DNA of 64,000 nucleotides, taken from positions 20,201,489 through 20,265,488 of the forward strand of contig CM055094.1 of assembly GCA_029204225.1 (NCBI GenBank), given 5' to 3'. The position numbers and the translations under genes are program-made. The notes under the pieces were generated by a model. That model was not told the DNA's origin. It did no database searches and was given only the letters and a program-made list of their open reading frames with translations. Within the stretch, counting starts at the first letter, position 1, and the number at the start of each line of letters is the position of its first letter. Below, one piece after another: positions 1 to 64,000 of this stretch. The DNA is from Diphasiastrum complanatum (lineage: Eukaryota; Streptophyta; Lycopodiopsida; Lycopodiales; Lycopodiaceae).

Positions 1-369
1 ACACGACTAAATAACATATAGTTAAAAAGCATATAATGAATCTATGCTATGTTCCAAACATATGCAAGTTACATTGCATTCATTCACACTTCACAAATCA
101 TTGGAATTTGAATTTGAACGAAATCATTGAAATGAGTAGATCAATGTTTAAATGAAGCGATAAATATTATAATCTTCCCATTTAATTCAATTATATTTAT
201 ATATTATTGGTGCATTAATAGGATAAAAACTAGTTATTATTATTTTCTTTGTTTCTATTGATTCAAGCAAGCACAGCTCGTCTAGATGATGACCACAATG
301 CCTCTAAGGAGAAATAGTTTTTCATTTTTTTTTAATTTTGATTTTTCTTCAAATTCAAATTTAATGATC
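1..369. repeat. Unit U1 left-flank block
   Basis: AT-rich non-coding sequence. Near-identical copies start at 17288, 30879 and 61065, so this is the first landmark of the repeated array unit. The unit is cut by the window start; the SINE-like element and the upstream spacer seen in other units lie outside. No credible gene is seen; short ORFs on both strands overlap the SINE-like head and are not conserved as proteins. Confidence 0.8.
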
Positions 370-440
370 TTCCCATGTGTGGTGAGTTGGTGTCTGCACT
401 TGAGTTGGGCTTGTACACTCAAGTTCGATTCTTTGCAATC
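370..440 (+). mobile_element. tRNA-derived SINE-like head, U1
   Basis: The sequence carries an A-box-like TGGTGAGTTGG at 380-390 and a B-box-like GTTCGATTC at 423-431, spaced as in a polymerase III internal promoter. The same head recurs on the plus strand at 17666, 31258 and 61443, and on the minus strand beside each (GA)n tract. Here it runs straight into a C tract and the left inverted repeat instead of a SINE body. A tRNA cloverleaf is not evident, so a tRNA-derived SINE head is an inference. Confidence 0.4.
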
Positions 441-807
441 CCCCGGAATTAATATAACCAGTAACATTATTCTCAAAGCATGTACTATGAGCTAAAAACA
501 ACACTTGGAGAGTAAAGAGTTAGGAATATGTCAAACACTTTTACACCTAGTATTTGGCAAGATCGGATTCTTTAGGAAACCCCCCCCCCCCCCCCCCCCA
601 ATTCTTAATATAACTTCTCAAAGCACCTAGTATGAGCTACAAACAACACTTGGTAAGTCTTAAGACTTGGAGAGTAAAGAGTTATGCATTTGTCAAATAC
701 TTTTACACCTAGCATTTGGCAAGTTAGACACAATGGCAGTAATTATAAGAATGAGTTAGACAAGCTTGTGAAGCCATCTAGAGGTGATTTGTTGTTTAGT
801 TGCCTAG
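437..807 (+). repeat. Left inverted repeat (TIR-L) with poly-C, U1
   Basis: There are two partial tandem copies of the inverted-repeat start, 437-560 and 580-807, each preceded by GATTCTTT and a C tract; the second tract is 20 C at 580-599. Segment 600-807 is the reverse complement, with mismatches, of 14333-14550, ending in the shared inner TGCCTAG. Matching left ends occur at 17872, 31459 and 61649. It forms the left boundary of the ~14 kb U1 segment. Confidence 0.7.
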
Positions 808-1605
808 CTACATATCAAGCTACCCCAAGTTACCAGACAGTTTAATATTATTTTGAGTGACAACCATGAAGCTATCATGATTTGAAATGACATCAATATA
901 TTAAGCTACTCCCAAGTTGACCCTTTCCCAGGAAGCTTCTCTCTTGAAACTATAGCAAAAAGCTCTTATTCAAAGGAACAATCAAGGGTCGAGTACTTAC
1001 CATACGAGATGAAGACCAACAAGTAGGGCAAGGAAAGAAGATGTACGGTTTACTTTGCTATGTGCTTGGAGGTATGCTGAGCATGCTTGGAATATGAAGA
1101 ACATGTGTTTTCCAAAAATATTAGTAGTCTCACAAAAAGGCTTGGAGTAACATTAGAATTTGGAAGTGGTGCGCCTACTTTGGATGGATGATCACTAACA
1201 AACAATTTCTGTCTAGTCCTTTTGCCGTGATATGTTCCCTCTTGTCGATATGATATTTTCATTGTGTGTCTAAATATTTTTTGAACAGAATATGTGTAAC
1301 CTAATTATTGTTGATTTTGATTTAATGAGCATTCAATGTTCATTTAATACATTAAATCAAATATGAACGATGAGAACATATATATATATACACAACGAGA
1401 AGAAGGTATATCTAGATCATAGATTATGAACTAAAGTGGACATTTCAAAAGCAGTGGAGAGATAGATTAGCAGTTGAGTGCCATATACATTGGCCCTAGA
1501 TGACTGTAATGGTCAATCTTAAAAGCTCCAATCAACAAATGTTGATGTTTTCAATGTACTCAATTCAAAAAATTGCGCCTGAAGGATTTTCTTCATAACA
1601 TTTGT
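808..1605. other. Spacer between TIR-L and tandem-domain gene, U1
   Basis: Conserved in all four units (18091-18889, 31683-32476, 61871-62664). It holds a 70-codon minus-strand ORF at 1050-1262 that stays open in all four copies, and a short TA-dinucleotide run near 1380. I see no other gene. Confidence 0.6.
1050..1262 (-). CDS. Small conserved ORF, unknown, U1
   Basis: A 70-residue ORF, basic, starting MKISYRQEG. It is downstream of and in the same orientation as the tandem-domain gene. Equivalent ORFs of equal length exist at 18331-18543, 31923-32135 and 62111-62323 with few substitutions and no stops. The copies are so similar overall that openness alone does not prove coding. It could be a 3' exon or UTR of the neighbouring gene. 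Function unknown. Confidence 0.2.
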   Translation of the reverse strand: MKISYRQEGTYHGKRTRQKLFVSDHPSKVGAPLPNSNVTPSLFVRLLIFLENTCSSYSKHAQHTSKHIAK

Positions 1606-2339
1606 TCAGGAATAGTGGGCATCATGCTTATGATATTGCTCGCGCAGCCACTTGGAGCAGGTTCGAGTCAGCATTTGTCTTCGACCAGCAAATGCTTTTG
1701 ATCTCTGGGTGTAAGCCTTATCAGCATTGATGATAAAGCCTGAAGTGCACATCTCTTCGAAGATTTGTATGGAGTCTGCAGGAAAGTATTGTATCCGTAA
1801 ATAGATCCTGGTATTCTCCATGTGAAGCGCCAGTTTGTTGGGATTGATGAAAAATTGTGGATCCTGCTCAAACCTTCGGCCCATGACAGTCATCAGAAAC
1901 TGGCAGAACTTGTGTTGTAGCTTGATTGTAGGATCGTCAGAATCGGAAGTTAATTTGCAAAAATTCTTGATGGATGTATGACATTCCTTCTGAGAAGAGA
2001 ACGAGCCATCTATTATCGCAAAGTTGCAAGGATATGCTGATATGTTGTCTTCCGATCTCCATGCTAGCGCTCGTCTTCTACGAAAACTTGGGTCGAAAGA
2101 AGGATCATTCTGAATTTGCTTTGGTGATTGATCAAGCATTTCATAGACGTACATATCTTTGAGGAATGAAGCTCTCCAACCGGTCGACGCAATTAAATCT
2201 GGCTGAGAAGAGCTCCCGATCGAATTAGATGTCGTCGTTGGAACTGACTTGTCCCCGTCTTTTCATCCTATCAGAGTCGACTTACTGGCATGCTTATGAT
2301 TTTGCTCACGTAGCCAGTTGAACCAGTATTTGTCTTCGA
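1606..2339 (-). pseudogene. Tandem-domain gene, truncated copy, U1
   Basis: Encodes the second of the two ~215-residue domains seen in the U3 copy (32477-33880), including AYPCNFAIIDGSFSS and the C-terminal WLREQYHKH. The open part is 1606-2154; homology continues in frame to about 2339 but contains an internal stop near the IGQKDG linker. The first domain and coiled-coil exon are missing because the gene is fused at a CGAC microhomology to the SSDD gene. Family unknown to me; non-functional as it stands. Confidence 0.6.
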
Positions 2340-3138
2340 CAGTTGACCGAGCCGAGACTCCACTTGTCTATTACCAGAGCCGAACCTTCAACAGAGTCCT
2401 CAGCCGAGTCCAAAACACGTCTGCCACAACATCTTCCAATTCTGATGACCCAACTCTAGACAAAATTGACATCACTATGGAAAGCCTCGATATCTATGAG
2501 ATGAACACTTGGTACCAGGAGGCACACTAGTTCCTGAGCCACATAGAGTTCCAACTTCCTCTTTTGATCAGTGGCTATCAGATCCCATTTCGATTGCATA
2601 TTGCCTATAACCCCACCGACAGATTTTCCAGTTCATGTTACCTCCTAACCAAAATTTTGTTTATATTATTCCTATTTCTGGAGCTGACCTCAATACATTT
2701 GGCTTTTCTAGGCGACCAAACATTGTTAGTAGGACCCTCAAAAAAATTGAATCCATAGCATACTTCAAATACATAGACCCCTCAGCGGACAAATGGAAAA
2801 AAAAGATGGTTACCGTATTGAGGTCATAAATGATAAGCCCTTAGCTGCTCCATGTGCCTATCTAGCAAAATATACACAGCGCTATAGGTCGAAGATCACG
2901 CGTATCCCCATGAAACTATTCCACATGATGGCTGATTCTAGACTACACAATGAGAACCTTTATGATTGGGCCCAGTTGGCTTCCAACTGCCTCCATGACT
3001 ATATCAAGAACAAGCAAACCTCCACGTTATTAGGCTATCTTCTGATAGATGTCACTTTGCAACAGTTGAGCCAGCGACCTCGAGTTCAAGACCAGTTGAT
3101 ACTAGCAGATAAAAGCTTGGGAGACTCCCTCAGAACCA
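2340..3138 (+). pseudogene. SSDD gene, 5'-truncated copy, U1-a
   Basis: Unknown protein-coding remnant. It begins inside the Arg-Ala-Glu-rich region, continues through the Ser/Asp patch and MESLDIYEMNTWYQ, and ends with a stop after QEAH. A second frame (about 2635-3138) resumes with MLPPNQNFVYIIPISGAD and KKDGYRIEVINDKPLAAP and runs to ADKSLGDSL. The -1 frame change near 2632 is shared by all copies that include it. It is cut at 3138 by a copia remnant. No known family recognised. Confidence 0.5.
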
Positions 3139-4560
3139 GTGATCCACTATTCTCACCTTGAGTGTGAGGCTTCTGCTATTGCTGCTGCACTTGATTCTTG
3201 CCCTTGGAATAGTCTTTCTTCTCGGTGTACAGGGCCATGGATTTGTCTTTGATGGATAGGTCGTTGGTCTTTCTTCGCATTTCTTCCCGAAGAAGATGAC
3301 CGATAACCTTTTGAAGAGTGAGCCCGGGTTGTGTGGAGATCATCACCCCTTTAGCAATGATCTTGCCATCCTTCTTGATGTTACATGTATTTGTGGAAAA
3401 CTCCACAATCAAACCATTGTCAGGCAATTGTCTACACTAAGCAAGTTCTTAGTGATACTGAAAATGTAAAGCACTCCATCAATCTTGATCTTCCTTGAAG
3501 ATCCCAAGCATAAAGGTATGGATCCTATTCCTTCTATCTTATAAGCATAATTATTTGCTATAAAAATTTACGTGATAGGTCCTTCGTAGGTAGATAAGGT
3601 TGAAAAATACTCTCTCTTACTTGTCATGTGGGAGCTAGCCCCACTATCTATCCACCAAGGGTCTTCACCTCTTATGCTTGAAGATGAGAAACTTGACATC
3701 ATGACAAAATCTTCATGAGAGCTCTCCTCTTCCTCTTAACCAAGGTTTTCTTGACTTTGAGTTTGCTTCTTCTTGAAGCACTCCGAGGCATAGTGCCCCG
3801 TCTTGCCACAAAAGTAACATTTGATCTTCGACTTATCCTTCTTTGGCTTGCTCGAGCTTTGACTTGGTTCTTCTTGAATGCAACACCTTTGCCTTTGTAT
3901 TTTCTCTTGATCTTGATGAAAAGAGCCTTGTCATCTCCATCATTGAGGGAGAGCTTCTCCGTCCTTGACTTGATGTGAGTTCTCCTACTCTCCTCAACCA
4001 TGAGAAATCCTTGGAGATCTTCAAGTGAAGGCAACTTGCCCATGATTGCATAGCCTTGCACCAAGTTAGCAAAATCCATACTTAAACCATTCAAGATTGG
4101 TTGAACAAGTTCACTTTCCTTAATGGAATCTCCTCTGTAAGAAAGCTCTTTGTTTAAGTCCTCGACTCTCAGCACATATGGATTTGATTCTTCAAGGATA
4201 TCAGCCTTGAAGTATTCTTGGATTCATATATCTTTTGAAGAGTTTCCCATGATTCTTGAGCCAAGATGCAAGCACCTACCTCCTTAAGAAGCTCATGAGC
4301 TACATTCATTTTATACAATGGAGAGCAACCTTGCACCTCCTTTTGTATTTTGTAGCTTCTTGAGGGTGAATAGGCTCATCCTCTTCGCCACTCACTATAT
4401 CCATTAGATCTTGTAAAATAAGGACTGATTCCATTCTTATCTTCCAAATTGAATAATAAGAAGCATTCAATCTATCATGTGAATCCAAAAGATATGCATT
4501 CATTGATCTCGACTGCCTCCTCCTTGATCTCGACTTCACAAGGATATAGGATTCACCTAA
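3139..4560 (-). mobile_element. Decayed Ty1/copia gag-protease remnant, U1
   Basis: On the minus strand the order is gag (4539-3800, with NASYYSIWKIRMESV and EDLQGFLMVEESRRTH), a CCHC zinc knuckle (CYFCGKTGHYASEC, about 3826-3780), the protease motif DPWWIDSGASSHM (3662-3620) and the pre-integrase stretch ITKNLLSVGQLLDNGLIVEF. It then jumps to a second gag-like tail (EEMRRKTNDLSIKDKSM, 3340-3176). Integrase, reverse transcriptase and RNase H are absent. Frameshifts split it into several ORFs. It is related to, but clearly more diverged than, the intact copia at 37724; the site where that copia inserted in U3 is seen here uninterrupted near 4275. Confidence 0.85.
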
Positions 4561-5929
4561 CCTGAACTAAAAGGAATCATATGAACATAAATATGCCTCT
4601 TCAAATCATTCCTACAAGATCAGTTGAATCATCATGCAATAATCAATCCAAATATCTCACAAATCAAGCAAAATTGAACACAATCTTGACTAGAATTGCA
4701 TTCACTTGATGAGCACTTGTCAAAAACATTGGGCTGACCCTAAAATTTAATTTATAAGATCTCAATAAGTCTAAAAACTAACTATTATGGTACCAAAGAT
4801 AAGGACCTACCTTCCTTTTGATTGATTGAAAACTACGTGGTAGACCTATGTCCCTTTGTTTGAATATTTTTTGGATCCAAACATCTAGTGTGTGGCTATT
4901 AGGCTAGAGATAGCATGATATATTAATCTCAACATCAATTGGAGCGAGCTTCCGATCTACTTGAACACGAAACTTACAAGACTATTTGCTTCATGATGTA
5001 AATGTGAATCCAACTTATCAACAATGTGATTCCCTAGTACACAATGTATCACTATCATCACGTGGCAGAAAGTGAATCACTTTTGTGCATATGTTCCATA
5101 GAGATGTGAGACACTTTACCGCAAATAGGCTTGAAAAAATTGCAAGGTAATTTGGTTGTACAAGAAGCAAGCGTTAAAGATTTTGCTCTCTTTCTCTTAC
5201 CTTAAATGGCGCAAAAAAGCTACTAGAATATCGAACCAATAATATCACAAGCTACATTCAAATGTGCTAAGATAACACGAAAGTGCAGCACAATTTGCTT
5301 ATAATAGGCTACTTGCAAATGATCATAATCATGGTGAGTTGTGAACTCGATCTTTGCCATTATAAATTAGCCTACCCTTTGTATAAACAGCATCATTTCC
5401 ACCAAAAAAAAACTTTCAGAGGAAGTTGATTTGTAGAAAAACTAGAACTTCAACCTAACAAAACTCTTTAAGAATCCAGGTCCTTAATTTTCTCATTTGG
5501 TGTAGCTATGTATGTAAGCAAATGTTGCAGAACATTACAAAAATTCACAATATCACGCTTTACTGCCATGCTGCCATGCACCCTTTTTAGGAAATGAAAA
5601 CAAACTCTGATGGGAGAAGATTTGATGCTGGCACTTCCTTCTTCAAGTGAGTTCTTGCCGAGTCCCAATTTGTTACCTTGCTATTTGTGAACTTGCCCCA
5701 AGATAAGGTGAAAAAAAACTTTTAATATTACGAATGACAACCACAAAGCTATCATAGTTTCAATCAACATCGATATAATTAAACAACAAAAATCATCACA
5801 TACATGGGAACATTACAAAAAATCACAATATCACACTTTACTGCCATGCTGCCATGCATGCATTTTAGGAAATGCAAACAAACTCTGATTGGAGAAGATT
5901 TGATGTTGGCACTTCCTTCTTCAGGCATG
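4561..5929. other. Shared non-coding block, probable copia 5' region plus spacer, U1
   Basis: No gene seen. The block recurs in rearranged form at 10331-12120 and 43851-45345. It lies immediately 5' of the minus-strand copia gag, so the first part (4561-5190) may be its leader and LTR, but I could not find clean LTR termini. The later part contains the AGCTACATTCAAATGTGC and GTATAAATAGCATC-type stretches common to the other copies. Confidence 0.5.
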
Positions 5930-6540
5930 GAAATGGAATTCAGAAGCTTTGAAAAGCTATAGCTTCAAAGGATTGATTTTCCATCTTTTAGTGGCGATCT
6001 ATCATTTGCTACGACCATGCTTTATTAGTCCTTCGCATCCTTGGACACCATCTACATACATCCACCATGGATCCAGAGCGCCATCATCATTTCAAAAACC
6101 CTAAGCTGTCAAGATAGGCTACATAACACAAAAATCGTCACATCTAACACGAGCCAAATGCTGAGGGGTAGTGCTACTGGAGCTTGTCAAAACCACACAT
6201 TCAACACCAATTCGGGTTGAAAGCTCTCTACTAGTACGTTATCGTGAAGAAACATCATCGTTTTCACATCCTATCAGAGCGACATTGCTCCAAAATTTTC
6301 CACAAATTTGTAGTCTCCATACACTGCCGAGCAATACTCTACATACACTGCTCATAGAGTCGAGCCCCCATACTCTGCAATCACCGTGGACCGAGCCGAG
6401 CATCCATACTATGGATTCACTTTGGACCAAGCTGAGCGTCCATAGTCTGCATACAAAGTTGACTGAGCCAAGTCCATCAAAAGTCGACCGATCCGAAGCC
6501 CTCTACAGTCGATCGAGCCGAGACTCCACTTGTAAATAAA
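5930..6540 (+). pseudogene. SSDD gene, 5' part only, U1-b
   Basis: Contains the upstream region and the 36-bp minisatellite (about 6350-6460) encoding a 12-residue repeat DRAExPYSAxTV in one frame. It is broken at 6535 by direct fusion to a gypsy fragment. The other copies continue into the Ser/Asp patch. Non-functional. Confidence 0.5.
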
Positions 6541-6850
6541 TTTTAAAAACCATACTATGATATTTAAAGATAAGTTTGACCAGATAGTCTCTATTTATGG
6601 GGAGACTAATGTACTCCCATCATCGATGGTTTGCTCGGCGGAAGTTATGGAAAAACTACATGATTCTAAGTATGAGCTTTTTCATCTTGTTTTGAAATCT
6701 CGTATGCATTGTGATGTGAATGATGATGTGAATGTGTTAACATGCTTTAACACCAAGAATTAGCATCAAGAACAGCTTTTAATGCAAGATTTAAAAAAGA
6801 GTTCAATGATGTTTTTCCTAAATAGGTAAGATTTTCTAAGGTACATACTT
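6541..6850 (+). mobile_element. Gypsy pol fragment (protease tail to RT start), U1
   Basis: A short ORF (6557-6763, beginning MIFKDKFDQIVSIYGE) matches the end of the gypsy protease-like ORF seen at 15072, 22402 and 53155. After the stop a frame reads HQEQLLMQDLK..., the spacer typical of Ty3/gypsy pol just before the first RT motif. RT motifs themselves are not seen. Confidence 0.6.
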
Positions 6851-7730
6851 CTAATTATATTGCAGTCCGTTTTAAGCACATAATCAAATTTTTCCGAAAT
6901 GAAATCTTTGAAATGTTTCAGAAAAGAGCAAGAACATAAAGATAGATTTTCAGTTTCAAAATTGTAGAAAACATCAAACAGAAAGTATCATTCACTTTTG
7001 ATGTTAGGTAAGTATGACCAAGCAAACACAATATCATGGAAGGACTTGTGTATATAAGGCCAAAGATCTGTAATAAAATACAAGTGTAAAAGTGTCTCAC
7101 ATGAATGGTTTCAAACATTCTAGTACAGTAGCATAAATGTAAGAAGATCTTTGCCTTGTCCTTGTGCGTGTTGAGTTGTAGTCGATCCACCGTATTCCTA
7201 GTGAGAGTTCTTCTATGCAGATCCTCAACATCTTGCGAGCCAGTTAATCCCTGTAAAAGTTTTGTCTTTTAGCTGGTAAGTCTTCTTTTGCACCACTCCC
7301 TTGTCCTTTCTTTCATTTATATCATGTATTATTCTTTCTTTTTCCCATATTTTGTCCAGAAACCACCGAACTAGGGTTGTTTAGGTTGAAAGAACCAGAC
7401 CTTTCATTTGAGTTTTGGAAGAATTTATCTTGGACAGCGAAAAAATTTGGTCTTTCGAGGAGGCGTTCAATCTCTCTGATGTTTTCAGCATCTCCTAAGT
7501 TGGCAAGGAGTTTAGCAGAAGGGTTTGCAACAAATCAATCATGTGCTGGCGTAAAAAGAGAAAAGTAGGTGTGACTTGACAATATCTTTGGCGAGTTTGT
7601 GTAGCCAAAGAAAAAAGCCATTCATCTGATTTTGGAAGAATGCACCAGGGAAGAATTTACTAAGATTGTTCATTATGAAACACGATGACCCAAAAAAAAA
7701 AGAAATGACATGGAGACCCATTTTTTTTTT
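6851..7730. other. Non-coding tail of gypsy-associated block, U1
   Basis: Conserved in U2 (23000-23700) and U3 (53640-54490). It includes a 63-codon plus ORF (7377-7568, MFRLKEPDLSFEFWKN) that is broken in the other copies and a minus ORF (7190-6918) that is likely a shadow. No clear gene. Confidence 0.5.
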
Positions 7731-8350
7731 TGTCGTCTTTTTTTTAATTTAATAAAAAAAATATCCATATGTATAATGCTCCAAATAAAGATATTGTAAT
7801 GCTAAAAAAAATGTTGTATTTTGCAAGAAAATTAATCAACCTACTAAAATTTTGTTAATAGATTTTTGTTAATAATTGCAAATTAGCTTATATGAAATAA
7901 TTATACTATTCAAAATAAAATCATTGGACACAACCATTAGAATAACAAAAAAAAACTCTTTTGCTTATTAAAACAAAAGTTTTCAATGTTTTTTAAAAAA
8001 TTTAAAAGTGTTTTAAATTACAATTCTTGTATCAAGAAAAATATTTTTGAAATTATGACAAAATTTTAATCAGTATTTAAATCTTTACTTATATTTGAAC
8101 ATTAAATGATTGCAAATGAAATTATTTCTAAAAACTTCTTATAAAAACACAACGAAAAATTAAAATATTAAAAACCTGACAGTTTGTTGCAATTTTAGTT
8201 TTGCTAATATTTAAATCATTAAAAAACGGCTAAACCTATATTTTTAATACAAACAAATTCAAAAACATTAAATTAATCAAAAAGATTTCAATACACAATA
8301 TTTCAAAAAATATAAACGCAATTGTTTTCTAAAATAAAAGAGAATTTATT
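7731..8350. other. Very AT-rich block, U1
   Basis: Long A and T runs and no ORF of note. It is the longest version of a block that is progressively shortened in U2 (23695-24011) and U3 (54490-54611). In both of those it is joined to the same CCTAACCTGAACCAAAAGG sequence. Confidence 0.6.
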
Positions 8351-9209
8351 ACTCCCAAAAATCATCAAGATCATTTACATTTTTTGTTTTTTTGAAGGAT
8401 CCATTGTAGTGTCAATTGACACCTCTTCCACAATTTCCTTGACAATTGTAACCACATTTATCCTGAGCTAGGACATCAGCAAACTCCCCTTTATCACCCA
8501 CTTTTCCACTAGTAGGAGGTTGGGGTTCTTTTTAATAAAAATACAGCTACATAAACCCATTTGATTCTAGAAATGATGGAGAAAGCACCTACTTAAAATC
8601 CAAACAAGATCTAGAAGCTAGATTACTAATCAATGCATTGATTCCTAGTTTATCTTGGCTTGAACTCCATGAATTATCTCCAAAACTCTTCACACATGTG
8701 GATGTACGGCTTGCTGCTGCCTACGTACTGTACCTGCAATTCCGATCTCATTCAATGATCATAAAAAGTCATAAGCCAATAGCATTCATCAGTCAAATCA
8801 TAGACTCAAACTAGTCAAGAAGGAAAATCTCAATTTTGCTCAATTGGATGGAAATCCCATCACATATTTATACATGTAGAGCTCAAATTTGAGCGTATTA
8901 CGACTTCTATGCAATCATCACAACCTAACCCTAACATCCAACCTAAAGTTCCAGTTGATCCACCCTATTTAGGGTCGATACCTCGAGATCCAAAAACAAT
9001 GCAAAAACTGCTATTTTAAGCTCCTACTTTTTTTCTGCCCTATCTATGCACTCTTTGGACACATTCCAAAGGTACCATTCCAAAGCTAGGTTAATAATTT
9101 GACTTAGAATAAGGTATCCTATGCTTTTGGCATGTGTGACATCCCACATCATGGCCTCAAAGTCATTTACAGGTGGAATTTATGCAAACTAGCTTGTGTA
9201 AATTTAACA
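8351..9209 (-). mobile_element. Putative 3' LTR of a deleted copia element
   Basis: On the minus strand the LTR would start at 9209 with TGTTAAATTTACAC, directly after a purine-rich GAGGAGGAGTG tract that follows the RNase H end. This is the expected polypurine-LTR junction. The far end of the LTR is not resolved; sequence before about 8515 may be flanking DNA. Only one LTR is seen. Confidence 0.55.
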
Positions 9210-10330
9210 CTCCTCCTCACAACATGTTTGAAGATAACATAGAATTGCTATCAACCCTAGGGCTGACCTTAACTTCACAAATGTAGCTCTTTGAATTGGT
9301 TTAGTGAGGATATCAGCAACACATTCACTACTTGCCACATGCTCCAAGGATATCTCCTTATATTGCACCTCCTCTGACACAAAATGATGAGAGATCTCGA
9401 TATGTTTTGGTCTTGCATGGAAGATTGGGTTGGTTGCAAGGTGTTGGACTGAAATGTTGTCATTGTAGAGAGTTGGAACATCATATAAACTTTGCTAAGG
9501 ATCTTGGAAGTCCTGAGGCAAGCTCCTCCTTGCACATGATCTCCATGGATTTTGAGTTGATGTGGCCAAGTCTTTTGTGCCGTAGAATATGGTTGGATAG
9601 CTTGGTCTCCTTGGCTAGCATCACAATATCATCCACATAGGCATCTAGTTTGAACAATCTTCCAAACCTTATGCCTTTAGCAATGATCTTGCCATCCTTC
9701 TTGGTGTTACATGTATTTGTGGCGAACTCCACAATCAAACCATTGTCAAGCAATTGTCCTACACTAAGCAAGTTCTTAGTGATACTAGAAATGTAAACTA
9801 CTCCATCAATCTTGATTTTCCTTGAAAATCCCAAGCATAAAGGTATGGATCCTATTCCTTCTATCTTACAAGCATAACTATTTGCTGTAAAAATTGACTT
9901 GATAGGTCCTTCATAGGAGATAAGGTTGAAAAATACTCCCTCTTACTTGTCATGTGGGAGCTAGCCCCACTATCTATCCACCAAGGGTCTTCACCTCTTA
10001 TGCTTGAAGAAGAGAAACTTGGCATCATGTCGAAATCTTCATGAGAGCTCTCCTCTTCTAATTGTCCAAGATTTGCTGGACTTTGAGTTTGCTTCTTCTT
10101 GAATAGATGCAAAATAGAAATGATTAAAAGACTAGATATCCCACTACCTAGGGACTTGATAAAGCTCAAAACTTGACCTCTCAATAAGATCCTGCCCGAT
10201 CTTAAGCCAAATCATATCTATTAATGTTAACAAGAATGGAAACTAGCTTGAATTTGCATAAAAATTGGATGTAGAACTGCCTCCTCCTTGATCTCGACTT
10301 CACAAGGATATAGGATTCACCTAACCTGAA
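9210..10330 (-). mobile_element. Internally deleted Ty1/copia coding remnant
   Basis: On the minus strand: zinc-knuckle tail, protease DPWWIDSGASSHM (about 9985-9945), ITKNLLSVGQLLDNGLIVEF, pre-integrase LRHKRLGHINSKSME, then a direct jump near 9480 to the end of RNase H. That end reads NPIFHARPKHIE, ECVADILTKPIQ and the terminal residues near 9240. Integrase and reverse transcriptase are deleted, so it is non-autonomous. The region 10185-10330 matches the gag start seen at 4500-4560. Confidence 0.8.
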
Positions 10331-12120
10331 CCAAAAGGAATCATATGCACATAAATACGCCTCTTCAAATAATTCCTACAAGATCAGTTGAATCATCAAG
10401 CAATAACCAATCCAAACTATATCACAAATCAAGCAAAATTGAACACAATCTTGACTAGATTTGCATTCACTTGATGAGCACTTGTCAAAAACTTTGGGCT
10501 GACCCTAAAATTTAATTTCTAAGATCTCAATAAGTCTAAGAACTAGCTATTACAGTACCAAAGATAAGGATCTACCTTCCTTTTGACTGATTGAAAACTA
10601 CATGGCAGACCTACGTGGTAGACCTGTGTCCCTTTGTGTGAATATTTTCTGGATCCAAACATCTAGTGTGTGGCCGTTAGGCTAGAGATAGCATGATATA
10701 TTAATCTCAACATCCATTGTAGTGAGCTTCCGATCCACTTGAACACAAAACTTACAAGACTATTTGCTTCATGATGTAAATGTGAATCCAACTTATCAAC
10801 AATGTGATTCCCTAGTGCACAATGCATCACTATCATCACATGGTAGAAAGTGACTCACTTTTGTGCATATGTTCCATAGAGATATGAGACACTTTACCAC
10901 AAATATGCTTGTAAAAATTGGAAGGTAATTTGGTTGTACAAGAAGCAAGCGTTAAAAAATGAAGGGGCCTAGACAAATTTTTTCAAGGCTATGTCCTTGG
11001 AGGTGGCCAATAATCAACTCCAAGCATCTACGATGAACTACAACAACACTTGGCTTAACACACGAGCTTCAAACTTTCAAGACTTCTTCAGGAACTACAA
11101 AGAACATGTTTAAGCTTAAAGACAAGTGGATGCAAAAACATCAGTATGTCTTGAAAACCTCCATACATGTGTATACATTGTTAATTTTAGAGCTCTAGGA
11201 CTATGGCACATGCAAAGGGGGGTACCATTATGGTGCATTTAAGAGTAAATGATCAAGCAAATACTTATAAAAGTGGTATATGGCAAGTTAGACACAATGA
11301 TAAATTCATGAGAACAAGTTAGTGAAGCTCAAAAAGTCATTTGGAGTGAGTTCTTGCCGAGTCCCAATTTGTTACCTTGCTATTTGTGAACTTGCCCCAA
11401 GATAAGGTGAAAAAAAACTTTTAATATTACGAATGACAACCACGAAGCTATCATAGTTTCAATCGACATCGATATAATTAAACAACAAAAATCATCACAT
11501 ACATGCAAACAAGATGGCAAACACTCATCAATTTTTCTGTGCATGATTCGAGCTGGATTGTCTTCATGCCCAAATTCCTAGAAATTGGAGATACCGGAAC
11601 AACAAATTTACATTTTTCTAGAACCTATTGCATCATTATTTGATTGTGCTCTCTTTTTCTTACCTTAAACGGTGCAAAAAAGCTACTAGAATATCGAACC
11701 AATAATATCACAAGCTACATTCAAATGTGCTAAGATAACACGAAAGTGCAGCACAATTTGCTTATAATAGACTACTTCCAAATGATCATAATCATGGTGA
11801 GCTGTGAACTCGATCTTTGGCATTATAAATTAGCCTACACTTGGTATAAATAGCATCATTTCCACAAAAAAGAAACTTTCAGAGGAAGTTGATTTGTGGA
11901 AATACTAGGACTTCAACCTCATAAAACTCTTTAAGAATCTAGGTCCTTAATTTTCTCATTTGGTGTAGCTATGTATGTAAGCAAATGTTGCAGAACATTA
12001 CAAAAATTCACAATATCACGCTTTACTGCCATGCTGCCATGCATGCTTTTTAGGAAATGAAAACAAACTCTGATAGGAGAAGATTTGATGTTGGCACTTC
12101 CTTCTTCAAGCATGGAAATG
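10331..12120. other. Shared non-coding block, U1
   Basis: Rearranged second copy of 4561-5929, interrupted by segments also present at 20780-21060 and 34930-35200 (for example ATGGTGCATTTAAGAGTAAA). The stretch 10945-11215 is seen only here. No gene seen. Confidence 0.5.
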
Positions 12121-13084
12121 GAATTCAGAAGCTTTGAAAAGATATAGCTTCAAAGGATCGATTAGTGGCAATCTATCATTAGCTACAACCATGCTTGATT
12201 ACTCCTTCGCATCCTTGGACACCATCTACATACATCCACCACGGATCCAGAGTGCCATCATCATCCATTTTCAAAAACCCTAAGTTGCCGAGACTTGCTA
12301 CATTACACAAAAATCGTCAAAACTAGCATGAGAATGCTGAGGGGTAGTGCTACTGGAGCCTGTCAAAAGTACACATTCAACACCAATTTGGGTTGAAATC
12401 TCTCTACTAGTACGTTATCGCGAAGAAACATCATCGTTTCCACATCCTATCAGAGCGACATTGCTCCAAAATTTTCCGCAAATTTCTATTCTCCATACAC
12501 TGCCAAGCAATACTCTACATACACTGCTCATAGAGCCGCGCCCCCATACTCTACAATCACCGTGGATCGAGCTGAGCGTACATACTCTGCTTTCGCTGTG
12601 GAACGAGCTGAGCGTCCATACTCTGCATACAAAGTTGACTGAGCCGAGTCCATCAAAAGTCGATCGATCCGAAGCCCTCCACAGTCGATCGAGCCGAGAC
12701 TCCACTTGTCTGTTACCAGAGCCGAACCTTCAACAGAGTCATCAGTCGAGTCCAGAACCTGTCTGCCACAACAACTTCCAGTTCTGATGACCCAACTCAA
12801 GACTGAATTGACATCACCATGGAAAGCCTCGATATCTCTGAGATGAACACTTGGTTCCAGGAGGCACACTAGTTCTTGAGCCACATAGAGTTCCAACTTC
12901 CTCTTTTCAGTGGCTATCAGAGCCCATTTCTATCGCATATTGCTTATAAACACACCCACAGATTTTCCAGTTCAAGTTACCTTCTAACCAAAATTTTGTT
13001 TCTATTATCTCTATTTTTGGAGCTGACCTCAACAGGACCAAACACAGTCAACAGGACCTCAAAAAGATTGAATCCACAACATAC
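12121..13084 (+). pseudogene. SSDD gene copy, U1-c
   Basis: Holds the upstream region, the 36-bp minisatellite (about 12525-12630), the Thr/Ser/Asp segment with SSDDPTQD, and sequence reaching the SGADLN-equivalent stretch before joining the CACGTG block near 13085. A TGA replaces the codon after QD in the SSDDPTQD segment, and an internal stop follows QEAH. It is a decayed copy. Confidence 0.5.
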
Positions 13085-13335
13085 TGAAGTGTGGTCCCAC
13101 ACGTCAGGTACTGATTGGGCCACGTGACCACATGTGCGAGCCGATACGTGCAAGAACACATGTCGCTGATCCATTCGGCCACGTGTCCCCATGTGGGATC
13201 TCACACGTGTTGATCCAGACGTACAGTTTCACACATGCGTATACAAACATGTGGTTCCACATGTCAGCTACTGATTGGGCCACGTGTCACTGGGATTCAC
13301 ACGTGCCAACTTTTTTCTCCTATATCAGTCCATTC
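13085..13335 (+). promoter_or_regulatory. CACGTG/CACATG-rich promoter block, U1
   Basis: Dense array of G-box/E-box hexamers (CACGTG, CACATG) within GGCCACGTG and CCACACGTG contexts, ending at a weak TATA-like CTATATCAG (13319-13327) about 25 bp before an ATG. Copies: 27761, 48121, 57830. In plants CACGTG is bound by bZIP and bHLH factors; regulatory function here is inferred. Confidence 0.5.
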
Positions 13336-13348
13336 CCGGGGATTGACA

Positions 13349-13420
13349 ATGGCCGGTGATTCCAGGGATTTCAGAAAGGTCAACATACGACGAGTTGAGG
13401 CTACAACTACAATCACATAG
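13349..13420 (+). pseudogene. Small ORF starting MAGDSRDFRK, U1 fragment
   Basis: 23 codons downstream of the CACGTG block, then a stop. The copy at 48527 continues further in a shifted frame. Homology to that copy ends at 13410, where minisatellite-flanking DNA begins. Function unknown. Confidence 0.35.
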
Positions 13421-13811
13421 TCCTACCATAGGCTTGTGTGGTTTATCACATGGCCTACCATAGACTTGTGTAGCAGGCTACATAGGCCTGCGATTGACCA
13501 AGGCTGTCATAGGTGCCCACATGTCAAGTCACATATGACTGCCATGTGGCAAATCATGCAGGCTTGGGGCTAGCCATGTGGCAAGCCACGTAGGCCCATC
13601 ATAGGCTGGCAAGCCAACCAGGCTCTGCCTACGTGGTCTGCTATTTGCGAAGCCTATCGCACACTACCACATGGCAAGCCACGTAGGTCTACCACATGGC
13701 AAATCATGCAGGCTTGAGGGTTGCCATGTGGCAAGCCATGTAGGCCTACCATAACCTTGTATGTAAAGTCAACTGGGCCCTGTGCCACGTAGGCTTGAGT
13801 GGACCTAGAGA
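13421..13811. repeat. GC-rich minisatellite, U1-a
   Basis: Imperfect repeats built from GCCATGTGGCAAGCCA and TAGGCCTACCATAGGC-like motifs with interleaved CACGTAGG. Related tracts are at 15691, 21384, 28850, 49215 and 58955. ORFs through it are compositional artefacts. Confidence 0.75.
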
Positions 13812-13835
13812 TCTATATATATATATATATATAGG
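13812..13835 (+). promoter_or_regulatory. TATA-type promoter of RT gene, U1
   Basis: GATCTATATATATATATATA ends about 60 bp before the ATG at 13895. The same arrangement precedes the fuller RT copy at 50029, which supports it as the RT promoter. Related TA tracts at 28966 and 59078 have no RT downstream. Confidence 0.45.
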
Positions 13836-13894
13836 TGGGCTCAAATCTCTTGCCATAAAAACCAGCCAAGAAGATAAACTTTTTCAAACCCTAA

Positions 13895-14335
13895 ATGTGC
13901 CCTAAAAGACACAAAAAACAGCAAGTATCAAATCTAAAAAATCAGCACCAAAATGTGTTGAAACCACACATTAGATGGATGCAGGAACTCGCCCTCCTAC
14001 AAGCCTTGTGTGCTGAAAATTTCAGCCTGAAATTGCATTACAAACTCAAAAAACCAGCAAGCAAAGAATTAGGTTACTCCTGAAAATCCTTTTTGGATCT
14101 ATCCCCTGGAATACCTTGAGATAGACGAAAACGACAGCACATGTAATTTGGTGAACTTTCAGAATATTACAACTACCTTTAACCCAATTACCGGTTGTAC
14201 ACATCTGTCCAAATATGATAAAAGGGGAGATCTTCCTTTTCGCTTTTTGCAATATATACACCTTGCTTCATATAGACCTGTGTTTAACTCATGTAATAGG
14301 TCCGTGGTAACTTGGGATAGCTTGATATGTATCTA
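13895..14335 (+). pseudogene. Reverse-transcriptase ORF, deleted copy, U1
   Basis: The N-terminal 60 codons (MCPKRHKKQQ...) are followed by a stop and then the C-terminal part (PFWIYPLEYLEI, SKYDKRGDLPFRF), ending in a stop at the TIR-R edge. Compared with the 50029 copy, the whole palm core with motif B (GIRMG) and motif C (RYIDD) is deleted. Non-functional. Confidence 0.7.
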
Positions 14336-14550
14336 GGCAAATAATAAAACAACAACACACCTCTGGATGGCTTCACAAGCTTCTCTAATTCATTCTTATG
14401 ATACTATCATTATGTCTAACTTTCCAAATACTAGATGCAAGAGTTACTGACAGATTCCTAATTATTTACTCTCCAAGTGTTGTTTGTAGCTCATCGTAGA
14501 TGCTTTGAGAATAATGTTACTAGTTATATTCATTGAGAGGGGGGGGGGGG
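14333..14550 (-). repeat. Right inverted repeat (TIR-R) with poly-G, U1
   Basis: Reverse complement of the TIR-L at 600-807, with mismatches. It starts at the inner CTAGGCA and ends in a G tract (14539-14550). It bounds the ~14 kb U1 segment on the right. Copies at 50943 and 52106. Confidence 0.7.
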
Positions 14551-15690
14551 CGGGATTTTGGATTTTTTGCTCTTGAATAGGGATTTGGATCTGAGTAGCT
14601 AAAGCCTACGATAGCACTGTGATTGCCTCACGGAAGAGTATGCACAACGAATCAGCCCAAATCCCTAAGAATGAAAAGCCAAAAAATAATAAGATAAAAA
14701 ATCTATTTTTTGATGAACTAGAAGCTACTGCTTGCCGACAAACCTGGGCATCATGCCAAACAGAGATCCGAGAGGGAAAATAAATCATCAAGTTTCATGG
14801 CGATGGATTTACCGACAGGTAAATTGAAAGTCGATTTGTTAAATGGTTGTGAATATACTTGTAACTTCTGTACACTTTCATTCAAGTCTAATCAATGGTT
14901 TGAAGTTAAAGGCAATATTCTAGGGAAAGACATAAGTATAATGTTTGATTTTGGAGGTACTCACAACTTTTTGAATGTGCGGCTTGTATAGAAGTTTCGG
15001 GTGCCCACCATGGCCAGTGATCAACATTATGTGGTCCTCTAGCCTCAGGGTCAGACACAGAAGTTTCGGATGTGAAAGTCCCTAATTTGGAGGTTCGGAT
15101 GCAAGATCATGTTGAGCGGCTCGACTTCCATGTTGTGAATCTTGATAGAACTTATGTAATCCAAGGATATGAATGGTTTTTTGATAAATCAGATTCGTTG
15201 AAAATAGATTTTAAAAACCATACTATTGTATTTAAAGATAAGTTTGATCAGATAGTCTCTATTTATGGGGAGACTAATGTACTCCCATCACCGATGGTTT
15301 CCTCGGCGGAAGTTATGGAAAAACTACATAATTCTAAGTATTAGCTTTTTCATCTTGTTTTGAAATCTTGTATGCATTGTGATGTGAATGTGTTAACATG
15401 CTTTAACACCAAAAATTAGCATCAAGAACAGCTTTTAATGCAAGATTTAAAACAAGAGTTCAATGATGTTTTTCCTAAATAGCTATATTTTTCTGAGGTA
15501 CCTATTCTAATTATATTGCAGTCCGTTGTTAGAACATAATCAAATTTTTCTGAAATGAAATCTTTGAAATGTTTTAGAAAAGAGCAAGAACATAAAGATA
15601 GATTTTTAATTTCAAAATTGCAGAAAACATCAAACAGAAAGTACCATTCACTTTTGATGGTAGGTAAGTATGACCAAGCGAACACAATAT
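14551..15690 (+). mobile_element. Gypsy gag-pol remnant with protease, U1
   Basis: 14797-14991 encodes FEVKGNILGKDISIMFDFGG, matching the retropepsin start; 15072-15344 encodes DFHVVNLDRTYVI.GYEWF, the later part of the retropepsin fold. The active-site Asp-Ser/Thr-Gly is Asp-Phe-Gly. Stops at 14990 and 15344 separate the pieces, and HQEQLLMQDLKQEFNDVFP then marks the approach to RT. No RT, RNase H or integrase. Upstream (14620-14780) is a segment reading QKPKNEKPKNNKIKNL-like in other copies. Confidence 0.75.
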
Positions 15691-15865
15691 TATGGAAGGA
15701 CAGTAGGCCTATCATAAGCTTGCGTGGTAGGTCATATAGGCATGATATAGGCTTGATGCTAGTATGTTCATGCTGGTATGTTGCAGTCTGCCATATAGGC
15801 TTGACATAGGCTTGTGTGGCAAGCCAACTAAGCTATACCACGTGGGTCTGCCATGTAGGCTTGAG
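15691..15865. repeat. GC-rich minisatellite, U1-b
   Basis: Tract with TAGGCCTATCATAGGCTTG, GCCATATAGGCTTGAC and similar units leading into the (GA)n tract. The same junction occurs at 29430-29588 and 59500-59668. Confidence 0.75.
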
Positions 15866-15868
15866 TGG

Positions 15869-15956
<88 letters not shown>
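15866..15956. repeat. (GA)n microsatellite, U1/U2 junction
   Basis: About 90 bp of nearly pure GA dinucleotides. The long Arg-Glu and Ser-Leu ORFs across it are artefacts. It abuts the 3' end of the minus-strand SINE-like element, as a retroposon tail would. Confidence 0.95.
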
Positions 15957-15960
<4 letters not shown>

Positions 15961-16180
15961 AGTGAGGAGTCACACATGAACTACTTCCCTGTGGTATGGC
16001 CTAGCATCAACGTTGAAAAAAATATCTGTTGGAGATAAGAAGGGTCCCAAGCAAATTTCAAATGAGAATCTGGCAGAGAAAGTATTGAAACCACAGTTGG
16101 CGAGGGATCCCAAAGAATCGAACTTGAGTGTACAAGCCCAACAGAAGCGCATACACCAACTCACCACACATGGGAAGATC
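15957..16180 (-). mobile_element. SINE-like element, U2
   Basis: Read on the minus strand: A-box-like TGGTGAGTTGG (16166-16156), B-box-like GTTCGATTC (16123-16115), a ~150 bp body, then a 3' end passing into (CT)n. Copies with the same structure: 29764-29990 and 59745-59965. The plus-strand ORF 16013-16222 is probably a shadow. Inference: tRNA-derived SINE with a dinucleotide tail. Confidence 0.45.
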
Positions 16181-17287
16181 GTTAAATTTGAATTTGAAGA
16201 AAATTCATTAAAATGTTTGTAGATCGATTTTTAATAAAATCATATATATTATAATCTTCACACGTGTGGAATCAAGATCTACAAGAAAATCAACATTCTA
16301 CACATAGAAAACCAAGATAGAGAAAATCACATGAGATGGACATAAGAGATGAATTCTCCACAAAGAAAAAAACTTTTATGATTATTTCTCCACTTAAGTA
16401 CAACTATTTATAGCTTCCAAAATGTCATTTGGCCACTTGCCCCAAAGTTGACCTAATTTGAAAACTTCTAGATACTTTATCAGAAACCTAGAAAATCTAC
16501 TCTAGATGCAATGCAGCAAACTTAGCCAATTAGAATGGGTCTAAACTCGACCTCATCCACTGATCTACTTGCCAGAGGTAGTTAAACCACTATTTAGGCC
16601 CTTATTAACAAATATGAAACTAACTCGAAGTTGAGATTCATTTTGGCCTCCAAAATTGCCAAATGAAAAACCAAACTAGTTGACAAATTTTCACACCATG
16701 TCCTCTAGACATCTCCATTGATGAATACAATTTATAAGTTTTTGAAAGCAATGAACCAAAATTTAGCCAATTAGAATGGGTCCAAACTCGACCTCATCCA
16801 CTTATCTACTTGCCAGAGGTAGTTAAACCACTATTTAGGCCCTTATTAACAAATATGAAACTAGCTCGAAGTTGGGATTCATTTTGGCATCCAAAATTGC
16901 CAAATGAAAAACCAAACTAGTTGACAATTTTTCACACCATGTCCTCTAGACATCTCCATTGATGAATACAATTTATAAGTTTTTGAAAGCAATTCCGACT
17001 GCAATCAGGGTCATGTTTTAGCTCAATGATCAATCTTTCACATTACAAAAGTTTTTAAAATACATCGTTCTAGGATTCGGGAATGGATTTTGGAATGAAT
17101 TATATTTCATTGAAGTTTGAACGAGCTTGGAAAAACTGAAGATTCAATGAAGCTGTAATCTAGGATTTTTAAAACTCAAAGTTGTTCATGCAGATTAAGT
17201 CATTTTTGTTAATATATTAAAATGTTGTAATCTAGGGTTTCCAAAAATAAATTGAAAATTTGTTAAATAAAATGCTTATTCCTTGTT
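16181..17287. other. Spacer with 241-bp tandem duplication, U2
   Basis: Non-coding. A ~241 bp unit containing TAGCCAATTAGAATGGGTC occurs twice (starting near 16523 and 16764). U4 has the same doublet (60307 and 60547); U3 has a rearranged version near 30230-30560. No gene seen. Confidence 0.7.
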
Positions 17288-17655
17288 ACACGACTAAATA
17301 ACATATAGTTAAAAAGCATATAATGAATCTATGCTATGTTCCAAACATATGCAAGTTACATTGCATTCATTCACACTTCACAAATCATTGGAATTCGAAT
17401 TTGATTGAAATCATTGAAATTAGTAGATCAATGTTTAAATGAAGCGATAAATATTATAATCTTCCCATTTAATTCAATTATATTTATATATTATTGGTGC
17501 ATTAATAGGATAAAAACTTGTTATTATTATTTTCTTTGTTTCTATTGATTCAAGCAAGCATAGCTCGTCTAGATGATGACCACAATGCCTCTAAGGAGAA
17601 ATAGTTTTTCATTTTTTTTAATTTTGATTTTTCTTCAAATTCAAATTTAATGATC
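17288..17655. repeat. Left-flank block, U2
   Basis: Copy of 1-369; no gene. Confidence 0.8.
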
Positions 17656-17725
17656 TTCCCATGTGTGGTGAGTTGGTGTCTGCACTTGAGTTGGGCTTGT
17701 ACACTCAAGTTCGATTTTTTGCAAT
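17656..17725 (+). mobile_element. SINE-like head, U2
   Basis: A-box-like at 17666-17676 and B-box-like at 17709-17717 (final C changed to T). It leads into a short C tract and TIR-L, as at 370-440. Confidence 0.4.
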
Positions 17726-18090
17726 CCCCCCAAGTTAATATAACCAGTAACATTATTCTCAAAGCATGTACTATGAGCTAAAAACAACACTTGGAGAGTA
17801 AAGAGTTAGGAATATGTCAAACACTTTTACACCTAGTATTTGGCAAGATGGGATTCTTTGCGATAACCCAACCCCCCCCTAATTCTTAATATAACTTCTC
17901 AAAGCATCGAGTATGAGCTACAAACAACACTTGGTAAGTCTTAAGACTTGGAGAGTAAAGAGTTATGCATTTGTCAAATACTTTTACACCTAGCATTTGG
18001 CAAGTTAGACACAATGGTAGTAATTATAAGAATGAGTTAGACAAGCTTGTGAAGCCTTCTAGAGGTGATTTGTTGTTTAGTTGCCTAGCT
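17726..18090 (+). repeat. Left inverted repeat, U2
   Basis: Same double structure as in U1; the C tract is short (17872-17879). No matching TIR-R is present in U2, because the block from mid-unit to TIR-R is missing. Confidence 0.65.
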
Positions 18091-18889
18091 ACATATCAAG
18101 CTACCCCAAGTTACCAAACAATTTACTATTATTTTGAGTGACAACCATGAAGCTATCATGATTTGAAATGACATCAATATATTAAGCTACTCCCAAGTTG
18201 ACCCTTTCCGAGGAAGCTTCTCTCTTGAAACTATAGCAAAAAGCTCTTATTCAAAGGAACAATCAAGGGTCGAGTACTTACCATACGAGATGAAGACCAA
18301 CAAGTAGGGCAAGGAAAGAAGATGTACGGCTTACTTTGCTGTGTGTTTGGAGGTATGCTGAACATGCTTGGAATATGAAGAACATGTGTTTTCCAAAAAT
18401 ATTAGTAGTCTCACAAAAAGGCTTGGAGTAACATTGGAATTTGGAAGTGGTGCGCCTACTTTGGATGGATGATCACTAACAAACAATTTCTGTCTAGTCC
18501 CTTTGCCGTGATATGTTCCCTCTTGTCGATATGATATTTTCATTGTGTGTCTAAATATTTTTTGAATAGAATATGTGTAACCTGATTATTGTTGATTTTG
18601 ATTTAATGAGCATTCAATGTTCATTTAATACATTAAATCAAATATCAACGATGAGAACATATATATATACACAACGAGAAGAAGGTATATCTAGATCATA
18701 GATTATGAACTAAAGTGGACATTTCAAAAGCAGTGGAGAGATAGATTAGCAGTTGAGTGCCATATACATTGGCCCTAGATGACTATAATGGTCAATCTTA
18801 AAAGCTCCAATCAACAAATGTTGATGTTTTCAATGTACTCAATTCAAAAAATGGCGCCTAAAGGATTTTCTTCATAACATTTTTTCAGG
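18091..18889. other. Spacer with conserved 70-codon ORF, U2
   Basis: Copy of 808-1605; the small minus ORF is at 18331-18543. Nothing else seen. Confidence 0.55.
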
Positions 18890-19713
18890 AATAGTGGGCA
18901 TCATGCTTATGATATTGCTCGCGCAGCCACTTGGAGCAGGTTCGAGTCAGCATTTGTCTTCGACCAGCAAATGATTTTGATCTCAAGGTGTAAGCCTTAT
19001 CAGCATTGATGATAAAGCCTGAAGTGCACATCTCTTCGAAGATTTGTATGGAGTCTGCAGGAAAGTATTGTAAAGGGAAATAGATCTGGTATCCTCCATG
19101 TGAAGCGCCGGTTTCCTGGGATTGATGAAAAATTGTGGATCCTGCTCAAACCTTCGGCCCATGACAGTCATCAGAAACTGGCAGAACTTGTGTTGTAGGA
19201 TCGTCAGAATCGGAAGTTAATTTGCAAAAATTCTTGATGGATGTATGACATTCCTTCTGAGAAGAGAACGAGCCATCTATTATCGCAAAGTTGCAAGGAT
19301 ATGCTGATATGTTGTCTTCCGATCTCCATGCTCGTCTTCTACGAAATCTTGGGTCGAAAGAAGGATCATTCTGGACTTGCTTTGGTCCTTGCTCAAGCCT
19401 TTCATTCACGTGCGTATCTTTGAGAACTGGAGCTCTCCAATCGGTAGACGCCATTAATTTTGGCTGAGAAGAGCTCCCGATCAAATTAGATGTCGTCGTT
19501 GGAACTGACTTGTCCACGTCTTTGCGTCCTACCAGAATCGAATTACTGATATAATGTGCCTCCAAATCTCTTCCGCATATAGATTTCGTAGTTTCTGATA
19601 TTTTGGCATACGGATTTTCTCAGCCGCCGATACTATGTTCATTTCTAGGTCCTGCTCCATTTCCTAAGCCGATGTTGGAGATCAACAATCCTTTTCTGAG
19701 ACTCTTCAGCCTC
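18890..19713 (-). pseudogene. Tandem-domain gene, disrupted copy, U2
   Basis: Only one domain remains (DNISAYPCNFAIIDGSFSS at about 19330-19260; MEDTR and IFEEMC-equivalent further on), with a frameshift near 19190 separating ORF 19146-19565 from 18983-19171. An extra ~70 bp segment, absent in U3, lies between the coiled-coil exon (ending near 19620) and the domain. The exon start at 19713 follows the same TTTACAG acceptor as in U3. Confidence 0.6.
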
Positions 19714-21383
19714 CTGTAAATGACGAAACTAAGAGGCGAAATCAGAAGGACAGAGAACATCGATAATGCAGAGAGAGAGAGAGAGGGATAGAGAGATTCC
19801 ATGCATTGCATTCTATTTGTAGTATTTCGGGTTAGACGTTGAGGCATTGTAGTCATATGTATAGATCATCCCATCCTTAAAGGAGAACTTGTGACCATTC
19901 TCTAGGTGACTTGAATAAGCCCGCCCTCCATTCATTTCAAAGTCAAGAATAATCCATGTCCCTTTCACACTCATAGCCATCTATACTATACACCCGCCCC
20001 CCCCCCCCCCCCCTTACACCAATCAAATTTTACTTGTCCAAGAATAGAAGAAAGATAAGCATGAGAAAAGGTCACAATTGTATCACATTTAGTTGCCCAA
20101 GACAAAGGTAGTGCATGAGAAATTAAGGCAACAGGAAAGGCACATTCACAGGTTTGTTTGAAGGGAGCTTTTCATGTCGCATAAGCACGAAGAGATGTGA
20201 TGAAATAAAAGGTGAAAGTAGATTAATATTGATGTGTGATGTCCCTTTGTATGAATATTTTCTGGATCCAAACATCTAGTGTGTGGATGTTAGGCTAGAG
20301 ATAGCATGATATATTAATCTCAACATCCATTGGAGCGAGCTTCCAATCCACTTGAACACAAAACTTACAATACTATTTGCTTCATGATGTAAATGTGAAT
20401 CCAACTTATCAACCATTACAGAAAATTTGAGCACAAAAGGGGCCTTTCAAAAACATACCTTTTATTTTTTTTCTCAAAAGTTTCTTCCACATGGTCCAAT
20501 CAAAACACGCACATTTGAAATCTACGTAACGTAGCTCCTTCAAATTGATTTTCTTTTCTTTTTAAAAGAACTGTAATTTTGCCTCGGGGCAGCCCGTAAA
20601 TAAGCCATTTTATTTGTAGTATAGTATGCAACTCGGCAAAAAAACAGTGTAACTTTTGAACGGCAACTCAAATAGAGACGATTACAGTGCCATTAGAAAG
20701 CCCTCGACGAGAGCTTTTTCAACGACACCCAACATGACCCAGTTCCGAGCTACGGTGAAGAAGCTATGGCCAGTAAGGGAGTAGCATTATGGTGCATTTA
20801 AGAGTAAAGGATCAAGCAAATACTTATAAAACTGGTATATGGCAAGTTAGACACAATGATAAATTCATGAGAATAAGTTAGTGAAGCTCAAAAAGTTATT
20901 TGGAGTGAGTTTTTGGCGAGTCCCAATTTGTTACCTTGCTATTTGTGAACTTGCCCCAAGATAAGGTGAAAAAAAGCTTTTAATATTACGAATGACAACC
21001 ACGAAGCTATCATAGTTTCAATCAACATCGATATAATTAAACAACAAAAATCATCACATACATGGCAACATTACATAAAATCACAATATCATGCTTTACT
21101 GCCATGCTGCCATGCATGCTTTTTAGGAAATGAAAACAAACTCTGATGGGAGAAGATTTGATGCTGGCACTTCCTTCTTCAGGCATGGAAATGAAATTCA
21201 AAAGCTTTGAAAAGCTATAGCCTCAAAGGATCGATTTTCCATCTTTTAGTGGCGATCTATCATTCGCTACGACAATGCTTGATTACTCCTTCGCATCCTT
21301 GGACACCATCTACATACATCCACCACGGATCCGGAGCGCCATCATCATCCATTTTCAAAAACTTTAAGCTGCCGAGATCTGCT
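19714..21383. other. Spacer, U2
   Basis: Non-coding. It starts with the presumed intron and a short GA tract (near 19770), then a C17 tract at 19997-20013. A piece at 20570-20770 (AACGGCAACTC, GCCCTCGACGAGAGC) is conserved with 34730-34920 and 46680-46870. ORF 21207-21521 is the SSDD upstream region running into minisatellite. Confidence 0.6.
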
Positions 21384-21565
21384 ACATTACTCTGCCTACG
21401 TGGTCTGCTATTTGCGAATCCTATCGCACACTACCACATGGCAAGCCACGTAGGTCTACCACATGGCAAATCATGCAGGCTTGAGGGTTGCCATGTGGCA
21501 AGCCATGTAGGCCTACCATAACCTTGTATGTCAAGTCAACTGGGCCCTGTCCCACGTAGGCTTGA
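21384..21565. repeat. GC-rich minisatellite, U2-a
   Basis: Short tract equal to 13620-13805. It is joined at 21565 directly to the gypsy block, so the RT gene and TIR-R found at this place in U1 and U3 are missing. Confidence 0.7.
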
Positions 21566-23010
21566 TTTTGGATTTTTTGCTCTTGAATAGGGATTTTGGA
21601 AGTTCCTTTATTGCATTCAGGTTTGTCATTACTTTTTCCCTATTTACTTTTTTGGGTTAAGGCAATTGAAAGCCTTAAAAAAAAAAGCAATTTTTGTTGA
21701 GTACTTTGTAGACCTAGCAACCGTAACCTTTTAGAGGTGTATGCTAATTTTTTCCATTTCAAAAAGGCTTCTAATAATCACTTAAGGGTCACTTGATTGG
21801 AAATTGGCACAGTGGCAATTCATAGTATGGATTGTTAGCCGATTACCAAAAGGAGTGCAAATGGAATGTCCTCCATATTGAAAGATGCTATCCGAGTAGC
21901 TAAAGCCTACGATAGCACCGTGATTGTCTCACAGAAGAGTATGCACAGCCAATCAGCCCAAAAGCCTAAGAATGAAAAGCCAAAAAATAATAAGATAAAA
22001 AATCTATTTTTTGATGAACTAGAAGCTACTGCTTGCCAACAAACTTGGGCATCATGCCAAACAGAGATCCGAGAGGGAAAATAAATCATCAAGTTTCATG
22101 GCAATGGATTTACCGACAGGTAAATTGAATGTCGATTTGTTAAATGATTGTGAATTGAAGGTTGATTTGTTAAATGGTTGTGAATATACTTGTAACTTCA
22201 GTACACTTTCTTTCATGACTAATCAATGGTTTCAAGTTAAAGGCAATATTCTAGGGAAAGACATAAGTATAATGTTTGATTTTGGAGGTACTCACAATTT
22301 TTGAATGTGCGGCTTGTATAGAAGCTTCGGGTGCCCACCATGGCCAGTGATCAACATTATGTGGTCCTCTAGCCTCAGGGTCAGACACAGAAGTTTGGGA
22401 TGTGAAAGTCCTTAATTTGGAGGTTCGGATGCAAGTTCATGTTGAGCGGCTCGACTTCCATGTTATGAATCTTGATAGAACTTATGTAATCCTAGGATAT
22501 GAATGGTTCTTTGATAAATCAGATTTGTTGAAAATAGATTTTAAAAACCATACTATAGTATTCAAAGATAAGTTTGACCAGATAGTCTCTATTTATGGGG
22601 AGACTAATGTACTCCCATCACCGATGGTTTCCTCGGCGGAAGTTATGGAAAAACTACATAATTCTAAGTATTAGCATTTTCATCTTGTTTTGAAATCTCG
22701 TATGCATTGTGATGTGAATGTGTTAACATGCTTTAACACCAAAAATTAGCATCAAGAACAGCTTTTAATGCAAGATTTAAAACAAGAGTTCAATGATGTT
22801 TTTCCTAAATAGCTAAGATTTTTTGAGGTACATACTTCTAATTATATTGCAGTCCGTTGTTAGAACATAATCAAATTTTTCTGAAATGAAATCTTTGAAA
22901 TGTTTTAGAAAAGAGCAAGAACATAAAGATAGATTTTCAATTTCAAAATTGCAGAAAACATCAAACAGAAAGTACTATTCACTTTGGATGTTAGGTAAGT
23001 ATGACCAAGC
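21566..23010 (+). mobile_element. Gypsy gag-pol remnant with protease, U2
   Basis: ORFs 21866-22084 (KPKNEKPKNNKIKNLFFDEL), 22098-22304 (with a repeated VDLLN element and GKDISIMFDFGG) and 22402-22674 (DFHVMNLDRTYVILGYEWF). The protease active site is Asp-Phe-Gly. Stops and frameshifts separate the pieces. EFNDVFP-type sequence marks the start of the lost RT domain. Confidence 0.75.
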
Positions 23011-24104
23011 AAACACAATATCATGGAAGGACTTGTGTATATAAGGCCAAAGATTGTAATAAAATACGAGTGTAAAAGTGTCTTACATGAACGGTCTCAA
23101 ACATTCTATTACAATAGCGTAAATGTAAAAATATCTTTCCTTGTGCGTGCTGAGTTGTAGTCGATCCACCGTATTCCTAGTGAGAGTTCTTCTATGCAGA
23201 TCCTCAACATCCTGCGAGCTAGTTAATACCTGTAAAAGTTCAGTCTTTTAGCCAGTAAGTCTTCTTTTCCACCACTGCCTTGTCCTTCCTTTCCTTTATA
23301 TCATGTATACTTCTTTCTTTTTCCCATATTTTGTCCAGAAACCACCGAACTAGGGTTGTTTAGGTTGAAAGAACCAGGCCTTTCATTTGAGTTTTGGAAG
23401 AATTTATCTTGGACAGTGAAAAAACGTGGTCTTTTGAGGAGGCGTTCAATCTCTCTGATGTTTTCAACATCTCCTAAGTTGGCAAAGAGTTAAGCAGAAG
23501 GGTTTGCAGCAAATCACTCATGTGCTGGCGTAAAAAGAGAAAAGTATGTGTGACTTGACAACATCTCTGGCGAGCTTGTGTAGCCAAAGAAAAAAGCCAT
23601 TCATCTAATTTTGTAAGGATGCACCAGGGAAGAATTTAATAAGATTGTTCATCATGAAACACGATGATCCCAAAAAAAAGAAATCACATGGAGACCCATT
23701 TTTTTTAATTTAATAAAAAAAATATCCATATGTATAATGCTCCAAATAAAGATATTGTAATGCTAAAAAAAATGTATTTTGCAAGAAAATTAATCAAGCT
23801 ACTAAAATTTTGTTAATAGATTTTTATTCATAATTGCACATTCGCTTATATGAAATAATAATACTATTCAAAATAAAATCACTGGACACAACCATTAGAA
23901 TAACTAAAAAAAACTTTTTGCATATTAAAACAAAAGTTTTTAATTTTTTTAAAAAAAAATCAAAAGCGTTTTAAATTACAATTCTTGTATCAAGAAAAAT
24001 ATTTTTTAAATTATGACCTAACCTGAACCAAAAGGAATCATATCCACATAAATATGCCTCTTCAAATCATTCCCACAAGATCAGTTGAACCATCATGCAA
24101 TAAT
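23011..24104. other. Gypsy-associated tail and AT-rich block, U2
   Basis: Non-coding copy of 6851-7730 followed by a shortened AT-rich block to 24011. The last ~90 bp match the copia gag-leader region (CCTAACCTGAACCAAAAGG), so a copia leader fragment sits before the SSDD gene. Confidence 0.55.
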
Positions 24105-25790
24105 CATCGTTTCCACATCCTATCAGAGCAACATTGCTCCAAAGTTTTCCACAAATTTCTAGTCTCCATACACTTCCGAGCAATACTCTACATACACTGC
24201 TCAGAGAGCCTAGCCCCCATGCTCTTCAATCACTGTGGACCTAGCCGAACGTCCATACTCTGCATTCACTATGGACTGAGTTGAGCATCCATACTCTGCA
24301 TACAAAGTTGACTGAGCCGAGTCCATCCAAAGACGACCGATCCGAAGCCCTCCACAGTCGACCGAGCCAAGACTCCACTTGTCTGCTACCAGAGCCGAAC
24401 CTTCAACAGAGTCACTAGCCGAGTCCAAAACCTGTCTACAACAACATCTTCCAGTTCTGATGACCCAACTCAAGACAGAATTGACATCACCATAGAAAGC
24501 CTCGATATGTCTGAGATGAACACTTGGTACCAGGAGGCACACTAGTTCTTGAGCCACATAGCGTTCCAACTTTCTCTTTTGATCAGTGGCTATCAGAGCC
24601 CGTTTCGATTTTCCAGTTCATGTTACCTCCTAACCAAAATTTTGTTTATATTATCCCTATTTCTGGAGCTGACCTCAATACATTTGGCTACCCTAGGGGA
24701 CCAAACACAGTCAATAGGACCCTCAAAAAGATTGAATCCACAGCATACTTCAAATACATATACCCCTCAGTGGACAAATGGGAAAAAAAAGATGGTTACC
24801 GTATCGAGGTCATAAATGATAAGTCCTTAGCTGCTCCGTGCACCTATCTAACGAAATATACATAGGGCTATAGGTCCAAGATCATGCGTATCCCCATGAA
24901 ACTGTTCCACATGATCGCTGATTCTAAACTACACGATCAGAACCTTTATGACTGGGCCCAGTTTGCTTCCAACTGCCTCCATGACTATATCAAGAACAAG
25001 CAAACCTCCGGTTATTGGGCTATCTTCTGATAGATGTCACTTTGCAGCAGTTGAGCCACCGACCTCGATTTTGAGACCACTTGATGCTAGCAGATAAAAC
25101 CTTGGGAGACTCCCTCAAGAATACCAACTCTACTTCCAGGCCTATTGCAACAGATTCCATGCAAGCGGCTTCTCAAAAGAGAAAGCGTTCTTTCTCTCCA
25201 CAAGGGCCAACTGCAAAGCACCTAACGGTCGACCTAGTGAAGCTTACATCGAGAAAGACACCCATGTACTCTATGTCACAGACGAAGGATCGATACAAGC
25301 GAAGCGTCATGCTTCATCAGATGAAACAGACTCAAATGATATATAGTTTACATTCGAGGAGTTCCATGGCCCAAAAGGGCTGTCTAAGAAATGCCATGTA
25401 AGAGAGAGAAAATCGTCGAATTTTAAAACTCCGACCGAGTTTTTGGTCGGCCCGCACAACTCTGATGACTTGACCTCACTAGTACAGTATGTAGTTAACT
25501 GGAAGTTGGGTAGCCGCAACGCGTGGGTTCCATACTTCAAGATTCTACTTTATGGTGAAGAGTCTTTTGCTCAACATGAAGACACCACCACACTGGTCTA
25601 ACCACCACCAACACAACAATCCAAGCAAAGGACCAAGATACGAGTGAAGCGTCATGCTTCATCAGATGAAACAGACTCAGATGATATGGAGCTTGACCTC
25701 ACTAGTAGCATATGTAGTTAACTGGAAGTTGGATAGCCGCAACGCGTGGGGTCCATACTTCAAGATTCTATTTTCTACCATTAACTAACA
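24105..25790 (+). pseudogene. SSDD gene, longest copy, U2
   Basis: Unknown protein. In order: 36-bp repeats encoding DRAExPYSAxTV (24200-24305); MESLDMSEMNTWYQEAH; a frame change; MLPPNQNFVYIIPISGAD (24623); KKDGYRIEVINDKSLAAP; several stops; a basic SQKRKRSFSPQGPTAKH stretch (25170); and HASSDETDSND followed by EFHGPKGLSKKCHVRE and VQYVVNWKLGSRNAWVPYF. A ~90 bp piece (KRHASSDETDSDDM) is repeated at 25645. Multiple stops and frame changes make it a pseudogene. Nuclear-protein-like composition; no family recognised. Confidence 0.5.
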
Positions 25791-27700
25791 TAACTTCTCA
25801 TGTAAATGCAAATCGTATTGCACATCAAAGTTTTCTTTCCATCTACTAAAGCGTTCACATCAAAGAAAAACAGTCTTATCGATCTGCAAATCATGGCAAG
25901 AAACTTTGAATATTTTGGATCACAATGAGCGCCAACATGAATCTAAATTTTTGAAATTCAGAAAATACGGAGTGTGTTGGATCAAATGGAGCGGCAAGGC
26001 TATCTCAAACTTTTGCAATTCAAAAATTTGCAATTTCAACACACATCTATTGAAAGAATATTTTGCTTATTTTGCTCATAACTGCAAAGCTTTGATTTTG
26101 CATATAAAGCAAGAAACATGGAGTGTGATGGATCAAAAACAGCGCCAAGGTCATTTCAAACAAGTGGATTTTCTACTAGATTAATCTATCGATTATGAAG
26201 CTGTCTAAATATCATCTCCATATGATCTTCCCACAGAATATGCTCCATTGTCGAGAAAAAATCTGATAGGATCCACCTTACCAACTCACCAAAGGACGAA
26301 AGACAGGAAACATTGTGATCTATGGGTTGATGGAAGTTTGTATCCAATCGATCCAAGCTCAATGCAACATCCAAATTTTAGATCAGTCACACAACTCATA
26401 CTGTTTTTGTGTGAAGGACACAATAGTCTATTGGGTTATTGTGAAAGATTGAAAAGTTATGGCATTAGTTATTCAATGAAAAAAATACTGAACAAGAAGC
26501 GAAAAAGAGTTATTTTAAAAAGTATTGACGAGCTCTCAACAAGTGGGGGTCAACGGAAAAAAAGAATATATGCTTTCAAGTAGAATTATGTTTTAAACTA
26601 TTCATGTGTTTTGTTTCATCTAGCACATCAATGGTTGTGAATTGTTTTTTTCTAAATCTTATTTTTATTTTGCGGAGCAGCTTTAGTCACCAATGAAAAT
26701 CCGAAAGACAAGGACATGATTGGAAAGTCTTTGAGTGCAGTACTTACAGCCAAGTCAACGACGAGTCTACTTGCAAATCAACGATATTCTCGAATCAAGC
26801 CCAAGATTGCAGAGGCCCTTATGGCCGAAGTCGGCAAGATCATTGACCGAAAATTGATACAAGGAGCATGTATTATTCTGGTATTAGCAGGGATGCATAT
26901 GACACAATGTTTAAGATTATCAAAGAAGCATTTGGACAAGTACATATAAAACAAGTTCCTATTCCTCGGCCCTTTCAAATCAAATTAGAGAGGCATGTCT
27001 TAAACATGGGTATGAAAAACATCATTGGTATTCCTTACCATATCAATGAAATTTATAACTCAAAACATGGCACTTTGTCATATGATTCTACCAACAATAT
27101 GTTTGTAGATCTAAATAATTTATAGAGATTTATTGTAAAGTTTTATGGAATCACAAACGAAATTGTTAAAAAATGATATTAGTTCTCCAAGTTAGATGAA
27201 TCAGAAGTAATAAAGGGACAAAAGCTGGAAAGGGTTAGTTTTACACTTATGATTGGAACATTAAGCAATATGATAAACTCAGACAGTCTTAATTTCAGTG
27301 TGCAGTCTGAAAATAATATTTGGTGGTTGGCAGCTTTCCAGGTTTAAATCTATTCTATTGAGTACTAGCAACTAATTCATTTCAATAATTAATGGTTTTG
27401 TGTTTTAAGCTAATATTGTTTTGTTATTATAATTCTCTTAAAATAGTTCATGATTTTGTGTTTCAAATAGGTTTTAAAGAAGATCATGGAATTCTATTTT
27501 GGATTTTTAGTAAAACAGAATATCCAGAGATAATTAAGAATCATATGAGCGACACACCACTCAGTGTTCCTAGAATAGGTGATTTTAAGGTGGAATGGTA
27601 TTTGGTTCACACACCAAGAGCTACAGGAAGTGAAAATCCAAAACTTAGCGAAGTGTTTTAACTGATCAAACAACATTTATATAGCTAAAACCAATAAAAC
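25791..27700 (+). pseudogene. Multi-exon coiled-coil gene, decayed, U2
   Basis: Pieces in order: HCDLWVDGSLYPIDPSSMQH (26307) to ERLKSYGISYSMKK; the coiled coil is deleted here; RKRVILKSIDELSTSGGQ ends exon 1 at 26579. A short intron follows whose acceptor is mutated (GCGG at 26674-26677 instead of GTAG). Then MIGKSLSAVLTAKSTTSLL (26716) and, in another frame, YSGISRDAYDTMFKIIKEAF to FVDLNNL. The last exon is IVHDFVFQ to IGDFKVEWYLVHTP and PKLSEVF-stop (27661), with AATAAA at 27693. I do not recognise the family with confidence; it may be a transposon-encoded protein. Confidence 0.5.
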
Positions 27701-27760
27701 CCAAGCCGTACACTCGTCAATCCAACAGCGGATCAGATCTATGGCACGTAATACAACCGT

Positions 27761-28140
27761 CCACATGTGTGAGACCACATGTGCTACAATACACGTCAAT
27801 CTGCCATTCGGCCACATGCCCACACGTGCGAGCTAACACGTGCCAGAACACACGTCACCAAACCATTCGACCACATGGCCACATGTGCAAGTTTCACACG
27901 TGCGGATATAGAAGTGTGGTCCCACACGTCAGTTACTTATTGGGCCACATGCAAGAACAAGTCGATGATCCATTCGACCACGTGCCCCCACATGGGATCC
28001 CACACGTGTTGATCTAGACGTGCAGTTTCACACATGCGTATACAAGCATGTGGTTCCACGTGTCAGCTACTGACTGGGCCACGTGTCGTTGGGATTCACA
28101 CGTGCCAACTTTTTTCTCCTATATAAGTCCATTCCCGGGG
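27761..28140 (+). promoter_or_regulatory. CACGTG-rich promoter with TATATAAG, U2
   Basis: Closely spaced CACGTG and CACATG hexamers precede TATATAAG (28120-28127) in the context TTCTCCTATATAAGTCCATT. Transcription would start near 28150, giving a ~300 nt leader before the H3-like ATG at 28455. Sequence shows the boxes; promoter activity is inferred. Confidence 0.6.
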
Positions 28141-28203
28141 ATTGTATAGGTTTTCGCGTAATTTGTTGTCATGTTTGATTGCTTCCATACGACCTACATT
28201 CTT

Positions 28204-28447
28204 GATATCGCCATCATGCGAGTGACCTCGTCCCCAGGCCTATTCCTTACACCCTCTCACGTCGTAGCGATATCAGCTTGACTTTCCCAGTATCGCCATC
28301 ATGCAAGCCCCTGCCTCTCCCCGCCTGTCTCTGCCACTCTCTCGCGTTGTAGCGATATCACCCTTAGAGTTCTCAGTGTCTCCATTACGCGAGATAATTT
28401 AGCTCTCTCTTCTGCTGTATCTTAGTCCTCACGTGGTATAGATATCT
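28204..28447 (+). repeat. Three ~85-bp leader repeats before H3-like ORF, U2
   Basis: TATCGCCATCATGCGAG-like starts at 28206, 28291 and 28377; GTAGCGATATCA-like ends at 28264, 28349 and 28436. The period is 85-87 bp. The array lies between the TATA box and the ATG. Repeated in the second copy (58300-58553). Confidence 0.75.
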
Positions 28448-28454
28448 GGCCTCA

Positions 28455-28849
28455 ATGGCTCGGACGAAGCAAACCGCTAGGCTTACCCATTTTGTTCAAC
28501 CATCCCGTCCCCAGACATTTGAACCCATACGTCCGCAAAGACGCGAAAGACCTCGCCATCCATGGTTGAGGGACATCAGGGCCTTGCAAAGGTACACCAA
28601 CTTGTGATCTTGAAAGCAGCCTTGTACCGGGCTGAGGGAGGTTACACAAGATATGACCACGCATCTGCCCTGTGCAGTGAGGTGGAATATCGCTACATTG
28701 GAGGCCCTCCATATTGCATACGAGGACTTCCAGACAAAATTGTTTGAGGATTCGATGTTGTGTTCCATTCATGGCAAGAGGGTGATACTGATGCCCAAGG
28801 ACATGCTTCTTGTCATGAGGTTTCGAAACACCTATGACAGTGGTATGCC

Positions 28850-28853
<4 letters not shown>
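28455..28853 (+). pseudogene. Histone H3-like (CENH3-like) gene, frameshifted copy, U2
   Basis: Starts MARTKQTARLTH like the intact copy at 58560. Compared with it, one base is missing near 28601 (ACCAACTTG against ACCAAACTTG) and two near 28633 (GAGGGAGG against GTGAGAGAGG). These bring an early stop after about 49 codons. The C-terminal histone-fold part (FEDSMLCSIHGKRVILMPKD) is still readable in another frame (28653-28898). It runs into minisatellite at the same place as the other copy. Confidence 0.8.
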
Positions 28854-29990
<1,137 letters not shown>

Positions 29991-31249
29991 AAATTTGAAT
30001 GTGAAGAAAAATCCTTGAAATGTTTGTAGATCGATGTTTAACAAAATCATATATATTATAATCTTCACACGTGTGGAATCAAGATCTACAAGAAAATCAA
30101 CATTCTACACATAGAAAACCAAGATAGAGAAAGTCACATGAGATGGACATAACAGATGAATTCTCCACAAAGAAATAAACTTTGATGATTATTTCTCCAC
30201 TTAGGTACAACTATTTATAGGTTCCAAAATGTCATTTGGCCTCCAAAGTTGCCAAATGAAAAACCAAACTAGTTGACAATTTTTCACACCATGTCCTCTA
30301 GAGATCTCCGTTGATGAATACAATTTATAAGTTTTTGAAAGCAATGTACCAAAATTTAGCCAATTAGAATGGGTTCAAACTCGACCTCGTCCACTTATCT
30401 ACTTGCCAGAGGTAGTTAATCCACTATTTAGGCCTTATTAACAAATATGAAACTAACTCGAAGTTGAGATTCTTTTGGCCTCCAAAATTGCCAAATAAAA
30501 AACCAAACTAGTTGACAAATTTTGACACCATGTCCTCTAGACATCTCCATTGATGAATACAATTTATTAGTTTTTCAAAGCAATTCCGAATGCAATCAGG
30601 GTCATGTTTTAACTCGGTGATCTCTCTTTCAAATTACAAACGTTTTTAAAATACATCGTTCTAGGATTCGAGAATGGATTTTGGAATGAGTTATATTTCA
30701 TTAAAGTTTGAACGAGCTTGGAAATTTGAAGATTAAATGAAGCTGTAATCTAGGATTTTCAGAACTCAAAGTTGTTCATGCAAATTAAGTCATTTTTGTT
30801 AATATATGAAAATGTTTTTAATCTAGGGTTTCCAAAAACAAATTGAAAATTTGTTAAAAAAAATGCTTATTCCTTGTTACACGACTAAATAACATATAGT
30901 TAAAAAGCATATAATGAATCTATGCTATGTTCCAAACATATGCAAGTTACATTGCATTCATTCACACTTCACAAATCATTGGAAATCGAATTTGAACGAA
31001 ATCATTGAAATGAGTAGATCAACGTTTAAATGAAGCGATAAATATTATAATCTTCCCATTTAATTCAATTACATTTATATATTACTGGTGCATTAATAGG
31101 ATAAAAACTCGTTATTATTATTTTCTTTGTTTTTATTGATTCAAGCAAGCACAACTCGTCTAGATGATGACCACAATGCCTCTAAGGAGAAATAGTTTTT
31201 CATTTTTTTTTAATTTTGATTTTTCTTCAAATTCAAATTTAATGATCTG
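29991..31249. other. Spacer and left-flank block, U3
   Basis: Non-coding; 29991-30878 corresponds to 16181-17287 with the 241-bp unit rearranged, and 30879-31249 to 1-369. Confidence 0.65.
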
Positions 31250-31319
31250 CCCATGTGTGGTGAGTTGGTGTCTGCACTTGAGTTGGGCTTGTACACTCAA
31301 GTTCGATTCTTTGCAATCC
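31250..31319 (+). mobile_element. SINE-like head, U3
   Basis: A-box-like at 31258-31268 and B-box-like at 31301-31309, joined to a C tract and TIR-L as in the other units. Confidence 0.4.
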
Positions 31320-31682
31320 CCCCAAATTAATATAACCAGTAACATTATTCTCAAAGCATGTACTATGAGCTAAAAACAACACTTGGAGAGTAAAGAGCTA
31401 GGAATATGTCAAACACTTTTACACCTAGTATTTGGCAAGATCGGATTCTTTGCGATAACCCCCCCCCCCCCCAATTCTTAATATAACTTCTCAAAGCATC
31501 TAGTATGAGCTAAAAACAACACTTGGTAAGTCTTAAGACTTGGAGAGTAAAGAGTTATGCATTTTTCAAATACTTTTACACCTAGCATTTGGCAAGTTAG
31601 ACACAATGGTAGTAATTATAAGAATGAGTTAGACAAGCTTGTGAAGCCATCTAGAGGTGATTTGTTGTTTAGTTGCCTAGCT
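31320..31682 (+). repeat. Left inverted repeat with poly-C, U3
   Basis: Double structure; second C tract at 31459-31472. 31473-31682 pairs with TIR-R at 50943-51144 in inverted orientation. The bounded segment is ~19.7 kb because it contains the copia insertion and a segmental duplication. Confidence 0.7.
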
Positions 31683-32476
31683 ACATATCAAGCTACCCCA
31701 AGTTACCACACAATTTACTATTATTTTGAGTGACAACCATGAAGCTATCATGATTTGAAATGACATCAATATATTAAGCTACTCCCAAGTTGACCCTTTC
31801 CGAGGAAGCTTCTCTCTTGAAACTATAGCAAAAAGCTCTTATTCAAAGGAACAATCAAGGGTCGAGTACTTACCATACGAGATGAAGACCAACAAGTAGG
31901 GCAAGGAAAGAAGATGTACGGCTTACTTTGCTATGTGCTTGGAGGTATGCTGAGCATGCTTGGAATATGAAGAACATGTGTTTTCCAAAAATATTAGTAG
32001 TCTCACAAAAAGGCTTGGAGTAACATTAGAATTTGGAAGTGGTGCACCTACTTTGGATGGATGATCACTAACAAACAATTTCTGTCTAGTCCTTTTGCCG
32101 TGATATGTTCCCTCTTGTCGATATGATATTTTCATTGTGTGTCTAAATATTTTTTGAATAGAATATGTGTAACCTAATTATTGTTGATTTTGATTTAATG
32201 AGCATTCAATGTTCATTTAATACATTAAATCAAATATCAACGATGAGAACATATATATATACACAACGAGAAGAAGGTATATCTAGATCATAGATTATGA
32301 ACTAAAGTGGACATTTCAAAAGCAGTGGAGAGATATACTAGCATTTGAGTGCCATATACATTGGCCCTAGATGACTATAATGGTCAATCTTAAAAGCTCC
32401 AATCAACAAATGTTGATGTTTTCAATGTACTCAATTCAAAAAATTGCGTCTAAAGGATTTTCTTCATAATATTTGT
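31683..32476. other. Spacer with conserved 70-codon ORF, U3
   Basis: Copy of 808-1605; small minus ORF 31923-32135. No other gene. Confidence 0.55.
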
Positions 32477-33880
32477 TCAGGAATAGTGGGCATCATGCTT
32501 ATGATATTGCTCGCGCAGCCAATTGGAGCAGGTTTGAGTCAGCATTTGTCTTCGACCAGCAAATGCTTTTGATCTCTGGGTGTAAGCCTTATCAGCATTG
32601 ATGATAAAGCCTGAAGTGCACATCTCTTTGAAGATTTGTATGGAGTCTGCAGGAAAGTATTGTAAAGGGCAATAGATCTTGGTATCCTCCATGTGAAGCG
32701 CCAGTTTCTTGGGATTGATGAAAAATTGTGGATCCTGCTCAAACCTTCGCCCCATGACAGTCATCAGAAACTGGCAGAGCTTGTGTTGTAGGTTGATTGT
32801 AGGATCGTCAGAATCGGAAGTTAATTTGCAAAAATTCTTGATGGATGTATGACATTCCTTATGAGAAGAGAATGAGCCATCTATTATCGCAAAGTTGCAA
32901 GGATATGCTGAAATGTTGTCTTCCGATCTCCATGCTAGCGCTCGTCTTCTACGAAAACTTGGGTCGAAAGAAGGATCATTCTGAATTTGCTTTGGTGATT
33001 GATCAAGCATTTCATAGACGTACGTATCTTTGAGGAATGGAGCTCTCCATCCGGTCGACGCAATTAAATCTGGCTGAGAAGAGCTCCCAATCGAATTAGA
33101 TGCCGTCGTTGGAACTGACTTGTCCCCGTCTTTTTGTCCTATCAGAGTTGACTTACTGACATGCTTATGATTTTGCTCACGTAGCCAGTTGAAGCAGTTT
33201 CGAGTCAGTATTTGTCTTCGACCAGTAAATGCTTTTGATCTCTGGGTGTACATGTAACCCTCATCAGCATTGATGATAAATCCTGGAGTGCACATCTCTT
33301 CGAAGATATGTATGGAGTCTGCACGAAAGTATTGAATCCGTAAATAGATCCTGGTATCCTCCACGTGAAGGACCGCTTTGTTGGGATTGATGGAAAATTG
33401 TGGATCTTGCTCAAACCTTTGGCCCATGATAGTCATCAGAAACTGGCAGAACTTGTGTTGTAGCTGGATTGTAGGATCGCGAGAATTGGAACTCAGTTCC
33501 CATAAATTATTGATTGATATATGACATTCCTTCTGCGAAGAGAACGAGCCATCTATTATCGCAAAGTTGCAAGGATATGCTAATATGTTGTCTTCCGATC
33601 TGCATGCTGGTCTTCTACGAAATCTTGTGTCGAAAGAAGGATCATTTTGGACTTGCTTTGGTGCTTGCTCAAGCCTTTCATTCACGTGCGTATCTTTGAG
33701 GACTGGAGCTCTCCAACCGGTAGACGCCATTAATTCTGGCTGAGAAGAGCTCCCGATCAAATTAGATGCCGTCGTTGGAACTGACTTGTCCGCCGATACT
33801 ATGTTCATTTCTAGGTCCTGCTCCATCTTCCTAAGCCGATGTTGGAGATCAACAATCCTTTTCTGAGACTCTTCAGCCTC
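32477..33880 (-). CDS. Tandem-domain protein, best-preserved copy (family unknown)
   Basis: Open for 449 codons from the ATG at 33826. The same frame extends upstream 18 codons to an exon start at 33880, preceded by a polypyrimidine stretch and TTTACAG, a good 3' splice site. The added N-terminus (EAEESQKRIVDLQHRLRKME) looks like a coiled coil. Two copies of one domain follow, about residues 13-224 and 235-449. Each has GWRAPxLKDT, NDPSFD, AYPCNFAIIDGSFSS, LQHKxCQFLMT, GxRFEQDPQF, ADSIxIFxEMC, GFIINAD, QRSKAFxGRRQ and a final WLREQxHKH. No signal peptide or membrane span. I do not recognise the domain. Upstream exons are not located. Confidence 0.55.
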   Translation of the reverse strand, partial: EAEESQKRIVDLQHRLRKMEQDLEMNIVSADKSVPTTASNLIGSSSQPELMASTGWRAPVLKDTHVNERLEQAPKQVQNDPSFDTRFRRRPACRSEDNILAYPCNFAIIDGSFSSQKECHISINNLWELSSNSRDPTIQLQHKFCQFLMTIMGQRFEQDPQFSINPNKAVLHVEDTRIYLRIQYFRADSIHIFEEMCTPGFIINADEGYMYTQRSKAFTGRRQILTRNCFNWLREQNHKHVSKSTLIGQKDGDKSVPTTASNSIGSSSQPDLIASTGWRAPFLKDTYVYEMLDQSPKQIQNDPSFDPSFRRRRALAWRSEDNISAYPCNFAIIDGSFSSHKECHTSIKNFCKLTSDSDDPTINLQHKLCQFLMTVMGRRFEQDPQFFINPKKLALHMEDTKIYCPLQYFPADSIQIFKEMCTSGFIINADKAYTQRSKAFAGRRQMLTQTCSNWLREQYHKHDAHYS

Positions 33881-35570
33881 CTGTAAATGACGAAAATAAG
33901 AGGCGAAATCAGAAGGACAGAGAACATCGATAATGCAGAGAGAGAGAGAGAGAGGGATAGAGAGATTCCATGCATTGCATTCTATTTGTAGTATTTCGGG
34001 TTAGACGTTGAGGCATTGTAGTCATATGTATAGAGCATCCCATCCTTAAAGGAGAACTTGTGACCATTCTCTAGGTGACTTGAATAAGCCCGCCCTCCAT
34101 ACATTTCAAAGTCAAGAATAATCCATGCCCCTTTCACACTCATAGCCATCTATACTATACACCCCCCCCCCCCTTACAACAATCAAATTTTACTTGTCCA
34201 AGAACAGAAGAAAGATAAGCATGAGAAAAGGTCACAATTGTATCACATTTTAGTTGCCCAAGACAAAGGTAGTCCATGAGAAATTAAGGCAACAGGAAAG
34301 GCACATTCACAGGTTTGTTTGAAGGGAGCTTTTCATGTCGCATAAGCACGAAGAGATGTGACGAAATAAAAGGTGAAAGTAGATTAATATTGATGTGTGA
34401 TGTCCCTTTGTGTGAATATTTTCTGGATCCAAACATCTAGTGTGTGGCTGTTAGGCTAGAGATAGCATGATATATTAATTTCAACATCCATTGGAGCGAG
34501 CTTCCGATCCACTTGAACACAAAACTTACAAGACTATTTGCTTCATGATGTAAATGTGAATCCAACTTATCAACCATTACAGAAAATTTGAGCACAAAAG
34601 GGGCCTTTCAAAAACATACCTTTTATTTTTTTTCTCAAAAGTTTATTCCACATAGTCTAATCAAAACACTCAAATTTGAAATCTACGTAACGTAGCTCCT
34701 TCAAATTGATTTTCTTTTCTTTTTAAAAGAACTGTAATTTTGCGTCAGGGCAGCCCGTAGATAAACCATTTTATTTGTAGTATAGTATGCAACTCAGCAA
34801 AAAAACAGTGTAACTTTTGAACGGCAACTCGGATAGAGACGATTACGGTGCCATTAGAAAGCCCTCGATGAGAGCTTTTTCAACGACACCCAACATGACC
34901 CAGTTCCGAGCTACGGTGAAGAAGTAAGGGAGTAGCATTATGGTGCATTTAAGAGTAAAGGCAAATACTTATAAAACTGGTATATGGCAAGTTAGACACA
35001 ATGATAAATTCATGAGAATAAGTTAGTGAAGCTCAAAAAGTCATTTGGAGTGAGTTCTTGCCGAGTCCCAATTTGTTACCTTGCTATTTGTGAACTTGCC
35101 CCAAGATAAGGTGAAAAAAAACTTTTAATATTATGAATGACAACCACGAAGCTATCATAGTTTCAATCAACATCGATATAATTAAACAACAAAAATCATC
35201 ACATACATGGGAACATTACAAAAAATCACAATATCACGCTTTACTGCCATGCTGCCATGCTTGCCTTTTAGAAAATGAAAACAAACTCTGATGGGAGAAG
35301 ATTTGATGCTGGCACTTCCTCCTTCAGGCATGGAAATGAAATTCAAAAGCTTTGAAAAGCTATAGCCTCAAAGGATCGATTTTCCATCTTTTAGTGGCGA
35401 TCTATCATTCGCTACGACAATGCTTGATTACTCCTTCGCATCCTTGGACACCATCTACATACATCCACCATGGATCCGGAGCGCCATCATCATCCATTTT
35501 CGAAAACCTTAAGCTGCCGAGATCTGCTACATTACACAATAATCGTCACATCTAGCACGAGCCAAATGCT
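33881..35570. other. Intron and spacer upstream of tandem-domain gene, U3
   Basis: Begins with the presumed intron (33881 upward), a short GA tract, a C tract near 34162 and the segment AACGGCAACTCGG to GAGAGCTTTTTC (34815-34880) conserved with U2 and with 46680-46870. No gene seen. It is part of the segment duplicated at 45823-47500. Confidence 0.6.
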
Positions 35571-36690
35571 GAGGGGTAGTGCTCCTGGAGCTTGTCAAAA
35601 GCGCACATTCAACACCGATTTGGGTTGAAAGCTCGCTACTAGTACGTTACTGTGAAGAAACATCATCGTTTCCACATCCTATCAGAACGACATTGCTCCA
35701 AATTTTTCCACAAATTTCTAGTCTCCGTACACTGCCGAGCAATACTCTACATACACTGCTCATAGAGCCGAGCCCCCATACTCTGCATTCACTATGGACC
35801 GAGCTGAGCGTCCATACTCTACATACAAAGTTGACCAAGACGAGTCCATCAAAAGACAACCGATCCGAAGCCCTCTACAGTCGACCGAGCCAAGACTCCA
35901 CTTGTCTGTTACAAGAGCCGAACCTTCAACAGAGTCCTCAGCCGAGTCCAGAACATGTCTGCCACAACATCTTCCAGTTATGATGACCCAACTCTTGACA
36001 TAATTGACATCACCATGGAAAGCCTCGATATCTATGAGATGAACACTTGGTACCAGGAGGCACACCAGTTCCTGAGCCACATAGAGTTCCAACTTCCTCT
36101 TTTGATCAGTGGCTATCAGAGCCCATTTCAATTGCATATTGCTTATAACCACACCGACAGATTTTCCAGATCATGATACCTCCTAACCAAAATTTTGTTT
36201 ATATTATCCCTATTTCTGGAGCTGACCTCAATACATTTGCCTTCCCTAGGGGACCAAACACAGTTAGTAGGACTCTCAAAAAAATTGTATCCATAGCATA
36301 CTTCAGATACATAGACCCCTCAATGGACAAATGGAAAAAAAAGATCGTTACCGTATTGAAGTCATAAATGATAAGCCCTTAGCTGCTCCATGTGCCTATC
36401 TAACGAGATATACATAGCGCTATAGGTCCAACATCATGCGTATCCCCATGAAACTATTCCACATGATGGCTGATTCTAGACTACACAATGAGAACCTTTA
36501 TGACTGGGCCCAGTTTGCTTCCAACTGCCTCCATGACTATATCAAGAACAAGCAAACCTCCACGTTATTAGGCTATCTTCTGATAGATGTCACTTTGCAG
36601 TAGTTGAGCCACTGACCTCGAGTTCGAGACCAGTTGATACTAGCAGATAAAAGCTTGGGAGAGTCCCTCAGAACCAGCGATCCACTATTC
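35571..36690 (+). pseudogene. SSDD gene copy, U3-a
   Basis: 36-bp repeats (about 35750-35830), then SATTSSSYDDPTLDI, MNTWYQEAHQFLSHIEFQL (here the stop after QEAH found in some copies is absent), the shared -1 frame change, IPPNQNFVYIIPISGAD and further stops. It is cut by a copia remnant at 36690. Confidence 0.5.
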
Positions 36691-37723
36691 TCACCTTGAG
36701 TGGGAGGCTTCTGCTGTTGCTACTGCACTTGATTCTTGCCCTTGGAATAGTCTTTCTTCTTGGTGTACAGGGCCATGGATTTGTCTTTGATGGACAGGCC
36801 GTTGGTCTTTCTTCGCATTTCTTCCTGAAGAAAATAACTGATCACCTTTTGAAGAGTGATGCCGGGTTGTGTGGAGATCATCACCCCTTTAGCAATGGTC
36901 TTGCCATCCTTCTTGATGTTACATGTATTTGTGGAGAACTCCACAATCAAACCATTGTCAAGCAATCGCCCTACACTAAGCAAGTTCTTAGTGATACTGA
37001 AAATGTAAAGCACTCCATCAATCTTGGTCTTCCTTGAAGATCCCAAGCATAAAGGTATGGATCCTATTCCTTCTATCTTATAAGCATAATTATAAAAATT
37101 TACTTGATAGGTCCTTCATAGGTAGATAAGGTTGAAAAATACTCCCTCTTACTTGTCATGTGGGAGCTAGCCCCACTATCTATCGACCAAGGTTTGCTTG
37201 ACTTTGAGTTTGCTTCTTCTTGAAGCACTCCGAGGCATAATGCCCCGTCTTGCCACAAAAGTAGCATTTGATCTTCGACTTATCCTTCTTTGGCTTGCTC
37301 GAGCTTTGACTTGGTTCTTCTTGAATGCAACACCATTTCCTTTGGATTTTCTCTTGATCTTGATGAAAAGAGCCTTGTCATCTCCATCATTGAGGGAGAG
37401 CTTCTCCATCCTTGACTTGATGTGAGTTCTCCTACTCTCCTCGGCCATGAGGACTCCTTGGAGATCTTCAAGTGAAGGCAACTTTCCCATGATTGCATAG
37501 CCTTGCACCAAGTTAGCAAAATCCATACTTAAACCATTCAAGATTGGTTGAACAAGTTCACTTTCCTTAATGGAATCTCCTATGTAAGCAAGCTCTTTGT
37601 TTAAGTCCTTAACTCTCAGTACATATGGATTTGATTATTCAAGGATAGCAACCTTGAAGTATTCTTGGATTCATATATCTTTTGAAGAGTTTCCCATGAT
37701 TCTTGAGCCAAGATGCAAGCACC
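36691..37723 (-). mobile_element. Decayed copia gag remnant, left part, U3
   Basis: Copy of 3139-4280: gag tail EEMRRKTNGLSIKDKSM, SSRKTKIDGVLYIFSITKNL, LLDNGLIVEF, CCHC knuckle and gag (YAIMGKLPSLEDLQGVLM). The protease DPWW motif is partly deleted (37180). The intact copia is inserted at its right end; the remainder continues at 43585. Confidence 0.8.
37719..37723. repeat. 5-bp target-site duplication, left
   Basis: GCACC, repeated at 43585-43589. The uninterrupted site in U1 (near 4275) reads GCAAGCACCTACC, with the motif once. Confidence 0.9.
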
Positions 37724-38376
37724 TGTGAAAAATTGTCAACTAGTAGTATTTTCCTAACTTGAGATTTTGTAGGCCTATGGCCAAATAAAAGTTAGAGATA
37801 GGTTCATACATGTATGTAGAGGCCCAAAGTATGTGTACACTACTTTTGAGGTCACATTAATTAGAGGAGGTCGAGTGTGGAGCTCTTCTATTGGCTCATA
37901 ATTTGGTGCATTCCTATTTGACCAAATTTCTAGGTATATGGGTGAATCCTATTGGACCCCAATTTTAGCCTATCATAAGACAAGTGGCCAAGAGGCACTA
38001 TGGCTGCTATAAATAGCCATCTCCACGAGTATGTACACATCTCATTTTCATTCTATTGAATGAATGTTATGCTCTTTGAAGGTCCATCTTCTTCTCTCTC
38101 ACTTTTTTGTTCATATCTTGCATTCTAGCCACTAGAATTGTGATTTCTTTGTTGCTATGGCTTCACACATGTGAAATGCAGGTTGTAGGCTCTGAAGTAC
38201 GGACAGGGACAGCAAGTTTCTGTTTGTGGAAGCTTATGATCAGATTTTGATGTTTAGTTGATGTTTAGTATGCTTAACATCACAATTTCTATCATTTTTT
38301 CAATCTAGATGTGCATAACTTCCATGGCCAAGATCTTTATGAAACTTTAGCATCTTTTGGATCTGAGTTTTTCACA
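37724..38376 (+). repeat. 5' LTR of the copia element
   Basis: 653 bp. TATAAATAG at 38008-38016 is the likely core promoter; transcription would start about 30 bp later, giving a leader of roughly 900 nt before the ATG at 38986. Ends TTTTTCACA. Confidence 0.95.
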
Positions 38377-38394
38377 TGGTATCAGAGCATTAGG
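38377..38394 (+). promoter_or_regulatory. Primer-binding site (initiator tRNA-Met)
   Basis: TGGTATCAGAGC directly after the 5' LTR is the standard plant copia PBS complementary to the 3' end of initiator tRNA-Met. Confidence 0.95.
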
Positions 38395-38985
38395 CGGCCA
38401 AATGTGCAGGTTTTGCCAGATTTAGAAGAGATTTGTGGGCGAGTTTGCTTTTGTAGCATTCCAATCAAGTTTCTAGCTAAAAATCTTGTTGATTTATGTG
38501 TAGAAATTGGATCTTTGTGATCAAAACATCATTTGTATGCATTTCAATTGAAGTAGGGCGAATTCCCTCTGTACTTATCAGAATAAGGAGACAAAAATTG
38601 TTTTGGAAAGAGGGAGATGCAAGATCCAACAAGATCCTATTAGTTTTCCATTCTAGCATATAGTTTTTTGATTCAATTTCTTGCTTCTTCATGTCAAAAA
38701 CTTCAAAATTGATGTAACCCTCTGATTTTCAGTTTGCTGAATGATTCAAGAGTGTATTTCAATCTTAGGAGTGAGGGAAAAGCAAGTATATTGAGGTTTG
38801 GTCTTGGTTTGATCAAGAAATCATAAAACTAGTGGCTAAAATTAAGGAAAAAGTGAGGAAAAGAGAGAAAAAGTAAGGTTTTAGGTTCCAAATCTTTGTG
38901 ATTTCTTCTTGTGTTTCATTTGTTGATTCAAGAGAGTGCTTAGTGCATTGGAACAGGTCAAAGATCAGAGATCAATCATTGCAAC
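38395..38985 (+). other. Copia 5' untranslated leader
   Basis: About 590 bp between PBS and ATG; only a short upstream ORF (38311-38520, overlapping the LTR) is present. Packaging signals would be expected here, but none is recognisable by eye. Confidence 0.8.
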
Positions 38986-41900
38986 ATGGCTACAAATGGA
39001 GGCTACATGTTGGAAAGCAATGATAGGCTTACCTCCCTCAACTATTCTACTTGGAAAGTAAGGATGGAGTCTTTGCTTGAGATGAATGAGTTGATGGATA
39101 TTGTTGTAGGTGTGGAGGAGAGACCTTTGGCACCTCAAGAACAATTGAGGTATGACAAGAGGGCAAAGAAAGCCCTTCACATGATCAAGATGAATGTGAC
39201 AAATGAGCTTATCAAAGAGGTTGGTAAGTGCACATCATCTAGTGAAGCTTGGGAAGCCTTGAAGAAGGTTTATGAATCCAAGTCTACTTCTAGAGTGTTG
39301 ACTTTAAGAAGGCAAATCTTTTCTTGTATGCAAAAGAAGAGTGAGAATGGACATGCTTTTGTTTTGAGAGTTAAAGCATTGAATGATGAGTTAGCATGCA
39401 TTAATGATGGCATAAATAATGAGGAGCTTGTTCAAGTGATTCTCAATGGCTTGTTGGATGATCATGCTAATCTTGTTCAAAGTTATGCTATCCAAAAATG
39501 TTTACCAAGTGTTGGAGACTTGCAAGAGGTCTTGTTGGCTGAAGAATTCAGGTTGCAAGCAAGAGTGGGAGCATCTTCTACATCTCAAGGAGGAGAAGAG
39601 GAGGCAATGTTCTCTAAAGGCAAGTTCAAGGGCAAAGGTAAAAGCAATTGGTCTAAAGGGCAAGACCAAGGTGAGCACTCTACTTTTGGCAAAAAGAAGG
39701 ATAGATCTAAGCTAAAATGTTTCTATTGTGGAGTCAAAGGGCATTTTGCTAGTGATTGTTTTAAGAAAAAGAGGGATCAAGGGGAAAAGCAAACCAATCT
39801 AACTATTGATGAGGGTGGGGATGAGCTTCTTTCAAATGATGCTTTTGTTATGTCATCTTGCTTGTTGGCTAATCATGGAGACATTGATCCTTGGTGGATT
39901 GATAGTGGAGCCACTTCTCATATGACATATCATAAAGAGTATTTTTCATCTTTAATGGCATTTGATGGTGATAGGAAGGTAATCTATACCGCAAATGATG
40001 GTGAGTGTGCAATCAAGGGGATTGGCACAATTCCTATTTCACTTTCTACAAATAGGAATATAGAATTGAAAGATGTTTTGCTCATTCCATCCATTACCAA
40101 GAACTTACTTAGTGTAAGCCAAATGCTTGACAAAGGATTCAAAGTTGAGTTTGATGGTGATGCTTGCTTGATCAAAAAGGGGTGTAGTATCATTGCAAAA
40201 GGGAAAAGGCAAGGGAAATTGTTCAAGCTTGATGCATGTGTTGTTGCTAACCAAGTTGGATGCATGGCAAATGAACAAATGTCAATTCAAGAGGTATGGC
40301 ATAAAAGGATGGGACATCTCAACTACAAGGCCTTGGAGGTAATAGCCAAAAAGGAGGTAGTAAGGGGACTTCCCAAGTCTCTTACTTGCTTGAATCATGT
40401 TTGTGAAGAATGTGCTTTGTCTAAATCACATAGATTGCCATATACTAGATCTATATCTAGATCTAAGATGCCTTTTTCTCTCTTGCATTCGGATATTCAT
40501 GGTGTTACTACAATTAGCAATGGAGGTGCTAAGATGTATGTAACTTTCATTGATGATTTTAGTAGATTTTGTTGGGTTTATCTACTAAAGAGCAAGGATG
40601 AGGTGTTTGATGTGTTTGTCAAGTTCAAAGTTGCTATTGAGACTCAATTTACAACCAAAATCAAATGCTTGAGGAGCGACAATGGTGGTGAATACATTTC
40701 TAACAAATTCAAAGCCTTTTGCGATGAGCATGGGATCAAGAGGGAGTACACATGTCCAAGAACACCACAACAAAATGGAGTGGCCGAGAGGAAGAATAGA
40801 ACCTTGTGTGAGAGTGCAAAGGCAATGAGATTGAATGCTAATCTTCCTAAACCTTTTTGGAGTGATGCTTTGTTGTGTGCAAATTTCCTATGCAATAGAT
40901 GGCCAAGTGTTGTATTGGAAGGAAAAACCCCTTTTGAAGCTTTGTTTGGTACGAAGCCTAATGTCAAGTTTCTAAGAACTTTTGGATGCATTTGCTACTT
41001 CAACATTACTCTTGATGATAGAACTAAGGAGGATCCATCTTCAAAAAAGGGCATTTTTGTTGGTTATAGTGAAGTAAGCAAAGCATATAGGATTTATGTT
41101 CCTTCAATCAAGAAAGTGTTCACAAGTAGGGATGTCATTTTTGATGAAGGTAACATTCCAAAAGTTGTTTCAAGTGATGATGGTGTTGTTGCAACTAATG
41201 TGCTTGATGACAATGGAGTTGATGACACATTGGATGTGGATGTTGAAGAAGCCTCTTCAAGTCAAATTCCAAGGAGAACTCCAAGGCATAAAGTGAAACC
41301 CTCAAGGCTCACTTATGATGGCAAAGGTAAGCAAGTGGTGGATGGATCCAACTATGCTTTCCTAACTTCTTTTGATGTACCTTCATGTGTAGATGAAGCA
41401 AGGCAAGAAGAGGAATGGATCCAAGCAATGGATCTTGAGTTTGAAGCACTTATGAAGAACAACACATGGAGATTGGTGGAGCTTCCAAAGGGCAAAAGTG
41501 CAATTGGATGCAAATGGATCTTCAAGGTAAAGACAAATCAAGATGGATCTATCAACAAGTTGAAGGCAAGGTTGGTGGCTAAAGGTTATGCTCAAGAGCA
41601 TGGCATTGACTATGAGGAAACCTTTGCACCCGTGGCAAAGATGGTGAGCATAAGAGTAATCATTTCCCTTGCAACTCTTTATGGATGGGATCTTTGGCAA
41701 TTAGACATTTCTAATGCTTTCTTGAATGGTGATCTTGAAGAGGAAGTCTACATGGAGCAACCCGAGAGCTATGTTTCTCATAGCAAGCCTAATCATGTGT
41801 GTTTTCTACAAAAAAGTTTGTATGGTCTTAAGCAAGCACCAAGGAGTTGGTATGCTAGGCTTAACTCTTTTCTACTTTCTCAAAACTTCACTATGAGTGA

Positions 41901-42936
41901 GTATGATCATTCACTTTACTTTAGAATTAGTGCTAATGATGTTACAATCCTTCTAATTTATGTGGATGACATTATTTTAAGTGGAGGGAACAAGGAAGAT
42001 ATAGAAGATATCAAGAAAGCACTAAAAAAGGAATTTGAAGTGCATGATCTTGGTCTTTTGAGCTATATCTTAGGAATAGAAGTAATTAGAACTTCTCAAA
42101 TCACTTTTATTTCACAAGAGAAGTATGCTATTTCTATTCTCAATAGATTTCATATGGTAGATGCAAATCCTATTGATACACCTATGGAATCACATGTAAA
42201 GCTAACTATAAGAGGTAATGAAAGATCCTTCGAGGACATTACTCTCTATAGGAAGCTAATAGGTTCTCTTATATATATAACCATCACAAGACCTGATTTA
42301 TCTTATTGTGTTGGTAGATTAAGCCAATTCATGCAAGATCCTAGCATAGAACATTGGAAACTAGGAAAGAGGATCTTGAGATACATCTCGGGAACAAAAG
42401 ATTTTGGCATTGTTTATAGAGGCTCATCACCTAACTTATTTGGTTTTTCAGATTCAGATTTTGCAGGAGACCTTATGGATAGAAAATCCATAAATGCACA
42501 TGCTATTTTCATAGGTGATGGAGCTATCTCATGGATGTCGAAGAAACAAGCAACTATATCACTTTCTTCTAGTGAGGCCGAGTACAAAGCTTTGACATCA
42601 TGCACAAAGGAGATGGTGTGGATCAAGAGGATGATTATGGAGCTTCATTTGCTGGATTTTTCAGAGAGTCCAATCATCTTTTGTGACAACCTTTCAGCCC
42701 AAAGTCTAGCAAGCAATCCGGTTTTCCATGCAAGGAGCAAACATATCGAGGTGGCTTACCATTTTGTGAGAGAACAAGTGTTGGCAAAAGAGATCAAGCT
42801 TGAACATGTCCCATCAAAGGAATGTGTGGCTGATATCTTTACCAAAGCATTGGGAAAGGACTTATTTTTCAAGCATAGAACAAGTCTTGGTGTACTTTCT
42901 AAATCTATGCTAAAACTAGTTGAAGAGGGAGTGTGA
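38986..42936 (+). CDS. Copia Gag-Pol polyprotein, 1316 aa, intact
   Basis: A single ORF giving capsid and replication enzymes in one chain, as usual for copia. Gag comes first, with YSTWKVRMESLLEMNELMDI near the N-terminus. The CCHC knuckle is C245-C248-H253-C258. The protease is WWIDSGATSHM with D306. The integrase zinc region is HKRMGHLNYKAL, and its core has D503, D565 and E601, a D,D-35-E spacing. The reverse transcriptase runs from WIFKVKTNQDGS through LDISNAFLNGDLEEEVYMEQ to YVDD at 992-995. RNase H has SDSDFAGD, SLSSSEAEY and the C-terminal SKHIEVAYHFVRE. All expected catalytic residues are present. The last codons encode the polypurine tract and the stop TGA lies at LTR bases 3-5. Expected to act in cytoplasmic particles and in the nucleus. 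Confidence 0.97.
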   Translation: MATNGGYMLESNDRLTSLNYSTWKVRMESLLEMNELMDIVVGVEERPLAPQEQLRYDKRAKKALHMIKMNVTNELIKEVGKCTSSSEAWEALKKVYESKSTSRVLTLRRQIFSCMQKKSENGHAFVLRVKALNDELACINDGINNEELVQVILNGLLDDHANLVQSYAIQKCLPSVGDLQEVLLAEEFRLQARVGASSTSQGGEEEAMFSKGKFKGKGKSNWSKGQDQGEHSTFGKKKDRSKLKCFYCGVKGHFASDCFKKKRDQGEKQTNLTIDEGGDELLSNDAFVMSSCLLANHGDIDPWWIDSGATSHMTYHKEYFSSLMAFDGDRKVIYTANDGECAIKGIGTIPISLSTNRNIELKDVLLIPSITKNLLSVSQMLDKGFKVEFDGDACLIKKGCSIIAKGKRQGKLFKLDACVVANQVGCMANEQMSIQEVWHKRMGHLNYKALEVIAKKEVVRGLPKSLTCLNHVCEECALSKSHRLPYTRSISRSKMPFSLLHSDIHGVTTISNGGAKMYVTFIDDFSRFCWVYLLKSKDEVFDVFVKFKVAIETQFTTKIKCLRSDNGGEYISNKFKAFCDEHGIKREYTCPRTPQQNGVAERKNRTLCESAKAMRLNANLPKPFWSDALLCANFLCNRWPSVVLEGKTPFEALFGTKPNVKFLRTFGCICYFNITLDDRTKEDPSSKKGIFVGYSEVSKAYRIYVPSIKKVFTSRDVIFDEGNIPKVVSSDDGVVATNVLDDNGVDDTLDVDVEEASSSQIPRRTPRHKVKPSRLTYDGKGKQVVDGSNYAFLTSFDVPSCVDEARQEEEWIQAMDLEFEALMKNNTWRLVELPKGKSAIGCKWIFKVKTNQDGSINKLKARLVAKGYAQEHGIDYEETFAPVAKMVSIRVIISLATLYGWDLWQLDISNAFLNGDLEEEVYMEQPESYVSHSKPNHVCFLQKSLYGLKQAPRSWYARLNSFLLSQNFTMSEYDHSLYFRISANDVTILLIYVDDIILSGGNKEDIEDIKKALKKEFEVHDLGLLSYILGIEVIRTSQITFISQEKYAISILNRFHMVDANPIDTPMESHVKLTIRGNERSFEDITLYRKLIGSLIYITITRPDLSYCVGRLSQFMQDPSIEHWKLGKRILRYISGTKDFGIVYRGSSPNLFGFSDSDFAGDLMDRKSINAHAIFIGDGAISWMSKKQATISLSSSEAEYKALTSCTKEMVWIKRMIMELHLLDFSESPIIFCDNLSAQSLASNPVFHARSKHIEVAYHFVREQVLAKEIKLEHVPSKECVADIFTKALGKDLFFKHRTSLGVLSKSMLKLVEEGV
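42922..42931 (+). promoter_or_regulatory. Polypurine tract
   Basis: GAAGAGGGAG immediately before the 3' LTR, priming plus-strand synthesis; it is also coding (Glu-Glu-Gly-Val end of Pol). Confidence 0.9.
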
Positions 42937-43584
42937 AAAATTGTCAACTAGTAGTATTTTCCTAACTTGAGATTTTGTAGGCCTATGGCCAAATAAAAGT
43001 TAGAGATAGGTTCATACATGTATGTAGAGGCCCAAAGTATGTGTACACTACTTTTGAGGTCACATTAATTAGAGGAGGTCGAGTGTGGAGCTCTTCTATT
43101 GGCTCATAATTTGGTGCATTCCTATTTGACCAAATTTCTAGGTATATGGGTGAATCCTATTGGACCCCAATTTTAGCCTATCATAAGACAAGTGGCCAAG
43201 AGGCACTATGGCTGCTATAAATAGCCATCTCCACGAGTATGTACACATCTCATTTTCATTCTATTGAATGAATGTTATGCTCTTTGAAGGTCCATCTTCT
43301 TCTCTCTCACTTTTTTGTTCATATCTTGCATTCTAGCCACTAGAATTGTGATTTCTTTGTTGCTATGGCTTCACACGTGTGAAATGCAGGTTGTAGGCTC
43401 TGAAGTACGGACAGGGACAGCAAGTTTCTGTTTGTGGAAGCTTATGATCAGATTTTGATGTTTAGTTGATGTTTAGTATGCTTAACATCACAATTTCTAT
43501 CATTTTTTCAATCTAGATGTGCATAACTTCCATGGCCAAGATCTTTATGAAACTTTAGCATCTTTTGGATCTGAGTTTTTCACA
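42932..43584 (+). repeat. 3' LTR of the copia element
   Basis: 653 bp, identical to the 5' LTR except position 43377 (G for A, creating CACGTG in a CACACGTGTG palindrome). Flanked by the GCACC duplication at 43585-43589. Confidence 0.95.
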
Positions 43585-43850
43585 GCACCTACCTCCTTAA
43601 GAAGCTCATGAGCTACATTCATTTTATACAATGGAGAGCAACCTTGCACCTCCTTTTGTATTTTGTAGCTTCTTGAGGGTGAATAGGCTCATCCTCTTCG
43701 CCACTCACTATATCCATTAGATCCTGTAAAATAAGGATTGATTCCATTCATAGCCTCCAAATCGAATAATTAGAAGCATTCAATCTATCATGTGAATCCA
43801 AAAGATATGCATTCCTTGATCTCGACTTCACAAGGACATAGGATTCACCT
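43585..43850 (-). mobile_element. Decayed copia gag remnant, right part, U3
   Basis: Continuation of 36691-37723 after the nested insertion: codes on the minus strand for the gag N-terminal region (IQKEVQGCSPLYKMN side) up to the MNAYLLDSHD-like start, matching 4280-4540. Confidence 0.75.
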
Positions 43851-45345
43851 AACCTAAACCAAAAAGAATCATATGCACATAAATATGCCTCTTCAAATCA
43901 TCATGCAATAATCAATCCAAATATATCACAAATAATCAATCATGCAATAATCAATCCAAATATCTCACAAATCAAGCAAAATTGAGACCAATCTTGACTA
44001 GAATTGCATTCACTTGATGAGCACTTGTCAAAAACATTGGGTTGACCATAAAATTTATTTTCTAAGATCTCAATAAGTCTAAGAACTAACTATTACAGTA
44101 CCAAAGACAAGGATCTACCTTCCATTTGATAGATTGAAAACTACGTGGCAGACCTACATGGTAGACCTATGTCCCTTTGTGTTGAATTTTTTCTGGATCC
44201 AAACATCTAGTGTGTGGCTATTAGGCTAGAGATAGCATGATATATTAATCTCAACATCAATTGGAGTGAGCTTCCGATCCACTTGAACACGAAACTTACA
44301 AGACTATTTGCTTCATGATGTAAATGTGAATCCAACTTATCAACAGTGTGATTCCCTATTGCACAATGGATCACTATCATCTCGTGGCAGAAAGTGATTC
44401 ACTGTTGTGCATATGTTCCATAGAGATGTGAGACACTTTACTGCAAATAGGCTTCAAAAAATTGGAAGGTAATTTGGTTGTACAAGAAGCAAGCGTTAAA
44501 GATTGTGCTCTCTTTCTCTTACCTTAAATGGTGCAAAAAAAAGCTACTAGAATATCGAACCAATAATATCACAAGCTACATTCATATGTGCTAAGATAAC
44601 ACGAAAGTGCAGACAATTTGCTTATAATAGGCAACTTTCAAATGATCATAATCATGGTGAGCTGCAAACTCCATCTTTGCCGTTACAAATTAGCCTACAC
44701 TTGGTATAAATAGCATCATTTCCACAAAAAAGAAACTTTCAGAGGAAGTTGATTTGTAGAAAAACTAGAACTTTAACATCAAAAAAGTCTTTAAGAATCT
44801 AGGTCCTTAATTTTCTCATTTGGTGTTCCATAGAGATGTGAGACACTTTACTGCAAATAGGCTTGAAAAGATTTGGTTGTACAAGAAGCAAGCGTTAAAG
44901 ATTGTGCTCTCTTTCTCTTACTTTAAATGGCGCAAAAAAGCTACTAGAATATCGAACCAATAATATCACAAGCTACATTCAAATGTGCTAAGATAACACG
45001 AAAGTGCAGCACAATTTGCTTATAATAGGCTACTTGGAAATGATCATAATCATGGTGAGCTGCAAACTCGATCTTTGCCATTACAAATTAGCCTACACTT
45101 GGTATAAATAGCATCATTTCCACCAAAAAGAAACTTTTAGAGGAAGTTGACTTGTAGAAAAACTAGAATTTCAACCTCATAAAACTCTTTAAGAATCTAG
45201 GTTCTTAATTTTCTCATTTGGTGTAGCTATGTATGTAAGCAAATGTTGCAGAACATTACAAAAAGTCACAATATCATGCTTTACTGCCATGCTGCCATGC
45301 ATGCTTTTTAGGAAATGAAAACAAACTCTGATGGGAGAAGATTTG
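43851..45345. other. Shared non-coding block with internal repeat, U3
   Basis: Copy of 4561-5700; a ~390-bp piece (CATAGAGATGTGAGACACTTTAC through GTATAAATAGCATC to TCTCATTTGGTG) occurs twice in tandem at about 44420-44825 and 44825-45230. No gene seen. Confidence 0.6.
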
Positions 45346-45822
45346 ATCTTGCTCAAACCTTTGGCCCATGACAGTCATCAGAAACTGGCAGAACTTGTGT
45401 TGTAGCTGGATTGTAGGATCGCGAGAATTGGAACTCAGTTCCCATAAATTATTGATTGATATATGACATTCCTTCTGCGAAGAGAACGAGCCATCTATTA
45501 TCGCAAAGTTGCAAGGATATGCTAATATGTTGTCTTCCGATCTGCATGCTTGTCTTCTACGAAATCTTGTGTCGAAAGAAGGATCATTTTGGACTTGCTT
45601 TGGTGCTTGCTCAAGCCTTTCATTCACGTGCGTATCTTTGAGGACTGGAGCTCTCCAACCGGTAGACGCCATTAATTCTGGCTGAGAAGAGCTCCCGATC
45701 AAATTAGATGCCGTCGTTGGAACTGACTTGTCCGCCGATACTATGTTCATTTCTAGGTCCTGCTCCATCTTCCTAAGCCGATGTTGGAGATCAACAATCC
45801 TTTTCTGAGACTCTTCAGCCTC
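45346..45822 (-). pseudogene. Tandem-domain gene, 5' fragment (duplicated), U3
   Basis: Near-identical to 33403-33880: coiled-coil exon and the first ~140 residues of domain 1, two amino-acid differences seen (RRQA for RRPA; MTVMG for MTIMG). It is truncated after FEQD by fusion to spacer DNA at TTTGATC, which adds unrelated C-terminal residues (ORF ends 45274). Confidence 0.7.
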
Positions 45823-47500
45823 CTGTAAATGACGAAAATAAGAGGCGAAATCAGAAGGACAGAGAACATCGATAATGCAGAGAGAGAGAGAGAGAGGGAT
45901 AGAGAGATTCCATGCATTGCATTCTATTTGTAGTATTTCGGGTTAGACGTTGAGGCATTGTAGTCATATGTATAGAGCATCCCATCCTTAAAGGAGAACT
46001 TGTGACCATTCTCTAGGTGACTTGAATAAGCCCGCCCTCCATACATTTCAAAGTCAAGAATAATCCATGCCCCTTTCACACTCATAGCCATCTATACTAT
46101 ACACCCCCCCCCCCCCCTCCCCCCTTACAACAATCAAATTTTACTTGTCCAAGAACAGAAGAAAGATAAGCATGAGAAAAGGTCACAATTGTATCACATT
46201 TTAGTTGCCCAAGACAAAGGTAGTCCATGAGAAATTAAGGCAACAGGAAAGGCACATTCACAGGTTTGTTTGAAGGGAGCTTTTCATGTCGCATAAGCAC
46301 GAAGAGATGTGACGAAATAAAAGGTGAAAGTAGATTAATATTGATGTGTGATGTCCCTTTGTGTGAATATTTTCTGGATCCAAACATCTAGTGTGTGGCT
46401 GTTAGGCTAGAGATAGCATGATATATTAATTTCAACATCCATTGGAGCGAGCTTCCGATCCACTTGAACACAAAACTTACAAGACTATTTGCTTCATGAT
46501 GTAAATGTGAATCCAACTTATCAACCATTACAGAAAATTTGAGCACAAAAGGGGCCTTTCAAAAACATACCTTTTATTTTTTTTCTCAAAAGTTTATTCC
46601 ACATAGTCTAATCAAAACACTCAAATTTGAAATCTACGTAACGTAGCTCCTTCAAATTGATTTTCTTTTCTTTTTAAAAGAACTGTAATTTTGCGTCAGG
46701 GCAGCCCGTAGATAAACCATTTTATTTGTAGTATAGTATGCAACTCAGCAAAAAAACAGTGTAACTTTTGAACGGCAACTCGGATAGAGACGATTACGGT
46801 GCCATTAGAAAGCCCTCGATGAGAGCTTTTTCAACGACACCCAACATGACCCAGTTCCGAGCTACGGTGAAGAAGTAAGGGAGTAGCATTATGGTCCATT
46901 TAAGAGTAAAGGCAAATACTTATAAAACTGGTATATGGCAAGTTAGACACAATGATAAATTCATGAGAATAAGTTAGTGAAGCTCAAAAAGTCATTTGGA
47001 GTGAGTTCTTGCCGAGTCCCAATTTGTTACCTTGCTATTTGTGAACTTGCCCCAAGATAAGGTGAAAAAAAACTTTTAATATTATGAATGACAACCACGA
47101 AGCTATCATAGTTTCAATCAACATCGATATAATTAAACAACAAAAATCATCACATACATGGGAACATTACAAAAAATCACAATATCACGCTTTACTGCAA
47201 TGCTGCCATGCTTGCCTTTTAGAAAATGAAAACAAACTCTGATGGGAGAAGATTTGATGCTGGCACTTCCTTCTTCAGGCATGGAACTGGAATTCAGAAG
47301 CTTTGAAAAGCTATAGCTTCAAAGGATCGATTTTCCATCTTTTAGTGGTGATCTATCATTCGTACGACCGTGCTTGATTACTCCTTCGCATCCTTGGACA
47401 CCATCTACATACATCCACCACGGATCCGGAGCGCCATCATCATCCATTTTCAAAAACCCTAAGTTGCCGAGATCTGCTACATTACACAAAAATCGTCACA
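45823..47500. other. Duplicated spacer, U3
   Basis: Nearly identical to 33881-35520 until about 47240, with a longer C tract (46105-46126, interrupted by T); beyond that the match is weaker. No gene. Confidence 0.7.
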
Positions 47501-48120
47501 TCTAGCATGAGCCAAATGCTGAGGGGTAGTGCTCCTGGAGCTTGTCAAAACCACACATTCAACACCGACTTGGGTTGAAAGCTCGCTACTAGTACGTTAC
47601 TGTGAAGAAACATCATCGTTTCCACATCCTATCAGAACGACATTGCTCCAAATTTGTCCACAAATTTCTAGTCTCCAAACACTGCCGAGCAATACTCTAC
47701 ATACACTGCTCATAGAGCCGCGCCCCCATACTCTGCAATCACCGTGGACCGAGGTGAGCATACATACTCTACATTCGCCGTCGAACGAGCTCAGCGTCCA
47801 TACTCTGCATACAAAGTTGATTGAGCCGAGTCCATCAAAAGTCGACCGATCCGAAGCCCTCCACAGTCGATTGAGCCGAGACTCCACTTGTCTATTACCA
47901 GAGCCGAATCTTCAACAGAGTCATCAGCCGAGTCCAGAACATGTCTGCCACAACATCTTCCAGTTCTGATGACCCAACTCAAGACAAAATTGACATCACC
48001 ATGGAAAGCCTCGATATTTCTTAGTTGAACATTGGTACCAGGAGGCACACTAGTTCCTGAGCCACATAGAGTTCCAACTTCCTCTTTTCAGTGGCTATCA
48101 GAGCCCATTTCAATTGCATA
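47501..48120 (+). pseudogene. SSDD gene, short copy, U3-b
   Basis: 36-bp repeats (about 47705-47815) and Ser/Asp segment SSDDPTQD; stop after MESLDIS. Joined to the CACGTG block at about 48128. Confidence 0.5.
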
Positions 48121-48510
48121 TTGCTTATACACGTGCTACAATACACGTCAATCTGCCGTTCGGCCACGTGCCCACACATGTGAGCTAACACGTGCTAGAA
48201 CACACGTCACCAAACCATTTGACCACATGGCCACATGTGCAAGTTTCACACATGTGGATACAAAAGTGTGGTCCCACACGTCAGGTACTGATTGGGCCAC
48301 GTGACCACACGTGTGAGCCGATACGTGCAAGAACACATGTCGCTGATCCATTCGGCCACGTGTCCCCATGTGGGATCCCACACGTGTTGATCCAAACGTG
48401 CAGTTTCACACATGCGTATACAAACGTGTGGTTCCACATGTCAGCTACTGACTGGACCATGTGTGATTGGGATTCATAGGTGCCAACTTTTTTCTCCTAT
48501 ATAAGTCCAT
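48121..48510 (+). promoter_or_regulatory. CACGTG-rich promoter with TATATAAG, U3-a
   Basis: CACGTG/CACATG array followed by TCCTATATAAGTCCATTC (TATA at 48497-48504). Here it stands before the small MAGNSRDFRK ORF, not the H3-like ORF. Shared with the other blocks up to about the predicted start site. Confidence 0.6.
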
Positions 48511-48526
48511 TCGCAAGGATTGTACA

Positions 48527-48774
48527 ATGGCCGGTAATTCCAGGGATTTCAGAAAGGTCAACATACGACGAGTTGAGGCTACAACTACTAGGTCTAGTGT
48601 TGACGTATGCATTTGAGAAAGTGCCGATTATCAATCCATGGCATTCCTTATGAATTACGAGTGTTTTTGGGATTGAGGGTTGGATCCTATAAAAATCAAT
48701 TCCAACGTAGCCCTGCAATCAGAAGAAGGCCACCATATGATGGCCTGACTAATCAAGAAATGTGTGTTTCTTGA
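48527..48774 (+). pseudogene. Small ORF MAGNSRDFRKVNIRR, frameshifted
   Basis: ATG about 25 bp after the TATA box. The first frame gives 29 residues (to SSVDVCI, stop). A second frame opens just before and continues CHLRKCRLSIHGIPYELRVF to RRPPYDGLTNQEMCVS, stop at 48774. Together they would give an ~80-residue basic protein with one frameshift near 48605. The short TATA-to-ATG distance leaves almost no leader. Family unknown; an exon of a longer gene is possible because TTCTGCAG at about 48890 resembles a splice acceptor. Confidence 0.35.
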
Positions 48775-49214
48775 TTCTTGTTCTTTGAAATGCTTTCTTA
48801 TTTAGCTTTTTATTTCTTGTTTCTTAATTATGTTTGTTGCATGTTAGATTAGTTTTATTCACAAGCATCTATTTCATTCGATTCTGCAGCAAGTAGGAGT
48901 AGGAATTTATTAGGTGTTCATCCGAGTAATACGCTAATCCATTCATGAGCATCAGGACTTGCATGTTTTCAAGTAATGTGAGTACAGTTCAGGAGTGAAC
49001 ATTGCCCGAGTATCCTGTGACAGGTTGGATATAACTACAACACGATGAGATTTCTTTGCCTGAGTGGGTAATAAATCGAGAGGACTAATTCATAAGAAAC
49101 TCGGGAAGCTTGGTAATAAGCAGAAGTGAAACCCAACCAACAACGTGGCAAACTGTAACAGATCTTAAAGAGAACAATCAATAGATTGATAGGGAATCAG
49201 TAAACAAGGTTTCT
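48775..49214. other. Single-copy segment, U3
   Basis: About 440 bp found only once in the window, pyrimidine-rich at the start (48780-48830). No ORF of note. It may be intron or 3' UTR of the preceding ORF, removed from U1 by deletion. Confidence 0.5.
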
Positions 49215-49955
49215 ACATAAGCTTGCCATAGGCTTGTGTCGCAAGCCAACCATGCTCTGCCATGTAGGCTTGAGTGGATCTAGAGAGAGAAAGAGGTGGA
49301 TCTTGCAAGCTACTACATGGAAAGCCACGTAGGCCTGCCACATGGAAAACCATGTAGGTCTACCTCGTGCCAAGTCTTGCAACTTAGGGTTTGCAAACAC
49401 GTAGGTCTAACATAGGCTTGTGTTAAACGTAGGTCTAACATAGCCATCCAGTCTTTGCCACGTAGGCCTGAGTGGACCTAGAGAGAGAAAGAGGGGGCTC
49501 ATAAACTGCCAGGTAGCCAACCACATAGTCCTACCAAAGGCTTGTGTGGTTTACCACATGGCCTACCATAGGCTTGTGTGGTTTACCTCATGGCCTACCA
49601 TAGACTTGTGTAGCAGGCCACATAGGCCTGCGATCGACCAAGGCTGTCATAGGTGCCCACGTGTCAAGTCACGTATAACTGCCATGTGGCAAATCATGCA
49701 AGCTTGGGGTTAGCCATGTGGCAAGCCACGTAGGCCCATCATAGGCTAGCAAGCCAACCAGGCTCTGCCTACGTGGTCTACTATTTGCGAAGCTTATTGC
49801 ACACTACCACATGGCAAGCCACGTAGGTCTACCACATGGCAAATCATGCAGGCTTGAGGGTTGCCATGTGGCAAGCCATGTAGGCCTACCATAACCTTGT
49901 ATGTCAAGTCAACTGGGCCCTATGCCACGTAGGCTTGAGTGGACCTAGAGATCTA
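49215..49955. repeat. GC-rich minisatellite, U3-a
   Basis: Repeats with GCCACATGGAAAACCATG, CATGGCCTACCATAGGCTTG and CCACGTAGG. 49545-49955 is close to 13425-13811. Confidence 0.75.
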
Positions 49956-49968
49956 TATATATATATAG
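49951..49968 (+). promoter_or_regulatory. TATA-type promoter of RT gene, U3
   Basis: GATCTATATATATATATAGG, then GTGGGCTCAAATCTCTTGCC and the ATG at 50029, 60 bp downstream. Same as the 13812 copy. Confidence 0.5.
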
Positions 49969-50028
49969 GTGGGCTCAAATCTCTTGCCATAAAAACTAGC
50001 CAAGAAGATAAACTTTTTTAAACCCTAA

Positions 50029-50946
50029 ATGTGCCCTAAAAGACACAAAAAACATCAAGTATCAAATCTAAAAAATCAGCACCAAAATGTGTCGAAACCA
50101 CACATTAGATGGATGCAGGAACTCGCCCTCCTACAAGCCTTGTGTGCTGAAAATTTCAGCCTGAAATTGCATTACAAACTCAAAAAACCAGCAAGCAAAG
50201 AATTAGGTTACCCCCAAAAAAGCAATATTCCTTTGAACGGGATTGATGGTTTGAAAACTATTATGACTAAAATGATTTGTTCGGCATTTAAAATTGCCAA
50301 AATCAAATTGCTCAAATACAAACGAATATCTGGAACCAATGATTTTAAATGGGTTTCGAAAAATACAGGTTCATATGAATGGAGTACTATAGACCGCAAG
50401 AATACCTTATGCATTTGGAATTCCTATTTGATAGACAATTGCATTATCAGACATGGGGATCATACCTGGCGACAGGTCGGGGGAATACGAATGGGTTTTT
50501 CATATTCACCAATGTCTTGTAATTGGTACCTTTCTTTTTTTGAAATGCAATTTATTAAGAGGCTTGCAAGATTAGGGGAAATTAAATTTATAAACGACTT
50601 CAAATATTCGTTCAGGTACATTGACGATATATGCTTTATCAATAATCATACAGTTGGACGTTTCCTAGACAAGACTCAACCAAGAACACCTGACAATCCT
50701 TTTTGGATCTATCCCCTGGAATACCTTGAGATAGACGGAAACGACAACACATGTAATTTGGTGAACATTCTGAATATTACAATTACCTTTAATCCAATTA
50801 TCGGTCATACACATCTGTCCAAATATGATAAAAGGGGAGACCTTCCTTTTCGCTTTTTGCAATATATACACCTTGCCTCATATAGACCCGTGTTTAACTC
50901 ATATAATAGATCTTTGGTAACTTGGGGTAGCTTGATATGTATCTAG
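50029..50946 (+). CDS. Reverse transcriptase fragment, non-LTR (Penelope-like or related)
   Basis: 305 codons. Palm motif B is QVGGIRMGFSYSPMSCN (149-165), followed by LSFFEMQFIKRL. Motif C is FRYIDDICFINN (195-206). WIYPLEYLEI (226-235) and SKYDKRGDLPF (264-274) then match the thumb-side pattern of a repetitive eukaryotic RT family. KSNIPL (64-69) may correspond to the segment just after motif A, but the motif A aspartate is not visible. The first ~60 residues (basic, MCPKRHKK) look unrelated, so the protein is probably chimeric or N-truncated and inactive. No GIY-YIG endonuclease is seen. The TAG stop lies on the inner edge of TIR-R. Confidence 0.65.
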   Translation: MCPKRHKKHQVSNLKNQHQNVSKPHIRWMQELALLQALCAENFSLKLHYKLKKPASKELGYPQKSNIPLNGIDGLKTIMTKMICSAFKIAKIKLLKYKRISGTNDFKWVSKNTGSYEWSTIDRKNTLCIWNSYLIDNCIIRHGDHTWRQVGGIRMGFSYSPMSCNWYLSFFEMQFIKRLARLGEIKFINDFKYSFRYIDDICFINNHTVGRFLDKTQPRTPDNPFWIYPLEYLEIDGNDNTCNLVNILNITITFNPIIGHTHLSKYDKRGDLPFRFLQYIHLASYRPVFNSYNRSLVTWGSLICI

Positions 50947-51166
50947 GCAACTAATAAAGCAACAACACACCTCTGGATGGATTCACAAGCCTCTCTAACT
51001 CATTCTTATGATACTATCATTATGTCTAACTTTCCAAATACTAGATGCAAGAGTATCTGACAGATTCCTAATTCTTTACTCTCCAAGTGTTGTTTGTAGC
51101 TCATCGTAGATGCTTTGAGAATAATGTTACTAGTTATATTGATTGGGGGGGGGGGGGGGGGGGGGG
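50943..51166 (-). repeat. Right inverted repeat with poly-G, U3
   Basis: Inverted partner of 31459-31682, ending in a 22-G tract (51145-51166). Its inner CTAG contains the RT stop codon. Confidence 0.7.
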
Positions 51167-51813
51167 ATTTTGGATTTTTTGCTCTTGAATAGGGATTTTG
51201 GAAGTTCCTCTATTGCATTCAGGTTTGCCATTACTTTTCCCTATTTACTTTTTTGGGTTAAGGCAATTGAAAGCCTTAAAAAAAAGCAATTTTTGTGGAG
51301 TACTTTGTAGACCTAGCAACTGTATCCTTTTAGAGGTGTATGCTATTTTTTTCCATTTGAAAAAGGCTTCTAATAATCACTTAAGGGTCACTTGATTGGA
51401 AATTGGCACAGTGGCAATTCATAGTATGGATTGTCAGCTGATTACCAAAAGGAGTGCAAATGGAATGTCCTCCATATTGAAAGATGCTCTCAGAGTAGCT
51501 AAATCCTATGATAGCACCGTGATTGCCTCACGGAAGAGTATGCACAACCAATCAGCCCAAAAACCTAAGAATGAAAAGCCAAAAAATAATAAGATAAAAA
51601 ATCTATTTTTTGATGAACTAGAAGCTACTGCTTGCCAACAAACTTGGGCATCATGCCAAACAAAGATTCGAGAGGGAAAATAAATCATCAAGTTTCATGG
51701 CGATGGATTTACCGACAGGTAAATTGAAAGTCGATTTGTTAAATGGTTGTGAATTGAAAGTTGATTTGTTAAATGGTTGTGAATATACTTATAACTTCTG
51801 TACACTTTCTTTC
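51167..51813 (+). mobile_element. Gypsy remnant, truncated, U3-a
   Basis: ORF 51396-51683 (IHSMDCQLITKRSANGMSS, KPKNEKPKNNKIKNL) then the start of the protease-side ORF with a VDLLNGCE repeat, cut at 51813 by the tandem-duplication junction. Confidence 0.65.
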
Positions 51814-52108
51814 GGTTGGACATTTCCTAGACAAGACTCAACCAAGAACACCTGACAATCCTTTTTGGATCTATCCCCTGGAATACCTTGAGATAGACGG
51901 AAACGACAACACATGTAATTTGGTGAACTTTCTGAATATTGCAATTACCTTTAACCCAATTACCGGTTGTACACATATGTCCAAATATGATAAAAGGGGA
52001 GACCTTCCTTTTCGCTTTTTGCAATATATACACCTTGCCTCATATAGACCCGTGTTTAACTCATATAATAGATCTGTGGTAACTTGGGGTAGCTTGATTT
52101 GTATTTAG
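51814..52108 (+). pseudogene. RT C-terminal fragment (tandem copy)
   Basis: Encodes FLDKTQPRTPDNPFWIYPLEY to SLICI, the last ~95 codons of the RT ORF, fused in frame to gypsy-derived codons upstream (ORF from 51773). No catalytic motif. Confidence 0.7.
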
Positions 52109-52316
52109 GCAACTAATAAAACAACAACACAACTCTGGATGGCTTCACAAGCTTCTCTAACTCATTCTTATGATACTATCATTATGTCTAACTTTCCAAA
52201 TACTAGATGCAAGAGTATTTGACAGATTCCTAATTCTTTACTCTCCAAGTGTTGTTTGTAGCTCATCGTAGATGCTTTGAGAATAATGTTGCTAGTTATA
52301 TTAATTGGGGGGGGGG
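52106..52316 (-). repeat. Second TIR-R copy with poly-G, U3
   Basis: Tandem copy of 50943-51166 with a shorter G tract (52307-52316). Confidence 0.7.
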
Positions 52317-53640
52317 ATTTTGGATTTTTTGCACTTGAATAGGGATTTTGGAAGTTCCTTTATTGCATTCAGGTTTGCCATTACTTTTTCCCTATTAACT
52401 TTTTTGGGTTAAGGCAATTGAAAGCCTTAGAAAAAGAAGCAATTTCTGTGGAGTACTTTGTAGACCTATCAACCGTATCCTTTTAGAGGTGTATGCTATT
52501 TTTTTCCATTTGAAAAAGGCTTCTAATAATCACTTAAGGGTCACTTGATTGGAAATTGGCACAATGGCAATTCATAGTATGGATTGTCAACCGACTACCA
52601 AAAGGAGTGCAAATGGAATGTCCTCCATATTGAAAGATGCTCTCAGAGTAGCAAAATCCTATGATAGCACCGTGATTGCCTCACGGAAGAGTATGCACAG
52701 CCAATCAGCCCAAAAACCTAAGAATGAAAAGCCAAAAAATAATAAGATAAAAAATCTATTTTTTGATGAACTAGAAGCTACTGCTTGCCAACAAACTTGG
52801 GCATCATGCCAAACAAAGATTCGAGAGGGAAAATAAATCATCAAGTTTCATGGCGATGGATTTACCGACAGGTAAATTGAAAGTCGATTTGTTAAATGGT
52901 TGTGAATTGAAAGTTGATTTGTTAAATGGTTGTGAATATACTTATAACTTCTGTACACTTTCTTTCAAGTCTAATCAATGGTTTGAAGTTAAAGGCAATA
53001 TTCTAGGGAAAGACATAAGTATAATGTTTGATTTTGGAGGTACTCACAACTTTTGGAATGTGCGGCTTGTATAGAAGCTTCGGGTGCCCACCATGGCCAG
53101 TGATCAACATTATGTGGTCCTCTAGCCTCAGGGTCAGACACAGAAGTTTGGGATGTGAAAGTCCCTAATTTGGAGGTTCGGATGCAAGATCATGTTGAGC
53201 GGCTCGACTTCCATGTTGTGAATCTTGATAGAACTTATGGAATCCTAGGATATGAATGGTTTTTTGATAAATCAGATTCGTTGAAAATAGATTTTAAAAA
53301 CCATACTATTGTATTTAAAGATAAGTTTGACCAGATAGTCTCTATTTATGGGGAGACTAATGTACTCCCATCACTAATGGTTTCCTCGGTGGAAGTTATG
53401 GAAAAACTACATAATTCTAAGTATGAGCTTTTTCATCTTGTTTTGAAATCTCGTATGCATTGTGATGTGAATGTGTTAACATGCTTTAACACCAAAAATT
53501 AGCATCAACAACAGCTTTTAACATTCTTTAACGTCAAAAATTAGCTTTTAATGCAAGATTTTAAACAAGAGAGTTCAATGATGTTTTTCCTAAATAACTA
53601 AGATTTTTGGAGGTACATACTTCTAATTATATTGCAGTCC
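52317..53640 (+). mobile_element. Gypsy gag-pol remnant with protease, U3-b
   Basis: Most complete copy: 52549-52836 (gag-side segment), 52850-53074 (FEVKGNILGKDISIMFDFGG), 53155-53502 (DFHVVNLDRTYGILGYEWFF to VLTCFNTKN). Stops separate them. The protease Asp-Phe-Gly replaces Asp-Ser/Thr-Gly. A ~30 bp local repeat near 53515 splits the pre-RT segment. Confidence 0.75.
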
Positions 53641-54611
53641 GTTGTTAGCACATAAACAAATTTTTCTGAAATGAAATCTTTGAAATGTTTCAAAGAAGAG
53701 CAAGAACATAAAGATAGATTTTCAATTTCAAAATTGCATAAAACATCAAACAGAAAGTACCATTCACTTTTGATGTTAGGTAAGTATGACCAAGCAAACA
53801 CAATATCATGGAAGGACTTGTGTATATAAGGCCAAAGATCTGTAATAAAATACAAGTGTAAAAGTGTCTCACATGAATGGTCTCAAACATTCTATTACAG
53901 TAGCGTAAATGTAAAAATATCTTTGCCTTGTCCTTGCGCGTGCTGAGCTGTAGTCGATCCACCGTATTCCTAGTGAGAGTTCTTCTATGCAGATCCTTGT
54001 CATCCTGCGAGCTAGTTAATACCTGTAAAAGTTCAGTCTTTTAGCCAGTAAGTCTTCTTTTGCACCACTGCCTTGTCCTTCCTTTCCCTTATATCATGTA
54101 TACTTCTTTCTTTTTCCCATATTTTGTCCAGAAACCACCGAACTAGGGTTGTTTAGGTTGAAAGAACCAGGTCTTTCATTTGAGTTTTGGAAGAATTTAT
54201 CTTGGATAGTGAAAAAAGTGGTCTTTTGAGGAGGCGTTCAAACTCTCTGATGTTTTCAGCATCTCCTAAGTTGGCAAGGAGTTTAGCAGAAGGGTTTGCA
54301 GCAAATCAATCATGTGCTGGCGTAAAAAAGAGAAAAGTATGTATAACTTGACAACATCTCTGCCAAGCTTGTGTAGCCAAAGAAAAAAGCCATTCATCTA
54401 ATTTTGGAAGGATGCACCAGGGAAGAATTTACTAAGATTGTTCATCATGAAACACAATGATCCCAAAAAAAAAAATTTACATGGAGACCCATTTTTTTTT
54501 AATTTTATAAAAAAAATACCCATATTTAAAATGCTTCAAATAAAGATATTGTAATGCTAAAAAAAATTTTGTCTTTTGCAAGAAAATTAATCAAGCTACT
54601 AAAATTTTAAG
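53641..54611. other. Gypsy-associated tail and short AT-rich block, U3
   Basis: Non-coding copy of 6851-7730 with only ~120 bp of the AT-rich block. ORF 53690-53962 (minus) is the counterpart of 6918-7190 and is treated as a shadow. Confidence 0.5.
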
Positions 54612-55990
54612 ACCTAACCTGAACCAAAAGGAATCATATGCACATAAATATGCCTCTTCAAATCATTCCTACAAGATCAGTCGAATCATCATGCAATAAT
54701 CATCGTTTCCACATCCTATCAAAGCAACATTGCTCCAAAGTTTTCCACAAATTTTTAGTCCGCATACACTGCCGAGCAATACTCTACATACGCTGCTCAG
54801 AGAGCCTAGCCCCCAGGCTCTGCAATCACTATGGACCGAGTCGAGCGTCCATACTCTGCATTCACTGTGGACTGAGTTGAGCGTCCATACTCTGCATACA
54901 AAGTTGACTGAGCTGAGTCCATCCAAAGACGACCGATCCGAAGCCCTCCGCAGTCGACCGAGCCGAGACACCACTTGTCTGTTACCAGAGCCGAACCTTC
55001 AACAGAGTCCTTCGCCGAGTCCAGAATATGTCTGCCACAACATCTTCCAGTTCTGATGACCCAATTCTAGACAGAATTGACATCACCATGGAAAGCCTCG
55101 ATATTTCTGAGATGAACACTTGGTACCAGGAGACACACCAGTTCCTGAGCCACATAGAGTTCCAACTTCCTCTTTTGATCAGTGGCTATCAGAGCCCATT
55201 TCAATTGCATATTGCTTATAACCACACTGACAGATTTTCCAGTTCATGTTACCTCCTTACCAAAATTTTGTTTATATTATCCCTATTTCAGGAGCTGACA
55301 TCACCACATTTGGCTTCCCTAGGGGACCAAACACAATCAATAGGACCCTCAAAAAGATTGAATCCACAACATACTTGAAATACATAGACCCCTCAGTGGA
55401 CAAATGGAAAAAAAAAGATGGTTATCCTATTGAGGTCATAAATGATAAGCCCTTAGCTGCTCCGTGCGCCTATCTAACGAAATATACATAGGGCTATAGG
55501 TCCAAGATCACGCGTATCCCCATGAAACTATTCCACATGATGGCTGATTCTAAACTACACGATCAGAACCTTTATGACTGGGCCCAGTTTGCTGCCAACT
55601 GCCTCCATGACTATATCAAGAACAAGTAAACCTCCAGTTATTGAGCTATCTTCTGATAGATGTCACTTTGCAGCAGTTGAGCCACCGACCTCGATTTTGA
55701 GACCACTTGATGCTAGCAGATAAAAGCTTGGGAGACTCCCTCAAAACCAGCCAAAAATACCAACTCTACTTTTAGGTCTATTGCAACATATTCCACGCAA
55801 GCAGCTTCTCAAAAGAGAAAGAGTTCCTCCTCTCCACAAGGGCCAACTGCAAAGCACCAAACGGTCGACCTAGTGAAGCTTACATCGAGAGAGACACCCA
55901 TGTACTCTATGTCACCGATGAAAGATCGATACAAGCGAAGCGTCATGCTTCATCAAATGAAACAGACTCAAATGATATGGAGTTTACATT
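54612..55990 (+). pseudogene. SSDD gene copy, U3-c
   Basis: 36-bp repeats (54800-54905), SATTSSSSDDPILDRIDITM, MNTWYQETHQFLSHIEFQL and the shared frame change. Then come MLPPYQNFVYIIPISGAD (55246), KKDGYPIEVINDKPLAAP, stops, KHQTVDLVKLTSRETPMYSM and the HASSNETDSNDMEFTFEDFHG segment. The RNA could start upstream of the repeats, but no promoter is clear. Confidence 0.5.
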
Positions 55991-57780
55991 CGAGGACTTC
56001 CATGGAGATATATAACAAGTGGGTTTTCTTCTAGATTAATCTATCGATTATTAAGATGTCTAAATATCATCTCCATATTGATCTTCCCACAGAATATGCT
56101 CCACTGTCGAGAAAAAATCTGAAAGGATCCACCTTACCTGCTCACCAAAGGACAAAAGACAGGAAACATTGTGATCTATGGGTTGATGGAAGTTTGTATC
56201 CAATCGATCCAAGCTCAATGCAACATCCAAATTTTAGATTGGTCACACAACTCATACTGTTTTTGTGTGAAGGACACAATAGTCTATTGGGTTATTGTGA
56301 AAGATTGAAAAGTTATGGCATTAGTTATTCAATGAAAAAAAATCCACTATTTGGAAAATATGTTGAATGATTTGCTTACTGACTACCGAGAAAAAGAAAC
56401 TTTTTTTTGCAAACAAAAGAAGAAAATGAAATCTTGGAGATAGATAATTCTCGTTTGCAAGATATTATATTAAACCTCAACCAAGAAACTGACAATATGA
56501 AACTAATTGTACAAACATTGTGTACCTCATAATGTCAAATAAATGTAGAAGTAAACACATTACGGAAGAAAATACTGAACAATAAGTGAAAAAGGGTTAT
56601 TTTAAAAAGTATTGATGAGCTCTCAACAAGTGGGGGTCAACGGAAAAAAAGAATATATGCTTTCAAGTAGGATTATGTTTTAAACTATTCATGTGTTTTG
56701 TTTCATCTAGCACATCAATGGTTGTGAATTGTTTTTTTCTAAATCTTATTTTTATTTTGTAGAGCAACTTTAGTCACCAAAGACAAGGACATGATTGGAA
56801 AGTCTTTGAGTGCAGTACTTACAACCAAGTCAACGACGAGTCTACTTGGAAATCAACGATATTCTCGAATCAAGTCCAAGATTGCAGAGGCCCTTATGGG
56901 CGAAGTCGGCAAGATCTTTGACCGAAAATTGATACAAGGAGCATGTGATTATTCTGGTATTAGCAGGGATGCATATGACACAATGTTTAAAATTATCAAA
57001 GAGGCATTTGGACAAGTACATATAAAACAATTTCCTATTCCTCGGCCCTTTCAAATCAAATTAGAGAGGGATGTCTTAAACATGGGTATGAAAAACATCA
57101 TTGGTATTTATAAATGAAATTTATAACTCAAAATATGGCACTTTGTCATATGATTCTACCAACAATATGTTTGTAGATCTAAATCATTTATAGAGATTTA
57201 TTGTAAAGTTTTATGGAATCACAAATGAAATTGTTGAAAAATTGATATTAGTTCTCCAAGTTAGATGAATCAGGAGTAATAAAGGGACAAAAGCTGGAAA
57301 GGGTTAGTGTTACACTTATGAATGGAACATTAAGCAATACGATAAACTCAGAGAGTCTTAATTTCAGTGTGCAGTCCGAAAATAATATTTGGTGGTTGGC
57401 AGCTTTCCAGGTTTAAATCTATTCTATTGAGTACTAGCAACTAATTCATTTCGAGAATTAATGGTTTTGTGTTTTAAGCTAATATTGTTTTGTTATTATA
57501 GGTCTGAGTTCAATTCTCTTAAAATAGTTCATGATTTTGTGTTTCAAACAAGTTTTAAAGAAGATCATAAAATTCTATTTTGGATTTTTAGTAAAACAGA
57601 ATAGCCAGAGATAATTAAGAATCATATGAGCGACACACCACTCAATGTTCCTAGAATAGGTGATTTTAAGGTGGAATGGTATTTGGTTCACACACCAAGA
57701 GCTACAGGGAGTGAAAATCCAAAACTTAGCGAAGTGTTTTAACTGATCAAACAACATTTATATAGCTAAAACCAATAAAA
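55991..57780 (+). pseudogene. Multi-exon coiled-coil gene, fuller copy, U3
   Basis: Exon 1 starts at MSKYHLHIDLPTEYAPLSRK (56056), includes CDLWVDGSLYPIDPSSMQH and a coiled coil (EENEILEIDNSRLQDIIL, about 56430-56530) in shifted frames, and ends TTCAA at 56666. A 96-bp GT-AG intron (56667-56762) joins in frame to KATLVTKDKDMIGKSLSAVL. Exon 2 reads ISRDAYDTMFKIIKEAFGQ and later GQKLERVSVTLMN and ENNIWWLAAFQ. A second intron starts at 57411 and ends at 57501 or 57508. The last exon contains IGDFKVEWYLVHTP and a stop near 57741, with AATAAA at 57774. Several frameshifts and an in-frame stop make it a pseudogene. Family not recognised with confidence. Confidence 0.55.
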
Positions 57781-57829
57781 CCCAAGCCGTACACTCGTCG
57801 ATCCAACAGCGGATCAGATCTATGGCGCG

Positions 57830-58240
57830 TAATACAACCGTCTACACGTGTGAGACCACACGTGCTACAATACACGTCAATCTGCCATTCGGCCACGTGC
57901 CCACATGTGCGAGCTAACACGTGCCAGGACACATGTCACCAAACCATTCGACCACATGGCCACATGTGAAAGTTTCACACGTGAGGATACAGAAGTGTGG
58001 TCCCACACGTCAGTTACTGATTGGGCCACGTGACCAAACGTGCGAGCCGATACGTGCAAGAACACATGTCGCTGCTCCATTCGGCCACGTGTCCCCACAT
58101 GGGATCCCACACGTGTTGATCCAGACGTGCAGTTTCACACATGCGTATGCAAACGTGTGGTTCCACATGTCAGCTACTGACTGGGCCACGTGTTGCTGGG
58201 ATTCACACGTGCCAACTTTTTTCTCCTATATAAGTCGATT
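57830..58240 (+). promoter_or_regulatory. CACGTG-rich promoter with TATATAAG, U3-b
   Basis: I count ten exact CACGTG hexamers between 57845 and 58212, plus CACATG variants, then TATATAAG at 58227-58234. It precedes the intact H3-like ORF by ~330 bp. CACGTG is the plant G-box core. Confidence 0.65.
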
Positions 58241-58299
58241 CCCGGGGATTGTATAGGTTTTCGCGTAATTTGTTGTCATGTTTGATTGCTTCCATACGA

Positions 58300-58553
58300 C
58301 CTGCATTCGTGATATCGCCATCATGCGGGTGACCTCATCCCCAGGCCTCGTCCTTACACCCTCTCACGTCGTAACGATATCAGCCTGACTTTCCTAGTAT
58401 CACCATCATGCAAGCCCTTGCCTCTCCCCGCCGGTCTCTGCCACTCTCGCGTTGTAGCGATATCACCCTTAGAGTTCTCAGTGTCGCCATTACGCGAGAT
58501 AATTTAGCTCTCTCTTCTACTATATCTTTGTCCTCGCGTGGTATAGATATCCG
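58300..58553 (+). repeat. Three ~85-bp leader repeats before intact H3-like ORF
   Basis: GATATCGCCATCATGCGG, AGTATCACCATCATGCAAG and AGTGTCGCCATTACGCGAG start the three units; GTA(G/A)CGATATCA-type ends close them. Same organisation as 28204-28447. Short ORFs in the leader (58408-58674) are out of frame with the histone. Confidence 0.75.
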
Positions 58554-58559
58554 GCCTCA

Positions 58560-59018
58560 ATGGCTCGGACGAAGCAAACCGCTAGGCTTACCCATTTTGT
58601 TCAACCGTCCCGTCCCCAGACATCTAAATCCATACGTCTGGAAAGACGCGGAAGACCTCGTCGTCCATGGTTGAGGGACATCAGGGCCTTGCAGAGGTAC
58701 ACCAAACTTGTGATCCTGAAAGCAGCCTTGTATTGGGCTGTGAGAGAGGTTACACAAGATATGACCACACATCTGCCCTATGCAGTGAGGTGGAATATCG
58801 CTGCATTGGAGGCCCTCCATATTGAATACGAGGACTTCCAGACAAAAATGTTTGAGGATTCGATGTTGTGTTCCCTTCATGGCAAGAGGGTGACACTGAT
58901 GCCAAAGGACATGCTTCTTGTCATGAGGTTTCGAAACACCTATGACAGCGGTATGCCACATGGCAAATCATGCAGGCTTGAGGGTTGCCATGTGGCAAGC
59001 CATGTAGGCCTACCATAA
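58560..59018 (+). CDS. Divergent histone H3, CENH3-like, intact ORF
   Basis: 152 residues, no intron. The N-terminus MARTKQTAR is identical to H3, but Lys9 is Leu. The fold aligns without gaps from RPRRPWLRDI (alpha-N) through ILKAALYWAVREVTQDM (alpha-1). Loop 1 (TTHLPYAVRWN) is four residues longer than in H3 and has the Arg-Trp of plant CENH3. Alpha-2 keeps FEDSMLCSLHGKRVTLMPKD; Ser-Met-Leu-Cys and Val-Thr-Leu-Met are CENH3-type. The H3 fold ends at about residue 130 (VMRFRNTYD); the last ~22 residues are translated minisatellite. It could replace H3 in nucleosomes or be an inert captured copy. CENH3 identity is inferred. Confidence 0.8.
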   Translation: MARTKQTARLTHFVQPSRPQTSKSIRLERRGRPRRPWLRDIRALQRYTKLVILKAALYWAVREVTQDMTTHLPYAVRWNIAALEALHIEYEDFQTKMFEDSMLCSLHGKRVTLMPKDMLLVMRFRNTYDSGMPHGKSCRLEGCHVASHVGLP

Positions 59019-59668
59019 CCTTGTATGTCAAGCTACCTAGGCCCTATGCCACGTAGGCTTGAGTGGACCTAGAGATCTATATATATATATAGATGGGCTC
59101 AAAAGTTGCCACTTGGCAAACCACAGAGGCCTACCATAGGCTTGCGTGGCAGGCCACATAGGCATGGCATATTTCTACCACATAGGCTTGCCATAGGCTT
59201 GTGTGGCAAGCAAACCAAGCTCTGCCATGTAGGCTTGAGTGGAGCTAGAGAGAGAGAGCTGGGGCTCCCAAGTTGCCATGTGGCAAGCCATGTAGGCATG
59301 TCATGAGATGAACCATAGGCTTGCGCGGCAGACCACATAGGCATGGCATATTTCTGATGCTTCCCACGTAAGCATGTTGCAGGATACCACATAGGCTTGC
59401 CATAGGCTTGTGTGGCAAGCCAACCAAGCTCTGCCATGTAGGCTTGAGTGGAGCTAGAGAGAGAGAGCTGGGGCTCCCAAGTTGCCATGTGGCAAGCCAT
59501 GTAGGCCTATCATAGGCTTGCGTGGTAGGTCATATAGGCATGACATAGGCTTGATGCTAGTATGTTCATGCTGGTATGTTGCAGTCTACCATATAGGCTT
59601 GACATAGGCTTGTGTTGCAAGCCAACTAAGGAATACCACGTGGGTCTGCCATGTAGGCTTGAGTGGAA
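58955..59668. repeat. GC-rich minisatellite, U3-b
   Basis: Starts inside the H3-like ORF. TA box at 59078-59091 (GATCTATATATATATA) without a gene downstream. Contains the higher-order repeat with GAGAGAGAGCTGGGGCTCC at about 59245 and 59460. Confidence 0.8.
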
Positions 59669-59671
59669 TGA

Positions 59672-59706
<35 letters not shown>

Positions 59707-59707
59707 T

Positions 59708-59744
<37 letters not shown>
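59669..59744. repeat. Compound (GA)n(GT)n(GA)n microsatellite, U3/U4 junction
   Basis: GA tract interrupted by a GT tract (about 59706-59731). The two other unit junctions have pure GA, so the GT block is a later change. Confidence 0.95.
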
Positions 59745-59746
<2 letters not shown>

Positions 59747-59965
59747 TGAGGAGTCACACATGAACTACTTCCCTGTGGTATGGCCTAGCATCAACGTTGA
59801 AAAAAATATCTGATGGAGATAAGAAGGGTCCCAAGCAAATTTTAACTGAGAATCTTGCAGAGAAAGTATTGAAACCATAGTTGGCGAGGGATTCCAAAGA
59901 ATCGAACTTGAGTGTACAAGCCCAACAAAAGCGCATTCACCAACTCACCACACATGGGAAGATCG
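59745..59965 (-). mobile_element. SINE-like element, U4
   Basis: Minus strand: A-box-like at 59950-59940, B-box-like GTTCGATTC at 59907-59899, body, then dinucleotide tail. Confidence 0.45.
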
Positions 59966-61430
59966 TTAAATGTGAATTTGAAGAAAAATCATTGAAATGT
60001 TTATAGATCGATATTTAACAAAATCATATATATTATAATCTTCACACGTGTGAAATCAAGATCTACAAGAAAATCAACATTCTACACATAGAAAACCAAG
60101 ATAGAGAAAATCACATGAGATGGACATAAGAGATGAATTCTCCACAAAGAAAGAAACTTTGATGATTATTTCTCCACTTAGGTACAACTATTTATAGCTT
60201 CCAAAATGTCATTTGGCCACTTGCCCCTAACTTGACCTAATTTGGAAACTTCTAAATACTTTATCAGAAACCTAGAAAATCTAGTCTAGATGCAATGTAC
60301 CAAAATTAGCCAATTAGAATGGGTCCAAACTCGACCTCATCCACTGATCTACTTGCCAGAGGTAGTCAAACCACTATTTAGACCCTTATTAACAAATATG
60401 AAACTAACTCGAAGTTGAGATTCATTTTGGCCTCCAAAATTGCCAAATGAAAAACCAAACTAGTTGACAATTTTTCACACCATCTCCTCTAGACATCTCC
60501 ATTGATGAATACAATTTATAAGTTTTTGAAAGCAATGTACCAAAATTAGCCAATTAGAATGGGTCCAAACTCGACCTCATCCACTTATCTACTTGCCAGA
60601 GGTAGTTAAACCACTATTTAGGCCCTTATTAACAAATATGAAACTAACTTAAAGTTGAGATTCATTTTGGCCTCCAAAATTGCCAAATAAAAAACCAAAC
60701 TAGTTGACAATTTTCACACCATGTCCTCTAGACATCTCCATTGATGAATACAATTTATAAGTTTTTGAAGGCAATTCCGAATGCAATCAGGGTCATGTTT
60801 TAGCTCAGTGATCTCTCTTTCACATTACAAAAGTTTTTAAAATACATCGTTCTAGGATTCGAGAATGGATTTTGGAATGAATTATATTTCATTGAAGTTT
60901 GACCTTGAAAATTTGAAGGTTGAATGAAGCTGTAATCTAGGATTTTCAAAACTCAAAGTTGTTCATGCAAATTAAGTCATTTTTGTTAATATATTAAAAT
61001 GTTGTAATCTAGGGTTTTCAAAAACAAATTGAAAATTTGTTAAAAAAAATGCTTATTTCTTGTTACACGACTAAATAACATATAGTTAAAAAGCATATAA
61101 TGAATCTATGCTATGTTCCAAACATATGCAAGTTACATTGCATTCATTCGCACTTCACAAATCATTGGAATTTGAATTTGAACGAAATCATTGAAATGAG
61201 TAGATCAATGTTTAAATGAAGCGATAAATATTATAATCTTCCCATTTAATTCAATTATATTTATATATTATTGGTGCATTAATAGGGTAAAAACTCGTTA
61301 TTATTATTTTCTTTGTTTCTATTAATTCAAGCAAGCACAGCTCGTCTAGATGATGACCACAATGCCTCTAAGGAGAAATAGTTTTTCATTTTTTTTAATT
61401 TTGATTTTTCTTCAAATTCAAATTTAATGA
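59966..61430. other. Spacer with 240-bp tandem duplication and left-flank block, U4
   Basis: Non-coding; tandem units at 60307 and 60547 as in U2; left-flank block from 61065. Confidence 0.7.
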
Positions 61431-61500
61431 TCTTCCCATGTGTGGTGAGTTGGTGTCTGCACTTGAGTTGGGCTTGTACACTCAAGTTCGATTCTTTGCA
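61431..61500 (+). mobile_element. SINE-like head, U4
   Basis: A-box-like at 61443-61453 and B-box-like at 61486-61494, joined to TIR-L. Confidence 0.4.
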
Positions 61501-61870
61501 ATCCCCCCAAATTAATATAACCAGTAACATTATTCTCAAAGCATGTACTATGAGCTAAAAACAACACTTGGAGAGTAAAGAGTTAGGAATATGTCAAACA
61601 CTTTTACACCTAGTATTTGGCAAGGTCGGATTCTTTGCGATAACCCAACCCCCCCCCCCCAATTCTTAATATAACTTATCAAAGCATCTAGTATGAGCTA
61701 CAAACAACACTTGGTAAGTCTTAAGACTTGGAGAGTAAAGAGTTATGCATTTGTCAAATACTTTTACACCTAGCATTTGGCAAGATAAACACAATGGTAG
61801 TAATTATAAGAATGAGTTAGACAAGCTTGTGAAGCCATCTAGAGGTGATTTGTTGTTTAGTTGCCTAGCT
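61501..61870 (+). repeat. Left inverted repeat with poly-C, U4
   Basis: Double structure, second C tract 61649-61660. The matching right end lies beyond the window. Confidence 0.65.
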
Positions 61871-62664
61871 ACATATCAAGCTACCCCAAGTTACCAAACA
61901 ATTTACTATTATTTTGAGTGACAACCATGAAGCTATCATGATTTGAAATGACATCAATATATTAAGCTACTCCAAAGTTGACCCTTTCCGAGGAAGCTTC
62001 TCTCTTGAAACTATAGCAAAAAGCTCTTATTCAAAGGAACAATCAAGGGTCGAGTACTTACCATACGAGATGAAGACCAACAAGTAGGGCAAGGAAAGAA
62101 GATGTACGGCTTACTTTGCTATGTGCTTGGAGGTATGCTGAGCATGCTTGGAATATGAAGAACATGTGTTTTCCAAAAATATTAGTAGTCTCACAAAAAG
62201 GCTTGGAGTAACATTAGAATTTGGAAGTGGTGCACCTACTTTGGATGGATGATCACTAACAAACAATTTCTGTCTAGTCCTTTTGCCGTGATATGTTTCC
62301 TCTTGTCGATATGATATTTTCATTGTGTGTCCAAATATTTTTTGAACAGAATATGTGTAACCTAATTATTGTTGATTTTGATTTAATGAGCATTCAATGT
62401 TCATTTAATACATTAAATCAAATATCAACGATGAGAACATATACATATACACAATGAGAAGAAGGTATATCTAGATCATAGATTATGAACTAAATTGGAC
62501 ATTTCAAAAGCAGTGGAGAGATAGATTAGCAGTTGAGTGCCATATATATTGGCCCTAGATAACTATAATCGTCAATCTTAAAAGCTCCAATCAACAAATG
62601 TTGATGTTTTCAATGTACTCAATTCAAAAAATTGCGCCTAAAGGATTTTCTTCATAACATTTGT
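61871..62664. other. Spacer with conserved 70-codon ORF, U4
   Basis: Copy of 808-1605; small minus ORF 62111-62323. No other gene. Confidence 0.55.
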
Positions 62665-64000
62665 TCAGGAATAGTGGGCATCATGCTTATGATATTGCTC
62701 GCGCAGCCACTTGGAGCAGGTTCGAGTCAGCATTTGTCTTCGACCAGCAAATGCTTTTGATCTCTGGGTGTAAGCCTTATCAGCATTGACGATAAAGCCT
62801 GAAGTGCACATCTCTTCGAAGATTTGTATGGAGTCTGCAGGAAAGTATTGTATCCGTAAATAGATCCTGGTATCCTCCATGTGAAGCGCCGGTTTGTTGG
62901 GATTGATGAAAAATTGTGGATCCTGCTCAAACCTTTGGCCCATGATAGTCATTAGAAACTGGCAGAACTTGTGTTGTAGCTTGATTGTAGGATCGTTAGA
63001 ATCGGAAGTTAATTTGCAAAAATTCTTGATGGATGTATGACATTCCTTTTGAGAAGAGAACGAGCCATCTATTATCGCAAAGTTGCAAGGATATGCTGAT
63101 ATGTTGTCTTCCGATCTACATGCTAGCGCTCGTCTTCTACGAAAACTTGGGTCGAAAGAAGGATCATTCTGAATTTGCTTTGGTGAATGATCAAGCATGT
63201 CATAGACGTACGTATCTTTGAGGAATGGAGCTCTCCAACCGGTCGACGCAATTAAATCTGGCTGAGAAGAGCTCCTCATCGAATTAGATGTCGTCGTTGG
63301 AACTGACTTGTCCCCGTCTTTCCGTCTATCAGAGTCGAATTACTGGCACGCTTATGATTTTGCTCACGTAGCGAGTTGAAGCAGTTTCGAGTCAGTATTT
63401 GTCTTCGACCAGTAAATGCTTTTGATCTCTGGGTGTACATGTAACCCTCATCAACATTGATGATAAATCCTGAAGTGCACATCTCTTCGAAGATATGTAT
63501 GGAGTTTGCAGGAAAGTATTGAATCCGTAAATAGATCCTGGTATCCTCCATGTGAAGGACCGCTTTGTTGGGATTGATGGAAAATTGTGGATCTTGCTCA
63601 AACCTTTGGCCCATGACAGTCATCAGAAACTGGCAGAATTTGTGTTGTAGCTGGATTGTAGGAACGCGAGAATCGGAACTCAGTTCCCAAAAATTATTGA
63701 TTGATGTATGACATTCCTTCTGAGAAGAGAACGAGCCATCTATTATCGCAAAGTTGCAAGGATATGCTGATATGTTGTCTTTCGATCTCCATGCTCGTTT
63801 TCTATGAAACCTTGGGTCGAAAGAAGGATCATTCTGGACTTGCTTTGGTGCTTGCTCAAGCCTTTCATTGACGTGCATATCTCTGAGGACTGGAGCTCTC
63901 CAACCGGTAGTTGCCATTAATTCTGGCTGAGAAGAGCTCCCGATCAAATTAGATGCCGTCGTTGGAACTGACTTGTCCGCGTTTTTGCGTCCTACCATAA
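62665..64000 (-). pseudogene. Tandem-domain gene, frameshifted, partial at window end, U4
   Basis: Both domains are present: domain 1 in ORF 63998-63276 and domain 2 in ORF 63279-62665. A one-base loss near 63330 (CGTCTATCAG against CGTCCTATCAG type sequence in the linker) shifts the frame between them. Domain motifs AYPCNFAIIDGSFSS, LQHKFCQFLMT, ADSIxIFEEMC and WLREQYHKH are intact. The 5' end (coiled-coil exon) is outside the window. Two proteins or a pseudogene are possible. Confidence 0.6.

Follow-up and report, generated by a model that had tools for sequence, protein, structure and literature searches.

A probable relic of a CENH3-like histone gene in a repeat array of the clubmoss Diphasiastrum complanatum

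Introduction

Does a repeat array in the genome of the clubmoss Diphasiastrum complanatum carry a working centromeric histone, or what is left of one? The question is raised by a reading frame at 58560-59018 (+) of a 64-kb window, by which we mean the whole stretch of DNA that was analysed. The frame is open over 152 codons and intronless, and the initial annotation took it for a CENH3-like gene carried by a tandemly amplified, transposon-rich unit. The explanation that we favour, with a probability of roughly 0.64, is that a fast-evolving H3 variant of a clubmoss, most plausibly CENH3, was captured as an intronless copy, which was passively amplified and is now decaying.

A histone reading frame that ends in satellite

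Judged by its sequence, the protein predicted from 58560-59018 is a divergent member of the H3 family. The Pfam Histone profile (PF00125) matches residues 5-124 with 63.3 bits (E 3.2e-17, cut-off 26.4), and the sequence matches in the PDB are histone H3 chains with E values down to 2.2e-18. It is H3, not CENP-A, that leads these PDB matches, with one H3/CENP-A chimera among the best 60 of 173. Family membership, first proposed from the letters of the sequence, is thus upheld by the profile search, and so are the details on which it was proposed: the MARTKQTAR start, an ungapped alpha-N and alpha-1, the Arg-Trp pair, FEDSMLC and KRVTLMPKD are all found in this frame, and in the alignment loop 1 is indeed four residues longer than that of H3.1. 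Outside the tail and loop 1, the histone frame aligns without gaps to both H3 and CENH3. The frame and the sequence that follows it divide as below.

58560-58949 (+): histone H3-like coding part, codons 1-130, with alpha-N, alpha-1, long loop 1, alpha-2, loop 2 and alpha-3; from Pfam, the alignment and AlphaFold2 helices (low confidence)
58950-59018 (+): C-terminal 22 codons and stop, satellite-derived and non-histone; the same sequence lies at 13686, 21453 and 49826
59020-59680 (+): satellite of the GCCATGTGGCAAGCC/ACCATAGGCTTG type, directly 3' of the histone; from sequence comparison

The histone portion of the 152-residue product runs from residue 1 to about residue 127-130. From 58950 onward the frame reads GMPHGKSCRLEGCHVASHVGLP, which is satellite sequence, and at the three places where it recurs in the window it is preceded by more satellite and by no histone. 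The frame therefore reads through into satellite, and the C-terminus and stop codon of the histone itself are missing. The 152 open codons and the lack of an intron stand as originally described; a histone along the full length does not, since only some 127 residues are histone and the rest is satellite.

Structure prediction contributed little to this assignment. AlphaFold2 placed helices at residues 36-46, 54-69, 76-106 and 115-126, where they would be expected of an H3, with a pLDDT of 62.2 and a pTM of 0.30, and a Foldseek search with this model gave no match at E <= 0.001. An annotated CENH3 (P0134) modelled with the same 30 sequences reached 62.7 and 0.29, and since this control is equally low, the low confidence is uninformative on the clubmoss protein. 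The predicted structure was accordingly dropped as proof of a histone fold, the control having shown that the test is powerless. A viral origin of the frame was also considered and set aside, as one scan of viral contigs found no relative of it.

A cassette between two repeat modules

Upstream of the histone lie a leader and a promoter module, the latter recurring elsewhere in the window with other sequences attached to it.

57840-58250 (+): promoter module, an array of CACGTG/CACATGTG motifs that ends in TATATAAG (58227); from motif counts
58251-58559 (+): leader, absent from the window outside the two histone copies; from the alignment
48129-48524 (+): histone-free promoter module, after which a different short reading start, ATGGCCGGT, is found; 92% identical to 57858-58253
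13081-13345 (+): promoter module without histone, followed by the same different start, ATGGCCGGT, and then by satellite; 94% identical to 57987-58251

The TATA box, the leader and the G-box-rich promoter of the initial annotation are all present. Ten CACGTG motifs occur in the 391 bp of 57840-58230, where 1000 mononucleotide shuffles give 0.097 on average, and the TATA box (TATATAAG) starts at 58227 and is followed by a leader of about 300 nt. Within the leader, 58300-58464 and 58384-58551 form an imperfect duplication with about 65% identity. At 13346-13410 and 48525-48588 (+) another short frame, MAGNSRDFRKVNIRRVEATTT at 48.5 kb, follows the module, so that at least two different sequences have come to lie downstream of it. 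With junctions at about 58251 and at 58950, and with both flanking modules occurring elsewhere without a histone, the histone cassette is bounded at about 58251-58949; it consists of leader and coding part, and it sits between two unrelated repeat modules.

The junctions bear on how the cassette came to be there. A captured gene agrees with the position between repeat modules, and a retrocopy may explain the missing intron. The further marks of a retrocopy, a polyA tail and a target-site duplication, were not seen: no polyA stretch was found at the 3' end of the cassette (the longest run of A in 58900-59050 is 3), nor any direct repeat of at least 6 bp common to the two junctions. These absences are counted against a retrocopy, and a capture that went through RNA would be our reading of the intronless state.

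Two copies in a macro-repeat

The window contains the histone twice, each time within a longer block.

28455-28906 (+): second histone copy, with small deletions and a premature stop; tblastn 83% over 142 residues, and alignment
28144-28454 (+): leader of the second copy; from the alignment
56565-60218 (+): duplicated block with the open copy, the pair of 26478-30241; blastn 92.5% for 56565-59753
26478-30241 (+): duplicated block with the frameshifted copy; from blastn and alignment

The small deletions shift the frame of the second copy. The distance between the two copies is 30.1 kb; several sub-repeats return at intervals of 11.5-12 kb. When the blocks are compared in 36 windows of 100 bases, 26 reach at least 95% identity over ungapped columns, and the leader stretch differs from 58236-58559 at 19 of 324 sites. 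Because the blocks are collinear, a duplication of the region, and not transposition of the histone, would seem to have made the two copies. Antisense frames are open in both, at 58557-58961 (-) with 134 codons and at 28452-28853 (-) with 133 codons, the latter although the sense frame of that copy is broken; they are possibly a by-product of base composition.

The description of the carrier as a tandem, transposon-rich unit holds in part. It is a repeat-rich tandem array, but each histone copy belongs to a duplicated block, some 30 kb from the other, and a comparison of all six frames of 48001-64000 with Pfam at E <= 0.01 gave no transposase, Histone being the sole family found. There are no inverted repeats of at least 150 nt in the 64-kb window. 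Between 55500 and 61500, eight inverted pairs of at least 14 nt occur, and two imperfect AT-rich pairs enclose the histone (56328-56346/60878-60896 and 56598-56614/60828-60844); no target-site duplication is evident at the outer of the two. Inverted seeds of 10 nt number 128 against a local-shuffle mean of 37, a count that is probably raised by a single 97-nt pair and that we did not use as evidence. This pair, 59895-59991/61402-61498, lies downstream of the histone, is 93% complementary with 1.4 kb between its arms, and could mark the ends of a small separate element.

Other elements are scattered along the array.

37724-43584 (+): young element of the Ty1-copia type, its 1316-codon ORF intact; LTRs at 37724-38376 and 42932-43584
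50029-50946 (+): ORF of 305 codons containing a YIDDI stretch that resembles reverse transcriptase; RVT_1 matched weakly, E 0.028
1606-2274, 18906-19535, 32477-33826, 45274-45768 and 62665-63998 (-): family of ORFs of about 220 codons, of two types and partly tandem-fused; from tblastn

The Ty1-copia element is inserted in one array unit, with LTRs that are 99.8% identical and a GCACC target-site duplication. The 305-codon ORF has no match in the PDB or NCBIfam; we presume, as a guess, a Penelope-like origin. In the family of about 220 codons, five of the seven long tblastn matches are free of stops, one of the five being truncated; pN/pS in three pairs is 0.93, 1.74 and 1.03, and no Pfam family scored above its cut-off in the two members scanned. 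Rfam and tRNA scans of the window gave no matches. EN(-) PLEs are listed for Selaginella in PMC9033089.

A close relative and the case for CENH3

A search of about 5.8 billion proteins yielded one close relative among the matches listed, the Diphasiastrum complanatum hypothetical protein O6H91_14G014700, which is 77% identical over 89% of the frame; the other 11 lie at 36-45%. The two share tail, loop and core, and they have a common origin. O6H91_14G014700 is open over 137 codons and is the better preserved at several places: it keeps Leu-Ile-Pro as well as a Phe and an Arg in alpha-1, and it ends in IFKFGFT where the window ORF ends in satellite. Its alpha-1 starts with LIPKAAF, as in plant CENH3 (LIP...F), whereas the window protein has VILKAAL. 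Relative to it, P53L and F57L are found in both window copies, and Trp in place of Arg at H3 position 69 in the open copy alone. NCBIfam has no match for either protein.

Several residues of the window protein resemble those of a centromeric histone. With Arabidopsis CENH3 it has in common an Arg-Trp (H3 positions 83-84), a Ser-Met (107-108) and a Leu (119), and DSM(L/M)C and RVTLM are further characters of this kind. The resemblance to plant CENH3 of the HTR12 type covers the MART start (in some of them), the Arg-Trp after loop 1, DSMLC and RVTLM, and in O6H91_14G014700 also the Leu-Ile-Pro before alpha-1, at H3 positions 61-63. There are also differences. Loop 1 exceeds that of H3.1 by 4 residues in the window protein; among 16 plant CENH3s the excess is 1 residue in 13 rows and 2 residues in the other 3, so that the clubmoss loop is the longer by 2-3 residues. 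Within alpha-N, 5 of 11 places depart from RPGTVALREIR in both the window protein and O6H91_14G014700, against 0-2 in the 16 plant CENH3s. The family further differs in its short tail, in the centre of alpha-2 (H-x-x-Y-E-D-x-Q-T-K) and in an altered end of alpha-3, and the window ORF also in having no intron and in the loss of its C-terminus.

Profile scores lean towards CENH3 by small margins. The window protein scores 87.2 bits with the CENH3 profile and 85.0 with that of H3 (+2.2 bits), and O6H91_14G014700 scores 104.8 and 96.4 (+8.4). For the 16 plant CENH3s the margin is +68.8 to +143.2, the same rows having built the profile, and it is +48 to +123 for four of them left out in turn.

Trees were computed from a hand-picked set of 51 rows (46 of 250 proteins and five typed references), and from a subset of 34 rows without the window protein and without 16 unclassified rows; no lycophyte CENH3 was among the references of either set. 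In the free 51-row tree the window protein and O6H91_14G014700 fall outside CENH3. Their stem measures 1.67 changes per column, and by path length the unclassified x_P0149 and H3.1 are their nearest neighbours. When the pair is held with CENH3, the likelihood is 2.92 above that of the free tree (AU p 0.614); when it is held with H3, it is 4.83 below (AU p 0.262). In the 34-row tree O6H91_14G014700 joins the 16 plant CENH3s with a support of 95/98, and placing it with H3 lowers the likelihood by 2.75 (AU p 0.329). A placement with H3 is rejected by neither tree. The CENH3 identity put forward in the initial annotation thus keeps the residue set, the long loop 1 and the 34-row tree on its side, and is weakened by the margin of 2.2 bits, by the unrejected H3 placement and by PDB matches led by H3. 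On these sequence data CENH3 is plausibly the better reading than another divergent H3, favoured and no more.

The protein searches, which include lists of the best 120 of 7991 and 120 of 128, gave no named homosporous lycophyte CENH3 among the matches listed. A hybrid query that had been made to resemble CENH3 served only to collect CENH3 and H3 rows, and its ranking is no evidence. Two alignments took in 30 of the 250 proteins. The search with a four-sequence alignment listed, as its best 120 of 7991, proteins of 269-312 aa that are probably two-domain H3s, none of which was used.

Constraint and decay

If the open copy were a working gene, its coding part might be expected to have changed less than its surroundings. 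Between the two copies, 23 of 387 coding sites differ (5.9%). The same comparison gives 3.3% and 4.6% for the outer flanks, 3.7% for the satellite, 5.7% for the promoter and 5.9% for the leader. The coding differences fall evenly on the three codon positions (8, 7 and 8). Nine of them are synonymous and 14 nonsynonymous, which gives a Nei-Gojobori dN/dS of 0.425; a neutral simulation in which transitions have the share found between the copies leads one to expect 16.3 +/- 2.1 nonsynonymous changes against the 14 of 23 found (P(<=14) 0.19). With O6H91_14G014700 as outgroup, 7 derived amino-acid changes fall to the open copy and 6 to the frameshifted one, with 1 undecided, 3 of 130 codons having been skipped for gaps. 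Nor do the changes avoid the conserved core: between the window protein and O6H91_14G014700, 5 of 33 near-invariant core positions differ, as do 11 of 58 other core positions (Fisher p 0.78).

Purifying selection on the open copy was therefore undetected by the flank-level divergence, the neutral simulation and the equal derived changes alike. From these sequence comparisons the open copy would be indistinguishable from a pseudogene, and weak constraint would be compatible with so few changes. The idea of a functional gene with a role in marking centromeres or an effect on them, which the initial annotation raised, is not supported: the protein is truncated, conserved core residues are changed, and changes accrue as they do in its broken twin. 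Any transcript of the open copy would, we infer, be without centromeric function. The parent is another matter. Because a histone is still readable at the end of so long a stem, the data imply that the parent was a real, fast-evolving H3 variant long under selection.

Weighing the explanations

An H3 variant of a clubmoss would have been captured, as a copy that lacks introns like a transcript, between the CACGTG-rich promoter module and the satellite, at the cost of its own 3' end; the whole region would then have been duplicated as a macro-repeat, and the copies would since have drifted, one becoming frameshifted and the other still open. What counts against such a relic is the dN/dS of 0.43, which comes from few changes, together with the TATA box, the leader, the 152 open codons and the long selection on the parent lineage that the stem implies. 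That the parent was a CENH3 may be disputed. The captured gene may have been a divergent H3-like variant other than CENH3, with an independent origin for its Arg-Trp, its Ser-Met and its long loop 1; capture, duplication and decay would be unchanged. This we hold to be doubtful, though several observations suit it: both profile margins are small, the H3 grouping stands unrejected in both trees, alpha-N and loop 1 lie beyond the range of all 16 plant CENH3s, and MARTKQTAR is identical to H3, which also heads the PDB matches. Plants moreover have heterogeneous 'H3-like' genes, with or without introns, as described in PMC4357034. The co-occurrence of several CENH3-type residues and the 95/98 support for O6H91_14G014700 among the CENH3s speak for the centromeric parent instead.

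Explanations that keep the histone at work fare worse. One is a working, lineage-specific family of histone variants, with O6H91_14G014700 and some array copies expressed in the manner of tandem multicopy histone genes. The 137 open codons of O6H91_14G014700, the promoter features at the open copy, the past selection implied by the long stem and the point estimate of dN/dS would all suit it, yet amino-acid changes are equally frequent in the open and broken copies, the coding part is conserved no better than its flanks, the C-terminus has been replaced by satellite, and the other ORFs of the array have a pN/pS near or above 1; we regard it as unlikely. More improbable still is that the repeat family expresses a CENH3-like histone and that the proteins of its less decayed copies, such as O6H91_14G014700, rival the CENH3 of the host or add to it and label the array; if it were true, this would be a histone-encoding repeat able to influence its own chromatin. 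We give the least credence to a selfish repeat whose CENH3-like cargo would serve to set up centromeric chromatin at the array, or to bias it. A tandem array with satellite, such a cargo and a promoter module of its own is what one would look for in it, but only one of the two copies is open and that one looks unconstrained, and meiosis in lycophytes is symmetric, so that centromere drive is not expected (PMC11687628). The locus provides no evidence for a centromere-acting mobile element.

Known parallels and what the locus may tell us

A parallel to the captured, decaying copy that we favour is known from fungi. Transduplicates of histone H3 carried by hAT elements occur in Pseudocercospora fijiensis and Pyrenophora tritici-repentis; in P. 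fijiensis all H3 copies but the original are inactivated, and there is evidence for the capture of a transcript or retrocopy (PMC6710886); PMC3538342 is a further paper on this subject. Common to both systems is an intronless histone H3 copy within repeated DNA. On the fungal side there is a canonical H3, a hAT element with terminal inverted repeats and mutation by RIP; on the clubmoss side there is a CENH3-like variant in a macro-repeat without recognised transposon ends. The clubmoss locus resembles an event of this type in which the cargo is CENH3-like. Among the titles and abstract beginnings listed by literature searches, two of which showed 15 of 102 and 12 of 18 records, neither a plant example of H3 capture by mobile DNA nor one with a CENH3-like histone was found.

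According to a 2015 survey (PMC4357034), one or two CenH3 genes are present in all species studied, Selaginella included, with the exception of Picea abies. For those who annotate clubmoss genomes, the locus is a warning that CENH3-like ORFs in repeats may be relics and not genes. The histone family to which it belongs offers, at the same time, a starting point for tracing the centromeric histone of homosporous lycophytes, which evolves fast.
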